Below are positions 1 to 64,000 of a DNA stretch of 64,000 bases, piece after piece (within the stretch, counting starts at the first letter, position 1; each line of letters begins with the position of its first letter). The translations under genes were made by a program, and so were the position numbers. The notes beneath the pieces are model-generated. The model saw only the letters and a list, made by a program, of their open reading frames with translations. It had not been told where the DNA came from and did not search any database. Source of the DNA: Micromonospora cremea (GTDB lineage: Bacteria; Actinomycetota; Actinomycetes; Mycobacteriales; Micromonosporaceae); assembly GCF_900143515.1 (NCBI RefSeq), contig NZ_FSQT01000001.1:1054001-1118000 (forward strand), read 5' to 3'.

Positions 1-1
1 C

Positions 2-2488
2 GTGGCGCTACCCCGGCCACCGGCACGGATCACCCTGCCCGCCGCGTGGCGCCGGCCGTTAACCGCCCTCGTCGGCCGGGAGCGGGACGTCGAGACAGTG
101 GGCGGAGCGCTGACGGAGGCGCCGCTGGTGACGATCGTGGCGACCGGCGGCGCGGGCAAGACCCGGCTCGCCGCCGAGGTGGCGCGGCGCGCGACGGCGG
201 CCGGGCGGCCGGTACGGGTGATCGAACTCGCCGGCCTGCGCTCGCCCGACGAGGTGCTGCCCACGGTGCTCACGGCACTCGGCGGAGCGGACACCTCGGC
301 GACCGGCGGCAACCTGGGCCTCGAACGGCGGGTGCTCAGCCCCGAGGAACGGTTGCGCGCCGTGGCGCCGGACCTCGACGGGCTGGTCGTGCTGGACAAC
401 TGCGAGCATGTTCTCGACGCGGTGGCCACCGTCGTCGCGGACCTGATCGCGGTGATCCCGCCGGAGGTCGCGGTCCTCGCGACGAGCCGGGCCCCGCTGG
501 GCCTGGCCGGCGAACTGGTCCACCGCCTGACCGTGCTGCCCGACGCCGACGCGCTCGGGCTGATCGAGGCCCGGGCGAGGGCCGGTGGCGCGGTGCCGAC
601 CTGGGACACCGAACGGGCGCTCGCGCTGTGCCACCGGCTCGACAACCTGCCCCTGGCTCTCGAACTGGCCGCCGCGCGACTGCGGCACATGCCGATCGAC
701 GACGTGCTCGCCGGGCTGACCGACCGGTTCGCGCTGCTCGACGACGCGTTGCGGGGCCTGCCGGAACGGCACGCGAGCCTGTGGGCGATGGTCGACTGGA
801 GCCGGGAACTGCTCGCGCCCGACGACCGCGAGCTGCTCCAGCGGATCGCAGTCATCCCCGGGGCGTTCACCGCGGACCTCGCCGCCGCGGTCGCGCGGAC
901 CCCGCACGTACGACGGGGCCTGGCGACGCTCGTCGAACAGTCCCTGCTGACCCTGGTCGAGGGCGACGGTCAACCCCGCTACCGGATGCTCGAAACCGTC
1001 CGTGAGTACGGCGAGGCCCGGCTCGACGCGGCCGGTGACCGGGAACCGGCCATGGCCGGCCTGGTCGGCTGGGCCCGGGAGCAGGCCGTCGCGTTCGCCG
1101 ACCGGTTCGTCGGGCCCGGCCAGATCGAGGCGCTCGCCCGCTGCGCCGCCGAGCAGGACAACCTGGTCGCCGGCCTGCGCTGGGCGCTCGGGCACGACGA
1201 CGAGCCAGCCGCGGTCGACGTCGCCACCGCGCTGCTCCACGTCTGGACGGTGCGCGGCCTGCACCTCGAGGTCGTCGGGTGGGCACGCGGCCTGTTGCAC
1301 GTCGCGGACCCCGACAGACGGCGACGCTCGGCGATCCTGCGCGGCCGGGCCGCCGGCCACCCAACGCCCAACGCCGACCGGCTCGCCTGGACGTGCCTGC
1401 TGATCGGCGTCAACGCCGGTATCAGCGGCGAGCTCCGGCTCGCCGTCCTCGCCCGGCGGGCCCTCCGGATCGTCCTCGCCGAGCGGCCCGACGAGGTGTC
1501 GCCCCGGCTGACCGCGCTCGCGTCGGCGCTGCCGGGCTTCGACGCGTCCGACCCGGAGGAGAGCATGAAGGCCGCCGCCGAGATGATCGCGCACCCGGAC
1601 CCGTACGTGCAGGGGCTCGGACTCTTCGCCCGCGCGGCGGTACGCGAGAACGGCGGCATGCCCGAGGCGTCGATCGTCGACGCCGAGCAGGCGTACCGCC
1701 GCTTCGAGGTGGCCGGTGACCACTGGGGCATGGCGATGGCGGCAGGTGCCGTCGGGCAGTTCCTGATCCCGCGCAAGGACGCCGGCTCGGCCGAGTGGCT
1801 GGCGCGCAGCATCCGGCACATGGAACTGGTCGGTGCGGCGCAGGACGCCCGGTCGATCCGGGTACGGCTGGACGTGCAGCTCGCACTGACCGGCGACCCG
1901 GAAGCCGAGCGGCGGCTGGGCGAGACGGCGACGCCGGGCGAGGCCGAGGAGATGGACGCCGCGCTGGCGCGCCTCGGGCTGGCCCACCTCGCATGGCAAC
2001 GCGAGCGGTACGACGAGGCGCTCGCCCACGCCGACGGGGTGACCCGGAGCCTGGCCGGGTGGGCCGGCGCGCCACCGCAGCCGCGCGTCATGCTCCGGGT
2101 CGCGGTGGCGGTCCTCCACCTGCGGATGGCCCAGGTGCGACCTGTCCCGGGGAAGGACGCCGACGCCACCGCGGCCGCGTTGCTGACACTCGCCGGGAAC
2201 GAGGCCCTGTCGACGAGGGATCTGCCGGTGATCGGGTCGTGGGCGCTCGGTGGCGCCGAACTGGCGGCGTACCGGGGCGATGTCGCGACCGTGCGGGAAC
2301 TGTCCGCCCTCGGGACGCGCGTCGGCGCCCAACTCGGGTTTTTCGCCCCGCCCGGTGACGCCGAACGGCTCACTGCCGCCCTCGGGGACGAGGAGCAGCG
2401 TGAGCCGTTGCTGGCCGCGTGGCGCGAGCGGCCGGTCGCCCCGGTCATCGCCCGGATCCGCGAGCTGATGGACAGCCTGCTCGCCTAG
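2..2488 (+). CDS. AfsR/SARP-type STAND regulator, 5' partial
   Basis: Large ATP-binding transcriptional regulator of the NB-ARC/STAND class. The visible 828 residues begin just before the nucleotide-binding domain: a P-loop TGGAGKT lies at residues 48-54 and a Walker B stretch LVVLDNCEHVLD at about 127-138, followed by the arm region and a long helical TPR-like C-terminal half. No LuxR helix-turn-helix is present at the C-terminus, so DNA binding should come from an N-terminal BTAD/OmpR domain left of the window; the GTG at position 2 is therefore probably internal. The gene ends 2 nt before the end of the convergent exporter operon, which may be its target (inference from position only). Confidence 0.8.
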   Translation: MALPRPPARITLPAAWRRPLTALVGRERDVETVGGALTEAPLVTIVATGGAGKTRLAAEVARRATAAGRPVRVIELAGLRSPDEVLPTVLTALGGADTSATGGNLGLERRVLSPEERLRAVAPDLDGLVVLDNCEHVLDAVATVVADLIAVIPPEVAVLATSRAPLGLAGELVHRLTVLPDADALGLIEARARAGGAVPTWDTERALALCHRLDNLPLALELAAARLRHMPIDDVLAGLTDRFALLDDALRGLPERHASLWAMVDWSRELLAPDDRELLQRIAVIPGAFTADLAAAVARTPHVRRGLATLVEQSLLTLVEGDGQPRYRMLETVREYGEARLDAAGDREPAMAGLVGWAREQAVAFADRFVGPGQIEALARCAAEQDNLVAGLRWALGHDDEPAAVDVATALLHVWTVRGLHLEVVGWARGLLHVADPDRRRRSAILRGRAAGHPTPNADRLAWTCLLIGVNAGISGELRLAVLARRALRIVLAERPDEVSPRLTALASALPGFDASDPEESMKAAAEMIAHPDPYVQGLGLFARAAVRENGGMPEASIVDAEQAYRRFEVAGDHWGMAMAAGAVGQFLIPRKDAGSAEWLARSIRHMELVGAAQDARSIRVRLDVQLALTGDPEAERRLGETATPGEAEEMDAALARLGLAHLAWQRERYDEALAHADGVTRSLAGWAGAPPQPRVMLRVAVAVLHLRMAQVRPVPGKDADATAAALLTLAGNEALSTRDLPVIGSWALGGAELAAYRGDVATVRELSALGTRVGAQLGFFAPPGDAERLTAALGDEEQREPLLAAWRERPVAPVIARIRELMDSLLA

Positions 2489-2490
2489 GC

Positions 2491-3314
2491 TCAGATCTTC
2501 TTGCGGTACGCGCGCAGCGCCAGCGGCATGAACACCGCCACGAAGCCGGCACACCAGGCGAGCGTCCACCACACGTGCGAGCCGACCGGTGTGCCGAGGA
2601 ACAGCCCGCGCACCGCGGCCACCAGGTGGGTCATCGGGTTGACGTCCACGAACGCCTGCATCCAGCCCGGCAGCGTGTCGGCGCTGACGAACACGTTGGA
2701 CGCGAAGCTCAACGGCATGATCAGCGCGAACATCAGGCCCTGCACGGCGCCCGGGGTGCGCACCTTCATCGCCACGAAGACCGGCAGCCAGCTCAGGCAG
2801 AGCGCGAACAGCACCGCGAGCAGGCAGCCGGCGATCGCCCGCAGCGGGTCGGAGTCGATCCGGAAACCGAGCAGGTAACCGATCGCGAGGGTCGAGACCG
2901 TGACGATCACGTACCGGACGACGTCGCCCAGGACCGCACCGACCAGTGGCGCGGAGCGGGGGACCGGCAGCGACCGGAACCGGTCGAAGATGCCCTTGGC
3001 GATGTCGGTGTTCAGGTTGACGCCGATCGCGATGGCGCCGGTGGCGATGGTCTGCGCCAGGATGCCGGGCAGCAGGAACTGCAGGTAGTCGTGGGTGGAT
3101 CCGGCGACCGCGCCGCCGAAGATGTACACGAAGATGATGAGGAACAGCACCGGTTGCAGCGTGACGTCGATGAGCGCCTCGGGCGTACGCCAGGTCTTGA
3201 TGAGACTGCGTTTGGCGAGCGCCAGGGAGTGCCGGACGAGCCGGAACGGTCGTGGGTTCGGAACGGCCGTCGAGAGCACCGGACTCGTCGTGGGTGCTGC
3301 GGTGACCAGGGTGC

Positions 3315-3318
<4 letters not shown>
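2491..3318 (-). CDS. ABC-2 type multidrug transporter permease (DrrB-like)
   Basis: A 275-residue integral membrane protein with about six hydrophobic segments and the ABC-2 membrane domain arrangement of daunorubicin-resistance permease DrrB. It should form a homodimeric channel exporting a hydrophobic compound, driven by the ATPase encoded directly upstream. Its ATG overlaps the ATPase stop codon by 4 nt, showing translational coupling in a two-gene operon. The C-terminus keeps the run of small residues and final basic tail common in this family. The substrate cannot be read from the sequence; family members export antibiotics or lipids. Confidence 0.88.
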
Positions 3319-4295
<977 letters not shown>

Positions 4296-4537
4296 GTCGT
4301 ACAGCGTGCGGGGGCCGCCTGACACGGCCCTGACACGCCACCGACACCGGCGCCGACACGTCGCCGAAGCCGTGGCGGCTTCGCCGCTGCGCGCCGGCGG
4401 CTCGCCACTGACCGCACCACAGCGCGCGGTCGGCGCGCCGGGGGTGTACGGGGCGGTGCGGCAGCGACGAGAATGCCGATCAACGTGAATGTCCCTCCGG
4501 CAACGGCGGCTGGGGGACGCGACGGGGGGAGGACGCG
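4296..4537. promoter_or_regulatory. divergent intergenic region, exporter ATPase / acylase
   Basis: This 242-bp gap must hold both divergent promoters. A 7-bp stem (CGAAGCC at 4365-4371 with GGCTTCG at 4377-4383) is visible, but no convincing operator palindrome. A GGGGGGAGGA ribosome-binding site lies at 4523-4532 ahead of the acylase GTG. Confidence 0.45.
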
Positions 4538-6913
4538 GTGACAGCAGCACAACGCCTCGGCGCGGCGGGGGTGGTCCTCGGCCTGGTCATGGCCGGGCTG
4601 AGCGGGCCCCCGGCCGGCGCGCACCAGCGTGATCACGGCTACTCGGCCGAGATCCGCCGCGCGTCCTACGGCGTCCCGCACATCACCGCCACGAGCTACG
4701 CCAACCTCGGCTTCGGGGTCGGGTACGTGCAGGCGGAGGACAACCTCTGCGTCATCGCCGAGAAGGTGGTGACGGTCAACGGCGAGCGCTCCCGCTACTT
4801 CGGCGCGACCGGCCCGACCGACGCGAACGTGCGCAGCGACCTGTTCTTCCGCAAGGCCATCGACGACCGGTCTGTGGAGCGGCTGCTCGACGGCCGCCGC
4901 GACGGCGTGCACTCGCCGTCCAACGACGTCCGCGACCAGATCCGCGGCTTCGTCGCCGGCTACAACTCCTACCTGCGCCGCACCGGCGCGTCGAGGCTCA
5001 CCGACCCGGCGTGCCGGGCCAGGCCGTGGGTGCGCCCGCTGACCGAGCTGGACATCTGGCGCACCAGCTGGGCCAGCATGGTCCGGGCCGGCTCGCGGGC
5101 GATGCTCGACGGGATCGTCGCCGCCGCGCCGCCCACCGCCACCGGCCCGGCCGCCGTCCAGGACGCGCCCGGCGCGGCCGCCGTGCTCGCCGCCAGCGAC
5201 GGCGCCCCCGCCGGGGTGGGCAGCAACGCGTACGGGCTGGGCGAGGCGGCGACCGCCAACCGGGGCGGCATGGTGCTGGCCAACCCGCACTTCCCGTGGG
5301 ACGGCGCGGAACGCTTCTACCGGATGCACCTCAAGGTGCCCGGCCGCTACGACGTCGAGGGCGCCGCGCTGATCGGCGACCCGATCGTCGAGATCGGGCA
5401 CAACCGCACCCTCGCGTGGAGCCACACCGTCTCCACGGCCCGCCGGTTCGTGTGGCACCGCCTCGCGCTGGTCCCCGGCGACCCCACCTCGTACTACGTG
5501 GACGGTAAGCCGCGGAAGATGACCACCCGCACGGTCACCGTCCAGGTCCCCGGCCCGAACGGCGACACGGTACCGGTCAGCCGAACCTTTCACGACACCC
5601 ACTTCGGGCCGGTCGTGGTGGTGCCCGGCACCTTCGACTGGACCGCCGGCACCGCGTACGCCATCACCGACATCAACGCCACCAACAACCGGGCCTTCGA
5701 CGGCTGGTTGCAGATGGGCCGCGCCGAGACGGTCCGCGACCTGAAGCGGGTGCTCGACCGCTACCAGTTCCTGCCCTGGGTCAACGTGATCGCCGCCGAC
5801 GCCCGCGGCGAGGCGCTCTACGCCGACCATTCGGTGGTGCCCCGGGTGACCGACGCCCTCGCCGCCGCCTGCATCCCGGCGCCGTTCCAGCCGCTCTACG
5901 CCAGCAGCGGCCAGGCCGTCCTGGACGGTTCCCGGTCGTCCTGCGCGCTCGGCGCCGACCCGGACGCCGCCGTGCCCGGCATCCTCGGCCCGGCGAACCT
6001 GCCGGTCCGCTTCCGCACCGACTACGTCACCAACTCCAACGACAGCTACTGGCTGGCCAACCCGCAGGCCCCGCTGGAGGGCTACGCGCGGATCCTCGGC
6101 GACGAGGGCACTCCGCGCAGCCTGCGTACCCGTCTCGGCCTCGACCAGGTGCAGCAGCGTCTCGCCGGCACCGACGGGCTGCCGGGGCGCGGGTTCACCG
6201 CCGACCGGCTGTGGCGGACGGTCTTCGGCAACCGGGTGTACGGCGGTGAACTGGTCCGCGACGACCTGGTCGCGCTCTGCACCGCCCAGCCCACCGGCAC
6301 CGCCTCGAACGGAGCGACGGTCGACCTGCGCGCAGCCTGCGCCTCCCTGGCCCGCTGGGACCTGCACGCGGACCTGGACAGTCGCGGCGCGCACCTGTTC
6401 ACCGAGTTCGTCCTGGCCAACGGGCTGCGCTTCGCCGACACCTTCGCCGTCACCGACCCGGTGCGCACACCGCGTCGGCTGGACACCGCCAACCCGGCCG
6501 TGCGCACCGCGCTCGCCGACGCCGAGCAGCGCCTCGCCGGCATCCCGCTCGACGCCCGACTCGGCGACATCCAGACCGAGCCGCGCGGCGACCGGCGTAT
6601 CCCGATCCACGGCGGACGCGCCGAGGCCGGCATCTTCAACATGATCGTCAACAACCGGGTGCCGGGCGTTGGCTACCCGAAGGTGGTGCACGGCTCGTCG
6701 TTCGTGATGGCCGTCGAGCTGGGCCGAAACGGGCCGTCCGGGCGGCAGATTTTGACCTACTCCCAGTCCACCAACCCGAACTCACCCTGGTACGCCGACC
6801 AGACCGCCCTCTACTCCGGCAAGGGCTGGGACACGATCAAGTACACCGAGGCGCAGATCAAGGCGGACCCGAACCTGCGCACGTACCGGGTGGGGGAGGG
6901 CCGCCACCACTGA
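4538..6913 (+). CDS. aculeacin A acylase-like secreted Ntn-hydrolase (penicillin acylase family)
   Basis: A 791-residue secreted acylase precursor. It has a signal peptide (residues 1 to about 28, cleavage after PAGA), an alpha chain, a spacer and a beta chain starting at the autocatalytic nucleophile Ser229 in the context GVGSNAYGLG. Length and many stretches (RRASYGVPHITA, GFGVGYVQAEDN, YVTNSNDS, HGSSFVMAVELG) match, from memory, the aculeacin A acylase of Actinoplanes utahensis (about 786 residues). That enzyme removes the fatty acyl chain of echinocandin-type lipopeptides and also acts on some penicillins and acyl-homoserine lactones. The GTG start is set by the strong Shine-Dalgarno site 5 nt upstream. 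It is transcribed divergently from the DrrAB-like exporter and is followed by a strong terminator. Its real substrate is inferred, not shown. Confidence 0.93.
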   Translation: MTAAQRLGAAGVVLGLVMAGLSGPPAGAHQRDHGYSAEIRRASYGVPHITATSYANLGFGVGYVQAEDNLCVIAEKVVTVNGERSRYFGATGPTDANVRSDLFFRKAIDDRSVERLLDGRRDGVHSPSNDVRDQIRGFVAGYNSYLRRTGASRLTDPACRARPWVRPLTELDIWRTSWASMVRAGSRAMLDGIVAAAPPTATGPAAVQDAPGAAAVLAASDGAPAGVGSNAYGLGEAATANRGGMVLANPHFPWDGAERFYRMHLKVPGRYDVEGAALIGDPIVEIGHNRTLAWSHTVSTARRFVWHRLALVPGDPTSYYVDGKPRKMTTRTVTVQVPGPNGDTVPVSRTFHDTHFGPVVVVPGTFDWTAGTAYAITDINATNNRAFDGWLQMGRAETVRDLKRVLDRYQFLPWVNVIAADARGEALYADHSVVPRVTDALAAACIPAPFQPLYASSGQAVLDGSRSSCALGADPDAAVPGILGPANLPVRFRTDYVTNSNDSYWLANPQAPLEGYARILGDEGTPRSLRTRLGLDQVQQRLAGTDGLPGRGFTADRLWRTVFGNRVYGGELVRDDLVALCTAQPTGTASNGATVDLRAACASLARWDLHADLDSRGAHLFTEFVLANGLRFADTFAVTDPVRTPRRLDTANPAVRTALADAEQRLAGIPLDARLGDIQTEPRGDRRIPIHGGRAEAGIFNMIVNNRVPGVGYPKVVHGSSFVMAVELGRNGPSGRQILTYSQSTNPNSPWYADQTALYSGKGWDTIKYTEAQIKADPNLRTYRVGEGRHH

Positions 6914-6930
6914 CCCGCCGGCACGCAGGC

Positions 6931-6959
6931 GGCCGGGCTCCCTGGCGGGGAGCCCGGCC
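6931..6959. terminator. perfect 12-bp stem-loop terminator
   Basis: GGCCGGGCTCCC at 6931-6942 pairs perfectly with GGGAGCCCGGCC at 6948-6959 around a 5-nt loop. It lies between the convergent ends of the acylase and methyltransferase genes and could stop transcription from both sides. No U-tract follows, as is usual in actinomycetes. Confidence 0.8.
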
Positions 6960-7068
6960 GGTGCCGGTCATCGCCTCCGGCAGAACTGTCCGGCTCAGCG
7001 GGGGTGGGCTGCGGCGCGACAGGTACCCGAGGCGCGAACGGTTCTCCGCGCGGTGGTCCACCTGCCTC

Positions 7069-7872
7069 TCAGCCCGGTAGACGGCCCCGCGTGGAGACGA
7101 GGTGGTACGACATGACGGCGAACCCGGGATCGCGGACCAGCCTGCGGAACGCGTTCAGTTGGTTGGCTGACAGTCCCGACGCGAGCAGGTCCGGCTCCAG
7201 CTGGCGGGAGTTCGTCTCGTAGAGCGACGTTCCGGTCGAACCGCCGACCCAGCTCTGCGAGTGGGTGATGGTGTCGAGGTCGGTCAGACCGGCGAGGGCC
7301 ATCTCGGTGTGCACGTCCTGCGCCCACCCCAGGTCGGCGCCGTGCTCCTGCAGGACACCCATCATGGTGTCCATCACCTGCGCGAAGAGCTTCGCCGCGT
7401 CGTCGCTCGGTGCGGTCAGCACCCGCAGTGGCGCGGTGCAGTCGAACTCCTCGACCACCAGCCACCCGCCGGGAGCCAGCGCGCCGGCGAGCGTGCCGAG
7501 GACCCGTCGTCGATCGGGCAGGTGCAGCAGCACCAGTCGGGCGTGGATCAGGTCGAACGCGTCCCCGGGCGGCGGTTCGGTGCGGACGTCGTGCTGGCGT
7601 ACGTGCAGGTTGCCCTCGGCCACGAGGTGCGTGGGGTCGATGTCCGTGGCCAGCACGTGACCGTCCTCGCCGACCGCCCGGGCGATCCGTCGGGCCATCG
7701 AGCCCCCGCCGGCTCCGACCTCCCAGCACCTCGCCCCCAGGCGCAGCACCGGGCGGGCCAGGCGACGCATTGTGATCGGATCCAGGAAGGACTCCAGCGC
7801 CTGCATCTGTGGGACGGCGTCCGGTGCGCCGTTGTCAAAGGTGTACGCGCCATCGGTGGTAGCGGTTGCCAT
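7069..7872 (-). CDS. class I SAM-dependent methyltransferase
   Basis: A 267-residue cytoplasmic protein with a class I methyltransferase fold. The SAM-binding motif I (EVGAGGGS) is at residues 51-58, an acidic residue at the end of strand 2 follows in LATDIDPTHL, and a post-motif region has LIHARLVLLHLPD. The closest type is the small-molecule UbiE/Trans-aconitate-like group; the acceptor cannot be named. The gene stands alone: the livF-like gene upstream ends 33 nt before this start and runs the same way, so read-through is possible, and the downstream side faces the acylase terminator. Confidence 0.82.
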   Translation of the reverse strand: MATATTDGAYTFDNGAPDAVPQMQALESFLDPITMRRLARPVLRLGARCWEVGAGGGSMARRIARAVGEDGHVLATDIDPTHLVAEGNLHVRQHDVRTEPPPGDAFDLIHARLVLLHLPDRRRVLGTLAGALAPGGWLVVEEFDCTAPLRVLTAPSDDAAKLFAQVMDTMMGVLQEHGADLGWAQDVHTEMALAGLTDLDTITHSQSWVGGSTGTSLYETNSRQLEPDLLASGLSANQLNAFRRLVRDPGFAVMSYHLVSTRGRLPG

Positions 7873-7905
7873 CGGTGTCTACCTCTCCGAGAAAGGTCGG
7901 GTGAC

Positions 7906-8676
7906 CTACGGGGTGTCGGCCCAGAGCCGAGGGGTTGCTCGGTTGGCCGGGGGCGGCGGGGCGGCGGCGACGGTCAACATCGCCGCCAGCGGGGCCGGAT
8001 CGGTACGGGCCTCGACCGTCGGTCGGTCATAGACCACCTGGCCGTACTCCAGCACCGCCACCCGATCCGCGATCTCGATCGCGTGCTGGAGCTGCTGCTC
8101 CACGAGCAGCACGGTCAACCCGTCGGCGGCCAGGCCACCGATGAGCTCGCGGACCCGCGCCGCCAGGTCGGGGGCGAGCCCCTCACACGGTTCGTCGAGC
8201 AGCAGCACCCGTGGTTGATTGAGCAGGGCACGGGCTATCGCCAGCGTCTGCTGCTCGCCGCCGGACAGCTCGCAGCCGCGGTGACGCAGCCGCACCGCCA
8301 GCCGAGGCAGCAGCTCGAGGATCCGGGCCACCGTCCAGCCCTCGCCGCCGGCGGTCGCGGCACGCCACGGCGCGGCCGCCAGGACGAGGTGCTCGGCCAC
8401 GGTCAACCGGGAGAAGACCCGCCGGCCCTGCGGGACGAGACCGACCCCGGACTGAGCGATGCGGTGGGGTTGCCGGCCGGCAACCCGCACCCCGCCGATC
8501 TCGATGTGACCGCTGGATGCGCGCACCAGGCCGGCGATCGTGTGCACGAGGGTGCTCTTGCCCGCGCCGTTGCGACCCACCACGGCCTGGATGCTGCCCA
8601 AAGGCACCCGCAAGCTCACCTCGTGCAGCACGATTCCGCCGGCGTAGCCGGCGCAGAGACGCTCCACAGACAGCAT
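7906..8676 (-). CDS. branched-chain amino acid type ABC transporter ATPase (LivF-like)
   Basis: A 256-residue ATP-binding protein of the LivF type. Walker A GRNGAGKST lies at residues 34-42, with a signature LSGGEQQ, a Walker B VLLLDEP and the LivF-typical GLVPQGRRVF loop after the Q-loop region. Members pair with LivG, permeases LivH/LivM and a binding protein to import branched-chain amino acids, amides or urea. Its ATG overlaps the stop of the livG remnant by 4 nt, the normal arrangement in intact liv operons. Because livG is truncated and livH, livM and the binding protein are missing here, this copy is probably an orphan without its transporter. Confidence 0.88.
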   Translation of the reverse strand: MLSVERLCAGYAGGIVLHEVSLRVPLGSIQAVVGRNGAGKSTLVHTIAGLVRASSGHIEIGGVRVAGRQPHRIAQSGVGLVPQGRRVFSRLTVAEHLVLAAAPWRAATAGGEGWTVARILELLPRLAVRLRHRGCELSGGEQQTLAIARALLNQPRVLLLDEPCEGLAPDLAARVRELIGGLAADGLTVLLVEQQLQHAIEIADRVAVLEYGQVVYDRPTVEARTDPAPLAAMLTVAAAPPPPANRATPRLWADTP

Positions 8677-8950
8677 CAGGACACCCCGTCGGCGTAGGCC
8701 TGCCGCACCAGCGGCGAGGTACGGATCTCGTCCGGCGTCCCGGCGGCCAACGTCCGGCCGTCGCGCAGCACGGTGACCGTGTCGGAGAGGGCGTACACCA
8801 GATCCAGTCGATGTTCGACCAGTAACACGGCGACCGCCCTGGGCAGCGCCCGGAGCAGCTCGACCAGCCGGCCGACCTCGGTGGCGGACAGCCCGGCCGC
8901 CGGTTCGTCGAGCAGAAGCAGGCGGGCGACCTGCGAGTGGCAGGAGACCG
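8675..8950 (-). pseudogene. C-terminal remnant of LivG-like ABC ATPase
   Basis: About 90 codons in frame up to a TGA at 8675-8677 that overlaps the livF start. The translation contains a Walker B ARLLLLDEPAAGLS, the H-loop EHRLDLVYALSD and the C-terminal tail RDGRTLAAGTPDEI typical of LivG. The Walker A and signature regions are absent; upstream of about 8950 the similarity stops and a tetR gene begins on the same strand. The breakpoint lies close to 8941-8957. This is a truncated, non-functional gene. Confidence 0.8.
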
Positions 8951-8957
8951 TCGCTGA

Positions 8958-9554
8958 TCAGGGCTCGCGGGCGCCGTACACGCGCAGGATGCTGTGGCGC
9001 AGCGCTGCCACCGTCTGTGCGGTGGTCATGCGGCCAGCGGCAACTTCACCGCCGGCCGCATGACCGAGCGCGATGGTCGCGGAGACCAACCAGGCCGGGC
9101 TGAGGGTGCCGTCGAACTCGCCGGTAGCCTGGCCACGCCTGATCAGCCGCTCCAGGCGGTCGATGACCGGGGCATGCTGACGGTCGGAGTCCGCCTGGTC
9201 ATTGGCGGTCACCGAGGGGTGCAGGAGCAGCGGGTACCGGTCGAACAGCCGCCAGGTGACGTCCAGCCAGCGCAGCAGCGCCTCGGTGACGGTGCCGCTG
9301 TCGACGTTGGCGGCGTCGAGGGCGGCGACGGCTTCGGCGGTGATGCGGTCGATGACCGCGGCCACCAGCAGCGGCCGGGACGGGTAGTGGGCGTACACGG
9401 TTTGGCGGGTGACGCCAGCTGCGGCGGCAACCTGTTCCACCTTCGCCGCCGGATGCCGACCGAGCACCTGGACGGCGGCGTCGAGTACGGCGGCGGCGCT
9501 GCGCTCGGCGTCCGAACGCCGTCGGCGGCGCCGACCACCTGTTATCTCTGACAT
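8958..9554 (-). CDS. TetR family transcriptional regulator
   Basis: A 198-residue TetR-type repressor. After a very basic N-terminus (a run of arginines) comes the helix-turn-helix AAAAGVTRQTVYAHYPSRPLL at about residues 45-65, then a helical ligand domain without a recognisable signature. The ATG at 9554 is chosen because family homology begins right after it. A near-upstream palindrome at 9570-9588 sits between this gene and the divergent NTF2-like gene, the usual arrangement for a self-regulated TetR controlling one neighbour. Its 3' end abuts the livG remnant, so the pair probably arrived or was joined here by rearrangement. Confidence 0.88.
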   Translation of the reverse strand: MSEITGGRRRRRRSDAERSAAAVLDAAVQVLGRHPAAKVEQVAAAAGVTRQTVYAHYPSRPLLVAAVIDRITAEAVAALDAANVDSGTVTEALLRWLDVTWRLFDRYPLLLHPSVTANDQADSDRQHAPVIDRLERLIRRGQATGEFDGTLSPAWLVSATIALGHAAGGEVAAGRMTTAQTVAALRHSILRVYGAREP

Positions 9555-9569
9555 GTTGTCTAATCTACC

Positions 9570-9588
9570 GTCCACCATTATCGTGGAC
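9570..9588. promoter_or_regulatory. putative TetR operator
   Basis: GTCCAC and GTGGAC form perfect 6-bp arms around a 7-bp centre (CATTATC) in the divergent gap between tetR and the NTF2-like gene. Position and symmetry suit a TetR dimer repressing both promoters. The surrounding sequence is unusually AT-rich for this window. Confidence 0.6.
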
Positions 9589-9623
9589 ACTCTGTAAAAG
9601 ATAACTCGTTTTAGGGAGATCAA

Positions 9624-9998
9624 ATGACGCCCCATGCCGATCTGACCGGCTATCTGGTCTCCTATCCGCAGGAAGCGGGGCTGGGCGACGAGGATCCGGC
9701 GACTGTGCTTGACCGCTACCACACACCGGACTATGAGCTGGTCAACGACGGCGTGCTGCTGGACCGGAAGCGGCTGCTGGATCACATCCGTCCGGCCCGC
9801 AAACGGGCAGCTGGTCTCCGTGTCGAGGTGGAGCAGGCGCTGGTGGACGGCGACCAGGTAGCCGCCCGGTACCGGCTCATCGCGGAGCTGCGTAAGGGCG
9901 GCACCATCACCACGGAGATCTACATGTTCGGGGAGTTGGCTGCTGACGGTCGGCTGCGCCGGGCCATCCAAGCCACCCGGACGGTGCCATCCGAATAG
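9624..9998 (+). CDS. NTF2-like / SnoaL-like small protein
   Basis: A 124-residue cytoplasmic protein with the profile of the NTF2-like cone fold (SnoaL-like or steroid isomerase-like): a helical N-terminus ending in DRYHTPDYELVNDG, then alternating strands through VDGDQVAARYRL and a final strand FGELAADGRLRRAIQ. Proteins of this type bind small hydrophobic molecules or act as isomerases or hydrolases; no catalytic residues can be assigned. The ATG follows an AGGGAG site by 7 nt. Divergence from tetR across a shared operator suggests it is induced by the TetR ligand. Confidence 0.75.
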   Translation: MTPHADLTGYLVSYPQEAGLGDEDPATVLDRYHTPDYELVNDGVLLDRKRLLDHIRPARKRAAGLRVEVEQALVDGDQVAARYRLIAELRKGGTITTEIYMFGELAADGRLRRAIQATRTVPSE

Positions 9999-10076
9999 TT
10001 CCACAGGTACGTCAAGCGCCGCCTCGACGCTTGACGACCTCGGTGAGGTTCATGCCCGCTCAAATGGGGCTCTGGC

Positions 10077-10396
10077 TTACCGGGCGTTGAGGTGCCCGCA
10101 GGTGTTCCGGGTGGTGACGCAGCGGGTGCGTAGGCGCTGGTTGTTCGGGTTGCGGAAGCCGTAGGCGTCGCCGGCAACGGTTTTGATCACTCGGTTGGTG
10201 CCTTTGGAGCCGGCGTTGGTGATGCCGGCGTGCAGGAACGCGAGATTCTGCGGCCACCACACTTCGACGGTGGTGGCGAGGCGCTCGAGCTCGGGCACGT
10301 CGGCTCGGCGCAACGGCGGTAGAACCGATACAACAGTCGGCAGATCTGTTCGCGGTCGGTGTGGGTGCGAGCGGTGGCGAGCAGGTCGTGGAGGCG
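10077..10396 (-). mobile_element. remnant of ISL3-family (IS204/IS1001/IS1096/IS1165) transposase
   Basis: The minus strand encodes the C-terminal part of an ISL3-type DDE transposase in two frames: DLLATARTHTDREQICRLLYRFY in one, then, after a frameshift near 10303-10310, ADVPELERLATTVEVWW and the family-typical tail GITNAGSKGTNRVIK ... AYGFRNPNNQRLRTRC. The N-terminal two-thirds with the first catalytic aspartates is missing. It is fused upstream to a sulfite-oxidase-like fragment at about 10396. No clear terminal inverted repeat was found. This is a dead IS remnant. Confidence 0.78.
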
Positions 10397-10740
10397 GCCG
10401 TTGCCCGCGCACTCCAGCAGGGCCGTGGTCTCCTTGGCGGGCATGGTCCGCAGATCGTCGTAGTCGAACTCGACCGCGTCGTCCCGCGTCGGGCTGCCCC
10501 GCAGGCCGGTGCCGAACAGACGCAACCGCCACGTGTCGACATCCACTCGTGGGTGCTGGTGTGGTTGCGGACGAAGAACCGGTCGGTCGGGACCACGTGG
10601 CCCTGCCCAGTTATGGCCTCCCACCGGATCTCGGCGTTGCCGTCGCGATAGGTGAGCAGGCCCGGGGGGAGCGGCTTGACGATCGCCGCACCAGCGCTCG
10701 GCGGGTCGGGCGCCTCTCCCGGCGGGAGGGAGGCTGGCAC
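10397..10740 (-). pseudogene. N-terminal remnant of sulfite oxidase-like molybdopterin oxidoreductase
   Basis: The minus strand encodes the beginning of a sulfite oxidase-type molybdenum cofactor protein: [35 protein letters not shown], then, after a one-base frameshift near 10553, VDVDTWRLRLFGTGLRG, EFDYDDLRTMPAKE and LLECAGNGR. These blocks match the conserved order of the cofactor-binding domain, but the cofactor-binding cysteine region and everything downstream is replaced by the transposase remnant. The two lesions make it a pseudogene. Confidence 0.75.
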
Positions 10741-10742
10741 GG

Positions 10743-11183
10743 GGCATCATCACGTTCACGCAGGGTCCGGTCGCCGCGAGTGATGTCATCGTCGCGCTGT
10801 CGGGCGGTGGTTCGTTCGGTGCCGCCCAGAAGTGGCATGACCTGTTCGCCGTCGGAACGGAGCAGCCGCGCGTCGGTGACATCAACGGCGACGGTAGGGA
10901 CGACATCGTGACGTTCACCTGCAACGCTGACGCCGATGTCTACGCGGCCGTCTCCACCGGGACGGGCTTCGCCGGGACCACGGTCAAGTGGAACGACTTC
11001 TTCTGCCTGGCGGGCGAGTTCCCCTACCTCGGCGACGCCAACGGCGACGGCATGGACGACATCATCGTCTTCACCAAGGGCGCCACGAACGACGTCCACG
11101 TGGGGCTCTCCACCGGCACCGGCTTCCTCGGCGCCACCAAGTGGCACGACTACTTCGGCCTCAACGGCGAAACGACCCTGTGA
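10743..11183 (+). pseudogene. orphan C-terminal FG-GAP repeat fragment
   Basis: An open frame without a plausible start begins at the edge of the preceding pseudogene with [20 protein letters not shown] and runs to TGA at 11181-11183. It matches the last 146 or so residues of the next gene almost residue for residue ([38 protein letters not shown], final GETTL). It carries calcium-binding DxNxDGxxD loops. It has lost its signal peptide and catalytic domain, so it is best read as the surviving tail of a tandem paralogue of the downstream peptidase gene. Confidence 0.8.
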
Positions 11184-11206
11184 GCACCCCCGACAGGAGT
11201 CACGCC

Positions 11207-12724
11207 ATGTTCCGGCATTCGCGTACCCCCGCGCGTCGCGCCCTGGTCGCGCTTCTCACCCTGGCCGCGGCGGTCCTGGCCGCCGTGGTGGCGCCGCCCT
11301 CGCCCGCGTTCGCCGCACCGACTTTCAAGGCGCCGTTCCCCTGCGGGCAACGGTGGACGTACGACCACCACAGCGCCGAGGTCCGACAGGCGCTGGACTT
11401 CGTCCGCGCCGACGGCGGCACCACCGGAGGCACTCCGCAGGTCGCCTCCGCCGCCGGCGTGGCCCGGCACTACTCGCAACCCAGTGGGGCCGGCAACTAC
11501 ATCGTCATCGATCACGGTGGCGGGTGGACCACCTACCACTTCCACCTCAGCGCCTACTCAGTGCCCAACGGCGCGTACGTGCAGCAGGCCCAGCAGATCG
11601 GCATCACGGGCAGCACGGGAAACTCCTCCGGCCCGCACGTCCACTACGAGCAGCTCTACAACGGCGTCGGGCAGACGATCGTCATCAACGGCGTCTCGCT
11701 CGCCCCCTACCCGGCTCAGTACAACCAGAAGTACCTGGTCAGTGACAACTGCGGCGGGTCGTCCGGCGGCCGGTACCTGGCCGGCTCGCCGACGGACTTC
11801 ACCGGCGACGGCCGCGACGACATCGTCGCGTTCACCCGGGGATCGCTCAACGACGTGTACGTGTCGGCCTCCACGGGATCCTCGTTCGCCGGGACGTCGG
11901 TGAAGTGGAACGACTTCTTCGGACTGAACGACGAGACGCTGCTGTCCGGGGACTTCAACGGCGACGGGCGCGACGACGTCGTGGCGTTCACCCACGGCTC
12001 GCTGGCCGACGTGTACGTGGCGCTGTCGAGCGGGTCGTCGTTCGCGGGCGCCACGAAGTGGCACGACTGGTTCGCGCCGAACGCCGAGGTCGCCGCGGTG
12101 GGGGACGTCAACGGCGACGGCCGCGAGGACATCGTCGCCTTCACCCACGACGGCGCCGGGGACGTGTACGTGGCGCTGTCCACCGGGTCGTCGTTCACCG
12201 GCACGGCGCTGAAGTGGCACGAGTACTTCTCGATCGCCGGCGAGTATCCGGCCCTGGGTGACGTCGACGGCGACGGCAGGGACGACATCATCACCTTCAC
12301 CCAGGGACCGGCCACGGCGGCGGACGTCATCGTCGCCCTCTCCACGGGCAGTTCCTTCGGCGCCGCCCAGACGTGGCACGACCTGTTCGCCGTCGGGACG
12401 GAACAGCCGCGCGTCGGGGACATCAACGGTGACGGCCGCGACGACATCGTGACGCTCACCTGCAACGCCGACGCGGACGTCTACGCGGCCGTCTCCACCG
12501 GCACCTCGTTCGTCGGCACCACGGTGAAGTGGAACGACTTCTTCTGCCTGGCCGGCGAGTTCCCCTACCTCGGCGACTACGACGGCGACGGCAAGGACGA
12601 CGTCATCGCCTTCACCAGGGGCAGCCTCAACGACGTCTACGTCGGCCTCTCGACCGGCAGCGCCTTCCAGGGCGGCGTCAAGTGGCACGACTTCTTCGGC
12701 CTGCCCAACGAGACGACCCTCTGA
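11207..12724 (+). CDS. secreted M23 metallopeptidase with FG-GAP (VCBS) repeats
   Basis: A 505-residue exported protein. A signal peptide (residues 1 to about 37, ending AFA-A) precedes a compact M23/LytM-like domain: His55 and Asp64 in HHSAEVRQALDF and the HxH pair His144/His146 in GPHVHYE are the expected zinc ligands and catalytic histidine. From about residue 190 six FG-GAP blade repeats follow, each with a calcium loop of the form DxxGDGxxD and a VKWNDFF or KWHDxF segment. M23 domains cut peptidoglycan cross-links or other glycine-rich peptides; the beta-propeller-like tail probably binds a surface ligand. ATG 11207 follows an AGGAG site. An orphan copy of its tail lies directly upstream. 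Confidence 0.88.
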   Translation: MFRHSRTPARRALVALLTLAAAVLAAVVAPPSPAFAAPTFKAPFPCGQRWTYDHHSAEVRQALDFVRADGGTTGGTPQVASAAGVARHYSQPSGAGNYIVIDHGGGWTTYHFHLSAYSVPNGAYVQQAQQIGITGSTGNSSGPHVHYEQLYNGVGQTIVINGVSLAPYPAQYNQKYLVSDNCGGSSGGRYLAGSPTDFTGDGRDDIVAFTRGSLNDVYVSASTGSSFAGTSVKWNDFFGLNDETLLSGDFNGDGRDDVVAFTHGSLADVYVALSSGSSFAGATKWHDWFAPNAEVAAVGDVNGDGREDIVAFTHDGAGDVYVALSTGSSFTGTALKWHEYFSIAGEYPALGDVDGDGRDDIITFTQGPATAADVIVALSTGSSFGAAQTWHDLFAVGTEQPRVGDINGDGRDDIVTLTCNADADVYAAVSTGTSFVGTTVKWNDFFCLAGEFPYLGDYDGDGKDDVIAFTRGSLNDVYVGLSTGSAFQGGVKWHDFFGLPNETTL

Positions 12725-12785
12725 CCCGCCCGTACGCGGCCTCCGGCTCGTAGTTCCCCCCTGTCACCGGACCAAGGAGGTTCCG

Positions 12786-13586
12786 ATGTCCAACCTTCCC
12801 GCGTCCTCGCCGATCAGCCGGCGGCGGCTGATGGAGAACACCGCCGCGGACCGGGAGGCGGAGCTGCTTCTTCTCGACGGCTCCCGGCGGCACATCATCG
12901 ACGGCCTGATCTTCAGTCCCGTGCGTATCTGCAGAGACGAGGTGCTGGCCCGGACCGTCGACAGCCCGCTGGTTCTCATCGGCGAGGGCGTCCACGACGT
13001 GTCGCACGACCACATCGCCATTGACAACGTCGCCGCGAGTCACGCGGCGATCCAGCATCTGGTCGAGATCGGGCGCCGCCGGATAGCGTTCATCGGAGCT
13101 GGCGACGACGGCGACCGGCAGTCGGCGCACCTGCGGATGCGCGGTTACCGCGAGGCCCTGGCCGCGGCCGGCCTGCCGTACCGCCCGCGGCTGGTCGCCC
13201 CCACCCACGAGTTCGGCCGACATGACGGCAGGAAGGCCATGCGTGACCTGCTCGCCCTCGGCGAACTCCCGGACGCGGTGTTCGGCTACAACGATCTGGT
13301 CGCCATCGGCGCGCTTCGGGCGTTGACCGAGGCCGGATACCGGGTGCCGGAGGACGTCGCGGTGATCGGCATCGACGACGTCGAGGAGGGACGGTTCAGC
13401 ACCCCGACCCTCACCACCATCGCGCCGGACAAGGAGGCGATCGGCCGTCTCGCGGTACGCCGCCTCGTCGCCCGGATCGAGGGTACGGAGGTCACGGCGC
13501 CGCTGACCGTGCAGACGCCGCTCCGGCTGGTCCGCCGGGAAAGCACGAATCCCCGTGTGGCAGTCGCCGACCGGCCGGACAGGTAG
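12786..13586 (+). CDS. LacI-type effector domain lacking the DNA-binding head
   Basis: A 266-residue protein matching only the periplasmic-binding-like effector domain of LacI regulators. Recognisable blocks are DGLIFSP, HAAIQHLVEIGRRRIAFIG, MRGYREALAAAG, PDAVFGYNDLVAIGALRALTEAG and VPEDVAVIGIDD. The HTH, hinge and first part of the first sub-domain (roughly 100 residues) are absent; the protein starts at the segment normally preceding DGLIFSP. Yet an AAGGAGG ribosome-binding site stands 6 nt before the ATG at 12786, so it may be translated. It is either a 5'-truncated lacI or a stand-alone sugar-binding or dimerising partner. Confidence 0.72.
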   Translation: MSNLPASSPISRRRLMENTAADREAELLLLDGSRRHIIDGLIFSPVRICRDEVLARTVDSPLVLIGEGVHDVSHDHIAIDNVAASHAAIQHLVEIGRRRIAFIGAGDDGDRQSAHLRMRGYREALAAAGLPYRPRLVAPTHEFGRHDGRKAMRDLLALGELPDAVFGYNDLVAIGALRALTEAGYRVPEDVAVIGIDDVEEGRFSTPTLTTIAPDKEAIGRLAVRRLVARIEGTEVTAPLTVQTPLRLVRRESTNPRVAVADRPDR

Positions 13587-13680
13587 CAGGTGTGACGGCG
13601 ATCGAGAGGCAGTCATGACCCGGCAGGGCGAGGAGGAAACCCGGGTGCTCTCGCCGTATCGGTCCGCTATCGTCCGCCGA

Positions 13681-14421
13681 ATGGATCTTCAAATCGTGAC
13701 GGTCGCGCAGCGGCCCGACCTCGCACCGCTGCTGGACGACTTCGACGGCGCCTGGCCGGAGTTCATGCAATGGGATCCGATGGCTTCGCTGTACTACGCG
13801 GTGGCCAACGAGCTGTACCCGGAGTACGTCCTGCTCGCCATCGACCCCACCGAGCCGGGCCGGGCGGTGGCGCGGGCCTACAGCGTGCCGCTGGCCTGGA
13901 CCGAGGAGCGGCTGCCACCGGGCGGATGGGACCGGATGGTGCAGCGTGCGACGATCAACCGCCTCGCCGGCACGCCGACGAACATCGTCTCCGCGTTGGA
14001 GATCTGCGTCCGCCCCGAGGCCCGCGGCCGGGGCCTGTCCGCTCGGATGCTCGACGCGATGCGCGAGAACGCCCGCCGGCTCGGTCATGACACTCTCGTC
14101 GCGCCGGTACGCCCCAGCGGCAAGCACGCGGTTCCCGACGAGCCGATGGACCGGTATGCCGTCCGCGTCCGCGACGACGGCCTGCCGGAGGACCCCTGGT
14201 TGCGGACGCACGTCCGTGCTGGCGGGGTGATCGACTCCGTGGCGCCACGCTCGATGACCATCCCGGGCACGTTGCAGGAGTGGCGGCGCTGGACCGGCCT
14301 GCCCTTCGATCGCACCGGCCCGGTGCGCGTGCCGGGTGCGCTCGTCCCGGTCTGGTGCGACGTCGAGCACAACCACGGCGTCTACGTCGAACCGAACGTG
14401 TGGGTCCGCCACCAACTCTGA
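13681..14421 (+). CDS. GNAT-like acetyltransferase
   Basis: A 246-residue cytoplasmic protein. The central region SALEICVRPEARGRGLSARMLDAMRENARRLG carries the acetyl-CoA pyrophosphate loop pattern (Q/R-x-x-G-x-G/A, here ARGRGLS) of the GNAT fold, and the C-terminal part VPGALVPVWCDVEHNHGVYVEPNVW is shared with uncharacterised actinobacterial homologues. The ATG at 13681 is chosen since homology starts immediately after it; in-frame alternatives at 13615 and 13555 add only unconserved sequence. Substrate unknown. It stands alone between a LacI-like gene and a secreted protease. Confidence 0.62.
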   Translation: MDLQIVTVAQRPDLAPLLDDFDGAWPEFMQWDPMASLYYAVANELYPEYVLLAIDPTEPGRAVARAYSVPLAWTEERLPPGGWDRMVQRATINRLAGTPTNIVSALEICVRPEARGRGLSARMLDAMRENARRLGHDTLVAPVRPSGKHAVPDEPMDRYAVRVRDDGLPEDPWLRTHVRAGGVIDSVAPRSMTIPGTLQEWRRWTGLPFDRTGPVRVPGALVPVWCDVEHNHGVYVEPNVWVRHQL

Positions 14422-14425
14422 CCTG

Positions 14426-14446
14426 CGCTCCGCATGCATCGGAGCG
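14426..14446 (+). terminator. short stem-loop after the acetyltransferase gene
   Basis: CGCTCCG at 14426-14432 pairs with CGGAGCG at 14440-14446 around a 7-nt loop, 5 nt after the stop codon. It is a modest candidate terminator. Downstream, 14508-14540 is an AT-rich island (rare here) likely to hold the promoter of the protease gene. Confidence 0.5.
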
Positions 14447-14540
14447 GCCGGCCCCGGTGGCGATCCATAGCGCTGGCGGTACGACCCAGAGAGGATGTCC
14501 TGTCAGATCCATTGATTTCAATATGATGACCGCATCGTGA

Positions 14541-15380
<840 letters not shown>

Positions 15381-15394
15381 CCGTACGCCCGATC

Positions 15395-15426
15395 GGGCGG
15401 CCCGGCCGGCGACGGCCGGGCCGCCC
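15395..15426 (+). terminator. perfect 14-bp stem-loop terminator
   Basis: GGGCGGCCCGGCCG at 15395-15408 pairs with CGGCCGGGCCGCCC at 15413-15426 around a GCGA tetraloop, 14 nt after the protease stop. It is also positioned to stop the convergent gene on the other strand. Confidence 0.85.
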
Positions 15427-15488
15427 GCATGCGAGCGCCGGCCTTGAATGAGCCACCACGATCGACGCGGCGCGGGCCACCGTCAGGG

Positions 15489-16055
15489 TCAGTCGCGCGT
15501 GAGCCCTGGCGGGAGGGCGTCGTCGTCGGGTCCGACAGGGCGGGCGTTCACCAGCGGGTTGCGGTGCAGCGCGGTGATCAGGGCCGCATCGCCGCCGATG
15601 TCGGTCCAGGTGTCGTCCCAGAGGGCGGAGACGAGCCAGGAGTGATCCGCGGGAAAGAACAGGTCGGGCAGCGATCCTTCGCCGCGCATGTGGCCGGTCC
15701 GCCAGGTCAGGGCCTGTCGGGGGCCGGCCTCGACGAGCAGATAGCGCCAGTCCCAGTAGAGGGACACCATCGGAGCGAGCGGGAAGACGATGTCGTGTGC
15801 GCCGGTGTCGAGATAGCCCAGCCACCAGGGCTGGTCGGCGGTCTGCTCGGCGAGTTCGTCGACCACCGCGCGTTCGTGGGCTGCGAGCGCGACACCATCA
15901 GGCGGGTAAAAGGTGGCGTAGGCGTCGAACACCGGAGGGATCGCTGTGGTGATCGAGACACCGTGCGTGGTTCGGCCAGCGAGCCAGGCGACGTTGCTGG
16001 CCGTACCGATCCGCCAGCGTCGCCCGTCCTTGGTGACGTCCATCAGCCCATCCAA
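15489..16055 (-). CDS. conserved hypothetical protein
   Basis: A 188-residue soluble protein that I do not recognise as a named family. It is rich in tryptophan and acidic residues (for example DQPWWLGYLDTGAHDIVF, LYWDWRYLL, DDTWTDIGGD) and reads like small uncharacterised actinobacterial proteins of the SMI1/KNR4-like kind or toxin-immunity proteins. No signal peptide or membrane segment is visible. The start may be 16055 or the inner ATG at 16043. It is a stand-alone gene convergent with the protease. Confidence 0.6.
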   Translation of the reverse strand: MDGLMDVTKDGRRWRIGTASNVAWLAGRTTHGVSITTAIPPVFDAYATFYPPDGVALAAHERAVVDELAEQTADQPWWLGYLDTGAHDIVFPLAPMVSLYWDWRYLLVEAGPRQALTWRTGHMRGEGSLPDLFFPADHSWLVSALWDDTWTDIGGDAALITALHRNPLVNARPVGPDDDALPPGLTRD

Positions 16056-16190
16056 GCCGATGTGTCAGTCGACCGGGCCCTGTCGAGCCGGATCATCGGA
16101 GCTACCCGGTCGCGACCTGTCCGGGCCATCTCGGCCACATCGCAGCTCAGGAACGTCGCGCCCTCGGCGGGCTGCGCGTCCTCGGATGGC

Positions 16191-16523
16191 TCAGCGGCGC
16201 TCGGGGACGGCCATCTCGCCGAGCAGCGACCAGTCCTGCTGCGCCACGGTGGCGTTCACGATGCGAGGCGTCTCGGCGAGGTGGGGCGGCAGGTCCTCCT
16301 GCGCCTTGCGGAAGTGGGCGGACTGCACGTGCGCCGCGCCGGCCTCGTCGTCGCGAAACGCCTCGACCAGCACGTACTCGGCCGGGTCGTCCAGGCTGCG
16401 GGACCAGTCGAACCACAGGCAGCCCGGCTCGGCCCTGGTCGCGCCGGTGAACTCGGCGGCGATCTGCGGCCACCGGTCGGCGTGCTCGGGCAGAACCCGG
16501 AACTTGGCGGTAATGAAGATCAT
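16191..16523 (-). CDS. antibiotic biosynthesis monooxygenase (ABM) family protein
   Basis: A 110-residue protein with the dimeric ferredoxin-like ABM fold: MIFITAKFRVLPEHADRW at the start, the conserved EPGCLWFDWSRSLDDPAEYVLVEAF core and an AHVQSAHFRKAQEDLPPHL helix. The pattern matches putative quinol monooxygenases of the YgiN type, which act on quinones or polycyclic substrates without a metal. The ATG at 16523 fits the family start; an extension to 16562 is possible but unconserved. It is a single gene with no biosynthetic neighbours, so a housekeeping role is more likely than antibiotic synthesis. Confidence 0.8.
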   Translation of the reverse strand: MIFITAKFRVLPEHADRWPQIAAEFTGATRAEPGCLWFDWSRSLDDPAEYVLVEAFRDDEAGAAHVQSAHFRKAQEDLPPHLAETPRIVNATVAQQDWSLLGEMAVPERR

Positions 16524-16701
16524 GGCGTCCAGGCTACCCAGGCGACGAAGGATCGGCAGCAACCATCCCGTGCGCCGGCGGACGGCGTGCGCGGGTTTGC
16601 CTCCGGGAATAGTAAGGATTGTGAACAGTAGGTGTTACAGTCACTCCTGTCGATGAGTGGTCGAGTCATCGGCACGTCGTATCCCAGGAAGGAGTGATCC
16701 C

Positions 16702-17778
16702 ATGTCGAGACTGCGGGCCCTGGTCGCGCTTGCGGCACTGGTTGTCGCCGGCGGACTGGTGGCAATCATCCCGGCGACCGCCGCATCCGCTGCGGCCTGC
16801 GCAGCGTCGTGGCAGTCCTCGGCCGTCTACACGGGAGGCGCCCAGGTCTCCCACAACGGCCGCAACTACCAGGCGAAGTGGTGGACCCAGAGCGAGGCTC
16901 CGCCGGGCACCACCGGCGTCTGGCAGGACCTCGGCGCCTGCGGAGGCGGCACCACGCCGCCACCCACGGGAAGCTGCAACCACCCGAACTGGGTCGCCGG
17001 CACCTGGTACGCCACCGGCAGCATCGTGCGGTACACCAACGGCCTGTACTACATCGCCGAGCACGACAACCCGGGCTACGACCCCGTCATCAGCACCTGG
17101 TACTGGGAGCCCTACACCTGCGGCGGCACACCGCCCACCAACCCGCCCACCAACCCCGGAGGGTTCGTGGTCAGCGAGGCCCAGTTCAACCAGATGTTCC
17201 CAAGCCGCAATTCCTTCTACACGTACTCCGGGCTCGTCGCCGCACTCAGCGCCTACTCGGCGTTCACCAGGACCGGCAGCGCGACCGTCCAACGCCAGGA
17301 GGCCGCGGCCTTCCTGGCGAACGTGCACCACGAGACCGGTGGACTCGTCCACGTGGTGGAGCAGAACACCGCGAACTACCCGCACTACTGCGACCCCGGC
17401 CAGCCGTACGGATGCCCGGCGGGGCAGGCCGCCTACTACGGTCGCGGGCCGATCCAGCTGAGCTGGAACTTCAACTACAACGCCGCCGGGAACGCCCTCG
17501 GGCTACCCCTGCTGACCAACCCGTGGCTGGTGCAGAACGATGCCGCGGTGGCCTGGAAGACCGCCATCTGGTACTGGATGACCCAGAACGGGCCGGGCAG
17601 CATGACCGCCAACAACGCGATGGTCACCGGCGCCGGGTTCGGTGAGACCATCCGCAGCATCAACGGTTCGATCGAGTGCAACGGCGGGAATCCCGCCCAG
17701 GTGCAGAGCCGCGTCACCAGGTACCAGCAGTTCATTGGCATCCTGGGCGTGTCGGCCGGAGCCAACCTGTACTGCTGA
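16702..17778 (+). CDS. secreted GH19 chitinase with two CBM5/12 domains
   Basis: A 358-residue exported chitinase. A signal peptide (residues 1 to about 31) is followed by two cysteine-bounded chitin-binding domains of the CBM5/12 type (about 32-78 and 91-139), Pro/Thr-rich linkers and a GH19 catalytic domain from about 152. The catalytic acid and base are Glu211 in HHETGG and Glu220 in VVEQN; the substrate motif YYGRGPIQLSWNFNY is intact. It cleaves beta-1,4-linked chitin with inversion. ATG 16702 follows AAGGAG. GH19 enzymes with this arrangement are the antifungal chitinases of actinomycetes. A terminator follows directly. Confidence 0.94.
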   Translation: MSRLRALVALAALVVAGGLVAIIPATAASAAACAASWQSSAVYTGGAQVSHNGRNYQAKWWTQSEAPPGTTGVWQDLGACGGGTTPPPTGSCNHPNWVAGTWYATGSIVRYTNGLYYIAEHDNPGYDPVISTWYWEPYTCGGTPPTNPPTNPGGFVVSEAQFNQMFPSRNSFYTYSGLVAALSAYSAFTRTGSATVQRQEAAAFLANVHHETGGLVHVVEQNTANYPHYCDPGQPYGCPAGQAAYYGRGPIQLSWNFNYNAAGNALGLPLLTNPWLVQNDAAVAWKTAIWYWMTQNGPGSMTANNAMVTGAGFGETIRSINGSIECNGGNPAQVQSRVTRYQQFIGILGVSAGANLYC

Positions 17779-17784
17779 CGCGCG

Positions 17785-17827
17785 GCCGGGCCTCGTCACC
17801 CGTTGCCGCGTGGTGTCGAGGCCCGGC
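17785..17827 (+). terminator. 11-bp stem-loop terminator after the chitinase gene
   Basis: GCCGGGCCTCG at 17785-17795 pairs perfectly with CGAGGCCCGGC at 17817-17827; the 21-nt loop is long. It starts 6 nt after the chitinase stop. Confidence 0.7.
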
Positions 17828-17904
17828 AAGCGGGGAGCCTTAGCGGATTGTTAAGTAACGGGCCAGTGGTTACACTCGCCGGCGGCACTGGGCAGACTGG
17901 GCCA

Positions 17905-19572
17905 ATGCCCGCCGCCGATCCGCCCCCTGACTCCGCTCACCGCCGCCGTGCCGGGGCGTTCGTCGCCGTGGTCGCCACGTTCGTCATGGTGGTCGCGGTC
18001 GGCGCCTGGTCGCTGTGGGACCGGGTCGCGGGCGGCGGCGGTGCACCGCTGCCGGGTGGTGCGGCCGCCCTGAGCGCAGCGCCCGACGCCGACTCGGCGG
18101 GTGGCAACCCCACCTGCGCCGGCCAACCGGCCCGGGCCCCCCGCGAGCTGCGCGGCATGTGGATCACCACCGTGAACAACATCGACTGGCCGAGCCGTCG
18201 CGGGCTGCCGGCCGAGACGGTGCGGGCGGAGTTCCGGGGTTGGCTGGACCTGGCCGTGGGGCGCAACCACAACGCGGTCTTCGTGCACGTACGGCCGAGC
18301 GGGGACGCGCTCTGGCCGTCCAGCTACGCGCCGTGGTCAGAGTGGCTGACCGGACGCCGCGACGGCCGCGACCCGGGCTGGGACCCGATGGAGTTCATGG
18401 TCGCTGAGGCGCACGCCCGCAACCTGGAGTTCCACGCCTGGTTCAACCCGTACCGTGGGGGACAGCCGGCCACGGTCGGCGGACCGGGACCCAGGCTGGA
18501 CCAGCTCGCGCCGACACACCCGCTGCGGCGGCACCGCGACTGGGTGGTGACCTACCCCAGTGCCGACCGGCCCGGCAGCCGCCTCTACTTCAACCCGGGA
18601 ATTCCTGAGGCGCGCGCCTTCGTCGAGGACTCGATGTTGGAGGCGGTCCAGCGGTACGACGTCGACGGAGTGCACTTCGACGACTTCTTCTACCCGTACC
18701 CGGAGGCCGGACAGGACTTCCCGGACGGCGCGGCGTTCGCCCGGTACGGCGGGGGGTTCGCGAACAAGGACGCCTGGCGCCGCGACAACGTGAACACGCT
18801 GGTCCGGGAGATGAGTGAGCGGATCAAGGCCATCAAGCCGTGGGTGAAGTTCGGCATCAGCCCGTTCGGCATCTGGCGCAACAAGCGCACCGACCCGGCA
18901 GGCTCCGCTACGGCCGGCTTGCAGAGCTACGACGACATCTACGCCGACACCCGACTCTGGGTACGCAAGCAGTGGCTCGACTACGTCGTACCGCAGCTCT
19001 ACTGGCACATCGGGTTCGACAAGGCCGACTACGCCAAGCTCCTGCCGTGGTGGGCGGCCACGGTGAAGGGCACCCGGGTGCAGCTCTACATCGGCCAGGC
19101 CGACTACCGGGTGGGCGAGCGCGGCGCCTGGCGCGACCCGGGCGAGCTGGACCGCCAGCTCGCCCTCAACCGCCGGCACGGGGTGAGCGGAAGCGTGCAC
19201 TTCAGCGCCAGGCAGGTGCGCGCGGACAAGCTCGGGGCGGTCAGCCGGTACAGCGCGGCGCACTACGCCACCCCGGCGCTGGTGCCCACGATGGCGCAGC
19301 TGCCGGCGGCGCCACCGGCCGCGCCCGAGGTCACCGACGTGCGGAGTGCGGACACCGGCGGGGTGGCGTTGACCTGGCGCGGGGAGGGCGCCGTGAGCTT
19401 CGCCGTCTACCGGGTGGATGGCGACGCGGCCCTGCTCGTCGGCACCGCCCGCGGTACGGGTTGGGTCGACCGCACCGCCCCGGCCGACCGTCCGCTCACC
19501 TATTGCGTGTCCGCGCTGGATCGCAGCGGGAACGAGGGCCCACTCAGCGCGGCCGCGCCGGCATCGCCGTAG
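17905..19572 (+). CDS. GH10-like (GHL10, YngK-type) glycoside hydrolase with FN3-like tail
   Basis: A 555-residue protein with an N-terminal membrane anchor or signal (hydrophobic segment at about residues 15-35). The catalytic region matches the glycosyl hydrolase-like 10 (DUF187/YngK) family: RELRGMWITTVNNIDWPS at its start, AHARNLEFHAWFNPYR, YDVDGVHFDDFFYPYP and VVPQLYWHIGF. The family is thought to act on peptidoglycan glycan or related polymers, but its activity is poorly established. About 85 C-terminal residues (APEVTDVRSADTGGVALTW ... YCVSALDRSGNEG) form an FN3-like domain. The ATG at 17905 is chosen over in-frame TTG 17803, which lies inside the upstream terminator. Confidence 0.85.
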   Translation: MPAADPPPDSAHRRRAGAFVAVVATFVMVVAVGAWSLWDRVAGGGGAPLPGGAAALSAAPDADSAGGNPTCAGQPARAPRELRGMWITTVNNIDWPSRRGLPAETVRAEFRGWLDLAVGRNHNAVFVHVRPSGDALWPSSYAPWSEWLTGRRDGRDPGWDPMEFMVAEAHARNLEFHAWFNPYRGGQPATVGGPGPRLDQLAPTHPLRRHRDWVVTYPSADRPGSRLYFNPGIPEARAFVEDSMLEAVQRYDVDGVHFDDFFYPYPEAGQDFPDGAAFARYGGGFANKDAWRRDNVNTLVREMSERIKAIKPWVKFGISPFGIWRNKRTDPAGSATAGLQSYDDIYADTRLWVRKQWLDYVVPQLYWHIGFDKADYAKLLPWWAATVKGTRVQLYIGQADYRVGERGAWRDPGELDRQLALNRRHGVSGSVHFSARQVRADKLGAVSRYSAAHYATPALVPTMAQLPAAPPAAPEVTDVRSADTGGVALTWRGEGAVSFAVYRVDGDAALLVGTARGTGWVDRTAPADRPLTYCVSALDRSGNEGPLSAAAPASP

Positions 19573-19638
19573 ACCGGTCTCCGTCACCCTGGCCGCCTCG
19601 GCACCGCCCGGGCCGCGAAGCAGGTGCGACACGCCCGT

Positions 19639-20688
19639 TCAGTGAGGCTGGATGAGGCACATCCCGCCGGGGGCGGGCCGGTCCATCGTGGCCAGCGCGT
19701 GGGGCACCTCGGTGAGGCCGATGGTGCGGGTGACGAGCTCGGCGGGGCGTAGGACGCCGGCGGTGACCAGCCGGAGCAGCTCCGGATAGGCGTGCGCGGC
19801 CATGCCGTGACTGCCCCGCAGCTCCAGCTCAAACGCGATCACGAGATCCATCGGCAGGGCCGGCCGGCCCTGTGCGGCGGGGAGGAGCCCGACCTGCACG
19901 TGCCGGCCGCGCCGGCGCAGGCTCTCGATGGAGGCCGTGCAGGTGGCATGACTGCCCAACGCGTCGAGTGACAGGTGCGCGCCGCCGCCGGTCACCTCCC
20001 GAACGGCGGCGGCCACCGCGCCGGGACCGGTCAGGGCGCTGCCGTCCACGCAGACCGCGGCCCCGCAGCTCCTGGCCAGCTCGAGCGCGCCGGGGGTGAC
20101 GTCGACCGCCACCACCCGCGCGCCGCTGGCCGCCGCGATCATCACCCCGGACAGGCCCACACCGCCGCAACCGTGCACCGCCACCCACTCGCCGGCGGCG
20201 ACGCGCCCCTGGCCGACCACGGCCCGGAACGCCGTGGCGAAGCGGCAGCCGAGCGCCGCCGCGGCCGGGTAGTCCAGCTCGTCGGGGAGCCGGACCAGGT
20301 TGACGTCGGCGTTCCGCACCGCCACGTACTCCGCGAACGAGCCCCAGTGGGTGAAGCCAGGCTGCGTCTGCCGCTCGCAGACCTGCTGATCGCCGGCGAG
20401 GCAGGTCGGGCACTGCCCACAGGCGCAGACGAACGGCGCCGTGACTCGATCGCCGGGCCGCCAGCGGCGTACGCCGGCGCCGACGGCCGTGACCACGCCG
20501 GCGAACTCGTGACCGGGGACGTGCGGCAGGCGGATGTCGGGATCGTGGCCCTGCCAACCGTGCCAGTCGCTGCGGCACAACCCCGTCGCCTCGACGCGGA
20601 TGACCGCGCCCCCGGGCGGCGGCACCGCGTCCGGGATGTCACGGACCTCGGGTCGGCCACCGAACTCGTCGAAGATCACGGCACGCAT
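19639..20688 (-). CDS. zinc-dependent alcohol dehydrogenase (MDR family)
   Basis: A 349-residue medium-chain dehydrogenase. Catalytic zinc ligands are Cys in GLCRSDWHGW and the His-Glu of GHEFAGVV; the four structural-zinc cysteines occur in CACGQCPTCLAGDQQVC. The Rossmann motif HGCGGVGLSGV binds NAD(P). It oxidises an alcohol or polyol; the substrate cannot be assigned. ATG 20688 is taken because the protein MRAVIFDEFGG fits the family start; further upstream codons are arginine-rich and unconserved. It is convergent with the GH10-like gene across 66 bp that hold no clear terminator. Confidence 0.9.
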   Translation of the reverse strand: MRAVIFDEFGGRPEVRDIPDAVPPPGGAVIRVEATGLCRSDWHGWQGHDPDIRLPHVPGHEFAGVVTAVGAGVRRWRPGDRVTAPFVCACGQCPTCLAGDQQVCERQTQPGFTHWGSFAEYVAVRNADVNLVRLPDELDYPAAAALGCRFATAFRAVVGQGRVAAGEWVAVHGCGGVGLSGVMIAAASGARVVAVDVTPGALELARSCGAAVCVDGSALTGPGAVAAAVREVTGGGAHLSLDALGSHATCTASIESLRRRGRHVQVGLLPAAQGRPALPMDLVIAFELELRGSHGMAAHAYPELLRLVTAGVLRPAELVTRTIGLTEVPHALATMDRPAPGGMCLIQPH

Positions 20689-20790
20689 GCGCCGCATCCT
20701 CACACGCCGACGGGCCGACCGAAGGCCCCACCCCACCCGCAGCCGCTGGGCCGGCTGTCCGCCGCGAGAGGTCCCACCCACGGCGACGAG

Positions 20791-20820
20791 AGTCCCCGCC
20801 GTCGCAGCCGACGGCGGGGA
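20791..20820 (-). terminator. perfect 13-bp stem-loop terminator
   Basis: GTCCCCGCCGTCG at 20791-20803 pairs with CGACGGCGGGGAC at 20808-20820 around CAGC. It lies 20 nt past the stop of the leftward glycerophosphodiesterase gene and prevents read-through into the dehydrogenase gene. Confidence 0.85.
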
Positions 20821-20839
20821 CGCACTGCGTGGCGGCGGA

Positions 20840-22756
20840 CTACTTCAACGCGAGGGTCCGAGCGTCGGCGGCGATGACACTGGCGACCTCGGCCGGCACC
20901 AGCTTGCCGGCCTGCCGGTCGACGTAGGTGGCCAGCTCGGCGTACTGCGCGTGGACCAGCTTGACCGTCATGGCGTTGATGGCGGCCGGCTCGGCGCCGG
21001 AGGTGAGGATCAGGTAGCCGAGCCCGGCCTGGCTCACCGTCACGGTGAACGTGCTGGTCGCGGTCGCGGTGCCCTCCGGGCCGGTCACCTCGGTGCGGAC
21101 GGTGTGCCTGCCCGCGGTCAGCTTGACCAGGTCGAGCCTGCGGCCGACGGCCGACTTGTTGCCGTCGAGCGTGACGGTGACGGTGTCCGCGTTGGTGGCG
21201 GCGACCGCGATCACCGGGGACTGGGCCCGGTCGAGCCGTGCCCCGTCGACCGGTGAGGTGATCTGCACGGTCGGGTCGGCCGAGGCCCGCTGCATGAACG
21301 CCGAGTTCCAGCCGGCCAACTCGGACGCGCGGTTGGTGATGACCGCATCGGTGCCGATCCGTTCCAACCGCTGCCACAGGCCGGCGGAGTCCATCGTCCA
21401 GGCCATCACGGCGACGCCGGCGGCGTGCAGCGGGGCGACGACCTCCGGCTTGGCGAGCAGCGCGTTGCCGTCCGGGTTGTACGCGGTGAGGTGCAGTTCC
21501 CTGGAGATCGCGACCGGATCGGCGTCGAGGCTGCTGCGGAGCAGACCGAGCGGCAGTTCGGGAGCGAGTTCGTAGGTGTACCTGAGGGCGTCGACCTCGA
21601 AGCTCTGGACGAATACCCGGCCCATCATCTGCTCGTCCCGGATCACCTGGATGATCGTCGCGACCTCGGCCCTGGTGTGCTTGCCCTTGATCTCCAGCAG
21701 CAGGCTGCCACCCCGATTACGCAGGTCCGCGAGCTGTTCGGACAGGGTCGGCACCCGCTCGCCCACGTACTGCGGACCGAACCAGGAGCCGGCGTCGAGC
21801 GCCTTGATCTGCGCGGCGGTCAGGTCGCGGACGTTGCCGCTCCCGTCGGTGGTCCGGTCGACGGTGCCGTCGTGCAGGATGAACGGGACGCCGTCCTTGC
21901 TCGGCTGGACGTCGTTCTCGATCCAGTCGGCCCCGCCCTTGCGCGCGATCTCCTGCGCGACCAGGGTGTTCTCCGGGGCGGCGGCGGACGCGCCGCGGTG
22001 TGCGATCACCGTGAACGGGCTGCCCTCCGGGCGGATGTAGCCGTTCGGTGGCAGCTCGGTGACGGTGACGTCGTCGTACGAGACGGTGCCGCCGTTGACG
22101 AAGAGCGCCTGGACGCCGTTGGGGGAGCGCTGGAGGCTGTTCGTGCGCATCGCCTCCCGCCCGTCGAAGATCCAGCGGGCCTGGTTGCCGTGCACCTCGA
22201 CCGCGACGCGGACGTCCCGACCGGTGCCGGCGGCGTACGGGGCGGAGGCGGTGTTCGTCACGACCCAGGCGTTCACCGTCGTCCGCTGGGCGAACTCGAG
22301 ACCGTTGGCGGCGGTGGTGCCGCTGCGCATGGTGGCGATCCACCACGGCGTGGCGCCATCAGCCGGGACGTCGATGCCGAGCGATGCCCAGCGGGTCGCG
22401 GCGGAGACCGACTCGAAGCGCATGGTCGCCTCGAGCCGGAAGTCGCTCAGGTGCCGACCAAAAGTGATCTTGTTGTTCTCGCCCGAGCTGGCGGAGGTTC
22501 CGTACAGGCGGCCGTTCTCGACCTTCCACGCGCCGTCGACCGCGTTCCAACCGGCGGGCAGTGACCCGGAGGAGAAGTTCTCCGAAACGACGACGTTGCC
22601 GGGTTCGGCGGTGGCGGGCGACGACGTCGCGACGGCCACCGCGACGGCAGCGCCGGTGACGGCGAGCGCGGCGATGGTGGCGGCGGCCCGGGTACGCGCC
22701 GTGACGAGCCTGGTCACGGCGCGGCCGAGCGGCGATGATGCGGATAGGACAGTCAT
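20840..22756 (-). CDS. secreted glycerophosphodiester phosphodiesterase with LamG-like and FIMAH domains
   Basis: A 638-residue exported protein. After a signal peptide (about 1-50) comes a jelly-roll domain of the LamG/DUF1080 type (about 52-235), then a GDPD catalytic TIM barrel (about 248-500) with the catalytic HRGASAAAPENT motif, the metal-binding E-N-D of DWIENDVQPSKDG, the second histidine in LHDGTVDRTT and the EIKGK strand. A bacterial Ig-like domain and a C-terminal helical FIMAH domain (YAELATYVDRQAGKLV...) follow. It hydrolyses glycerophosphodiesters, probably scavenging phosphate or glycerol from lipids or teichoic acids outside the cell. The start at 22756 is the only ATG that gives a signal peptide. 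Confidence 0.9.
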   Translation of the reverse strand: MTVLSASSPLGRAVTRLVTARTRAAATIAALAVTGAAVAVAVATSSPATAEPGNVVVSENFSSGSLPAGWNAVDGAWKVENGRLYGTSASSGENNKITFGRHLSDFRLEATMRFESVSAATRWASLGIDVPADGATPWWIATMRSGTTAANGLEFAQRTTVNAWVVTNTASAPYAAGTGRDVRVAVEVHGNQARWIFDGREAMRTNSLQRSPNGVQALFVNGGTVSYDDVTVTELPPNGYIRPEGSPFTVIAHRGASAAAPENTLVAQEIARKGGADWIENDVQPSKDGVPFILHDGTVDRTTDGSGNVRDLTAAQIKALDAGSWFGPQYVGERVPTLSEQLADLRNRGGSLLLEIKGKHTRAEVATIIQVIRDEQMMGRVFVQSFEVDALRYTYELAPELPLGLLRSSLDADPVAISRELHLTAYNPDGNALLAKPEVVAPLHAAGVAVMAWTMDSAGLWQRLERIGTDAVITNRASELAGWNSAFMQRASADPTVQITSPVDGARLDRAQSPVIAVAATNADTVTVTLDGNKSAVGRRLDLVKLTAGRHTVRTEVTGPEGTATATSTFTVTVSQAGLGYLILTSGAEPAAINAMTVKLVHAQYAELATYVDRQAGKLVPAEVASVIAADARTLALK

Positions 22757-22865
22757 GGTCCGGACGGTAGGAAGCGGACCCGAACTGATGATCAATCGAG
22801 CGTGGCTGAAGCCCGAACGCTGGATGTACCGACCGGGAGCAGAAGGCGGATGCCCGCGGGAGTCG

Positions 22866-23510
22866 CTAGTGGTTGAGGTAGGCGAGGACCGCGCGGACGC
22901 GTCGGTTGGCGTCCTCAGCCGGCGGCAGGTCGAGCTTGGCGAAGATGTTGGTGATGTGCTTCTCCACCGAGACCGGCGCAAGGACGAGCGCGGCGCAGAT
23001 AGCCGCGTTGGACAGGCCCTGGGCCATGAGGCCGAGCACCTCACCTTCCCGTGCGGTGAGCCCGTCGATGCCGTGGTTGCGGCTGTTGCGGGTGAACAGC
23101 TGCCGTACCACCTCGGGGTCCAGGGCGGTGCCACCGTTGGCGACCCGCTGCACCGCGTCGAGGAAGTCGTCGAGGGCGGTGACCCGGTCCTTGAGGAGGT
23201 AGCCCACACCGCCCCGGCCGTCGGCGAGCAGTTCCACGGCGTAGGCCCGTTCGACGTACTGGGAGACGATGAGCACCTTGGTGTCCGGGTCCGTCGCCCG
23301 CAGCGTCAGGGCGGCGCGGAGCCCCTCGTCGCGGAAGCCAGGCGGCAGTCGAACGTCGACGATGGACAGGTCGGGCCGGTGCTCGGTGACGGCCGCCAGC
23401 AGGGCAGGTGCGGTGTCCACGGCGGCGACGACGGTGTGGCCGGTGTCGGTCAGCAGCCGCACCATGCCGTCCCGAAGCAGCAGCAGGTCCTCGGCGATCA
23501 CGATACGCAT
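22866..23510 (-). CDS. LuxR-type (NarL family) response regulator
   Basis: A 214-residue response regulator. The receiver has the acidic pair at Glu7-Asp8, the phosphoacceptor Asp52 (SIVDVRLPP) and the conserved lysine in YLLKDRV. The C-terminal helix-turn-helix (LTAREGEVLGLMAQGLSNAAICAALVL and VSVEKHITNIFAKL) is of the LuxR/NarL type. It is the partner of the histidine kinase whose stop codon shares one base with its start codon. It is the last gene of a four-gene leftward operon with an FtsX-type ABC transporter, which it probably regulates. Confidence 0.93.
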   Translation of the reverse strand: MRIVIAEDLLLLRDGMVRLLTDTGHTVVAAVDTAPALLAAVTEHRPDLSIVDVRLPPGFRDEGLRAALTLRATDPDTKVLIVSQYVERAYAVELLADGRGGVGYLLKDRVTALDDFLDAVQRVANGGTALDPEVVRQLFTRNSRNHGIDGLTAREGEVLGLMAQGLSNAAICAALVLAPVSVEKHITNIFAKLDLPPAEDANRRVRAVLAYLNH

Positions 23511-24727
23511 CAGTGGGGCAGCTCCGCGGACAGGACGGTGGGACCGCCGGGTGGACTGGTGATGGTGAGCCTGCCGTCGAGTGCCTCGACGCGGCGGCGC
23601 AGGCCGTCGAGCCCGGAGCCGGCCCGGTCGGCGCCGCCCTGCCCGTCGTCGGTGAGCGTGACGGTGACCGTACCGGCGCGTCGGGCGAGGGTGACGACGC
23701 AGGTCCGGGCCTCGGCGTGCTTACCCGCGTTGGCGAGACCCTCCGCGATGACGAAATAGGCCGCCGACTCGACCGCTGGCGGATACCGGTCGGCCGGGTC
23801 GCCCCGGATCTCGACGGCGAGGGGGCTGTCGCCGGCCAGGGCGGCGACAGCGGCGTGCAGCCCCCGATCGGTGAGGATCGGCGGGTGGATGCCACGTACC
23901 AGCCGGCGCAGCTCGGTGAGGGCGTCGTCGAGCTGCCGGCGGGCGAGGTCCACGTCGGATGCGGCGGCCGCACCCGTGCGCAGCTTGCGGGCGGCCAGCG
24001 CCAGCGTCATGCCGGCGGCCACGATCCGGGCCTGGGCGCCGTCGTGCAGGTCCCGCTCGATCCGACGCAGCTCCGCCGCCTGAGCATCGACGACCCGACG
24101 GCGGGTTCGTGCGAGACGAGCGGCCTCCTCGACGAGCTGTCGGTGCGTGCCGGGCGCCAGCAGGCCCCGGGCCGCGCGGGCCTGGGCGCGCCCGGCGGTC
24201 CGCAGAAACCACGCGGTGACCGGCAACAGCAGCACGCCGAGGACGGTCAGGCCGAACGGGCCCGGCACCGTCGTCATGAGCGGACGCATCGGGAACGGTG
24301 CGTGCGGGTTCGGCACGGCCCACGCCCACGCCGGCGCCACGACGGCGGCGAAATCGACGACGGTGACCACGATGGCGGCAATCCCGCCCGCCAGGCCCAG
24401 CGGGAACACCGCGACCAGCCAGGCCAGGTCACGCCAGGTGGCCGGTTGCACGGCGACCGCGCGGACCCGCTGCCGGACGGTGCCGCCCTCGCTCGGCAGG
24501 TACGGCGCGGCGATGGCGGCGCCGAGCACCCAACCAGCCCGGTGCCGCTCCAGGTCCGCGAGGCGCCGGGTGACCCAGGTGGCGCCGAGGAACGCCGGAC
24601 CACCGAGCTGCGTGATCGACAGCAGGCTGACGGCGAGGGTGGAAGCGAGGCTCCAGGCGAGGCCGACGACACCGGCGACGAGGCTGCTGAGCAGGTACGC
24701 CAGCGCCGACGTCGTTGTGCGGATCAT
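23510..24727 (-). CDS. sensor histidine kinase (HisKA_3 type)
   Basis: A 405-residue membrane kinase. The first 180 residues hold about four transmembrane segments and an uncharacterised sensor domain without a large extracellular loop. The dimerisation-phosphoacceptor helix contains His in RIERDLHDGAQARIV (HisKA_3), and the ATPase domain has VIAEGLANAGKHA, the G1 box DDGQGG and GSGLDGLRRRVEALDG. It phosphorylates the adjacent LuxR response regulator. ATG 24727 is chosen over upstream in-frame starts, whose added residues are basic and unconserved. The gene lies 102 bp after the FtsX-type permease gene in the same operon direction. Confidence 0.92.
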   Translation of the reverse strand: MIRTTTSALAYLLSSLVAGVVGLAWSLASTLAVSLLSITQLGGPAFLGATWVTRRLADLERHRAGWVLGAAIAAPYLPSEGGTVRQRVRAVAVQPATWRDLAWLVAVFPLGLAGGIAAIVVTVVDFAAVVAPAWAWAVPNPHAPFPMRPLMTTVPGPFGLTVLGVLLLPVTAWFLRTAGRAQARAARGLLAPGTHRQLVEEAARLARTRRRVVDAQAAELRRIERDLHDGAQARIVAAGMTLALAARKLRTGAAAASDVDLARRQLDDALTELRRLVRGIHPPILTDRGLHAAVAALAGDSPLAVEIRGDPADRYPPAVESAAYFVIAEGLANAGKHAEARTCVVTLARRAGTVTVTLTDDGQGGADRAGSGLDGLRRRVEALDGRLTITSPPGGPTVLSAELPH

Positions 24728-24829
24728 CGCGGCGATTCTATCGGCGGCACCCCACGCGGCCACCGGCCGGACCCGGCCCCGAACGATCCGGAGGACGGGT
24801 CCGAGCGGCGATCCGTTCGGAAGCACCTG

Positions 24830-27370
24830 TCAGAGTCCGTCGTTCAGGGCCGGCAGGCTGCCCCGCCGCAACAGGACCCGGGCCGGTACGGCACCCGCGA
24901 CCAGCCCCAGCGCCGCGACACCGCCGAGCATTCCGGCGTACGTGCCAGTGTCGACGAACAACCGCACCGTGCCGTCCTGCGCGGCGCTGAACGCGCCGAC
25001 CACGATCCCGGTGACCAGTGCCCCCAGCACCAGCCCGACCGTGACCGTGATCATTGCCTCGCGGTCGACCAGCCGGTGCAGCTGTGCGGTCGTCGCCCCG
25101 GCCAGCCGCAGATCGGCGAATTCGCGGCGGCGCGCGACGGTGGCGATGGCGAAGGTGTTGACCACCGCGATCGCCGTGAAGCCGAGGGAGACGACCACCA
25201 TGAGCTCCCAGGCGCCCTGCTGGTTCTGCTCGTCACCAGCGGGTGCCGCACCGAGCGTGGGGGTCAGCCGCAAGCCGGGCCACGAGGCGGCGATCCGGTC
25301 CGGGACGTCGCCTCGGTAACGCAGCCCGACCGTGCTGACCAGTCCGCGCGGGTCGTGTGCCGCCACCAGGCCGGCGGGCAGCGCGAGGTCGCCGAAGCCA
25401 CGAGCCCGGGCGTACACCCCGGCGAGGCGCAGGTCGACCTGGTGGCCGTCGGCGAGCCAAATCCGCACGTCGTCGCCCACCCGCCAGCCGTACTGACCGG
25501 TTATGTACTCGCTGGCGGCGAACGTGCCCGTGCCGGGCAGCGTCCCGGCGCGCAGGTCGAGGTCCAGCGCGGCCTCGGTCCCGGCGATCAGCACACCCTG
25601 GCTGGCGAAGTCCTCGGGCTTGCCACCCTGCTCGACGATTGCCCGCGTCGGCAGCGTCGCCGCCGCACCGGTCACCCCGTCGAGAGCGACGAGCCTTTCG
25701 ACGGTACCGAGCGGAAGCCCGCCCGGCGCGGTCACCTGCGCCGTCGCGGCCGCGGTCCGCTCCGCCTGTTCCCGCCCCGCCAACTGGCCCAGCAGGGCGC
25801 TGTTGAGCAGCATGGTGGCATTGATTGCGAACATGAGCACGAGCGGAACAGCGACCGCCGCGACCCGTCGCCGCTCGGACCGGGTGACCAGACCGGCCAG
25901 CCAGCCGGTCACGCCGCCGGCGCCGACGAGGCGGGACACCGGCGCCGTCAGCGCCCGGACCAGCAGCGGGCCGAGGGCCGCGACAGTGCACAGCAGCAGG
26001 GCGGACGACACGAAGGTCATGCCCATTCCGAGTGGCCCGTCGAGCGGAACGAAGGTGAGCAGGGCGATCGCGCCGGCGGTGGTCACCGCCGCGACGGCTG
26101 TCCGCGGGACCAGTCCGCCGGTCGGTGCGTTCGCGGTCTCGGCGAGTGCCTGCGTCGGGGCGATACGCACCGCTCGACGTCCGGCGATCCGAGCACCGAG
26201 GAAGGTCACCAGCATCCCGGCTGCCGCGGCGGCGACGAGCACGACCACGTTGGTCCGTACGACGAACTGGGCCGGCACCGCGCCCAGCTCCCGGAACCGG
26301 GCGGCCACCACGTGGGCGAACACCACACCCAGCGGCGCGCCGGGAAGCGCGGCGGCCCCGGCGAGCAGGAGGCTCTCCACGCCGAGCAGGCGGCGCAGCT
26401 GACCGGGAGTCGCGCCGGCCGTGCGCAGTAGGGCCAGCTCGCGCAGCCGCTGCCGGACGCCGAGCGTGACCGTGCCGGTGAGGACGAAGACGGCCGCGAA
26501 CGCGGTGATGCCGATGACGAACCCGAAGATCGAGATGGGTCCGATGTAGTCCGGCAGGGCACCGGGCAGGTCGGCCCGGACACGTTCAGCGCCGATGAGC
26601 ACCTTGGCGTTCCCGGCAACTCCCCGGACGGCATCGCGAAGCGCGTCCGGGTCGGCACCGGGTCGGGTGAGGACGGCTACCGCGGTCGGCCCGGGCAGCC
26701 CGGAAACCGCGGCCACCTCGCCGTCGGCGACGAACAGCGCGCCCTGGGCGGGCAGCCCGTCACGGCCGGCCGGTGCGGCGACACCGGAGACGACCATGGG
26801 GTGGGACCCGGTCTTCGTAGTAACGACGAGACGCCCGCCTACCGCGGTGCCCGACCGCTGGGCCAGGTCGACGTCGATGACCACCTGGCCCCGGCCGGGC
26901 GCCGCGCCGACGCGCAGCGCGTACGGCGTCAGCGGTGCGGAGGCCCAGCCGTGTCCGATCACCGGAGCGTCGTCGGCGCCGCGCAGTGGACGTCCGTCCG
27001 GCGTACTCGCCTGGACCGGAAAGGCGACGTCCGCGATCGCGGCCGCGACACCCGGGAGGCTACCCAGCCGGCTGGCGAGGTCCACCGGCAGCGCGCCGGC
27101 CCCGGTGAGCCGTTCGGACTTGACCTTGCGCTTGACCTTGGCCTTGTCCTTCTTCTGCTTGGTGGTGACGTTCTCAAGGGTGACGTCGCGGTCGCCCGAA
27201 ACGACGATCGGCGCGGCCGCGAACCGGTCGGCCGGCGGCTTCGCCGTGAGCACGGAGGCGAGCAGCAGGCCGCCGCCGGCGAGCAGGGCCACGGCCAGCA
27301 GCGCGGCGAAGAACGTGCCGGCGTAGGCGCCACGGTGCTGGCGCAGGGTGCCGAGAGCGAGCCGCATCAT
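24830..27370 (-). CDS. FtsX/MacB-type ABC transporter permease
   Basis: An 846-residue membrane protein of the large actinobacterial FtsX-permease type: an N-terminal transmembrane helix, a long extracellular MacB-core-like domain (about 40-250), a first FtsX four-helix block (about 255-400), further membrane segments, a second extracellular domain and a C-terminal FtsX block (about 725-840). A lysine-rich patch KQKKDKAKVKRKVKSE lies at about residues 71-86 in the first extracellular domain. These transporters use mechanotransmission to extrude or sense peptides and lipids. Its first ATG overlaps the ATPase stop by 4 nt, and it is followed by the kinase-regulator pair, suggesting antimicrobial-peptide or envelope-stress detection. 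Confidence 0.9.
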   Translation of the reverse strand: MMRLALGTLRQHRGAYAGTFFAALLAVALLAGGGLLLASVLTAKPPADRFAAAPIVVSGDRDVTLENVTTKQKKDKAKVKRKVKSERLTGAGALPVDLASRLGSLPGVAAAIADVAFPVQASTPDGRPLRGADDAPVIGHGWASAPLTPYALRVGAAPGRGQVVIDVDLAQRSGTAVGGRLVVTTKTGSHPMVVSGVAAPAGRDGLPAQGALFVADGEVAAVSGLPGPTAVAVLTRPGADPDALRDAVRGVAGNAKVLIGAERVRADLPGALPDYIGPISIFGFVIGITAFAAVFVLTGTVTLGVRQRLRELALLRTAGATPGQLRRLLGVESLLLAGAAALPGAPLGVVFAHVVAARFRELGAVPAQFVVRTNVVVLVAAAAAGMLVTFLGARIAGRRAVRIAPTQALAETANAPTGGLVPRTAVAAVTTAGAIALLTFVPLDGPLGMGMTFVSSALLLCTVAALGPLLVRALTAPVSRLVGAGGVTGWLAGLVTRSERRRVAAVAVPLVLMFAINATMLLNSALLGQLAGREQAERTAAATAQVTAPGGLPLGTVERLVALDGVTGAAATLPTRAIVEQGGKPEDFASQGVLIAGTEAALDLDLRAGTLPGTGTFAASEYITGQYGWRVGDDVRIWLADGHQVDLRLAGVYARARGFGDLALPAGLVAAHDPRGLVSTVGLRYRGDVPDRIAASWPGLRLTPTLGAAPAGDEQNQQGAWELMVVVSLGFTAIAVVNTFAIATVARRREFADLRLAGATTAQLHRLVDREAMITVTVGLVLGALVTGIVVGAFSAAQDGTVRLFVDTGTYAGMLGGVAALGLVAGAVPARVLLRRGSLPALNDGL

Positions 27371-28119
27371 CGGATGGTCACCGCCGTCATCTGGGCCGCG
27401 ACCTTCTCGGCGGTCGGGTCGGCGAGTTCGGTGACGATCCGCCCGTCGGCGAGGAACACCGCACGGTCGGCCCACGCCGCGGCGGTCGGGTCGTGCGTCA
27501 CCATGACGATCGTCGTGCCGATCTGGTCCACGGCCTCACGCAGCAAACCGAGCACCTCGCGGCCGGTCGACAGGTCCAGCGCGCCGGTCGGCTCGTCGGC
27601 GAAGATGACCTCCGGCCGGCTGGCGAGCGCGCGGGCGAGCGCGACCCGCTGCCGCTGACCGCCGGACAGTTGGCCGGGCCGGTCGTCCTCCCGGCCGGTG
27701 AGCCCGACGCGGCGCATCACCTCCCGCGCCCAGTCTCGGTCCGGTCGCGTTCCGGCCAGCCGTTGTGGGAGCAGGACGTTGTGCCAGACCGACAGTGAGT
27801 CCATCAGGTTGTACGACTGGAAGACGAACCCGACCCGCTGCCGCCGTGCCTCGGTGAGCCGGGGCTCACGCAGCCCGCCGATGTCCTGACCGGCGAGGAG
27901 CACGCGGCCACTGTCCGGCCGATCCAGGCCCGCCGCACAGTGCAGGAGCGTCGATTTGCCCGAGCCCGACGGACCCATCACGGCGCAGAACGAACCGGCC
28001 TCGAAGGCGACCGACACGCCATCCAACGCCCGGACACCGCCCCCACCGGCATAGGTCTTCGTCACGTCGAGCACCTCGACGACCAGCCCGCGAGCGGGGG
28101 TAACATCGCTGTTTCGCAT
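27367..28119 (-). CDS. MacB/LolD-type ABC transporter ATPase
   Basis: A 250-residue ATPase that energises the FtsX-type permease encoded next. It has Walker A GPSGSGKST, Q-loop FVFQSYNLMDSLS, signature LSGGQRQRVALARAL, Walker B VIFADEPTGALD and the H-loop VMVTHD, the classic MacB/LolD/BceA set. The start at 28119 is preferred; an in-frame start at 28158 would add 13 unconserved residues. As the first gene of the ATPase-permease-kinase-regulator operon, its promoter should lie in 28120-28225, which also holds the end of the next leftward gene. Confidence 0.92.
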   Translation of the reverse strand: MRNSDVTPARGLVVEVLDVTKTYAGGGGVRALDGVSVAFEAGSFCAVMGPSGSGKSTLLHCAAGLDRPDSGRVLLAGQDIGGLREPRLTEARRQRVGFVFQSYNLMDSLSVWHNVLLPQRLAGTRPDRDWAREVMRRVGLTGREDDRPGQLSGGQRQRVALARALASRPEVIFADEPTGALDLSTGREVLGLLREAVDQIGTTIVMVTHDPTAAAWADRAVFLADGRIVTELADPTAEKVAAQMTAVTIR

Positions 28120-28225
28120 AGCGGAAAGCCTGGTCGACGCGCCGTTTTCGGACCACACGGCGACCCATGATCTCGGTGGTGGGGAAACCCCTACCGAGGG
28201 ATCGGTCCGCCTCCGGGCAGGTCGG

Positions 28226-28969
28226 TCAGTCCGGCAGGCCGGTGCAGGCGACCTCGTCGATGGTGCACGCCGTGGGGGCGGAGCCGATCGACGCGCCGTT
28301 GACCCGGAACGTCACCCGGACCGAGGCGGTGCCGGGCACCTGCCCGGCGCTCTCGTCGGGGACGAACGTCCACACCGCACCATCCTGACTGGCCCACGCG
28401 CCCTCGACCGAGCTGACACGCAGCGACTCCCTGGGCAGGGTGACGACCAGCTTCCACTGCGCCACCGGCACCTGGCCGGGATTGTTGATCGTCACGGCGG
28501 CGCCGTAGCTGAGCAGGGAATTCTCCGCGATGGCGAAGTCGGCGCTCAGGGCGGCCGGCGTGGGTGGAGCAGTCGCGGGGGTCGGTGTGGGCGTGGTGGT
28601 CGACGGCTCGGGGGTCGGCGTCGGTGAAGTTGCCGTCGCCTGCGGGGATGCGGGCCTCGTCGGGCTGGTCGCCGCCGGTCTCGCCTGGCCCGCCCTGGGC
28701 GTGTCGGTGGGCAGCGTGCCCACCTGGTCAGCCGATGGCGGCGGGTCGAGGGTCACCGGCGCCAGCTCTTCCGGCGTTCGCAGCACGCCGACGACGGAGA
28801 CCGCCGTGGCGATCAGCACCCCGAGCGCCGCGACGAGAGCCACCCAGGCGGCCCGCGAGACGTCGCCCCGGCCGGTGACCACCCGCCGTACGGCAGCGGC
28901 GATGGCCACGATCCGGTCCAGCAGAATGATCACCACAGTGCGCCGTGGCTGGGGCGGTGTTGCCGGCAC
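28226..28969 (-). CDS. membrane-anchored protein with CBM2-like domain
   Basis: A 247-residue protein with a short cytoplasmic N-terminus, one transmembrane helix (AAWVALVAALGVLIATAVSV, about residues 39-60), a 70-residue Pro/Thr/Ser-rich linker with repeated TPTP units and a C-terminal beta-sandwich resembling CBM2: SADFAIAENSLLSYGAAVTI, VAQWKLVVTLP, VWTFVPDES and two cysteines near the end. The aromatic set of true cellulose binders is mostly missing, so polysaccharide binding is uncertain. The GTG start at 28969 has a GAGGGGGAG site 7 nt upstream. It follows the DUF742 gene by 73 bp in the same direction and occupies the place where conservons carry their GTPase. Confidence 0.7.
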   Translation of the reverse strand: MPATPPQPRRTVVIILLDRIVAIAAAVRRVVTGRGDVSRAAWVALVAALGVLIATAVSVVGVLRTPEELAPVTLDPPPSADQVGTLPTDTPRAGQARPAATSPTRPASPQATATSPTPTPEPSTTTPTPTPATAPPTPAALSADFAIAENSLLSYGAAVTINNPGQVPVAQWKLVVTLPRESLRVSSVEGAWASQDGAVWTFVPDESAGQVPGTASVRVTFRVNGASIGSAPTACTIDEVACTGLPD

Positions 28970-29042
28970 TACCTGTCTCCCCCTCAATTCGTCACCGGAC
29001 ACGCGCCTGCGCTCCCCCGGTCGGGGGTGCCACCCGTCCCGG

Positions 29043-29426
29043 TCACAGCGCGCGAAGCCCGACGAGTATCGCCTCAAGCAGGTCCGCGGTCGGCAGCTCC
29101 GACAGCGTCGGCGGTTCGTGCGTCTCGATCAGCCCGGCCGTGAGCAGGTCACCGAGGAGAACCCGGACGGTCCCCAGGGGCAGGTCCAACTCGGCGCCGA
29201 CCTCAGCCACCGACAATGGATGGTGACACAGCTCGACGATCCGCGCCTGTTCGGGGAAGAGCGGCGCACGCGGTGTGGCCCCCCGCCGGGCGACGACCAG
29301 TGAGATCAGGTCGAACCGCCCGCGGTCGGTCGCGGTGCGTCCGCCGGTCATCGTGTAGGGACGGGCCACCGGGCCGGCGTCGTCGTCGTACCACGCCTCG
29401 TCAGCGGTGTCGGAGGTGTGCACCAC
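29043..29426 (-). CDS. DUF742 family protein (CvnC-like)
   Basis: A 127-residue cytoplasmic protein of the DUF742 family. It shows VARPYTMTGGRT at the N-terminus, then a winged-helix-like body with HHPLSVAEVGAELDLPLGTVRVLLGDLLTAGLI. In Streptomyces conservons this protein is CvnC; it associates with a roadblock protein and a small Ras-like GTPase downstream of an atypical kinase. Start is one of two adjacent GTG codons (29426 or 29423), inside the 3' end of the roadblock gene, an overlap of 26 nt typical of these operons. Confidence 0.88.
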   Translation of the reverse strand: MVHTSDTADEAWYDDDAGPVARPYTMTGGRTATDRGRFDLISLVVARRGATPRAPLFPEQARIVELCHHPLSVAEVGAELDLPLGTVRVLLGDLLTAGLIETHEPPTLSELPTADLLEAILVGLRAL

Positions 29427-29850
29427 TGTCCCCGCTCCTCGCCGCGGAGGCCGGTTCCAGGCTGACGGGCAGGTGCCGCTCGGCCTGTCCCACGAACAGC
29501 GCCACCTCGTACGCCATGTCCCCGACCTCGGCGTCGTCCCCGGCGATCCGAACGGTGAGGATGGTCCCGTTGCGGATGGTGGCGACGAACAGGAACGCCC
29601 GCGACATCTGCACCACGATCTGGCGCAGCCCGCCCGCGTCGCAGGTCCGGGTGGCGGCCAACCCCAACGCCAGCAGGCCGGCGACCACGCCGGAGATCTG
29701 CTCGGCCAGCCTCGCCTCGACATGCCGGGACCCGCCCAGCGGCAGCCCGTCCGGAGAGAGCACCACCGCGAACTCCGCGCCACGCACCCGGTCGACCAGG
29801 CGGTCCAGGGCGCCGGTCAGGCTGTCTCCGGTGACCACTGCATGCGTCAT
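29401..29850 (-). CDS. roadblock/LC7 domain protein (CvnB-like)
   Basis: A 149-residue roadblock/LC7 protein: FAVVLSPDGLPLGGSRH at the first strand, EQISGVVAGLLALGLAATR helix, QIVVQMSRAFLFVATIRNGTILTV sheet and a final helix ending in a polar tail. Roadblock proteins act as GTPase-activating or scaffold subunits; in conservons CvnB binds CvnA, CvnC and the GTPase CvnD. The ATG overlaps the kinase stop codon by 4 nt. No GTPase partner is encoded in this operon. Confidence 0.92.
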   Translation of the reverse strand: MTHAVVTGDSLTGALDRLVDRVRGAEFAVVLSPDGLPLGGSRHVEARLAEQISGVVAGLLALGLAATRTCDAGGLRQIVVQMSRAFLFVATIRNGTILTVRIAGDDAEVGDMAYEVALFVGQAERHLPVSLEPASAARSGDSGAHLRHR

Positions 29851-31820
29851 CGATGTCTCCTTGCTGCTCTCGCGACCGGCAACTCGACGGTGTCGGGGCC
29901 GGTGGTGCCGGGTTCGGGCCGGGTCGGACCGGGTTGGCGGGTCCGTACCGGCAGCTCGCCGTGGCCGCTCGGGCCCGGCTCGCCGGCTGCTGCCCGGGCC
30001 GGCCGGTCCGCGGCGTCGGGGGGCGACGTGGCCGCTCCGCCACCGGCGCCGGTGACCGTGACCGTGACCAGCCTGGCCGGAAGGAGCACGATCGCGGCCG
30101 TCCCGCCGCGCTGGCTGGGACGCAGCGACACCCGTACGCCACAGCGGGCGGCGAGCACGGCGGCGGTGTACAGCCCGGCCGGGCCGGCGGGCGGACCGTC
30201 CGGGGGCGGGTTGCCGAGCAGGTGGTTCGCCTCGGCCAGCGCGGTCGCGTCGAGCCCCGGGCCGTCGTCGACGACCAGGATGGCGCAGCCCTGCGGCCGG
30301 TGTTCACCGGCGACCCGGACGGTGGTCTCCGCCGCCGAGAAGGCGAGGGCGTTCTCGATCAGCTCGGCCAGCAGATGGACGACGTCCGTGACGGCGGGGC
30401 CGGCGAGCGTCCAGGGCCAGTGCGGCGCGATCAGGACCCGGTGGTAGTCCGGCACCTCGGCGACCGCACCGCGTGCGACGTCGAGCAGCGGCACCGGGCG
30501 CCGCCACCGGCGGGCTGGCGTCGCGCCGGCCAGGGCGATCAGCTTCTCCACGTTGCGCCGGACACGGGTGGTGAGGTGGTCGAGCCGGAACAGCTCGTCG
30601 GTCTCCTCGGCGGCTCGCTCCCGCCGCTGCATACCGTCCAGCAGGTTGAGCTGGTCGCGTAGCAGCACCTGGTTGCGTCGGGTGAGCCGCAGGAACAGGT
30701 CCCGCGTGGCGCGTTCGGTCGCCGTAGCCTCCCCGGGCTGGGCCGGGGTCTCGACGCCCGCCGTGACATCGGGTCGGGCCAGCGCCGCGCTGACCGGTGG
30801 CTCCGGCCAGCGGCGGTCGGTGCCTGATCGGGCCACCTGGTCGGTCAGCCGGCGGACCGCGCCGGCCCAGCTCAACAGCACCACGATCACCGCGATCAGG
30901 CCGAGCCCCACCACGGCGCCGGTGCGTGCGACGATCACGGCGGCACCCGGCGTGGCCCGCTCGACACTGCTGCGGGCGGTCGTGGTCACCAACGCGTGCA
31001 GCGCGCCGAGGGCCGCGTCCGCCGCCGCCCGCCAATCCGGCCCGGTGATTCCGTTCAGGGGGTTCGCGCTGTCCGTCCGCAGCAGCGCGTCCTCCAGGGC
31101 GAGCAGGTCCGCGAACTGCGGGCCCGCCGTGAGCCGCTGATGCTCTCCCGGGCCGTCGGCCGGCAGCCCGGCGGTCGCCTCGGCGCCCGCGTACCGCCGG
31201 TTGCTGACCAGGTCGGCCAGGCGGCGCCGCTCCTCGGTGGAGATCCGGTCACCTGCCAGGGCGGCGCTGACCAGGGTGTCCTCCCGGGCCAGCAGCTCGC
31301 GGGCGCGGGCCAGCGCGATCACCGCACGGGTGTCGGCGGCGAGCGCACTCTCGTACGCGCCCCACTCCGGGCCGTACACGGCGAAGGCGGCGTCGACGAG
31401 CTGGTCGTACCCGTCGACCGCCTCGGCGCGGTCGAGCCGCTCGGCGTCCACCTGGGACCGGACGGTGCTCAGGCCGTTCAGTCGCCGGCCCAGCTCGTCG
31501 GCCCGGTCGCGGACCGCGTCGGCGGTGAGCAGCCGCAGGTCGCGGCCCTCGGTGAACGCGCGAACTTCGGCGACCGCCCGGTCGGTCCCCGCACGTGCCC
31601 CGGCGAGCGCGGTCCCCGGCCGTCCGGCCGCGGCGATCGTCTCGGCGGTGAGCCGGCGCTCGGTCTGCAGGCTCAGGATCAGCCGGTCGATGGGCTGGCC
31701 CAGGGTGTCCGCCAGGGTCCGTACCCGGAGCAGGTCAGCCGCGTCCTGGACGCTCAGGTAGGCCGCGTACGACCAGAGCGTGGCCAGTACGGCCGCCAGC
31801 GCGACGAGCCGGGTCCGCAT
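29847..31820 (-). CDS. nitrate/nitrite-sensor-type histidine kinase (CvnA-like)
   Basis: A 657-residue membrane kinase. A first transmembrane helix (residues about 4-22), an extracellular NIT-like helical sensor domain (about 30-290, with LILSLQTERRLTAETIAAAGRPG), a second membrane helix (VVGLGLIAVIVVLLSWAGAV) and an ATPase domain with ELIENALAFS and DDGPGLD. A likely phosphoacceptor helix has RLDHLTTRVRRNVEKL. The ATG at 31820 has GAGGA 7 nt upstream; a further in-frame GTG at 31937 would overlap the preceding luxR gene by 50 nt. It is the sensor of the cvnABC-like set, lying 67 bp after the STAND-LuxR gene. Confidence 0.85.
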   Translation of the reverse strand: MRTRLVALAAVLATLWSYAAYLSVQDAADLLRVRTLADTLGQPIDRLILSLQTERRLTAETIAAAGRPGTALAGARAGTDRAVAEVRAFTEGRDLRLLTADAVRDRADELGRRLNGLSTVRSQVDAERLDRAEAVDGYDQLVDAAFAVYGPEWGAYESALAADTRAVIALARARELLAREDTLVSAALAGDRISTEERRRLADLVSNRRYAGAEATAGLPADGPGEHQRLTAGPQFADLLALEDALLRTDSANPLNGITGPDWRAAADAALGALHALVTTTARSSVERATPGAAVIVARTGAVVGLGLIAVIVVLLSWAGAVRRLTDQVARSGTDRRWPEPPVSAALARPDVTAGVETPAQPGEATATERATRDLFLRLTRRNQVLLRDQLNLLDGMQRRERAAEETDELFRLDHLTTRVRRNVEKLIALAGATPARRWRRPVPLLDVARGAVAEVPDYHRVLIAPHWPWTLAGPAVTDVVHLLAELIENALAFSAAETTVRVAGEHRPQGCAILVVDDGPGLDATALAEANHLLGNPPPDGPPAGPAGLYTAAVLAARCGVRVSLRPSQRGGTAAIVLLPARLVTVTVTGAGGGAATSPPDAADRPARAAAGEPGPSGHGELPVRTRQPGPTRPEPGTTGPDTVELPVARAARRHR

Positions 31821-31887
31821 CCGCCGGTCCTCGGGCCGCGTCACGCTTCGCACCGCCCGGTCCGCCCGCGTCCACCGCGTTGCCGCC

Positions 31888-34473
31888 TCATCGGGCCGTC
31901 CGTTGCGGCCACGGCTGGCCGGCCGCGTTGCTGGCACGGTCGGCGACCATGGTGCGCAGCAGCGCCAGCAGCTCGGCGCGGTTGGCGCAGTTGAGCCGGT
32001 TGCGCATCCGGGCCACGTGGTGCTCCACGGTCTTGGCCGAGATGAAGAGCCGGTCGCCGATCTCGCGATAGGTCAGCCCGGCCAGCACCAGCTCGGCCAC
32101 CTCGTATTCGCGGTCGCTGAGCCCCTGCTGGGTGGGGCCGGTGGCGGCGTCGGCGACCTGGGCGGCGCTCTCGCCGGTGGCGGGCCGCTGCCCGCCGTTG
32201 GCTCCGGCGGGCCGGCCCTGCAGGACTCGGGCGCACTCCAGCAGGGTGGTCATCGCCCGCCGGTCCGAGGTGCGGATCGCGGCCTGCCCGGCGAGGCGAG
32301 CGCCGTCCCAGCACAGCCCGGTGTCGTGCAGCCCCCGGGCGGCGGCCTCCACCCGGACCGGGTCGACCACCCCCCGCAGCACCTCCACCCAGCTCTCGGC
32401 GGCCGCGGCGACCACGGCCGCGTACCGGCTGTGGCCCGCGGCGGCGAGCAGGGCGGCGACGTGTTCGTCGGCGGCCACCGGCTCGTCGGTCAGGATCGCG
32501 GCGTGCAGCCCGCTCCAGTGCAGCGGGACGCTCCACAGTGCCGGTTCCCCGAGCCGGCCGAGCAGCGCGCGGCCCTCCCGCAGGTACGGCTCCAGTCGGG
32601 CCAGGTCGCCCAGCCGGGCGCCCGCGATGGCGAGCTCGCCCAGCGGTAGCAGCGCGAACAGGTCGACGGGGTGCCGAACGACCGCCTCCAGCGCCTGCCC
32701 CCAGCCGCGCTTGAGCGCGCCGAGGTCGCTGTTGCGCCGAGCGATGCCCATCTGGAGCGCGGCGGCGAAGAGCTGGTCGCGTGACTCCAGCGGCCGCCCG
32801 TCGACCGCCACCGCGGCGAGGTGTTCGGCCGCGGCGAGCGTCTGGCCCCGGACCATCAGGATCCAGGCCTGCAACAGCCGGTGACGGCGGGCCATCAGCG
32901 GGCCGCCGACACCGGCCGCCAGGGCCCGGTGCAGCACCCGTTCGGCGATCTCCAGCTCACCGCAGTGCACGGCGGTCAGGGCAGCCAGCGCGGCGGGGCT
33001 GTCCGGTAGGAGGGCGGCCCGCCCGTCCGGTTCCAGCAGCGCGGCGGCCTGCACGAGCGCGGAGAGCGCGGCGGTCGGCGTGCCCGCGACACTCTCCCGT
33101 ACACCGTCGGCCATCAGCCGGGCGGCGCTGGCGTGCAGCGTGGGTGGTTCGCCGGCCGGGTCGCCCGTCGGCGGCTCGGTAGCGGCGGCCAGGTCGCCGG
33201 TGGCGAGCCCGCCGACGGTGGCGAACGCCAGCGACGAGGAGGTGCCGGCCCATCGGTACAGCTCCACGCTGCGGTCGGCGTGACCGCGGTGCGCCAGGGC
33301 GGTCGCGGCCACGATGGCGGCCTCCGTGCGGTCGACGGGAGCGGCCGCGGCCAGTAGTCGGTCCGCCAGTCGCAGGGCGCCATCGAGATTGCCGGCGAGC
33401 GCCGCGGCCAGCGCCTGCCGGGCGCTGCCCGGCCATCCGGCTGCCGTGGCGGCGGCGAACAACTCCGCGGCGAAGGCCGGCTCATCGGCCAGCGCCTCCT
33501 CCGCGGCGGCCGCCAACGTGGCGGCCGGGCAGTCACCGAGCACGCCGACCGCGAGCAGCGACCGGACCAGCGGCAGCACCGCGCCGCCGCGCGCGAGCTG
33601 CAACTCGGTGAGCCGACGCCAGACCGCGGTGCGGTCCGTGGCCGGGCTGAGCGCGGTGACGGCCCGCCGGACGATCGGCGCGAGCCGGCCATCGGCGCCG
33701 AGCAGCCCGGCCGCCCTGGTCGTCGCGATCAGCTCATCCACCGCCTCCGGCTCGCGGCCCAGGAGCGCGCCGAGCATGCTCACCGGCAGCGGCACACCCG
33801 CCGCGACGGCGAGCAGCAGTCGGCGGACATCGGCGGGCAGGACCTCCAGGTCCGGCCCGAACTCCAGGACGACGGAGCGCGGTGGCTCCGCCGGGACGCC
33901 GGTGCCGTTCTCCGGCCCGCGCAGCCCGCGGGCCAGCCGCTCGACGTCCCGGGGCACGCCGGCGGTCTGTGCGTGCACGAAGTCGACCAGGTCGCTCCGC
34001 CGGCCCAGCCCGGGCACGGCGGCGAGGTGGGCGGCGGTCTGCTCCCGGGTGAACGCGGTGAGCAGCAGGGCCCGCCCGTCCCGGCGCAGGGCGTCGGCCA
34101 GCTCCATGAGGGCCGCCGAGCGGGGCCACGGGCGGTGGGCGACCACCAGCCGGTGCCGATGGGTGGCCACCAGGCGCAGCAGCGCCCCGAGCCGCGCGTC
34201 GTCGAGCAGGTGCGCGTCGTCGACCAGCACCAGCGCGTCGGGGTCGACCGGTTCGCTCGGCTCCGGGGCGCCCATGTGCACGGCGATCCCGGCCTGCTGT
34301 TGGACCCGGGCCAGCTCCGCGAGCAGCGCGGTCTTGCCGTGGCCGCCCGGCCCGGCCAGGCCAACGGTGAGCGGACCGGTCGGGTCCTGCGCGACCATGT
34401 CCAGCAGGGCCGTCGGCCCCTTGCCCAGGATCAGCCTGGACTCGGCGACGTCATTAATGATCATTGTGGTCAT
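31888..34473 (-). CDS. STAND-type LuxR family regulator (IniR-like candidate)
   Basis: An 861-residue regulator. The N-terminal ATPase has a P-loop GPGGHGKTALL at about residues 40-50 and a Walker B ALVLVDDAHLLDD; a long TPR-like middle region is followed by a LuxR helix-turn-helix at the C-terminus (LSDREYEVAELVLAGLTYREIGDRLFISAKTVEHHV, about 785-820). The start ATG overlaps the hsp70-like stop codon by 4 nt. Length and architecture resemble IniR (Rv0339c), which, as I recall, activates iniBAC in mycobacteria in response to trehalose. Since iniB-, iniA- and iniC-like genes are divergently encoded here, it is a good candidate activator of them; that link is inference. Confidence 0.86.
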   Translation of the reverse strand: MTTMIINDVAESRLILGKGPTALLDMVAQDPTGPLTVGLAGPGGHGKTALLAELARVQQQAGIAVHMGAPEPSEPVDPDALVLVDDAHLLDDARLGALLRLVATHRHRLVVAHRPWPRSAALMELADALRRDGRALLLTAFTREQTAAHLAAVPGLGRRSDLVDFVHAQTAGVPRDVERLARGLRGPENGTGVPAEPPRSVVLEFGPDLEVLPADVRRLLLAVAAGVPLPVSMLGALLGREPEAVDELIATTRAAGLLGADGRLAPIVRRAVTALSPATDRTAVWRRLTELQLARGGAVLPLVRSLLAVGVLGDCPAATLAAAAEEALADEPAFAAELFAAATAAGWPGSARQALAAALAGNLDGALRLADRLLAAAAPVDRTEAAIVAATALAHRGHADRSVELYRWAGTSSSLAFATVGGLATGDLAAATEPPTGDPAGEPPTLHASAARLMADGVRESVAGTPTAALSALVQAAALLEPDGRAALLPDSPAALAALTAVHCGELEIAERVLHRALAAGVGGPLMARRHRLLQAWILMVRGQTLAAAEHLAAVAVDGRPLESRDQLFAAALQMGIARRNSDLGALKRGWGQALEAVVRHPVDLFALLPLGELAIAGARLGDLARLEPYLREGRALLGRLGEPALWSVPLHWSGLHAAILTDEPVAADEHVAALLAAAGHSRYAAVVAAAAESWVEVLRGVVDPVRVEAAARGLHDTGLCWDGARLAGQAAIRTSDRRAMTTLLECARVLQGRPAGANGGQRPATGESAAQVADAATGPTQQGLSDREYEVAELVLAGLTYREIGDRLFISAKTVEHHVARMRNRLNCANRAELLALLRTMVADRASNAAGQPWPQRTAR

Positions 34474-35735
34474 CCTTTGCGTCCCCGGCTTCGGGCCAGT
34501 GCCAGGCGGGACGCCTTCGGCAGTTCCAGTGGGAGGATCCGGATTGGGGGGCGGGGTGGCGGATCGCCCGGGACGATGGTGTCGTGGTGGTGGCGGCGCG
34601 TCGCCGGGATGGCGGCCCGACCGGCACCGGAGACCGGCGCCGGTTCGCGGACCGGCTCCGGTCGGCGGGGACGCGGCGACACCACCTGGCAGGCGGCCAT
34701 CGCCGCCCCGGTGGCGGCGGTGAGTTGTGAATCCGGCTCCACCTCGACGGGGACCGGAAGGGCCGTGGTGATCAGCTCGGTGACGAGCGGGATGCGGGCG
34801 GAACCGCCGGCGAGCAGGACGCCGTCGAGCTGCGCCGGTGCCAGGCCGGCGCCGTGCACGGTCCGGAGCAGCAGGTCGACGGTGGCCTGCACCGTCGGGC
34901 GGATCATGCCCTCGAACTGTGCCCGGGTCACCGGTATCCGCGCCGGGCCGGCCGGCAGGGGCAGCACCACGTCGGCTGCCAGGTCGACGGTCAGCTCCCG
35001 CTTGACCCGCTCGCACTCCGGAAGGAGACCGCGCAGGGCGGCCTGGGTGCCCCGACGTGCGGTGGCGGCCAACTCCCGGGCCAGCACGGTGCGTACGTGC
35101 CCGGCCAGCGCCTCGTCGAAGTCGGTGCCGCCGATCGGATCGAGGCCCTGCGGGACGCCGAAACTCTCGTACGTGCCGCGTGGGGTGCGGCGCACCAGGG
35201 CCGCCTCGAAGCTGTTGCCCCCCAGCGCGTAGACCGCTGCCGTGGTGCCCGCGAACCCGCGGGCCGCGTGGCTCTCGGCCACCGTGACCGTGAGGGGCAG
35301 CAGCGTCACGTTGCGCAGGCCGAGGTCGAACAGCGCCCGGTGCAGCAGATCCCGCCGGTACGGGCGCCAGCCCGCCGGATGGCTGAGCACGATCGCCTCG
35401 GCCGGGCCGCCCTCGAGGGCGTACACCCGCTCCACCACCCACGTCGCCAACTCGGCGGTGAGCGTCTGCGGCGCGCATGCTTCGCCGCCGAGCAGCAGGG
35501 GCACGTCGTCGCCGATCCGGCGGACGAAGTCCCTCGTGGTGCGGCTGCCGTCGTCGGTAAGGGGCTCGCCGACGTGCAGCGAGCCGTCCTCGGACAGGTG
35601 CAGCACCGACGGCACGAGGGTCGAGCCGGCGTGCAGGGGGACCGCCTCGGGACGCGTCCAGGTCGTACCATGTCGCCGCGCGACGGCGGCGGCGGTGTTG
35701 GTGTTTCCGATGTCTATCCCCAGGACGTACGGCAT
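34470..35735 (-). CDS. Hsp70-like ATPase without substrate-binding domain
   Basis: A 421-residue actin-fold protein of the Hsp70/DnaK family. It has the phosphate-1 motif VLGIDIGNTNTAAAV, DPIGGTDFDEAL for phosphate-2 and the adenosine motif LDGVLLAGGSARIPLV. DnaK is about 620 residues; here the peptide-binding and lid domains are replaced by a 70-residue Pro/Arg-rich tail, so it is not a general chaperone. Two starts are possible: 35744 with a ribosome site too close, or 35735 with GGAGAG about 9 nt upstream; I prefer 35735. Operonic with the STAND-LuxR gene and divergent from the IniB-like gene. Confidence 0.87.
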   Translation of the reverse strand: MPYVLGIDIGNTNTAAAVARRHGTTWTRPEAVPLHAGSTLVPSVLHLSEDGSLHVGEPLTDDGSRTTRDFVRRIGDDVPLLLGGEACAPQTLTAELATWVVERVYALEGGPAEAIVLSHPAGWRPYRRDLLHRALFDLGLRNVTLLPLTVTVAESHAARGFAGTTAAVYALGGNSFEAALVRRTPRGTYESFGVPQGLDPIGGTDFDEALAGHVRTVLARELAATARRGTQAALRGLLPECERVKRELTVDLAADVVLPLPAGPARIPVTRAQFEGMIRPTVQATVDLLLRTVHGAGLAPAQLDGVLLAGGSARIPLVTELITTALPVPVEVEPDSQLTAATGAAMAACQVVSPRPRRPEPVREPAPVSGAGRAAIPATRRHHHDTIVPGDPPPRPPIRILPLELPKASRLALARSRGRKG

Positions 35736-36034
35736 CCGTTTCATCTCTCCCCGTGAGTTGGCCGGCCGGTGGCGATCGCGTCGGCGCTGCCCGGCGACCC
35801 ACCCCCGGCGAACCCCGCGGGCTCCTACGTTCGTACCAGAGATCGCTCCCTGGTCGGGACCCTAATCTGGCCGGGACGGTTTCCCCCAGTCCCCCTAACG
35901 TACGAGGTTGCGGAGACCCTAATGCAGCGGGCCAGGATGCGGGCCGAGCCCCGATGTCCGGGGTCGCTCCCCGAAATAACGTCACTGTCGACGAACGACG
36001 GTCGCTGACGCCACATCCGAGGAGAAACCGGCAC
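35736..36034. promoter_or_regulatory. divergent promoter region, hsp70-like / iniB-like
   Basis: About 300 bp without a gene between two oppositely directed operons. ACCCTAAT occurs twice as a direct repeat (near 35859 and 35916), each followed by a GC-rich stretch; this could be an activator site. A GAGGAG ribosome site precedes the iniB-like ATG. In mycobacteria the iniB promoter is the inducible one, so this is where a regulator would be expected to bind. Confidence 0.45.
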
Positions 36035-36943
36035 ATGGACTCGAACCAGACCCTCCACGACTTCGTGCTCGACCTGCTGACGAACCCCGACGCGCGGTCG
36101 GCCTTCGACCTCGACCCGGAGGGCGCGCTGAACGCCGCGGGGCTCACCGACATCACGGCCGCCGACGTGCAGGACGTGGTTCCGCTGGTGGTCGACTACG
36201 CCCCGGGCCAGGGCCTCGCGCCGCTGGCCCCGGTCGGGCAGCTCGGGTTCGACCCGCTGGTGACCGACGCCACCGACGTGGTCGGTCAGCTCCAGAGCGT
36301 GGCGCAGCAGATCAGCATCACCAGCGCTCCCAGCGGCCTGGACGTCAAGGCCGGCGTGCTGGGCGCCATCGCGGTCGACCCGACGACGGTCGCCGCCGGC
36401 GTCACCGTGCTGCCGGGGATCGGCGTGGGTGTCGGTCCGAACGGCCTCGACACCGACCTGACCGGTGTGTCCGACGTGGCGCACACCCTCGACGCCGACG
36501 TGGTGGAGCCGGTGGACGGCATCGTGGACCCGGTTGTCGGTGACGTCACCGGCACGGTGGGCAACCCGACCGGCCTGATCGGCACCACCGACCCGGGTCT
36601 GCTCGGTGGCGACCTGCTCGGCGGCGACCTGACCGGTGGTGTCCTCTCCGGCACCGAGGGTCAGCTCGGCGGTGTCGTCGACTCTCTCGGTGTCGACGAC
36701 ACCCTGGGCGGGCTTGGCCTGGGTGACGGCGGCGGCGTCGTCGGCGGCGTGGTCCCGCCGCTCGACGTGCCGTCCGTGGTGGGCGGCGTGACGCACCAGG
36801 TGGACGGGCTCGTCCCCGGTGTCACCGGCACGGTCGGTGACGTGACCGGCGGCCTCACCGATGGCGTGACCGGCGACCTGCTCGACGGGGGGCACGGCTC
36901 GTCCGACAGTGGACTGCTGGGCATCACCGGCGGTCTGCTCTGA
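36035..36943 (+). CDS. IniB N-terminal domain protein with Gly/Val/Asp-rich repeats
   Basis: A 302-residue protein. The first 65 or so residues (MDSNQTLHDFVLDLLTNPDA, RSAFDLDPEGALNAAGL, ITAADVQDVVPLVVDYAPG) match the IniB N-terminal domain. The remainder is low complexity, rich in Gly, Val, Asp, Leu and Thr with irregular repeats such as GDVTGTVGNPTG, LLGGDLLGGDLTGG and GVTGTVGDVTGG, without cysteine or tryptophan. No signal peptide is visible. Mycobacterial IniB is the first gene product of iniBAC, induced by cell-wall inhibitors; its molecular role is unknown. A 112-bp gap with an imperfect hairpin (around 36975-37003) and an AT-rich stretch separates it from the GTPase gene, so a second promoter is possible. 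Confidence 0.87.
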   Translation: MDSNQTLHDFVLDLLTNPDARSAFDLDPEGALNAAGLTDITAADVQDVVPLVVDYAPGQGLAPLAPVGQLGFDPLVTDATDVVGQLQSVAQQISITSAPSGLDVKAGVLGAIAVDPTTVAAGVTVLPGIGVGVGPNGLDTDLTGVSDVAHTLDADVVEPVDGIVDPVVGDVTGTVGNPTGLIGTTDPGLLGGDLLGGDLTGGVLSGTEGQLGGVVDSLGVDDTLGGLGLGDGGGVVGGVVPPLDVPSVVGGVTHQVDGLVPGVTGTVGDVTGGLTDGVTGDLLDGGHGSSDSGLLGITGGLL

Positions 36944-37055
36944 CGGGGATTCCCGGTAGGAGCGGGAGGCCGGATCGCCGTGGGCGGTCCGGCCCTCTCC
37001 GGTTCCACATCCGGTCCCTCTTGATAATTGAGCCGAAATCCGCACACTTGGTGCG

Positions 37056-38915
37056 GTGATGGCGGGGATCTGGTTGGACGTGCTGGACGAGATCGCCCGC
37101 ACGTGCAACGCACACGGCCGAGGTGACCTGCTCCAGACGGTGCGGCAGAAGCGTGCCCAACTGCTGGACCCGAAGCTTCGCGTCCTGGTCATCGGGGAAC
37201 CGAACCAGGGCAAGAGCCAGCTGATCAACGCGATCATCAACGCGCCGGCCTGCCCGGTCGGCGACGGCCGCACCACCGTTCTGCCGACCGTGGTGCAGCA
37301 CGCCGACGTCGCGTCCGCCGCCGTGGTGCAGGCGCCGCCACCGGCCCCGGGCCGGCCCGCCGGCGCCGCGCCCGCGGCGATCGTCGAGCGGTCTCCGGTG
37401 GCGCTCAACCAGGTCGCGGCGGGGGTGGCCGGCACGATAGGGCGTCGGCCGGGCGGCGGCCCGGCGTACGTCGAGATCGGGCTCCCCCGCGCCCTGCTCG
37501 GCGCCGGACTGGTGCTGGTGGACACTCCCGGCACCGACCAGATCACCGCGCTCGGCGGCAACGCCCCGGTCGCCGCTCCCACCCGTGCGGACACCGTGCT
37601 GCTGGTCTCCGACTCCACTCGGGAACTCTCGGTCACCGAGTTGAACATGTTGCTGCACGCCATGCGCTCGCATCCGAACGTGGTCGTGGTGCAGAGCAAG
37701 ACGGATCTCGTGGCGGACTGGCGCGCGGTCGCCGAGCGCAACCGACAGCACCTGGCCGACGCGGGCGTCCCGGCGCCCGTGATCCCGGTCTCGGCGGCGT
37801 TGCGGCTGCGCGCGGCCGCGGCCGACGACCGTGGCCTCAACGCCGAGTCGGGCTTTCCCGCGCTGATCGCCCGGTTGCAACGGGACCTGTCCGGCAAGGC
37901 CGATCAGCTGGCCCGGGCCTCGGTGCAGGGGGTCGCCCGGACGGTGGTGGAGCAGTTGGCCGCGCCGTTGCGCGCCGAGCTGGCGACCCAGGAGGCCGAG
38001 GAGCAGTCCGGGCCGATCTCCCGGCTGCACGCGGCCCAGCGTGAGGTCGACGAGCTGCGCCGCTGCTCCACCCGGTGGCAGAACACCCTCACCGACGAGA
38101 TGGCCGACCTGCTCTCGGACATCGAGTACGACCTGCGCGACCGGACCCGGCAGATCCTGCGCACGGTGGACGAGGCGTTCGACACGGCCGATCCGTTGGT
38201 CGCGTGGGACACCTTCCAGGACTGGCTGGAGCGGAGCCTGGTGGAGGCGGCGGAGGCGAACCACGAGTGGCTGATCCAGCGCTGCGACTGGATCGCCCGC
38301 CGGGTGGCCGCCAACTTCGCCCGGTACGGCTACGACGTGTTGCCGCCCTGGTCCATGACGATGCCCGAGGACATCGGTGGCCGGCTGCCGGAGCTGGAAC
38401 GGCCGAGGATCGACAAGTTCACCACCGGTCAGAAGCTGTTCACCGGCATGAAGGGCTCGTACGGCGGCATGCTGATGTTCGGTCTGGCGACGACGTTGGC
38501 CGGGATGCCGATGATCAATCCGGTCTCGGTCGGCATCGGCGCGCTCTTCGGCGGCAAGAGCATCCGCGACGAGAGCAAGCAGTTGCTGCGGCGCCGACAG
38601 GCGACCGTCAAGACGGCGATCCAGCGGCATGTCGACGACTTCTTCGTCCGGATGATCAGGGACTGCCGGGACGCCGCCCGGCAGGTGCAGCGGATGCTGC
38701 GCGACCACTTCACGGGGCTGACCGAGGAGCTCCAGGAGGCCATCGTCCAGTCGTTCCGCAGCGCGAAGCAGGAGGCCGACACCGATGCCGCGCTGCGTGA
38801 CCAGCGGCAGCGCGAGATCCGGCTGAAGATGACCCGGTTGGCCGCGCTCTACGAGCAGGCCCAGCAGCTGAGCGCTAGCCGCGCGGCTCCGGTGCTGCTG
38901 GAGCCTCGGGCGTGA
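37056..38915 (+). CDS. dynamin-like GTPase, IniA-like
   Basis: A 619-residue bacterial dynamin-like protein, close to the length of mycobacterial IniA (about 640). GTPase motifs are G1 GEPNQGKSQ, G3 LVDTPGTDQ and G4 QSKTDLV. A long helical stalk follows, and a Gly/Met-rich hydrophobic hairpin at about residues 465-500 (YGGMLMFGLATTLAGMPMINP) corresponds to the membrane-inserting paddle. IniA remodels membranes and is required for isoniazid and ethambutol tolerance in mycobacteria (family knowledge). The start is GTG 37056 or the next codon ATG 37059. Its stop overlaps the IniC-like start by 4 nt, so the two GTPases are made together. Confidence 0.88.
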   Translation: MMAGIWLDVLDEIARTCNAHGRGDLLQTVRQKRAQLLDPKLRVLVIGEPNQGKSQLINAIINAPACPVGDGRTTVLPTVVQHADVASAAVVQAPPPAPGRPAGAAPAAIVERSPVALNQVAAGVAGTIGRRPGGGPAYVEIGLPRALLGAGLVLVDTPGTDQITALGGNAPVAAPTRADTVLLVSDSTRELSVTELNMLLHAMRSHPNVVVVQSKTDLVADWRAVAERNRQHLADAGVPAPVIPVSAALRLRAAAADDRGLNAESGFPALIARLQRDLSGKADQLARASVQGVARTVVEQLAAPLRAELATQEAEEQSGPISRLHAAQREVDELRRCSTRWQNTLTDEMADLLSDIEYDLRDRTRQILRTVDEAFDTADPLVAWDTFQDWLERSLVEAAEANHEWLIQRCDWIARRVAANFARYGYDVLPPWSMTMPEDIGGRLPELERPRIDKFTTGQKLFTGMKGSYGGMLMFGLATTLAGMPMINPVSVGIGALFGGKSIRDESKQLLRRRQATVKTAIQRHVDDFFVRMIRDCRDAARQVQRMLRDHFTGLTEELQEAIVQSFRSAKQEADTDAALRDQRQREIRLKMTRLAALYEQAQQLSASRAAPVLLEPRA

Positions 38916-40372
38916 CCGTCGGGCTGCGGTTGGACGAGGCCGCGTGGGGGTTGCTGCACCAGGCCATCGACCTCTACCAGGACAACCCCCGGGCCGTCGG
39001 GCGGTTGCGGCATCAGGTGGCCCGGTTGGAGCAACCGCTGCGGATCGCGGTCGCGGGCCCCTGGCGTGCCGGCAAGTCGACGGTGCTGAACGCGCTGATG
39101 GGGGAGGAGGTCGCGCCGGTCGAGGGAGCCGACGGCGTCTTCACCTGGTACGAGGACGGCGCCCAGCCGCACGCCACCGCATACCCGGCCGGCCAGCCTC
39201 CGCAGGAGTTGACGGTGGTCAAGTCGGCGACCGGGATGCGGGTGGACCTCGGCTGGGGGGCGGGGGAGGTGCGCGACATCGTGGTGCAGTGGCCGACGCG
39301 CGCACTGCGCCAGGTGACCCTCATCGACACCCCGGCGGCCACCAGCAGCGGTGAACAGGGTCGCGTGCCGGTGATGGACCGGGTGCTGCGGGACGCGGAC
39401 GCGGTGTTGTACCTGACCCGCGATGGTCGCGACAGCGATCTGCGGGCGTTGGAGTCCGGCCGGGAGAGTGCGGTCGGGCAGGCCGCGCCGGTAAATGTGA
39501 TCATGGTGCTGTCCCGCGCGGACGAGACCGGTGGTGGCCGGATCGACGGGCTGCTCACCGCCCGCCAGCTGGCCCGGCGGCACCACCGGGATCCGCGGGT
39601 CAGCGCGCTCTGCGTGAACGTGGTGGCGTGTAGCGGGGCGATCGGTCTGGCGGGCCGGATGCTCAGCGAGTCGGACTTCGCCGCGCTCGCGACGCTGGCC
39701 CGGGTGTCCCGGGCGGAGCTGGAGGCGCACCTGCTCTCCGCCGACCGCTTCCTCCGTGGCGAACTGCCGGTACGGCTGGACCCCGAGGTGCGCGCGGCAC
39801 TGCTGGATCGGTTCGGGCTCTTCGGGATCCGGCTGGCGGCCACCCTGGTCCGTAGCGGCTTCGACAGCCGGGTGAAGCTGTCCGCCGAACTCATCCGCCG
39901 TAGTGGGCTCACCGAGCTGCGCGAGTCGATGACCCGCTGCTTTCTCGATCGCCGCGACACGCTGAAGGCCCGGTCGGCGTTGGCCGCTGTGGAGGCCCTG
40001 GTGCGAGCCGAGCCCGTGCGGGGCGCCGACGAGCTGGTCGGCGCGGTCGAGCAGATCCTCGCCGGTGCGCACGAGTTCCGGGAGCTCCGCCTGCTGGTCA
40101 CGCTGCGCAACAGCCGGCTCGGGTTCGACGCCGAGCTGGTCGCCGAGGCGCAGCGGCTGATCGGTGGCGACGGGGTCGGGCTGGCGGCCCGACTCGGCGT
40201 CGAGCACGAGGCGACCGTGCAGCGGCTCTGGGAGGTCGCCGCCGAGGCGCAGTGGCGATGGCGGGACCGGGCCGAGGACCCGCTGCTCCCACTGGCTCAA
40301 CGGCGCGGCGCGCAGGTCATCGTCCGCAGCTGCGAGGGGATGCTCGCCGAGCTGGCCGCCGGCGGCCGGTGA
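38912..40372 (+). CDS. dynamin-like GTPase, IniC-like
   Basis: A 486-residue dynamin-family GTPase, near the length of mycobacterial IniC (about 493). G1 is GPWRAGKSTVLNAL, G3 LIDTPAATSS and G4 LSRADETG. The helical C-terminal half lacks an obvious hydrophobic paddle, unlike its partner, as expected if the pair forms an asymmetric heteromer with only one membrane-inserting subunit. GTG start overlaps the upstream stop (GTGA). The gene closes the B-A-C operon; the following 519 bp carry operators for the next locus. Confidence 0.88.
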   Translation: MTVGLRLDEAAWGLLHQAIDLYQDNPRAVGRLRHQVARLEQPLRIAVAGPWRAGKSTVLNALMGEEVAPVEGADGVFTWYEDGAQPHATAYPAGQPPQELTVVKSATGMRVDLGWGAGEVRDIVVQWPTRALRQVTLIDTPAATSSGEQGRVPVMDRVLRDADAVLYLTRDGRDSDLRALESGRESAVGQAAPVNVIMVLSRADETGGGRIDGLLTARQLARRHHRDPRVSALCVNVVACSGAIGLAGRMLSESDFAALATLARVSRAELEAHLLSADRFLRGELPVRLDPEVRAALLDRFGLFGIRLAATLVRSGFDSRVKLSAELIRRSGLTELRESMTRCFLDRRDTLKARSALAAVEALVRAEPVRGADELVGAVEQILAGAHEFRELRLLVTLRNSRLGFDAELVAEAQRLIGGDGVGLAARLGVEHEATVQRLWEVAAEAQWRWRDRAEDPLLPLAQRRGAQVIVRSCEGMLAELAAGGR

Positions 40373-40397
40373 TCCGGCGGCGGGACTGCCGGTCTAC

Positions 40398-40423
40398 CGA
40401 AACCTTTTCGCAAGCTTTTCAGG
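40398..40423. promoter_or_regulatory. composite LacI-type operator (site 1)
   Basis: CGAAA-CCT-TTTCG is immediately followed by CAA-GCT-TTTCAGG. The same 26-bp layout with identical fixed bases recurs at 61488-61513 directly before a lacI gene. It probably binds one or both LacI regulators of this locus. Confidence 0.65.
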
Positions 40424-40540
40424 AGTCCGGCAGCCGTTTGCGGGCTCGAATCCCCGGCAGGCCAGGTGCCCAGTCTGCCTACGTAGGACGGCAAGGAAGC
40501 CAGTAAGAGCGGTTCAGGTTTTACCCGCCTGACATCTTGC

Positions 40541-40554
40541 CGAAACCGTTTTCG
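40541..40554. promoter_or_regulatory. LacI-type operator (site 2)
   Basis: CGAAACCGTTTTCG: CGAAA and TTTCG arms around a 4-bp centre containing CG, the usual LacI-family geometry. It lies about 340 bp before the binding-protein gene of the importer. Confidence 0.65.
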
Positions 40555-40891
40555 TGCGCGACGCTAGCGGCGGAAGTGACATCCACCACCCCGGTCGCGG
40601 CGGTAATGACGTGCTGCACGAGCCGCGCCGGATTCGGCGGGAGGCGGGGGCGCGATTTGGACGTTGCAATCTCGCGACATGCCGGACGGTCGCCAGTGGA
40701 CCGATGCACACCACTGTCGCCAGATCTGCCTGGCGGTCACCGCGAGCGGTCGCGGTGGTCGACGGCATCGCCCTGGCGTCGCGGCTCCGGCCCGCCCCGG
40801 CGATACCAACGAATGAAGGACCCGGACTGATCCTCGCTCGCGGAACCCGCGTAGCGGCTCCCTCCGAACGATGAACCCTAGGAGAGCAACC

Positions 40892-42187
40892 ATGATGAGA
40901 ACCTTGAGCAGGCGCACTGCTCTGCGTTCATTGGCAGGAGTCCTCGTGGCGGCGCTGACCGTGGGCGTGGCCGCGTGCAGCAGCGACGACGGCGGCACGA
41001 GCGCGGCCGAGGCCGGGCCCAACGGCGTCGACGACGGCAGCGAGCTCACCCTGTGGACCCGCGCGCCCCTGGAGAAGCAGGCGAAGCTTCTCGTCGACGC
41101 GTACAACGCCGGCCACCAGAACAAGGTCAAGCTGACCGTCGTACCCAACGACGACTACGTCGCGAAGGTCGGTGCGGCGGCAGGCTCGGACGGCCTTCCG
41201 GACCTCTTCGCCGCGGACATCGTCTACGTGCCGAACTGGGTGAAGCAGGGCCTCTTCCAGGATCTCAGCGCCAACATCGACGGCCTCAGCTTCAAGGACT
41301 CCATCAACAAGGGCCACCTCTCGGCCGGCACCGTGGAGGGCAAGAAGCACGTCCTGCCCTTCGTGCTGGACCTGTCGATGCTGTTCTGGAACAAGCAGCT
41401 GTTCAAGGAGGCCGGGCTGGACCCGGAGAAGGCCCCGGCGACGCTCGACGAGTACGCCGCCGCCGCCAAGGCGGTCCAGGCGACCAAGAAGAACGGCGTC
41501 TACGGCACGGCGACCGGTCTGAACTGCGGCGGCTGCCTGGTCTTCACCTGGTTCCCGTCGATCTGGGCCGGCGGCGGGGAGGTGCTGAGCGAGGACGGCA
41601 CCGAGTCCAAGCTCGCCGACGACACCGCCCAGAAGGTCTACAGCACCTGGAACGACCTGTGGAAGTCCGGTGCCGTTCTGCCCGCCTCCGAGGGTGAGAC
41701 GGGTCCGACCTGGACCGCCCCGTTCACCGAGGGCAAGGTCGGTCTGATGCTCTACCCGGCGACGCTGCTCTCCTCCACCCCGTTCGACGTCGGTGTGGCC
41801 CCGATCCCCGGCCCCAGCGGTGGTGGCTCCACCTTCGTCGGCGGGGACGGCATCGGCGTGTCGAAGGACTCGAAGAAGGCGGCTCAGGCCTGGAACTTCC
41901 TCAGCTGGATGATGTCCGAGGACGCCCAGGTCGAGGTGCTGGCGAAGAACAAGGACGTGGTGTCCCGCGCCGACCTCGCGAACAACAAGTACGCCGCCGA
42001 GGACCCGCGGCTGGTCACCATCAACGAGGCGGCCGGCAAGGGCGACACCCCCGTCGCACTGAACTTCCAGCAGGCGTTCAACGCGCCGAACAGCCCCTGG
42101 CTGACCCTCGTCCGCAATCGGGTGCTGAACGGCAGCGGCGACCTGCAGAAGGACAACGGCGAGATCACCGCCGTGCTCAAGCAGTAG
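40892..42187 (+). CDS. ABC sugar transporter substrate-binding lipoprotein
   Basis: A 431-residue extracellular solute-binding protein of family 1. The signal peptide ends in a lipobox, LTVGVAACSSDDGG, predicting lipidation of the cysteine at about residue 29. The mature part has the maltose-binding-like order ELTLWTRAPLEKQ, DDYVAKVGAAAGSDGLPDLFAAD and WNFLSWMMSEDAQVEVL. It should deliver an oligosaccharide to the two permeases encoded next; the surrounding enzymes suggest beta-L-arabinobiose or arabinose. ATG 40892 is set by AGGAGAG; an earlier in-frame ATG at 40871 lacks a ribosome site. Confidence 0.92.
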   Translation: MMRTLSRRTALRSLAGVLVAALTVGVAACSSDDGGTSAAEAGPNGVDDGSELTLWTRAPLEKQAKLLVDAYNAGHQNKVKLTVVPNDDYVAKVGAAAGSDGLPDLFAADIVYVPNWVKQGLFQDLSANIDGLSFKDSINKGHLSAGTVEGKKHVLPFVLDLSMLFWNKQLFKEAGLDPEKAPATLDEYAAAAKAVQATKKNGVYGTATGLNCGGCLVFTWFPSIWAGGGEVLSEDGTESKLADDTAQKVYSTWNDLWKSGAVLPASEGETGPTWTAPFTEGKVGLMLYPATLLSSTPFDVGVAPIPGPSGGGSTFVGGDGIGVSKDSKKAAQAWNFLSWMMSEDAQVEVLAKNKDVVSRADLANNKYAAEDPRLVTINEAAGKGDTPVALNFQQAFNAPNSPWLTLVRNRVLNGSGDLQKDNGEITAVLKQ

Positions 42188-42198
42188 GTGCGCACCGC

Positions 42199-42241
42199 GG
42201 GCGTGTGCCGACCAATGCCTCCCAAGGGCCGGCACACGCCC
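42199..42241 (+). terminator. 12-bp stem-loop between binding protein and permease
   Basis: GGGCGTGTGCCG at 42199-42210 pairs perfectly with CGGCACACGCCC at 42230-42241 (19-nt loop), 11 nt after the binding-protein stop. In sugar ABC operons such hairpins protect the upstream message or partly terminate transcription, giving more binding protein than permease. Confidence 0.7.
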
Positions 42242-42304
42242 ACGGCGGGAAACGACCCGCAGGTGTCAGCGACCGCCCCCCCGCCGATCGATCGAGAGGT
42301 TCCC

Positions 42305-43222
42305 ATGAGAGTCACCGCACCGTCTCGCCCGCCCAGTGCGGCGATGCGGGACCGTGCCCGTCCGCGCGGCCGTCAAGCTGTGCTGGGCTGGCTCTACGCG
42401 ACACCGACCGCGGTGTTCGTCGTGGCGCTGTTCGCCGTGCCGCTGCTGCTCGTCATCAAGATGTCGGTGTCGAGATGGCCGCTGCTCTCCGGCGACCAGG
42501 GAGTCAACGCTCCCGACAACTTCGTGAAAGCGGTCAACCACCGGTTCTTCACCGACTCGGTGGTGTTCACCGTCAAGTACACCGTGCTCGCGACCGTGCT
42601 GCTCCTGGCCCTCGGCCTGGGGCTGGCCCTGCTCGTGCAGGAGTCGAGCCGGTGGAACAACCTGCTCCGTGCGTCGTTTCTGATTCCCAGCGCCCTCGGG
42701 CTGGCGTCGGCGTCCCTGTTGTTCTACGTGCTCTATTCGCCGTACGCGAGCCCACTGGCGCCGGTGATGGATCGTTTCGGCGTCACCTTCCTCGGTTCAC
42801 CGACCGCGGCGCTCATCTCGACGACCTTCCTCATCGTGTGGCGCTACGCCGGCTTCTACATGGTGCTCATGCTGGTCGGCCTGCAGGGCATACCGGCGGA
42901 CGTCTTCGAGGCCGCCCGGGCGGACGGCGCCAGCCGGTGGCAGACCTTCCGGAAGATCACCCTGCCGCTGCTGCGTCCGACCCTCGCACTGACGACCGTG
43001 CTCTGCGTGACCGGTTCCCTGCTCGCCTTCGAGCAGTTCTACATCCTGACCAAGGGCGGTCCGGACAACAGCACGATCACCGTCGTCCAGCTCATCTACA
43101 TGGTGGCGTTCCAAGGTCAGAACGACCTCGGTGTGGCGGCAGCCCTCTCCGTCATCGTGCTGCTGGCCCTGGTCCTCATCAACGCGCTGCAACTGCGCGC
43201 CTTCCGGTCCGAGGAGAGCTGA
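42305..43222 (+). CDS. sugar ABC transporter permease (MalF/UgpA type)
   Basis: A 305-residue inner-membrane permease with six hydrophobic segments. The EAA loop that docks the ATPase is seen as EAARADGASRWQTFRKITLPLLRP. It pairs with the second permease. A polar 30-residue N-terminus precedes the first helix (WLYATPTAVFVVALFAVPLLLV). ATG 42305 has GAGAGG upstream. No ATPase gene occurs in this operon, so a shared MsiK-like ATPase encoded elsewhere is expected, as in Streptomyces sugar importers. Confidence 0.92.
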   Translation: MRVTAPSRPPSAAMRDRARPRGRQAVLGWLYATPTAVFVVALFAVPLLLVIKMSVSRWPLLSGDQGVNAPDNFVKAVNHRFFTDSVVFTVKYTVLATVLLLALGLGLALLVQESSRWNNLLRASFLIPSALGLASASLLFYVLYSPYASPLAPVMDRFGVTFLGSPTAALISTTFLIVWRYAGFYMVLMLVGLQGIPADVFEAARADGASRWQTFRKITLPLLRPTLALTTVLCVTGSLLAFEQFYILTKGGPDNSTITVVQLIYMVAFQGQNDLGVAAALSVIVLLALVLINALQLRAFRSEES

Positions 43223-43227
43223 CGCCG

Positions 43228-44139
43228 ATGGTCACCGCATCCCGTTCCCGCACCGGTCGCGGCGGGCCTCCGCCATCCGCAGCGGCGCCGGGTCGCCTCA
43301 CCGGCCCCAGGGGTGTCACCATCGCCGGCATCGCGCTGCGCACACCGTACTGGGTGTTCTCCGGATCGGTGGGACTGATCTTCCTGGCTCCGCTCCTCTG
43401 GGCGGCCGTCGCCTCGGTGGGCCCGCGGGCCGGCACCAACCAGGTGGACGGCTGGGGCTTTGGCAACTACGAAACGTTGGCGAACTATCAGGCCGGCATC
43501 TGGCGCTACCTCGCGAACACGGCCTTCGTCGCCCTGCTCGCGGTCGCCCTGACGCTGCTGATCTCCCTCCTCGGTGGTTACGCGTTCGCCCGGTTTCGCT
43601 TTCCCGGCAAGAACATCCTGTTCCTGGTCACGCTCGCCATCCTGATGGTCCCGTACGCGACGTTGCTGATCCCGCTGTACGTGCTGCTCAACCAGGTGGG
43701 GCTGGAGAACTCTCTCGTCGGCGTGGCCCTCGTGCTCACGATGTTCCAGCTGCCGTTCTCCACATTCCTGATGCGCATCTCCTTCGAGGCGGTGCCCCGC
43801 GAACTGGACGAGGCCGCAATGGTCGACGGGTGCTCGACGTTCAGCGCTCTGTGGCGGGTGCTGTTGCCCGCGGTGAAGCCGGGCCTCATCACCGTCGGGC
43901 TGTTCGCGTTCCTCACCGCGTGGAACGACTTCATGGCACCGCTGATCCTCATCAACGACAGCGAGCGCATGACCCTTCCGCTCGCTGTGTCCAATCTGCG
44001 GGGCCAGGTCCAGGGTGTCGTCGACTACGGGGCGACCGAAGCGGGCGTCGTCGTTCTCGCCCTTCCGTGCATCGTCCTGTTCCTGCTGCTCCAACGACAC
44101 TACGTGCGCGGCTTCATGTCCGGCGCGATGAAAGGATGA
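43228..44139 (+). CDS. sugar ABC transporter permease (MalG/UgpE type)
   Basis: A 303-residue permease, partner of the preceding gene, which ends 5 nt upstream. It has six membrane segments, the EAA motif DEAAMVDGCSTFSALWRVLLPAVKPG and the C-terminal tail RHYVRGFMSGAMKG typical of this subfamily. ATG 43228 follows GAGGAGAG. The stop codon overlaps a possible start of the GH127 gene, so importer and cytoplasmic hydrolase are translationally linked. Confidence 0.92.
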   Translation: MVTASRSRTGRGGPPPSAAAPGRLTGPRGVTIAGIALRTPYWVFSGSVGLIFLAPLLWAAVASVGPRAGTNQVDGWGFGNYETLANYQAGIWRYLANTAFVALLAVALTLLISLLGGYAFARFRFPGKNILFLVTLAILMVPYATLLIPLYVLLNQVGLENSLVGVALVLTMFQLPFSTFLMRISFEAVPRELDEAAMVDGCSTFSALWRVLLPAVKPGLITVGLFAFLTAWNDFMAPLILINDSERMTLPLAVSNLRGQVQGVVDYGATEAGVVVLALPCIVLFLLLQRHYVRGFMSGAMKG

Positions 44140-44141
44140 CC

Positions 44142-46064
44142 ATGAGCGGCACCGTACCTACGGCCGCCCCCGTCCTGCCGATCCGTGGCCGGCTCCGGCC
44201 GCTCGGGCTGGACCAGGTCCGGATCACGGGTGGATTCTGGGCCGAGCGTCAATCGATCAACGCCGCCGCGACCCTCCCGCACATCGAGCACTGGCTCGAG
44301 CGTGCGGGCTGGATCGGCAACTTCGACCTCGCCGTCCAGGGCGACCTGTCGCGCGATCGCCGTGGACGCGAGTTCTCCGACTCGGAGATCTACAAGTTCC
44401 TCGAGGCGATGGCCTGGGAGATCGGCCGGACCGGCGATGCCGAGCTGGAGTCGAGGTTTCGCGCCATCGTGCGACGGGTGGCCGCGGCGCAGCAAGCCGA
44501 CGGTTACGTCAACACCAGGTTCGGTCGCCCAGGGCAGGCGCCCCGGTGGTCCGACCTCGAATGGGGTCATGAGCTCTACTGCGTCGGTCATCTCCTGCAA
44601 GCCGCGGTCGCCCGTGCCCGAACGCGTCCGGGCGCGGACGACGGGTTGTTCGAGGTCGCCCGCCGTGCCGCCGACAACGTGTGCGAGACATTCGGACCGG
44701 ACGGCATCGACGGCCTCTGCGGGCACCCGGAGATCGAGACCGCGCTGGTGGAGTTCGCCCGGGTCACCGGCGATGACCGCTACCTGACCCAGGCCGCTCT
44801 CTTCGTCGACCGGCGGGGACACGGGCGGCTCAGCGATGTGGAATTCGGTCGGGAGTACTTCCAGGACGAACGTCCCGTCCGGGAGGCGACGGTCCTGCGG
44901 GGGCACGCGGTACGGGCGAACTACCTCGCCGCCGGCGTAGCCGACGTGGCCGTCGAACTGAAGGACGCCAGCCTGCTGGACGCGGTACGCACCCAGTGGA
45001 GCAACGGGGTGGCCCGGCGCACGTACGTCACCGGCGGGCAGGGCTCCCGGCACCAGGACGAGGCGTTCGGCGAGGACTGGGTGCTGCCTCCCGACCGTGC
45101 CTACTCCGAGACCTGCGCCGGCGTCGGTTCGGTGATGCTCGCGTGGCGGCTGCTGCTCGCCGACGGCGACCCCCGGTACGCCGACCTCATCGAGCGGACG
45201 CTGTTCAACGTGGTGTCGACCTCGCCGTCGGCCGACGGGCGGAGCTTCTTCTACACCAACACCCTGCACCGCCGCGAGCTCGGCACCCTGCCCGACGCCG
45301 ACCGGCCCAGCCTGCGCGCGGCGGCCTCGCTGCGGGCGCCCTGGTTCGAGGTCTCCTGCTGCCCGACCAACGTCGCCCGTACCCTGGCCAGCCTGTCGGC
45401 CTACGTCGCGACGTCCGATGACGAGGGTCTCCAGCTTCACCAGTACCTGCCCGGCACCGTCGAGCACCGCCTGCCCGACGGGCGTGACCTGTGCGTGAGC
45501 ATCGCGACCGACTACCCCCACGGTGAGCAGGTCCGGGTGCGGATCGAGAGCGACGACGACCGCCCCTGGTCGCTGTCGTTGCGGGTGCCCGGTTGGGCGG
45601 CCCAGGGTGCGACGCTGACCGTCGACGGAGACACCCGCCCGGTCGGTCCGGGCTTCGCCACCGAGAGCCGGACGTGGCGACGGGGCGACGAGATCGTTCT
45701 GTCCCTGCCGATGACGCCCCGGTTCACCTACCCGGACGCGCGCATCGACACCGTTCGTGGCTGCGTCGCGGTGGAGCACGGCCCCCTCGTGCTCGCCCTG
45801 GAGTCCGTGGACGTGCCCGGCGTCGAGACGGTCGACGAACTGCGCGTCGACACCAGCCAACCGCCCCGCCTCGTGCATGGCCGCGTCACCGTGCGCTGCC
45901 GGCGTGTCCATTCGCGCGACCACGACTGGCCCTACCGGGCCGACGCGGTCGAGTCGGCGCCGGTGGTCGGCGAGGACCTCGACGAGGTGGCGCTGGTGGA
46001 GTACCACGACTGGGCCAACCGAGGGCCCTCGACCATGCGCGTCTGGCTCCCGACAGCGCGCTGA
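44142..46064 (+). CDS. hypBA1: cytoplasmic GH127 beta-L-arabinofuranosidase (HypBA1-like)
   Basis: A 640-residue enzyme without signal peptide, matching HypBA1 of Bifidobacterium longum in length (658) and in its zinc-thiolate active site: Glu323 and Cys325 in SETCAG, Cys406-Cys407 in FEVSCCPTN (Cys406 corresponding to the nucleophile) and a likely acid/base Glu307 sixteen residues before Glu323, the same spacing as in HypBA1. It releases L-arabinose from beta-1,2-arabinobiose. Directly downstream of the importer, it should act on the imported disaccharide. ATG 44142 has AAAGGA at 5 nt; ATG 44136, overlapping the permease stop, is the alternative. Confidence 0.9.
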   Translation: MSGTVPTAAPVLPIRGRLRPLGLDQVRITGGFWAERQSINAAATLPHIEHWLERAGWIGNFDLAVQGDLSRDRRGREFSDSEIYKFLEAMAWEIGRTGDAELESRFRAIVRRVAAAQQADGYVNTRFGRPGQAPRWSDLEWGHELYCVGHLLQAAVARARTRPGADDGLFEVARRAADNVCETFGPDGIDGLCGHPEIETALVEFARVTGDDRYLTQAALFVDRRGHGRLSDVEFGREYFQDERPVREATVLRGHAVRANYLAAGVADVAVELKDASLLDAVRTQWSNGVARRTYVTGGQGSRHQDEAFGEDWVLPPDRAYSETCAGVGSVMLAWRLLLADGDPRYADLIERTLFNVVSTSPSADGRSFFYTNTLHRRELGTLPDADRPSLRAAASLRAPWFEVSCCPTNVARTLASLSAYVATSDDEGLQLHQYLPGTVEHRLPDGRDLCVSIATDYPHGEQVRVRIESDDDRPWSLSLRVPGWAAQGATLTVDGDTRPVGPGFATESRTWRRGDEIVLSLPMTPRFTYPDARIDTVRGCVAVEHGPLVLALESVDVPGVETVDELRVDTSQPPRLVHGRVTVRCRRVHSRDHDWPYRADAVESAPVVGEDLDEVALVEYHDWANRGPSTMRVWLPTAR

Positions 46065-46095
46065 CCAGATGTCACGGGCCGAGAGGCTCCCTGAT

Positions 46096-46107
46096 GTTAG
46101 CGCTAAC
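46096..46107. promoter_or_regulatory. LacI-type palindrome of a second class
   Basis: GTTAGCGCTAAC is a perfect 12-bp palindrome with a central CG, located 32 nt after the GH127 stop and 51 nt before the GH121-like start. It has no loop and no stem extension, so it is an operator rather than a terminator. It differs from the CGAAA-TTTCG sites and implies another LacI-family protein. Confidence 0.65.
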
Positions 46108-46157
46108 GCTCGTATCCGCCGCCCGTTCAGCCGCACCGACGACAGGGAGGAAACGAC

Positions 46158-49100
46158 ATGATCCATAGACGAGTGAGGAGGGTGCCCCTCTGGGCCGCCC
46201 TGGCCGCGTTGGTGGTGGGAGGGGCGGTCGGCGTACCGTCCCCGGCCCACGCCGACAGCCCGGTCCTGCCGGGCAACGAGGGTGACGTCGGTGTCTACAC
46301 CAACGGGCAGAGCCATGCCATGGAGATCGGCGACCCGGCCTACAGCAACGTCGGTGACGTCGCCAACCAGCTCAAGCCCGGTGTGCCGTTCACCGCGGGG
46401 AACATGCACCAGTCGATCTTCGAGAAGGACCTGGCCGCCGGCGGCACGGACTACTACCTCGACCGCGTCCTGGGCGTCCCCGGAACGCTCGGGTCGGCGG
46501 TGCTGATGACCCGGGGCCGCTCTCTCTACATGCGCGGCGCGAGCAACAACAACTTCACCATCATGGGCTTTGCCGGCAGCGCGTACGTCGGTGGCCCCAA
46601 CAACCTCGGCAACCTGTACACCGTCACGGTGCCCGGGCAGACCGTCACCGAGGTCAACGCCAACCGGTTCAACGCGCCCAGCCACGCGAAGAGCCGGTAC
46701 ACGATCGGGACGACCGGCGTCACCGCCAACCAGACCAAGTTCATCACCGAGGACAACGTCGCCGTCACCGCCCTCGACTTCGACAACCCCGGCGACGCAC
46801 CGGCCACCTTCACCGTCCGCGCCGCCTCACCGCTGGCCACCCAGGCCGGGCCTGGCGCCGCCACGCTGACCGGCACCCGCACCATCACCAGCGGCGCCAA
46901 CAACGGGCTCATCGACACCGCGTGGAACTCGATCAAGGTCGACGTCACCGGTGCCGGCTTCAGTCGTACCGGAGCCAACCTGGACCGCGAGATCACCGTG
47001 CCGGCCGGCGGCTCGGTGTCGCTGTCGGTGGTCGGCGCCGTCTCCTCGGCCACCCTGACCAACACGGTCAAGAGCTACCAGGAGTACGCCGAGATGTCGC
47101 CGGCCACGGCCGTGCGCACCGGCATCACCGCGTTCAACCGTCGCTGGGCGCAGGACGTGCCCTACATCGACGTGCCCGATCCGGCGCTGGAGAAGGCCAT
47201 CGTCTACCGCTGGTGGGGCGAGCGGTACAACACGCTCGACGCCAACGCGCCCGGCCACGTCTACCAGTACCCCACGACGATCGAGGGGGTGAACCTCTAC
47301 CAGAACGCCGTCGCGCTGACCCAGCCGATGCATCTGCAGGACACCAAGTGGCTGCGCACGCCCTACCTGCCGTACGGCCAGGTGCTCAACATCGGCGAGC
47401 TGTCCGGCTCCTCGGCCTTCCTCGACAGCCCGGGGCACACGAGCTGGAACAACCACTACTCGCAGTACCTCGGCACCGCCGGGCTCGAGGCCTACAACGT
47501 GCACGGCGGCGGCAAGGAGATCGCCCGGAAGTTCGCCCGCTACTTCGAGGGCGACGGCGTCGGCCAGCTGGAGCACTACGACGGCAACGACGACAAGCTG
47601 ATTGCCTACGACACCAACTACATGCCGGGCAACGACGCCGACGCAATCACCTTCGGCTACCCGAAGACCAACGCCGGCGCACCCGGCGCCCGCACCATCG
47701 AGCGCCCCGAGTCGGCGTACGTGTGGGGCGCGTTCGACGCCGCCCGCCAGCTCTACCAGCTCGCCGGCGCCGACCAGGGCAAGGTCGACGAGATGGCCGG
47801 CGGCGCCAACGCCATCCGCGCGGCGATCCTGGATCGGCTGTGGAGCCCCGACATGCGGATGTTCCTGGCCGGCACGTCGCACGGCGCCACCAGCGCGGCC
47901 AGCGCCAACGGCCGGCCCAACCCGCTGCCCGAGTCGGCCCGCGACCTGATCCCGGCCCGGGAGTCGAACCTCTACGACGTCTACGCCGAGAACCTCATCC
48001 CGTTCGACCAGTGGCAGAACTACGTCGACGGCTACCGCTTCCTGACCTACGGCGACAACTTCCCGATCTTCCCGTTCTACACCGCCAACCAGTACGACCG
48101 GACCGCCTACGGGATCGGTGGCTCCAACAACTTCTCCAACATCAACTTCACCGTGCAGTACCGCAGCGTCCGCTCGGCCCTGCGGCACTACGACCCGGAG
48201 CAGAAGTACATCACCCCGGCGTACGCCAAGCGGCTGCTGGACTGGATGGCCTGGAGCATCTACCCGAACGCGGACCTGCGCGCCCCGAACCAGGCGGAGT
48301 ACTACTCCAACTGGAACCCGACCACGAAGACCTACAACCGCAACAACCCCAACCACGTAATGCTCGGCAACATGAACTACATCTTCGTCGAGGACATGGC
48401 CGGGCTCCAGCCACGCTCCGACGACAAGATCGAGCTCTCGCCCATCGCGTTCGGATACGACCACTTCATGGCCAACAACCTGCGCTACCACGGGCAGGAC
48501 GTCACCATCGTCTGGGACCCCGACGGCAGCAAGTACGGCCTGGGCGCCGGCTACAGCCTGTTCCTGAACGGCGAGAAGAAGGTCAGCACCGACAAGCTCG
48601 GCAAGCTCACCTACGACCCGCGCACCAACCAGGTCCAGGCCGAGGCCGGCCTGACCGTCACGTTCACCGCAACGACCGGGGCCAACGTCCCGAGCGCGGT
48701 CGACACCCCCATCGAGGACACCCGCGTCGTCGAGTACCTGAAGACGGCCGGCATCGACCTCACCGAGGACGCGCCGAACCTGGCGGCGGGCGCCAACCTC
48801 AGCTCGTCGTACACCCAGCAGGGCGTGCGGCCGACGCCGTGGCGGCAGTTCCACACGCCCGGCTGGAGCACCACCTCGATGAACTACACACCCGGCGCCA
48901 TCAAGGAGACCGAACGGCCGGTGTCGCTCGCGGCCGTGAACGACGGCGTCACCGCCAACGAGCCGTACTGGGGCAACTACGGCACAACCGACAAGAACGG
49001 CTACATCGAGCTGGACCTCGGCTCAGCCAAATCCTTCGACAACGTCAAGGTGTACGCCGTCAGCGACCGCCAGGCCGGTGGCTACCGCGAGCCCGCGCGC

Positions 49101-50897
49101 TGGTGGGTGCAGGTGCCCGACGGCGACGGCGGCTGGAAGGAGGTACCGGGCCAGTTCAAGAACCCGACCGTCCCGTCGGCGAAGTTCAACGAGGCGCTGT
49201 TCGACACCGTGACGTCGAACAAGCTGCGCATCGCCTTCACGAACAACCCGACCTTCTACACCGCGATCTCCGAGATCCAGGTGTTCGACTCCGGACGTGA
49301 CGTACCGGAGGTCTCCAACCAGGCTCCCGTGGTCACCGCCGCGCGCGACGGCTCGGCGGACGGCAACCTGTCCACCATGCTGGTCGGCACGGCGTCCGAC
49401 GACGGCATCCCCTACGACAGCGAGCTCACCTTCGGCTGGGAGACCGTCTCGGCCCCGCCCGGCGCGGGCGTGATCTTCTCCGACCGGAAGGCACTGACGA
49501 CCAGGGTGACCGGCACGGTCGAGGGTGACTACGTGTTCCGGCTCTTCGCCAGCGACGGCGAGAAGCGGTCCGAGGCGACCGTGGCGGTGACCCTCGCCAA
49601 GCGGGAGGTGGTCGCCGAGTTCGGCTCCTCAGCGACGATCAGCACCAGCGGCACCTCGTCGTGGGAGAACCACCAGCGGGTCAAGGAGAGCACCACCCCG
49701 ACCAGCTCGAACCCGGGTGCCGGAAACGGCTGGGGCAACTGGGGCCAGCCACAGAACGGCACCAGCCCGGAGCGGGAGGCGTGGATCCAGTACCGGTGGA
49801 CCGCACCGGTACGGCTGTCGTCGACCGACATCTACTGGTACGACGACAACGGCGGCACCCGCCGGCCCACGGGCACGACGTACGCGATCGAGAGCTCCGC
49901 GGACGGCACCACCTGGACGCCGGTCACCCTCACCGGTGACTCGACGTACGCCGACGGGCTCGCCACCAACACCTACAACCACTTCGACTTCCAACCCGTC
50001 ACGACCAGCTACCTGCGCATCCGCATCTGGGGCCTCATGGGCAGCGGCGCGGGAACCGGTGTGCTGCGCTGGCGCGCCAACGGCGAGACCGTCGACTCGG
50101 TGCGCTCTCCGGTGCTCATCCGGACCACCGTGGGTGCTGTGCCCACCCTGCCGAGCACGCTCGACGCGGTCTACGCCAGCGGCGCACGCGGCACCGTCGC
50201 GTTCAACTGGCAGGAGATCACGCCGGCGATGGTCGCCGAGACCAACGTCGAGCCGTTCGTGGTCTACGGCACGAACGACGCGTACGGCCTGATCGCCGAG
50301 GCGCGCGTCTACGTGCGGCCCGAGACGGCCCCGGGCGGCATCTCGATCCAGGGCGCCGAAACGTTCGAGCGGTCCGTCGACGTGGGCGAGCTTCCCCACC
50401 TGCCGAGCAAGGTGGAGGTCTCCTACAACGACGGCTCTCGCGACAACCAGGCCATCGGCGTCAACTGGGAGTTCGACGAGGACATCGTCGACACCCCCGG
50501 TCGCTACACCATCATCGGCAACCTGATCCTGCCCGACTACGTCAGTGAGGCCGGCGCCACGCGGACCACGCTGACCCTCACCGTGGGCGACCCGCCGGAG
50601 ACCCCGACGTGGGACGTCGAGGTGCAGGCGCGCACGCAGTGCATCGGCACCACCGTCTTCGTCTCGGTCAACGCGCGCAACGCCGAGGACGTGCCGCTCA
50701 CCATCGAGCTGATCACGCCGTACGGCTCGCGCACGGTGTCCGGCGTCGCCTCCGGGAAGTCCGCGTACCAGGCGTTCACCACCCGCGCCAAGACGGTGCA
50801 GGCCGGAATCGCGACGGTGAAGGCAACCGGCAGCGTCGACGGCCAGCCGGTGACGGCGGAGTTCGAGGCGCCGTTCGGCGCGCTCAGCTGCGGCTGA
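46158..50897 (+). CDS. hypBA2: secreted multidomain GH121-like beta-L-arabinobiosidase (HypBA2-like)
   Basis: A 1579-residue exported protein. After a signal peptide (1 to about 32) an N-terminal beta-domain (to about 310) is followed by an (alpha/alpha)6-barrel of the clan GH-G/MGH1 type (about 330-800; PALEKAIVYRWWGERYNTL, RPESAYVWGAFDAARQLYQL, HVMLGNMNYIFVEDM). Then come a discoidin-like domain (about 874-1044), an Ig/PKD-like domain, a second discoidin-like domain (about 1150-1314), two bacterial Ig-like (Big_4) domains and a 95-residue C-terminal module shared with the next gene. GH121 HypBA2 of B. longum has this fold and also lies between hypBA1 and a GH43 gene. Assignment rests on fold cues and synteny; the family number needs a profile search. 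Confidence 0.7.
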   Translation: MIHRRVRRVPLWAALAALVVGGAVGVPSPAHADSPVLPGNEGDVGVYTNGQSHAMEIGDPAYSNVGDVANQLKPGVPFTAGNMHQSIFEKDLAAGGTDYYLDRVLGVPGTLGSAVLMTRGRSLYMRGASNNNFTIMGFAGSAYVGGPNNLGNLYTVTVPGQTVTEVNANRFNAPSHAKSRYTIGTTGVTANQTKFITEDNVAVTALDFDNPGDAPATFTVRAASPLATQAGPGAATLTGTRTITSGANNGLIDTAWNSIKVDVTGAGFSRTGANLDREITVPAGGSVSLSVVGAVSSATLTNTVKSYQEYAEMSPATAVRTGITAFNRRWAQDVPYIDVPDPALEKAIVYRWWGERYNTLDANAPGHVYQYPTTIEGVNLYQNAVALTQPMHLQDTKWLRTPYLPYGQVLNIGELSGSSAFLDSPGHTSWNNHYSQYLGTAGLEAYNVHGGGKEIARKFARYFEGDGVGQLEHYDGNDDKLIAYDTNYMPGNDADAITFGYPKTNAGAPGARTIERPESAYVWGAFDAARQLYQLAGADQGKVDEMAGGANAIRAAILDRLWSPDMRMFLAGTSHGATSAASANGRPNPLPESARDLIPARESNLYDVYAENLIPFDQWQNYVDGYRFLTYGDNFPIFPFYTANQYDRTAYGIGGSNNFSNINFTVQYRSVRSALRHYDPEQKYITPAYAKRLLDWMAWSIYPNADLRAPNQAEYYSNWNPTTKTYNRNNPNHVMLGNMNYIFVEDMAGLQPRSDDKIELSPIAFGYDHFMANNLRYHGQDVTIVWDPDGSKYGLGAGYSLFLNGEKKVSTDKLGKLTYDPRTNQVQAEAGLTVTFTATTGANVPSAVDTPIEDTRVVEYLKTAGIDLTEDAPNLAAGANLSSSYTQQGVRPTPWRQFHTPGWSTTSMNYTPGAIKETERPVSLAAVNDGVTANEPYWGNYGTTDKNGYIELDLGSAKSFDNVKVYAVSDRQAGGYREPARWWVQVPDGDGGWKEVPGQFKNPTVPSAKFNEALFDTVTSNKLRIAFTNNPTFYTAISEIQVFDSGRDVPEVSNQAPVVTAARDGSADGNLSTMLVGTASDDGIPYDSELTFGWETVSAPPGAGVIFSDRKALTTRVTGTVEGDYVFRLFASDGEKRSEATVAVTLAKREVVAEFGSSATISTSGTSSWENHQRVKESTTPTSSNPGAGNGWGNWGQPQNGTSPEREAWIQYRWTAPVRLSSTDIYWYDDNGGTRRPTGTTYAIESSADGTTWTPVTLTGDSTYADGLATNTYNHFDFQPVTTSYLRIRIWGLMGSGAGTGVLRWRANGETVDSVRSPVLIRTTVGAVPTLPSTLDAVYASGARGTVAFNWQEITPAMVAETNVEPFVVYGTNDAYGLIAEARVYVRPETAPGGISIQGAETFERSVDVGELPHLPSKVEVSYNDGSRDNQAIGVNWEFDEDIVDTPGRYTIIGNLILPDYVSEAGATRTTLTLTVGDPPETPTWDVEVQARTQCIGTTVFVSVNARNAEDVPLTIELITPYGSRTVSGVASGKSAYQAFTTRAKTVQAGIATVKATGSVDGQPVTAEFEAPFGALSCG

Positions 50898-50903
50898 CCC
50901 TTC

Positions 50904-50936
50904 GTGGTGGCGGCGCCGCACCGGCGCCGCCACCAC
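50904..50936 (+). terminator. perfect 14-bp stem-loop
   Basis: GTGGTGGCGGCGCC at 50904-50917 pairs with GGCGCCGCCACCAC at 50923-50936 around a 5-nt loop, 6 nt after the GH121-like stop. The GH43 start follows only 30 nt later, so it may partly terminate or act in mRNA processing. Confidence 0.75.
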
Positions 50937-50965
50937 CTCCGGACAACAGTGAGGAGATCGACACC

Positions 50966-53900
50966 GTGAACACCACCGTGGTGCGCGGCGCCGCCCCACC
51001 AACCCGCCGGCCGATGCGCCGGGTCCGCAGGGCGGTCGCCGCGGCGGCGGTCACCGGGCTCGTCGCCGCTGGCCTGGTCGGGGTCGCCGCACCAGCGCAC
51101 GCCGCAGACTCGTACACCTTCACCAACACCGTCAATCCCATCCTCGGCGACGGCAGCTACTACTCGGCCGATCCGGCGCCGGTCGTCGTGCCGGCCGGCG
51201 CTCCCGGCAACGACAGTGGCAAGGACCAGCTCTACATCTACACCGGGCACGACCAGGCCGGGCCGTCCACCAACGACTTCATCATGAACGAGTGGGGCGC
51301 CTTCCGGACCACGGATGTCGAGGCGGGGGAGTGGACCCACTACCCGTCGCTGATGCGCCCGGAACAGGTCTTCGCCTGGGCGACACCGGGGCGCGCGTAC
51401 GCCGGCCAGGTCGTCCGGGGTGTGGACGGCCGCTACTACTGGTACGTACCGATCAACGAACGGGACAGCCCGGCGTCCGACAAGTTCGCGATCGGCGTGG
51501 CCGTCTCGGACAGCCCGACCGGCCCGTGGACCGACCACGCGGGCGGGCCGATCATCTCCCAGCGGGTGCCGACGCCCAACACCATCCACAACATCGACCC
51601 GACGATCCTCATCGACGGCACGGCCCCGAACCAGCGGGTGTACCTCTGGTGGGGCTCGTTCAGCCAGCTGCGGATGATCGAGCTCCAGCAGGACATGAAG
51701 ACCCCGGTCACCACCCAGCGCTCGGTCGCCGGCCTGACCGGCTTCTTCGAGGCGGCCTGGGCCTTCAAGCGCAACGGCACCTACTACATGGCGTACGCCG
51801 GGAACAACGCCGGCCCGACCTCGCAGTGCACCCCGGCGAACTACCACGCCTGCATCGCGTACGCGACGGCGTCGTCGCCGGAGGGGCCGTGGACCTACCG
51901 GGGCACGATGCTCCGGCCGGTCTCCTCGACGACGAGCCACCCGGGCATCCTGGAGTTCGACGGTAGGTGGTACATGGCGTACCACACGGCCGACGCCGTG
52001 GGCGGCGGCCATTTCCGCCGGTCGGTGGCGATCGACCCGGTCGAGTGGGACGACACGCTGAGCCCGCCGAGGCTGAAGCTCGTGACGCCGACGCCGGTCA
52101 GGGGGCCCGACCGCACGCCGCGGGCGAACATCGCCCAGGCGGCGACGGTCGCCGTCTCCAACCAGCCGGTGCCCACCCAGTACTGGGTGAAGGCGCTCAA
52201 CGACGAGATCGTCCGGTCGAACCCGCTGCCACCGGACATGTGGGGGACCTGGACCGGCAACAACCCACCCCAGCAGTGGGTGCAGTACACGTGGGACCAG
52301 CCGATGCGGATCTCCGGTTCGCAGATCGACTTCTGGAACGACCAGCCCCAGGGCACCGGCACGGGCGTCGCCGCCCCCGCCCGCTGGCGCATCCAGTACT
52401 GGAACCTCGACAGCGGTCAGTGGGCCGACGTGCCGAGCCCGAGCGGCTTCCCGACCGGCACGCAGGGCTTCCAGGACACCTCGTTCGACCCGGTGACCAC
52501 CACGCAGGTTCGCGCGGTGTTCGACGCCTCGACCAACGGCAGCACCTACTCGGGCGTGGCGGTCGAGGAGTGGAAGATCCTCGCCGCTCAGCCCGAGTCC
52601 GTTGCCCCGCCGGGAATGACGGTGGAGGTGGGGGAGACCCTGCTGCCCGACACTCTCCCGGTGTCGTTCGGCGCCGAGACGCTGCGGGTGCCGGTCTTCT
52701 GGGACCCGGTGACGCCGCAGGACGTCGCGACGCCCGGGACGTTCACCATCCAGGGCAGTGTGCTCGGCTACGCCGCCGGACGCGTCTCCGCCCCGGTCAG
52801 GGTCATCTCGCCGGATGACACCGAGGGCGACGAAACCGCGCCGACGCTGACGCTCACACCCAGCGGCAGCGCTGGCAGTGCCGGCTGGTTCCGGTCCGCG
52901 GTGCGGGTGCGCGTCGCCGGCGTCGACGACCGGGGCGGCCGGATGACCATCGAGTCCCGGGTGGACGACGGCGAGCCGGTCGTCGCGAGCGCCGTACGGT
53001 CACTGGACGCCAACGTCTCCGGGGACGGCCAGCACACCGTCACGGCGACCGCGACCGACCGCGCGGGCAACACCTCGGAGCCCGCGAGCCTGGCCGTCCG
53101 CATCGACGCCACGGCGCCGGCCAGCACGGCCACCGTGAACAGCGCCACCCGGGCGGTCACGGTGACCGCGAGCGACGCCACCTCCGGGGTCGCCCGTATC
53201 GAGTACGCCATCGACGCCGGAGCGTGGACCGCCTACAGCGGCGCCATGGCGGCGCCCGACCCGCACCGGCACACCGTGTCGTTCCGTGCGCTCGACGCGG
53301 CCGGGAACCTGGAGACCGCGAAGACGGTCACCATCCCGGCGGACCTGTCCGGGCCACTGACCGGCAACATCGGGCCCATCGCGACCCCGACGGCGTCCTA
53401 CACGGCGGGTTGGAACAGCCTCGGCGCCCTCAACGACGGCGCCGACCCGGCGAACCCGAGCCAGGCGCAGGTCTGGGGGACCTGGTCCGGGACCCGTCCG
53501 GCGACCCAGTGGGTCCAGTACGACTGGACGCGACCGGTGCGCATCACCGGCACCGAGTTGAAGTTCTGGCGGGACTCCAACCGCGGCACCGGCGACGGCG
53601 TCGCCGAACCCGACGGATGGGTGCTGCAGTACTGGGACGAGGAGACCTCGGCCTGGCGTGACGTGACCGGCGCATCCGCCTACGGCACGAGCACCACCGC
53701 GTTCAACACCGTCACCTTCGATCCGGTCACCACGCCCCGGGTGCGGGCGACGATCCGGGCCAACGGGAACGGCACCACGTACTCCGCGGTCGCGATCACG
53801 GAGTGGCGGGTCGTCGCCGACGACCCGGGCGCCCAACCCGAGTTGCCCGTCACGGTCAGCGCGCAGGCGCGGTGCGTCGGCGGCAAGGCGTACGTCGCGG

Positions 53901-54151
53901 TTCAGGCGCGCAACGACCACGACGCACCGGTGGACATCGTCCTGGAGACGGCCTACGGCCGTCGTTCCATCGCCAACGTGGCACCCGGTGCGAACGCCTA
54001 CCAGTCGTTCGCCACCCGGACGGCCTCGGTGCCGGCCGGCTCGGCGACCGTCCGGGCCACCGGGCCCATCAACGGTGTGGACGTGACCACCGTCCGCACG
54101 GCAGACCACTCCGGCGCCGACTGTGCCGGCGATCCCCTTCAGGCCCCGTAA
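50966..54151 (+). CDS. secreted multidomain GH43 alpha-L-arabinofuranosidase/xylosidase type enzyme
   Basis: A 1061-residue exported enzyme. The signal peptide (1 to about 47) is followed by a GH43 five-bladed propeller (about 48-375): the catalytic base Asp in YYSADPAPVV, the pKa-modulating Asp in HNIDPTILID and the general acid Glu in GFFEAAWAFKRNGTYYMAYAG. Then come a discoidin-like domain (about 388-541), a Big_4 domain, two Ig-like domains, a second discoidin-like domain (about 798-950) and the C-terminal module also found in the GH121-like protein. Position after GH127-GH121 matches HypAA (GH43_22), which removes the alpha-1,3-arabinose cap of extensin Araf4. GTG 50966 follows GAGGAG. 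Confidence 0.85.
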   Translation: MNTTVVRGAAPPTRRPMRRVRRAVAAAAVTGLVAAGLVGVAAPAHAADSYTFTNTVNPILGDGSYYSADPAPVVVPAGAPGNDSGKDQLYIYTGHDQAGPSTNDFIMNEWGAFRTTDVEAGEWTHYPSLMRPEQVFAWATPGRAYAGQVVRGVDGRYYWYVPINERDSPASDKFAIGVAVSDSPTGPWTDHAGGPIISQRVPTPNTIHNIDPTILIDGTAPNQRVYLWWGSFSQLRMIELQQDMKTPVTTQRSVAGLTGFFEAAWAFKRNGTYYMAYAGNNAGPTSQCTPANYHACIAYATASSPEGPWTYRGTMLRPVSSTTSHPGILEFDGRWYMAYHTADAVGGGHFRRSVAIDPVEWDDTLSPPRLKLVTPTPVRGPDRTPRANIAQAATVAVSNQPVPTQYWVKALNDEIVRSNPLPPDMWGTWTGNNPPQQWVQYTWDQPMRISGSQIDFWNDQPQGTGTGVAAPARWRIQYWNLDSGQWADVPSPSGFPTGTQGFQDTSFDPVTTTQVRAVFDASTNGSTYSGVAVEEWKILAAQPESVAPPGMTVEVGETLLPDTLPVSFGAETLRVPVFWDPVTPQDVATPGTFTIQGSVLGYAAGRVSAPVRVISPDDTEGDETAPTLTLTPSGSAGSAGWFRSAVRVRVAGVDDRGGRMTIESRVDDGEPVVASAVRSLDANVSGDGQHTVTATATDRAGNTSEPASLAVRIDATAPASTATVNSATRAVTVTASDATSGVARIEYAIDAGAWTAYSGAMAAPDPHRHTVSFRALDAAGNLETAKTVTIPADLSGPLTGNIGPIATPTASYTAGWNSLGALNDGADPANPSQAQVWGTWSGTRPATQWVQYDWTRPVRITGTELKFWRDSNRGTGDGVAEPDGWVLQYWDEETSAWRDVTGASAYGTSTTAFNTVTFDPVTTPRVRATIRANGNGTTYSAVAITEWRVVADDPGAQPELPVTVSAQARCVGGKAYVAVQARNDHDAPVDIVLETAYGRRSIANVAPGANAYQSFATRTASVPAGSATVRATGPINGVDVTTVRTADHSGADCAGDPLQAP

Positions 54152-54175
54152 CCACTAGTGACGATGGAGTAGCAG

Positions 54176-54808
54176 ATGAACACAGGGAACCGTAGGCGGC
54201 TGCTCGCGGCCGGTGCCGCGGGTGCGGTGCTGGTCGGGACGGTGGCGTTGCAGGCGCCGGTCCAGGCCGAGCCCGACGACAGCGCCGACGTGCGGGTGAC
54301 GGTCGACATCGAGGAGATCACCGAACCGGGCGTGCTCGCCATGTCGATCGCCGGCAACTCCGTCGCGCTGTCCGAGGACGGCTCGACCCTGCTGGTCCGT
54401 CAGTTCGTCGGCAGCCTGCCGACGGTGACGGTCACCGACACCCGTACGGCCGAGGAGGTGCCGGACAACGCCGCCTGGGCCGTGCTGGGTAGCGCCACCG
54501 ACTTCGTCGGCGGTGCCGCCCAGGCGCCGATCAGCGCCGGCCATCTCGGCTGGAAGCCGCGCCTTCTCGACGGCGGTGACACCGGCCTGGTCACCGAAGG
54601 CGAGGAGGTGGTGACCGTCCTGGACGAGCCGACCCAGCCCGGCAACAACGTGGGCCTGGTCGACCAGGAGCTGCTGGTGTCGACGTTCGACTCCGAGGCG
54701 GTCACCGGCGACGCGTACTCGGTGGACGCCGACCTGTACCTGCGGACCCCGGCGGATGTCGCCGCCGGCTCGTACACCTCGACGTTGACCCTCTCCCTGT
54801 TCGAGTGA
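54176..54808 (+). CDS. WxL-like secreted surface protein
   Basis: A 210-residue exported protein: signal peptide 1 to about 31 (cleavage VQA-E), then an all-beta domain. VRVTVDIEEITEPGVLAMSIAG starts the domain, NAAWAVLGSATDFVG and GHLGWKPRLLDGGD carry tryptophans in the places of WxL motifs, and the end YLRTPADVAAGSYTSTLTLSLFE matches the terminal strand of WxL domains. WxL proteins bind peptidoglycan non-covalently. The next gene encodes the usual partner, a DUF916 membrane protein. The gene begins 24 nt after the GH43 stop. Confidence 0.72.
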   Translation: MNTGNRRRLLAAGAAGAVLVGTVALQAPVQAEPDDSADVRVTVDIEEITEPGVLAMSIAGNSVALSEDGSTLLVRQFVGSLPTVTVTDTRTAEEVPDNAAWAVLGSATDFVGGAAQAPISAGHLGWKPRLLDGGDTGLVTEGEEVVTVLDEPTQPGNNVGLVDQELLVSTFDSEAVTGDAYSVDADLYLRTPADVAAGSYTSTLTLSLFE

Positions 54809-54815
54809 CGCGCCG

Positions 54816-54845
54816 GGTGGGGGCCGCGTCACCGTGGCCCCCACC
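54816..54845 (+). terminator. 10-bp stem-loop between WxL-like and DUF916 genes
   Basis: GGTGGGGGCC at 54816-54825 pairs with GGCCCCCACC at 54836-54845 (10-nt loop). It may attenuate transcription, giving more WxL-like protein than membrane partner. Confidence 0.6.
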
Positions 54846-54874
54846 GTCACATCCCTCCGTCGAAGGACCCCGCG

Positions 54875-55936
54875 ATGACCCGGACCTTGCCGCGGACGCC
54901 GCTGCGACTGCTAGCCGTGCTGGCCGCAGTGTTCGTCACCGTGCCGATCGCACCCGCCACCGCGGTGGCGGAACCAACCAGCCCGACGCTGACCTGGGCG
55001 GTCCAACCGGCCAACCAGCAGGGCCCGGACGGCCGCCGGTGGGTCGAGCGCACGCTCGACCCGGGCCAGGTGGTGACCGAGCACCTGGCCGTGCGGAACC
55101 TCAGCGACGGCGCGGTGGTCTTCGCGCTGAAGGCGGCCGACGGCTACCTCACCGACAAGGGGCGCTTCAACATGCTCCCGTCCAACCGTGAGTCGACGGA
55201 CGGTGGCACCTGGATCAGGGTGCAGAAGACGGTCAGCGTCGGGCCGAACCAGACGAAGGTGGTGCCGTTCACCATCACCGCGCCCAACGACGCCACGCCC
55301 GGGGACCACCCGGCCGGCATCGCGGCGGCGGTCACGAGCGCGGGAGGCACGGTCGCCGTCGAGAGCCGGGTCGGGTTCCGGGTCATGCTGCGGGCCAGCG
55401 GCACGGTCACCGGGTCCCTGGCGATCAGCGGGCTGACCGCCAGGTACGAGCGCTCGTGGAACCCGTTCTCGGCCGGCACCGTCCATCTCAGATACACCAC
55501 GACGAACGACGGCAACATCGCGGTGACCGGCACCGGCCGGACGGCCGCCACCGGTCCGCTCGGGCTGGCCGCACGGCAAACCGCGACGACCGTCGAGGAG
55601 ACGCTTCCCGGGGGCACCCGGGAGGTCGGCGCCCGCCTCGACGGGGTCTGGGCGCTGGGCCGACTCCAGACGCGCGTCGACCTCACCCCGGCCATCCTCA
55701 GCGGTGACCCGGCCGGCGCCGAGATCAAGCCCGCCACCGCCACCGTCACGATCTGGGCACTGCCATGGCCGCAACTGGCCCTCGCCGCCGCGCTCGCAGC
55801 CCTCGCCCTCGCCATCCGGAACACCGTCCGCCGACGCCGGCGGCGAATCGCGCAGCTGCTCGCCGACGCCCGGAACGAGGGCCGGGCGGAAGCTCGGACG
55901 TCGGCCCTGGCTGGTAACGCCGCGAAGTCCTCCTAA
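54875..55936 (+). CDS. DUF916 membrane-anchored WxL-interacting-type protein
   Basis: A 353-residue protein with a signal peptide (1 to about 32), a DUF916-like beta-sandwich (about 35-165; LTWAVQPANQQGPDGRRW, VRNLSDGAVVFALKAADGYLT, VVPFTITAPNDATPGDHPAGI), a second beta-domain (about 170-280), one transmembrane helix (WPQLALAAALAALALAI, about 292-310) and a basic cytoplasmic tail RRRRRR followed by about 35 residues. This is the layout of CscA/WxLIP proteins of Firmicutes, which present WxL proteins at the cell wall. Placed among secreted arabinan enzymes, it may tether or organise them. Confidence 0.8.
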   Translation: MTRTLPRTPLRLLAVLAAVFVTVPIAPATAVAEPTSPTLTWAVQPANQQGPDGRRWVERTLDPGQVVTEHLAVRNLSDGAVVFALKAADGYLTDKGRFNMLPSNRESTDGGTWIRVQKTVSVGPNQTKVVPFTITAPNDATPGDHPAGIAAAVTSAGGTVAVESRVGFRVMLRASGTVTGSLAISGLTARYERSWNPFSAGTVHLRYTTTNDGNIAVTGTGRTAATGPLGLAARQTATTVEETLPGGTREVGARLDGVWALGRLQTRVDLTPAILSGDPAGAEIKPATATVTIWALPWPQLALAAALAALALAIRNTVRRRRRRIAQLLADARNEGRAEARTSALAGNAAKSS

Positions 55937-55965
55937 TTTCCCCCCGCCCGAAAGGACGATCCGCA

Positions 55966-58900
55966 ATGGTTGAATCCGACAAGATGCCCGTCAGCCGACG
56001 TCAGGTACTTCAGGCATCGGCCATTGGCGCCGCCGCCGTGGCCACCGCGGGCGCGCTCCCGGCGACCGCTGCCGAGGCGGCGACGGCCACCGGGACGACG
56101 ACCGCCCCGACCGCCCTGGGCGCGACCCCGGCCGATGCCGGTCCCGGCGGCACCGCCCCGGTCAGGCCGTTCCAGCTGCGGGAGGTGAAGCTGGGCGACG
56201 GCCTGCTCCAGGAGAAGCGCGACCGCATGAAGAGCTATCTCCGGCAGTTCGACGAGCGGCGGTTCCTTGTGCTGTTCAACAACCAGGCTGGTCGGCCGAA
56301 CCCGGCGGGCGTTTCCGTCCCGGGGGGCTGGGAGGACGGTGGACTGCTCAGCGGCCACTGGGCCGGCCACTTCATGACCGCCTTGGCGCAGGGCTACGCG
56401 GACCTTGGCGAGCCGATCTTCAAGACCAAGCTCGACTGGATGGTCGATGAACTCGCGGCGTGCCAGGCCGCGATCACCGCGCGGATGGGCGATGGCGGCC
56501 CGGGCGGTGAGGAGCCGCAGGAGCCGCAGATCGGCCGGGTGCCGGGCCGCTTCGGCAGCGCGCTGCGCCTGAACGGCCCCAGCCGGGCGCAGCACGTGAC
56601 CCTGCCGCAGGAGGCGATCAGCCAGCTCGCCGACTTCACGATCGCCACCTGGGTGAACCTCGGCTCCACTCAGAGCTGGAGCCGGCTGTTCGATTTCGGT
56701 CAGAACACCACGGTCAACATGTTCCTGACCCCGCGTGCTGGGGTTACCGGCAACGTGCCGCGGTTCGCGATCACGGTCAGCGGCAGCGGTGGGGAGCAAC
56801 GGATCGACGGTAACGCGGCGTTGCCGACCAACCAGTGGGTGCACCTGGCCGTCACCCTCACCCAGCAGACTGGCACGCTGTACGTCAACGGTCAGCAGGC
56901 CGGCCAGAACACGAACATGACCCTCAGCCCGGCCAACCTCGGGAACCCCGGCAACCGGTGGATCGGGCGGTCGCAGTACGGCGATGCGTTCCTGGACGCG
57001 AGCATCGACGAGTTCCACATCTTCGACCGGGCCCTGAGCCAGGCCGAGGTCCAGTCGATGCTGGACTCGCCGACCGGGAGCACCGCCGGCGGGTCGATCG
57101 CCTGGTACCGGTTCGAGGAGCAGGGCGGTACCGCGATCAAGGACGCCTCGCCCAACGGCCGGGACGGCGGCATCGTCGTGGCCCAGAGCAGCGGGGCCGC
57201 CGACTGGGTGCCGACCCACCCGGGTTATCTGGGCGCGCTGCCGGAGGACACGGTGCTGCGGCTCGGTCCGCCGCGGTGGGCCGTCTACGGCGGCAACGCG
57301 GCTACCAACACGTGGGCGCCGTGGTACACGCAGCACAAGATCATGCGTGGTCTGCTCGACGCGTATTACCACACCGACAACCACAAGGCCCTCGACGTCG
57401 TGGTCAAGATGGCCGACTGGGCGCACCTCGCGCTGACCATCGGGGACAAGAACCACCCCGCGTACGCGGGCCCGATCACCCGGGACAACCTGAACTACAT
57501 GTGGGACCTTTACATCGCCGGCGAGTCCGGCGGCGCGAACGAGGTGTTCCCCGAGATCTACGCGCTCACCGGCGACGCGAAGCACCTGGACACCGCCAAG
57601 CGTTTCGACAACCGCGAGTCGCTCTTCGACGCCTGCGTCGAGAACCGCGACATCCTGGTCACGACGCCGGCCACCAGGCCCGGTCGGCGCCGCCCGGATC
57701 GGCTGCACGTCAACATGCACATGCCGCAGTTCGTCGGCTACATGCGTGTCTACGAGCACAGCGGGGACCCCGAGTACTTCCAGGCCGCCAAGAACTTCTT
57801 CGGCATGCTCGTGCCGCACCGCAGGTACGCACACGGTGGTTTGGGCGGCAACTACCCCGGCTCCAACAACAACACCGAGTTGTTCCAGAACCGGGACAAC
57901 ATCGCGAACTCGATCGCCCAGGGCGGCGCGGAAACCTGCAGCGCGTACAACCTGCTCAAGCTGGCCCGCAATCTGTTCCTGCACGAGCACGACCCGGCGT
58001 ACATGGACCACTACGAGCGGGGGCTGTTCAACCAGATCGCCGGCTCGCGGGCCGACACGACCAGCGTCAGCAACCCACAGGTCACCTACTTCCAACCGTT
58101 GACCCCGGGCATCACCCGCAGCTACGGCAACACCGGGACCTGCTGCGGCGGGACGGGCCTGGAGAACCACACCAAGTACCAGGAGACGGTCTACTTCAAG
58201 TCCGCCGACGGCAACACCCTGTGGGTCAACCTGTACGTACCGTCGACCCTCACCTGGGCCGAGAAGGGCTTCGTCGTCACTCAGGAGACCAACTACCCGC
58301 GCGAGGACCACACCAAGCTGACCGTCAACGGCAGCGGCCAGCTCGACATCAAGCTGCGGGTGCCGGGCTGGGTCCAGAAGGGCTTCCACGTCACCATCAA
58401 CGGCGTCAGCCAGGACGTCGACGCGAAACCCGCCAGCTACCTGACGTTGAGCCGTACCTGGGCGCCGGGCGACACCATCGAAATCCGGATGCCGTTCAGC
58501 ATCCGGATCGAACGGGCGATCGACCGTCCCGACACGCAGTCGATCTTCTGGGGGCCCCTCCTCATGCAGATCCTCGGCAACCCCGGCAGCGGCAACTACC
58601 GCGAACTCTCCCTCTACCGCCACCTCAAGCGCGACGGAGACTACGCCCGCGCGGCGATCACCGCCACGGGCACCACGCAGGCGGGTGACGCGCTCTTCAC
58701 CACGCACGGCTTCAACCTGCGGCCGTACTACATCGGCGACGCCCAGGCCGCCTCGTCGTACTTCCGGCGGATCGAGCCGACGATCGTGTTCGGGTCGGTC
58801 GACACCGGGGTGCCCAACCGAAAGCGGAACGACGGGCTGCCGAACTACGACGTACCCGTGGCGGGCATTCCATCGCCGGGCAGTGACGGCCCGACCTTCC

Positions 58901-59064
58901 TCGACCTGGTCTGGGATCAGGCGCCCTTCACGAACCACGGCCAGTTCGTGTCGACCGTCAACCACGTCGCGCAGGCGTTCGTCGAGGCCGGAATCCTCAG
59001 CGAGCAGGAGAGGTCGATCGTCGTGACGAGCGCGGCTGAAACGAACAAGGAGCTCGCTCCGTAG
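55966..59064 (+). CDS. Tat-exported GH127-type (DUF1680) beta-L-arabinofuranosidase with inserted LamG domain
   Basis: A 1032-residue exported enzyme. The N-terminus has a Tat signal (SRRQVLQASAIGAAAVATAG). The GH127/146 fold starts at about residue 65 (LREVKLGDGLLQEKRDRMKSYL), is interrupted from about 188 to 400 by a LamG/concanavalin-like domain (FTIATWVNLGSTQSWSRLFD, TLYVNGQQAG, ASIDEFHIFDRALSQAEV) and resumes with the (alpha/alpha)6 barrel. The zinc-thiolate site is intact: Glu656 and Cys658 in AETCSAYN, Cys726-Cys727 in GTCCGGTG. It is a secreted counterpart of the cytoplasmic GH127 of this locus. ATG 55966 follows AAAGGA. A 16-bp terminator lies downstream. Confidence 0.9.
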   Translation: MVESDKMPVSRRQVLQASAIGAAAVATAGALPATAAEAATATGTTTAPTALGATPADAGPGGTAPVRPFQLREVKLGDGLLQEKRDRMKSYLRQFDERRFLVLFNNQAGRPNPAGVSVPGGWEDGGLLSGHWAGHFMTALAQGYADLGEPIFKTKLDWMVDELAACQAAITARMGDGGPGGEEPQEPQIGRVPGRFGSALRLNGPSRAQHVTLPQEAISQLADFTIATWVNLGSTQSWSRLFDFGQNTTVNMFLTPRAGVTGNVPRFAITVSGSGGEQRIDGNAALPTNQWVHLAVTLTQQTGTLYVNGQQAGQNTNMTLSPANLGNPGNRWIGRSQYGDAFLDASIDEFHIFDRALSQAEVQSMLDSPTGSTAGGSIAWYRFEEQGGTAIKDASPNGRDGGIVVAQSSGAADWVPTHPGYLGALPEDTVLRLGPPRWAVYGGNAATNTWAPWYTQHKIMRGLLDAYYHTDNHKALDVVVKMADWAHLALTIGDKNHPAYAGPITRDNLNYMWDLYIAGESGGANEVFPEIYALTGDAKHLDTAKRFDNRESLFDACVENRDILVTTPATRPGRRRPDRLHVNMHMPQFVGYMRVYEHSGDPEYFQAAKNFFGMLVPHRRYAHGGLGGNYPGSNNNTELFQNRDNIANSIAQGGAETCSAYNLLKLARNLFLHEHDPAYMDHYERGLFNQIAGSRADTTSVSNPQVTYFQPLTPGITRSYGNTGTCCGGTGLENHTKYQETVYFKSADGNTLWVNLYVPSTLTWAEKGFVVTQETNYPREDHTKLTVNGSGQLDIKLRVPGWVQKGFHVTINGVSQDVDAKPASYLTLSRTWAPGDTIEIRMPFSIRIERAIDRPDTQSIFWGPLLMQILGNPGSGNYRELSLYRHLKRDGDYARAAITATGTTQAGDALFTTHGFNLRPYYIGDAQAASSYFRRIEPTIVFGSVDTGVPNRKRNDGLPNYDVPVAGIPSPGSDGPTFLDLVWDQAPFTNHGQFVSTVNHVAQAFVEAGILSEQERSIVVTSAAETNKELAP

Positions 59065-59089
59065 GCCTCGCCCGGCTGCTGTGCTGGAC

Positions 59090-59124
59090 GGCCGTGGCCC
59101 GGTCGACCCGACCGGGCCACGGCC
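59090..59124 (+). terminator. perfect 16-bp stem-loop terminator
   Basis: GGCCGTGGCCCGGTCG at 59090-59105 pairs with CGACCGGGCCACGGCC at 59109-59124 around a 3-nt loop, 25 nt after the GH127-LamG stop. It closes the arabinan enzyme operon. Confidence 0.88.
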
Positions 59125-59287
59125 CTTCCGGCGCCGCCGCCGATCGACGGCGACCTGGTGTTGGTTTCGAGAGGTTTCGGGACGGGGCATCCCTGCCTGT
59201 GCAGGGCGCCAACCTCCCCGTGTAGCCTTCGGCCCAGGTAGGGGGTCCGGGCGTCCCGGTGGACCACGCCCGACGCCGCAACATTCC

Positions 59288-59301
59288 CGAAAAGGTTTTA
59301 G
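59288..59301. promoter_or_regulatory. LacI-type operator (site 3)
   Basis: CGAAAAGGTTTTAG, one mismatch from CGAAA-N4-TTTCG, 93 bp before the lacI ATG. It suggests auto- or cross-regulation by the two LacI paralogues. Confidence 0.55.
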
Positions 59302-59393
59302 GATGTGCTTCCGCTGGCTGATCGACAAGACACCCGGCGACGGCCTCGCCGACGCGCAGCGCACCTGTGTCGGTCGCTGAGAGGGAGCATCGC

Positions 59394-60422
59394 ATGACCA
59401 CCGAGCCCGAGGTCCCCGCCTACCGTCCGCCCACGCTCACCGATGTCGCCAGGCTCGCCGGGGTGTCCGTCGCCACCGCGTCCAAGGCGATCAACGGTCG
59501 CGGTGAGGTGCGGTCGACCACGAGAGTCCGGGTGCTGGAGGCTGCCGAGCTGCTGTCCTTCGCGCCGAACGCCCTGGCCCGCGGGTTGCTCAGTGGGCGG
59601 ACCGGGACCGTCGGCCTGCTGACGAGCGACCTGGAGGGGCGCTTCTCGATCCCCATCCTGATGGGCGCCGAGGACGCGTCGGGGGCCGGCCAGGTCTCGG
59701 TCTTCCTGTGCGACGCGCGCGGCGACGCGATCCGGGAGAAGCACCACGTGCAGGCGCTGCTGTCCCGGCGGGTGGACGGCCTGATCGTGGTGGGCTCACG
59801 CACCGATCCCCGCCCACCGCTGGCCGGCAACATTCCCGTGCCGGTCGTGTACGTCTACGCCCCCTCCGCCGACCCGGCGGATATCTCGATCACGGTCGAC
59901 AACGTGGGAGGTGGGCGGCTCGCCATCGAGCATCTGCTCGCGTGCGGCCGGCGCACCATCGCCCACATCACCGGGGAAGCCGGGTTCCAGGCGGCGAGGG
60001 ACCGCGCGGAGGGCGCGGCGGCCGCCCTCGCCGCCGCCGGGCTGAGGATGGTCGGCGACCGGCCCTACTTCGGGTCGTGGGACGAGTCCTGGGGGAGGGC
60101 CGCCGCGCACATGGTCGTGGAGCAACATCCCGAGGTCGACGCGATCTTCTGCGGCAGCGACCAGATCGCACGTGGTGTCCTGGAGACGCTGCGTGACTTC
60201 GGACGCGACGTGCCGCGCAGCATCTCGGTGATCGGCTTCGACAACTGGGAGGCCATCGCCGCGGACTCCCGCCCTCGGCTGACCAGCATCGACATGAACC
60301 TGAAGCACCTCGGCGAGGTGGCCGGCCAGCGGCTCTTCGCGGCGATCGAGGGTGCCGCGCCCAGCTCGGAGGAGTTTCCCGGTCGCGTCGTGATGCGCGA
60401 GTCGACCCTGCCCGTCGGCTGA
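59394..60422 (+). CDS. LacI family transcriptional regulator (paralogue A)
   Basis: A 342-residue LacI repressor. The helix-turn-helix is LTDVARLAGVSVATASKAIN, the hinge LSFAPNALARGL, and the effector domain runs from TGTVGLLTSD with the sugar-contacting blocks VFLCDARGDAIREKHHVQAL, FCGSDQIARGVLETL and IGFDNWEAIAADSRPRLT. Its recognition helix SVATASKAIN differs from that of paralogue B only in Ile for Leu, so both should recognise the same operator. ATG 59394 has GAGGGAG upstream; an in-frame start at 59367 is less likely. It faces paralogue B across 42 bp. Confidence 0.93.
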   Translation: MTTEPEVPAYRPPTLTDVARLAGVSVATASKAINGRGEVRSTTRVRVLEAAELLSFAPNALARGLLSGRTGTVGLLTSDLEGRFSIPILMGAEDASGAGQVSVFLCDARGDAIREKHHVQALLSRRVDGLIVVGSRTDPRPPLAGNIPVPVVYVYAPSADPADISITVDNVGGGRLAIEHLLACGRRTIAHITGEAGFQAARDRAEGAAAALAAAGLRMVGDRPYFGSWDESWGRAAAHMVVEQHPEVDAIFCGSDQIARGVLETLRDFGRDVPRSISVIGFDNWEAIAADSRPRLTSIDMNLKHLGEVAGQRLFAAIEGAAPSSEEFPGRVVMRESTLPVG

Positions 60423-60464
60423 GCACCGGCGGCCGTCACCCGCGCGCCACCGAAGGCCGCGGCC

Positions 60465-61487
60465 TCAGCGGTGGAGCACCGGGCCGGTCGACTCCCGCAC
60501 CACGAGGCGGCCGGGTTGCCGGATGACCCCGGCGCCGGGGTTGCCGTCCATCGCGGCGAAGAGATGGTTGACCGCGGCGGCCCCGAGTTGTTCGAGATTG
60601 AGGTCCACGGTGGTCAGGGGTGGTCGGCAGTCGGCCGCGAAGAACTCCCAGTTGTCGTATCCGACGAGCGCCACGTCGTCGGGGATCCGCCGACCGAGGT
60701 CGCGCAGGGTGTCGGCGGCGCCGGCGGCGACCTGGTCGTTGCCGCAGAAGATCGCGTCCACGTCCGGCCGGGCGGCGAGCAGCAGCCGGGCGGCGTGCCG
60801 GCCCCATCGTTGCGACCACTCGCCGTAGAGCGGATCGCCGGCTGGGGTGAGCCCCGCCTCGGCGAGCACGGTTCGCAGTCCGGCGGCGCGATCACGGGCC
60901 GCGCGGTAGGTGTCCGGCCCGGTGATGTGCCCGATCCGGCGGCGGCCGTGCGACACCAGGTGTTCGGCGGCGAGCCGGGCGCCGCCTTCGTCGTCGGCGA
61001 CGATCGACAGGTCGTTCGGATCAGTGGACTCGGCGTAGGCGTAGACCACCGGGACCGGGATGTCCTGTGTCAACGACGAGCGCAGGTCGTTGCTGTCGCC
61101 GACCACGATGAACCCGTCGACCTGGCGGGCGAGCAGGGTGCGGATGTAGTGCTGTCGGCGGATCGCGTCGCCACGGGCGTCGCAGAGCAGCACGGACATC
61201 TGCCCGTTGCCGAGGGCGTTCTCGGCGCCGAGCAGGATGGGTATGGCGAACCGGCCGCCGAGTTCGTCGGTGAGCAGCCCGACCGTGCGGGTGCGCCCGG
61301 AGATCAGTCCGCGGGCCAGCACGTTGGGCTGGAATGACAACTCGGCGGCAGCCCGCAGCACCCGTTCCCGGGTTTCCGGGGCGACCTCGGCGCGGCTGTT
61401 GAGTGCCTTGGACGCGGTGGCCACGGAGGTGCCGGCGCGGTTCGCCACGTCGCTCAACGTCACTGACTGGGATCGTCGTCGGCCCAC
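60465..61487 (-). CDS. LacI family transcriptional regulator (paralogue B)
   Basis: A 340-residue LacI repressor closely related along its whole length to the convergent neighbour. Helix-turn-helix LSDVANRAGTSVATASKALN, hinge LSFQPNVLARGL, effector segments VLLCDARGDAIRRQHYIRTL, FCGNDQVAAGAADTL and VGYDNWEFFAADCRPPLT. The GTG at 61487 directly abuts an operator-like element and has no ribosome-binding site, so the message may be leaderless. Its targets are probably the CGAAA-TTTCG sites upstream of the importer, both lacI genes and the GH92 gene; the inducer is presumably an arabinose- or mannose-containing sugar. Confidence 0.92.
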   Translation of the reverse strand: MGRRRSQSVTLSDVANRAGTSVATASKALNSRAEVAPETRERVLRAAAELSFQPNVLARGLISGRTRTVGLLTDELGGRFAIPILLGAENALGNGQMSVLLCDARGDAIRRQHYIRTLLARQVDGFIVVGDSNDLRSSLTQDIPVPVVYAYAESTDPNDLSIVADDEGGARLAAEHLVSHGRRRIGHITGPDTYRAARDRAAGLRTVLAEAGLTPAGDPLYGEWSQRWGRHAARLLLAARPDVDAIFCGNDQVAAGAADTLRDLGRRIPDDVALVGYDNWEFFAADCRPPLTTVDLNLEQLGAAAVNHLFAAMDGNPGAGVIRQPGRLVVRESTGPVLHR

Positions 61488-61513
61488 CGAAAGCCTTTCG
61501 CAAACATTTCAGG
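61488..61513. promoter_or_regulatory. composite LacI-type operator (site 4)
   Basis: CGAAA-GCC-TTTCG followed by CAA-ACA-TTTCAGG, the same layout as at 40398-40423. It touches the GTG start of lacI-B, an ideal autorepression position. Confidence 0.68.
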
Positions 61514-61629
61514 GTAGGTAGCGGGTGCCTGCTGCCCCGTGCTCTTCGCAAGCGTAGTGCGTACGCTGGCTCCGGGGAAGGTGACGGAGCTGTCGAGGGC
61601 GGTAGATCTCCACGCCCTCAACACCAACC

Positions 61630-61643
61630 CGAAAGGGTTTTCG
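61630..61643. promoter_or_regulatory. LacI-type operator (site 5)
   Basis: CGAAAGGGTTTTCG: perfect CGAAA and TTTCG arms with a 4-bp centre, between lacI-B and the GH92 gene. The flank TTTTCGGGACGG resembles the flank of the weak site near 59175. Confidence 0.65.
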
Positions 61644-61799
61644 GGACGGATCCCGTGCACGTCACCGCGTAGCTCCGGGCGTTGCCGGCCTGCCCGACGG
61701 CCGCTTGTTTCGCTCGGTTGAACCCATTGACACGGCCGTGATCCACCCGGGACCATCAGCGACAGTTCACTGCTCCTGCCTCGTCGTCACGAGTTCTCA

Positions 61800-61813
61800 T
61801 GACAACGATGTCA
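61800..61813. promoter_or_regulatory. LacI-type operator of a third class
   Basis: TGACAACGATGTCA has TGACA/TGTCA arms and a central ACGA, close to the TGACAACGTTGTCA pattern frequent for actinobacterial LacI regulators. It lies 175 bp before the GH92 gene. Confidence 0.55.
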
Positions 61814-61987
61814 GGCCGCGACTCCAAAGGAGAGCGCATGGCCGAGACCGGCTGGCTCACGGTCCACCCGGCCTGAGCGCCCGGTAGCACACCCACCCTC
61901 CGCCACCATCGACCGTTCCAGCCACGGTCCACTCCGCCCAGACGTTCGACGTACTCGACCCGGTTCGAGGCGAAAGGCCCTGCCCCT

Positions 61988-64000
61988 ATGTCGCATCCCC
62001 CCATTGCGCGCTTCCTGTCCCCCCGACTGATCGCCGCGACAACCGCGGTCCTCCTGCCGGTGGGACTCCTCGTCGGCGCGCCCCTGGCCAGTGCCGCACC
62101 CACCACCGCGCCGCCCGGCAGCTTCAGCTCCTCGTTCGAGTCGGCCGATCCGCAACCCGCCGCGAGCACCGTCGAGGTCGACCGGAGTGGCAAGCCGATC
62201 CAGCAGAACCTGAGCGGATCGAGCCGCACGGTACTGCCCGGCAGCCTGCTCGAGCAGGTCGGCGCGGTGACCGCGAGCGCCGAGAACGCGCCGAACGAGA
62301 CCGCCGCGAAGCTCACGGACGGCGACCCCTCGACCAAGTGGCTGGCGTTCAACCCGACCGGCTGGGTGACGTACCAGCTGACCAAGCCGGCGACCGTGGT
62401 GCGGTACGCGCTGACCTCGGCGGACGATGCTCCGACCCGCGACCCCAGGGACTTCACCCTCCAGGGCTCCACCGACGGCAGCACGTGGATCGACCTGAAC
62501 CGGCAGACCGGGCAGGCCTTCGGTGGCCGGTTCGCCACGAAGACCTACAGCTTCACCAACACGACCGCCTACGGCTACTACCGGCTGAACGTCACCGCCA
62601 ACTCCGGTGACTCCCTCGTTCAGCTCGCCGGCTGGGACATCAGCGACGGCTCGGACGTCAAACCACCGGCCACTCCGATGGTCAGCGTCACCGGCGCCGG
62701 TCCGGCCGGCGGCTACACCACCAAGCCGGGGGTGGGCTTCACCGGCCTGGCTTCACTCCGGTACGCGGGCGGCGCCGAAGCCGCCGGCCGCTCGTACGCG
62801 ACCAACAGGCTGTTCGACGTCGACATCCCGGTCGGGCCGAAGACCCGGCTCTCCTACAAGATCTTCCCCGAGTTCACCGGTCAGGACGCCCGGTACCCGT
62901 CCACCCACGCCGCGGTCGACCTGCACTTCACCGACGGCAGCTACCTGAGCAGCCTCGCGCCCGTCGACCAGCACGGCTACGCGCTCACCGGGGCCGGGCA
63001 GGGTGCGTCGAAGGTGCTCTACGCCGACCAGTGGAACGTCGTGCAGGCCGACATCGGCGCGATCGCGCGCGGCAAGACGATCGACCGCATCCTGCTCGCC
63101 TACGACGACCCGCAGGCAACGGGGGAGACCCGGTTCCAGGGCTGGCTCGACGACGTCGCGGTGACGGCCTCCCCGGCGTCGATCGACGGTTCGCGGCTCA
63201 CCAACTACGTCGACACCCGGCGCGGGACCAACTCCACGGGCGGGTTCTCGCGCGGCAACAACCTGCCGATCACCTCGGTCCCGAACGGCTTCAACTTCTT
63301 CACGCCGGTCACCGACGCGACGTCCGACTCGTGGGAGTACCAGTACCACCGGGTCAACAACGCCGCCAACCTGCCCACCCTCCAGGGCCTCGCGATCTCG
63401 CACGAGCCGAGCCCGTGGATGGGTGACCGCAACCAGATGTCGGTCATGCCCGTCGCCGGCGACGGACCCCTCACCGGGCCGCCGTCCAGCCGGGCGCTCG
63501 CCTTCCGCCACGAGGACGAGACGGCACAGCCGGACCTCTACCGGGTCGCGTTGCAGAACGGCCTGACCGCCGAGATGTCGCCCACCGACCACGCCGGGAT
63601 CATGCGGTTCACCTTCCCGTCCGGGCCGGCGACCGGAAGCCTCGTCTTCTACAACGGCACGTTCACCATCGGCGCCGACGGCACGTTCACCGGCTGGGTC
63701 GACAACGGAAGTGGCCTCTCGGCCGGTCGTAGCCGGATGTTCGTGTCCGGCGCCTTCGACCGGGCCCCCGCGGCGTCCTCCGCGACGGCCGCCACCTTCG
63801 ACGTCTCCACGAACCGCCAGGTGACGATGCGCATCGCGACCTCGTTCCTCTCGGTCGACCAGGCGCACCGGAACCTCGACCTGGAGGTCACCGGAAAGAG
63901 CTTCGACCAGGTCCACGCCGACGCCACCGCGGCCTGGCAGGACCGGCTCGGCCGGGTCGAGGTGCGGGACGCGACCGAGACGCAGCTGGTGACGATGTAC
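61988..64000 (+). CDS. secreted GH92 alpha-mannosidase with discoidin domain, 3' partial
   Basis: The frame is open from ATG 61988 to the window end (671 codons). It encodes a signal peptide (1 to about 37), a discoidin/F5-8C-like domain (about 90-225; AENAPNETAAKLTDGDPSTKW, FTLQGSTDGSTWIDL), a linker beta-domain (about 235-400) and the beginning of a GH92 domain from about residue 403 (YVDTRRGTNSTGGFSRGNNL, SVPNGFNFFTPVTD). GH92 enzymes are calcium-dependent exo-alpha-mannosidases that trim N-glycans or mannans; the catalytic barrel lies beyond the window. It is divergent from lacI-B across three operator-like sites. Confidence 0.9.
   Translation, partial: MSHPPIARFLSPRLIAATTAVLLPVGLLVGAPLASAAPTTAPPGSFSSSFESADPQPAASTVEVDRSGKPIQQNLSGSSRTVLPGSLLEQVGAVTASAENAPNETAAKLTDGDPSTKWLAFNPTGWVTYQLTKPATVVRYALTSADDAPTRDPRDFTLQGSTDGSTWIDLNRQTGQAFGGRFATKTYSFTNTTAYGYYRLNVTANSGDSLVQLAGWDISDGSDVKPPATPMVSVTGAGPAGGYTTKPGVGFTGLASLRYAGGAEAAGRSYATNRLFDVDIPVGPKTRLSYKIFPEFTGQDARYPSTHAAVDLHFTDGSYLSSLAPVDQHGYALTGAGQGASKVLYADQWNVVQADIGAIARGKTIDRILLAYDDPQATGETRFQGWLDDVAVTASPASIDGSRLTNYVDTRRGTNSTGGFSRGNNLPITSVPNGFNFFTPVTDATSDSWEYQYHRVNNAANLPTLQGLAISHEPSPWMGDRNQMSVMPVAGDGPLTGPPSSRALAFRHEDETAQPDLYRVALQNGLTAEMSPTDHAGIMRFTFPSGPATGSLVFYNGTFTIGADGTFTGWVDNGSGLSAGRSRMFVSGAFDRAPAASSATAATFDVSTNRQVTMRIATSFLSVDQAHRNLDLEVTGKSFDQVHADATAAWQDRLGRVEVRDATETQLVTMY

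Follow-up and report, generated by a model that had tools for sequence, protein, structure and literature searches.

A locus in the soil bacterium Micromonospora cremea joins two layers: a five-gene core, in which Hsp70-like and IniR-like genes diverge from IniB, IniA and IniC and which is conserved beyond Micromonospora, and a conservon-like addition behind IniR. We consider that it probably encodes an ini-type envelope-stress system, driven through IniR boxes and equipped with a sensor module added in this lineage. Gene content, conservation, co-loss and the operator-like boxes with their fixed spacing were all computed. The window, that is, the whole stretch of DNA analysed, is 64,000 nucleotides long; nine open frames with domain matches occupy 28226..40372 within it, and the features of the locus are as follows.

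28226..28969, reverse strand: CBM2-type membrane-anchored protein (Pfam CBM_2 26.2 bits, cut-off 24; AF2 and Foldseek; TM helix predicted from alignment and model)
29043..29423, reverse strand: DUF742 protein, CvnC-like and winged-helix-like (PF05331 118 bits)
29401..29850, reverse strand: Roadblock/LC7 protein, CvnB/MglB-like (PF03259 57 bits)
29847..31937, reverse strand: NIT-domain histidine-kinase-like protein, CvnA-like (PF08376 123 bits, HATPase_c 30 bits)
31888..34473, reverse strand: IniR-like STAND-LuxR activator (NF038181 481 bits, residues 23-844 of 861 aa; GerE match)
34470..35735, reverse strand: Hsp70/actin-type nucleotide-binding domain alone (PF00012 84 bits, match ending at residue 354)
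35736..36034, no strand: divergent promoter region between the Hsp70-like gene and IniB, with blocks conserved across families
35859..35866, forward strand: proposed IniR box ACCCTAAT, 90 bp upstream of CCCCGATG
35892..35899, forward strand: proposed IniR box CCCCTAAC, 57 bp upstream of CCCCGATG
35916..35923, forward strand: proposed IniR box ACCCTAAT, 33 bp upstream of CCCCGATG
35949..35956, forward strand: CCCCGATG, promoter element of iniB conserved across families
36035..36943, forward strand: IniB, a helical N-terminal domain and a low-complexity body (NF038175 69.8 bits, cut-off 40)
37056..38915, forward strand: IniA-type dynamin-like GTPase (PF00350 43 bits; 6j72 311 bits, residues 4-608)
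38912..40372, forward strand: IniC-type dynamin-like GTPase (PF00350 35 bits; 6j72 27.5 bits, residues 18-174)

A sequence-only reading had described a divergent locus of nine genes here, and every frame was found in its place with supporting domain matches. From the Hsp70-like gene through IniR, NIT and roadblock to DUF742, neighbouring frames overlap or are separated by tens of bases. The locus is not a chance assembly, since several families share its core of five genes.

The STAND-LuxR protein is classed, from its sequence, as an IniR-like homologue and not as an NF038181 equivalog: its match spans the whole model length and scores below the equivalog cut-off of 750 bits. IniB is above cut-off in its N-terminal domain, and its AF2 model shows helices in the first 55 residues, with block-mean pLDDT of 69-85 up to residue 50 and mostly below 50 in the remainder. 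Kinship of this domain with RiPP leaders was dropped as a mere lead, the matches being weak ones alone (E 0.022 and 0.093). IniA aligns by sequence along its length with the crystal structure of a solved IniA (6j72), a homology that takes in GTPase, neck, trunk and lipid-interacting loop.

To determine how widely the core is conserved, we compared its gene content across related genomes. All five genes are present at 53 of the 63 loci found with the Hsp70-like protein; nine of the other ten are cut by contig ends and one is without the full core. The core is likewise complete in 40/40 IniR regions, and within Micromonospora IniR and IniB are present in the identical 73 of 151 genomes. Among genomes of the class that carry IniR, the Hsp70-like gene lies within the IniA stretch in 16/17; in the seventeenth (G118) it sits on a different contig, roughly 1 kb away from IniR. 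IniA stretches without IniR contain an Hsp70-family gene in 7/17 cases, so an accidental Hsp70-dynamin neighbourhood was rejected. True DnaK was removed from these counts (L106 and the first matches of L112 and L113), and 12 other Hsp70 matches that we checked, including one for each of the seven IniR-less stretches, are not DnaK. Together, cross-family co-occurrence, joint loss and a common divergent promoter with conserved boxes uphold the proposal that the Hsp70-like gene, IniR and IniBAC form one unit.

The Hsp70-like protein (421 aa) shares with DnaK and other Hsp70 chaperones a nucleotide-binding domain, alignable to DnaK (2v7y) over residues 3-346. It differs from them in its phosphate loop (ALGGNSFE against DLGGGTFD in DnaK) and in having no detected substrate-binding domain, the HSP70 match stopping at residue 354 and inspection by eye of nine printed tails revealing none. 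It had been called truncated, which is correct for the missing domain; it is not decayed, and a pseudogene was rejected, since 54/54 Micromonospora rows share the form with this domain alone and without a TM helix after it. Lengths are about 410-432 aa, judged from the three shortest and three longest of these rows. Many relatives instead carry a TM anchor and a Pro/Thr/Ala-rich tail, and a TM-bearing form also occurs in a divergent Micromonospora subtype (L239-L242). Among the literature matches listed, discussion of an Hsp70 partner of the ini response was not found beyond one sentence; in the passages of the mycobacterial IniR study the sole mention of dnaK is one on M. smegmatis (PMC5760070). 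This recurrent partner points to a part of the ini response that those matches scarcely touch on.

New in this analysis are direct CCCCTAAY boxes in the stretch that separates Hsp70 from IniB; their distances to CCCCGATG are fixed in Micromonospora, Pseudonocardiaceae and mycobacteria-like genomes. They occur at 2.36 per Micromonospora region, against none in reverse orientation and 0.05 in shuffles, and are absent from the 17 IniA stretches without IniR. The boxes fall into the spacing slots in 28/28 Pseudonocardiaceae-type, 11/11 other Micromonosporaceae and 10/13 mycobacteria-like cases, "mycobacteria-like" (f2) being an assignment based on six f2 genomes whose IniR scores 1136-1433 bits (386-489 in other f2). 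P values for this fit are optimistic, because the slots were chosen after the distances had been seen. Exact box pairs stand at the ini locus in 23/24 IniR-positive Micromonospora genomes, G305 having none there, and in 6/6 mycobacteria-like genomes with IniR searched; pairs also occur in 11/24 IniR-less genomes, many of them as C-rich repeats. Some loci have IniR and no boxes: three of five f13 regions, L104, and four divergent Micromonospora clusters over the 700 bp before IniB. With these exceptions, we read the boxes as proposed IniR operators. The passages of the mycobacterial IniR study compared here yielded no binding motif (PMC5760070), a comparison that leaves out Alland 2000. A single box was also seen upstream of the true dnaK in L106.

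Besides the one at the locus, this genome has a second IniB gene (C1:216328). Across genomes, twelve unlinked (distal) IniB genes, which played no part in slot choice, provided a further set of promoters. An exact box precedes 9/12 and is missing from three. With a slightly looser box, nine have one at 56-57, eight of them with another at 33 and two with another at 65; the only box is at 123 in L231 and L232, and L230 has none. Two of the three unlinked tandem box pairs inspected precede IniB genes; at the third (L245) there is no IniB gene. A rule that distal IniB always sits beside a conservon was rejected, because only 3/12 do so (L192, L229 and L235). A box of conserved sequence and spacing, found also before most unlinked IniB-domain genes examined, offers a testable operator and regulon rule.

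Published work on mycobacteria bears on what such a regulon does. Passages of the mycobacterial IniR study report that IniR binds upstream of iniBAC in M. tuberculosis by ChIP, that it activates in M. marinum, that its ChIP peak goes with a narrow regulon (Boot et al. 2017), and that envelope drugs induce the ini counterpart (PMC5760070); M. smegmatis IniA carries out membrane fission (PMC6715688). The paired dynamins had also been suggested to form an anti-phage defence system, as would accord with their patchy presence (73/151 congeners), with PADLOC LeoBC and LeoA profile matches to IniA at 9.8e-11 and 3.8e-7, and with the reported link of B. subtilis DynA to phage resistance (PMC8844932). 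However, the Leo matches of IniA and IniC are weak, with the curated cut-off not given, and a PADLOC scan of ten proteins (those of the locus plus a single neighbour) gave nothing more of Leo type and no convincing match to any other defence profile. Nine more neighbours (17.8-50.9 kb), covered by Pfam names only, include no defence family. The cross-family fixed-spacing operators and the published drug induction fit a stress response better, and the suggested defence role, which is not supported, strikes us as very improbable.

We next turned to the genes behind IniR. Homologues of CvnA, CvnB and CvnC are adjacent here. The label conservon-like is apt for the NIT kinase, roadblock and DUF742 proteins and fails for the CvnD GTPase, which was not found in the window; the six PF03029 GTPases found in the genome are all elsewhere, each adjoining NIT, roadblock and DUF742 matches. 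The 28226..28969 product has an N-terminal helix, a TM helix, a Pro/Thr-rich linker and a CBM2 beta-sandwich in its predicted build, with block-mean pLDDT of 88-97 from residue 141 (AF2) and 3ndy as best Foldseek match (E 2.7e-9, TMt 0.80; also 6qfs). By Pfam score and modelled fold we assign it to CBM family 2, with putative glycan binding.

Across 77 distinct IniR loci, 42 have the NIT-roadblock-DUF742-CBM2 set, 16 have part of it and 19 none; the IniR-roadblock pair alone is kept in 12. All 42 complete sets are among the 62 Micromonosporaceae rows, 58 of which retain one or more module genes behind IniR, as against 0/15 rows of other families. Because the module is absent outside Micromonosporaceae and partly lost within, the core does not need it; its genes were rejected as core parts and are an addition specific to Micromonosporaceae that lies outside the system proper. 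Of the nine genes whose co-occurrence had been the suggested check, those of the core occur together across families; the proposed joining of sensor to ini system, seen in Micromonosporaceae rows alone, is partly supported.

Could the NIT kinase, roadblock, DUF742 and CBM2 proteins be passengers that serve another pathway and merely use the IniR operon promoter? Their absence from all 15 outside rows and from 4/62 within would suit this, as would a roadblock orthologue persisting in 13 IniR-less genomes, which implies a use of its own. Yet the 58 rows that keep module genes span at least two gene neighbourhoods, and the NIT, roadblock and DUF742 frames overlap or abut one another, as NIT does with IniR. 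We regard the passenger explanation as possible, though doubtful.

The sequence-only reading had also asked whether conservon genes occur apart from ini, which we checked with the roadblock gene and which gave a mixed result. Orthologues of at least 62% identity are present in 74/151 Micromonospora genomes (own included; 49% in G344), and 13/151 have one without IniR (62-66% identity, G255 lowest), which speaks against a fixed association. Nevertheless, 9/13 of these orphan sites match a type-B ini locus in the flank on either side, and they therefore look like remnants of ini loss; independent origin was rejected on the same grounds. Of the others, L178 has a short second match, and L176, L177 and L181 are without the far flank. 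Genes flanking the orphan sites recur beside at most 10/44 ini loci, whence the two or more neighbourhoods for the module. At L183, the start regions of Hsp70 and iniB are by eye still beside the roadblock gene.

The roadblock protein might instead act on IniA and IniC, as clients in place of the missing CvnD. These are the only GTPases recognised among the nine genes, with no PF03029 GTPase near, and the retention of the IniR-roadblock pair alone would agree with it. However, neither sequence nor structure gives a sign of such contact, the roadblock gene survives in genomes that have lost the core next to it, and any of the six GTPases encoded elsewhere could be the partner; we think it very unlikely.

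Returning to the ini-type stress system with an added sensor, we infer IniR binding, its signals and the roles of the Hsp70-like protein and module as follows. An envelope-damage signal would switch on the IniR-like protein, a STAND activator of MalT type, which would then bind the regularly spaced direct CCCCTAAY boxes of the divergent promoter to turn on IniB, IniA and IniC; IniA and IniC would remodel or cut the plasma membrane and so keep it intact. The Hsp70-type ATPase, presumably co-transcribed with IniR, would most likely be an IniR regulator or an energy or damage sensor and not a chaperone for folding. Further input may come, in Micromonosporaceae, from the parts that this family has gained downstream of IniR within one operon: the conservon module that lacks its GTPase (NIT kinase, roadblock and DUF742) and the CBM2 anchor protein, which would face the wall. 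A bolder and rather unlikely extension is that ini is a pan-actinobacterial regulon with a fixed-spacing operator, in which the Hsp70-type non-chaperone ATPase senses the wall and gates IniR. Its older form would be a membrane-spanning nucleotide-binding domain that bears an outer stalk rich in Pro and Thr; the Micromonospora domain would have turned soluble, a separate TM-stalk-CBM2 protein from the same operon would have replaced the outer part and the GTPase-less conservon would be the relay. Micromonosporaceae loci, as a stress regulon with stepwise conservon differences, are useful for learning the roles of the parts without the GTPase.

Compared with mycobacterial iniR / iniB*-iniB-iniA-iniC (passages of PMC5760070), this locus likewise has a STAND-LuxR activator beside IniB-IniA-IniC (its 861 aa compare with 818 aa for the M. 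marinum protein), the same IniB N-terminal domain and an IniA homologous along its length, and box pairs are shared with all six mycobacteria-like IniR genomes searched. Here, by contrast, IniR is below the cut-off, an Hsp70-like gene lies between IniR and IniB, and a sensor module follows IniR. With the conservon, or actinobacterial G protein system (PMC13343842), the locus shares CvnA-, CvnB- and CvnC-like genes in order; unlike it, the locus is without the defining CvnD GTPase, has a CBM2-anchored protein instead and is joined to the IniR operon.

Nine genes had been assigned to 28226-40372 in the sequence-only reading, and frames and domain matches recovered all of them there, on a part of the Micromonospora chromosome (C1:1054001-1118000 of G000, the window's own genome).

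Within 28226-40372, minus strand, in order: Hsp70-like, IniR-like, NIT kinase, roadblock, DUF742 and CBM2-anchored protein genes
Within 28226-40372, plus strand: IniB, IniA and IniC genes
34470/34473, minus strand: frame overlap of Hsp70 and IniR
31888/31937, minus strand: frame overlap of IniR and NIT
29847/29850, minus strand: frame overlap of NIT and roadblock
29401/29423, minus strand: frame overlap of roadblock and DUF742

Overlaps, or gaps of tens of bases, among the Hsp70-to-DUF742 genes are as expected of one operon, and the minus-strand genes of relatives also overlap or sit within tens of bases of each other. The locus is bordered at one end by an FtsX/ABC exporter with a sensor kinase and at the opposite end by a cluster for sugar uptake and glycosidases. 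The sensor kinase (PF13796, HisKA_3), FtsX permease and ABC ATPase adjoin the sensor module at 23510-28158; sugar ABC transporter genes, then a GH127 beta-L-arabinofuranosidase and a 1579-aa F5/8-type protein, occupy 40871-50897, probably an arabinoside-use cluster.

The Hsp70-like, IniR and IniBAC genes had been read as a joint unit, and co-occurrence over 63 Hsp70 loci, 17 class genomes and 151 Micromonospora genomes agrees. The 63 loci were retrieved by searching genomes for the Hsp70-like protein and, being picked by Hsp70, are uninformative on how often Hsp70 is missing: 53 carried all five core genes, nine more ran off a contig end but had their visible genes in place, and the remaining one, from Kosakonia (27% identity), had an Hsp70 match only. 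The core is present in Micromonospora, Phytohabitans, Plantactinospora, Pseudonocardiaceae and one Agromyces, where gene order differs. Across the class (197 genomes), IniA was matched in 31 and IniR in 17, all among the 31. IniR lay inside the IniA stretch in 15 of the 17, the exceptions being G107 and G118, which have it on another contig; an Hsp70-like gene lay inside that stretch in 16, while the stretch of the 17th, G118, held true DnaK only, with an Hsp70-like match about 1 kb from IniR on the other contig. Among the 151 Micromonospora genomes, IniR and over-cut-off IniB each occurred in 73, the identical set, and five-gene matches were present in all 44 of the 73 IniR regions examined (broken into pieces in one, L191). 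Four further Micromonospora genomes carry a divergent IniA-IniC-Hsp70-IniR-IniB cluster. One locus, L087, from a record titled Rhodococcus rhodnii, falls inside Kibdelosporangium in the IniR tree: a mislabelled strain or a transfer.

Between the Hsp70-like and IniB genes lie direct CCCCTAAY-type boxes, which we propose as IniR operators. Counted as [CA]CCCTA[AG][TC], they average 2.36 per region in 70 distinct Micromonospora, 1.83 in 6 other Micromonosporaceae, 1.67 in 3 Plantactinospora-type, 2.00 in 14 Pseudonocardiaceae-type and 2.50 in 6 f2 (mycobacteria-like) regions, and 0.40 in 5 regions of another group, f13, three of which have none; shuffled controls gave 0.03-0.09. Reverse-strand boxes averaged 0.00 in every group except the Pseudonocardiaceae type, at 0.07. 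Seventeen IniA stretches lacking IniR, together about 286 kb and 3 of them from genomes with IniR elsewhere, carried no box on either strand. In two rearranged loci (L105, L084) boxes still lie directly upstream of IniB; in a third, L104, no box was found. Distances from box to CCCCGATG cluster near 25, 33, 57, 66 and 90 bp, the window's own boxes lying at 90, 57 and 33 bp. For boxes within 10-130 bp, these slots, chosen after the distances had been seen and covering 16 of 121 positions, held 165/165 boxes in Micromonospora, 11/11 in other Micromonosporaceae, 5/5 in the Plantactinospora type, 28/28 in the Pseudonocardiaceae type, 2/2 in f13 and 10/13 in f2. A loose -10-like hexamer followed in 79 of 100 regions with a box and CCCCGATG, always 20-21 bp after CCCCGATG.

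In thirteen Micromonospora genomes that lack IniR a roadblock orthologue (62-66% identity) is still present; a search out to about 9 kb from this gene yielded no core gene. At 9 of these 13 orphan sites both flanks match one kind of ini locus (type-B) with the core missing between; one, L183, read by eye, retains the start regions of the Hsp70 gene and iniB, and a GTACCAgA block persists in 8 of the 13. At least two boxes remain at 1/13 sites and one box at 3/13, versus at least two in 63/70 regions with IniR. The core was thus lost as a unit, and boxes tend to decay once IniR goes.

According to a section heading of a mycobacterial study, IniR only induces iniBAC (PMC5760070), which leads one to expect an operator of very narrow use. 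In the window's genome the exact pair CCCTAAYN{8,40}CCCTAAY has three copies, two overlapping ones at the ini locus and one in the promoter of a second, unlinked IniB-domain gene (L192:9826-10725; C1:216325-217224); the pattern reversed occurs once. This second gene sits behind a conservon (NIT, roadblock, DUF742, GTPase) and a monooxygenase-like gene. All 12 unlinked IniB genes over cut-off among the 151 Micromonospora genomes are in IniR-positive genomes; an exact box accompanies 9 of them, and a CCCGATG element all 12. In a search of 54 genomes, the pair stood at the ini locus in 23/24 IniR-positive Micromonospora (the exception being G305) and 6/6 f2 genomes with IniR. Pairs also occur at other sites and in 11/24 genomes without IniR, many as C-rich repeats and one (G314) as a relic at an orphan roadblock gene. 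Of three unlinked tandem pairs inspected, two, from f2 genomes, precede IniB-domain genes (60 and 64 bits, cut-off 40); the third, L245, is not upstream of one. In one f2 genome, three boxes (L109:17486-17524) stand shortly after IniR and ahead of a second Hsp70-like gene, which suggests that this gene belongs to the regulon. A single box in G118 (L106:10631), about 300 bp before true dnaK, reflects either chance or a dnaK-IniR link.

The Hsp70-like protein aligns to the DnaK nucleotide-binding domain (NBD) and ends there; its closest relatives among the matches listed are from Micromonospora, at no more than 94% identity. By our own hydropathy threshold, no transmembrane helix follows the NBD in 54/54 Micromonospora and 5/5 other Micromonosporaceae rows. 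One does in 2/3 Plantactinospora-type, 7/14 Pseudonocardiaceae-type, 3/5 f13, 1/2 f37, 2/2 f8, 1/1 Agromyces and 4/4 divergent Micromonospora rows, in 8/11 f2 rows (8/9 once two DnaK rows are removed) and in 6/10 rows from IniA loci without IniR. Most long tails inspected are Pro/Thr/Ala-rich. Helix and tail would fit an ATPase bound to the membrane, its tail facing the wall, rather than a chaperone. In the openly accessible literature, no title or abstract start among the matches listed (for instance, the best 20 of 491 and the best 15 of 1,777) describes the box or an Hsp70 partner; the sole mention found is one sentence on M. smegmatis in PMC5760070.

The window's IniA matches M. smegmatis IniA along its length, a protein described as cutting membranes in a GTP-dependent manner (PMC6715688). 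Mycobacterial IniR is reported to activate iniBAC and to be partly MalT-like, with trehalose as proposed signal (PMC5760070). The IniB N domain (36035-36223) weakly matches NHLP-type RiPP leader models (E 0.022; 0.093 for the IniB of L105). The simplest reading is that IniR would run a membrane-integrity response, with Hsp70 as a standing partner and the sensor as a lineage-specific addition. Mycolic acids of the mycobacterial kind would not be expected in Micromonospora.

The proposed joining of a conservon-like sensor to the ini genes stood in part. Among 77 distinct IniR tree rows (after removal of duplicates, broken IniR and rows whose downstream sequence was under 4.5 kb), the complete NIT-roadblock-DUF742-CBM2 module accompanies 42; it is partial in 16 (roadblock only in 12, DUF742-CBM2 in 2, NIT-DUF742-CBM2 and roadblock-DUF742-CBM2 in 1 each) and absent from 19. 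The tree, with 20 of 74 inner forks open, suggests roadblock (Phytohabitans) as the earliest gain, followed by DUF742 and CBM2 and after them NIT, some parts being lost again later. In the CBM2 protein, structure prediction and fold search give a confident CBM2 fold, behind a transmembrane helix (from alignment and model) and a Pro/Thr-rich linker. A conservon comprises four core proteins, one of them a small GTPase (PMC13343842); the window's module, in contrast, is without this GTPase, whereas six GTPase-bearing sets lie elsewhere in the same genome.
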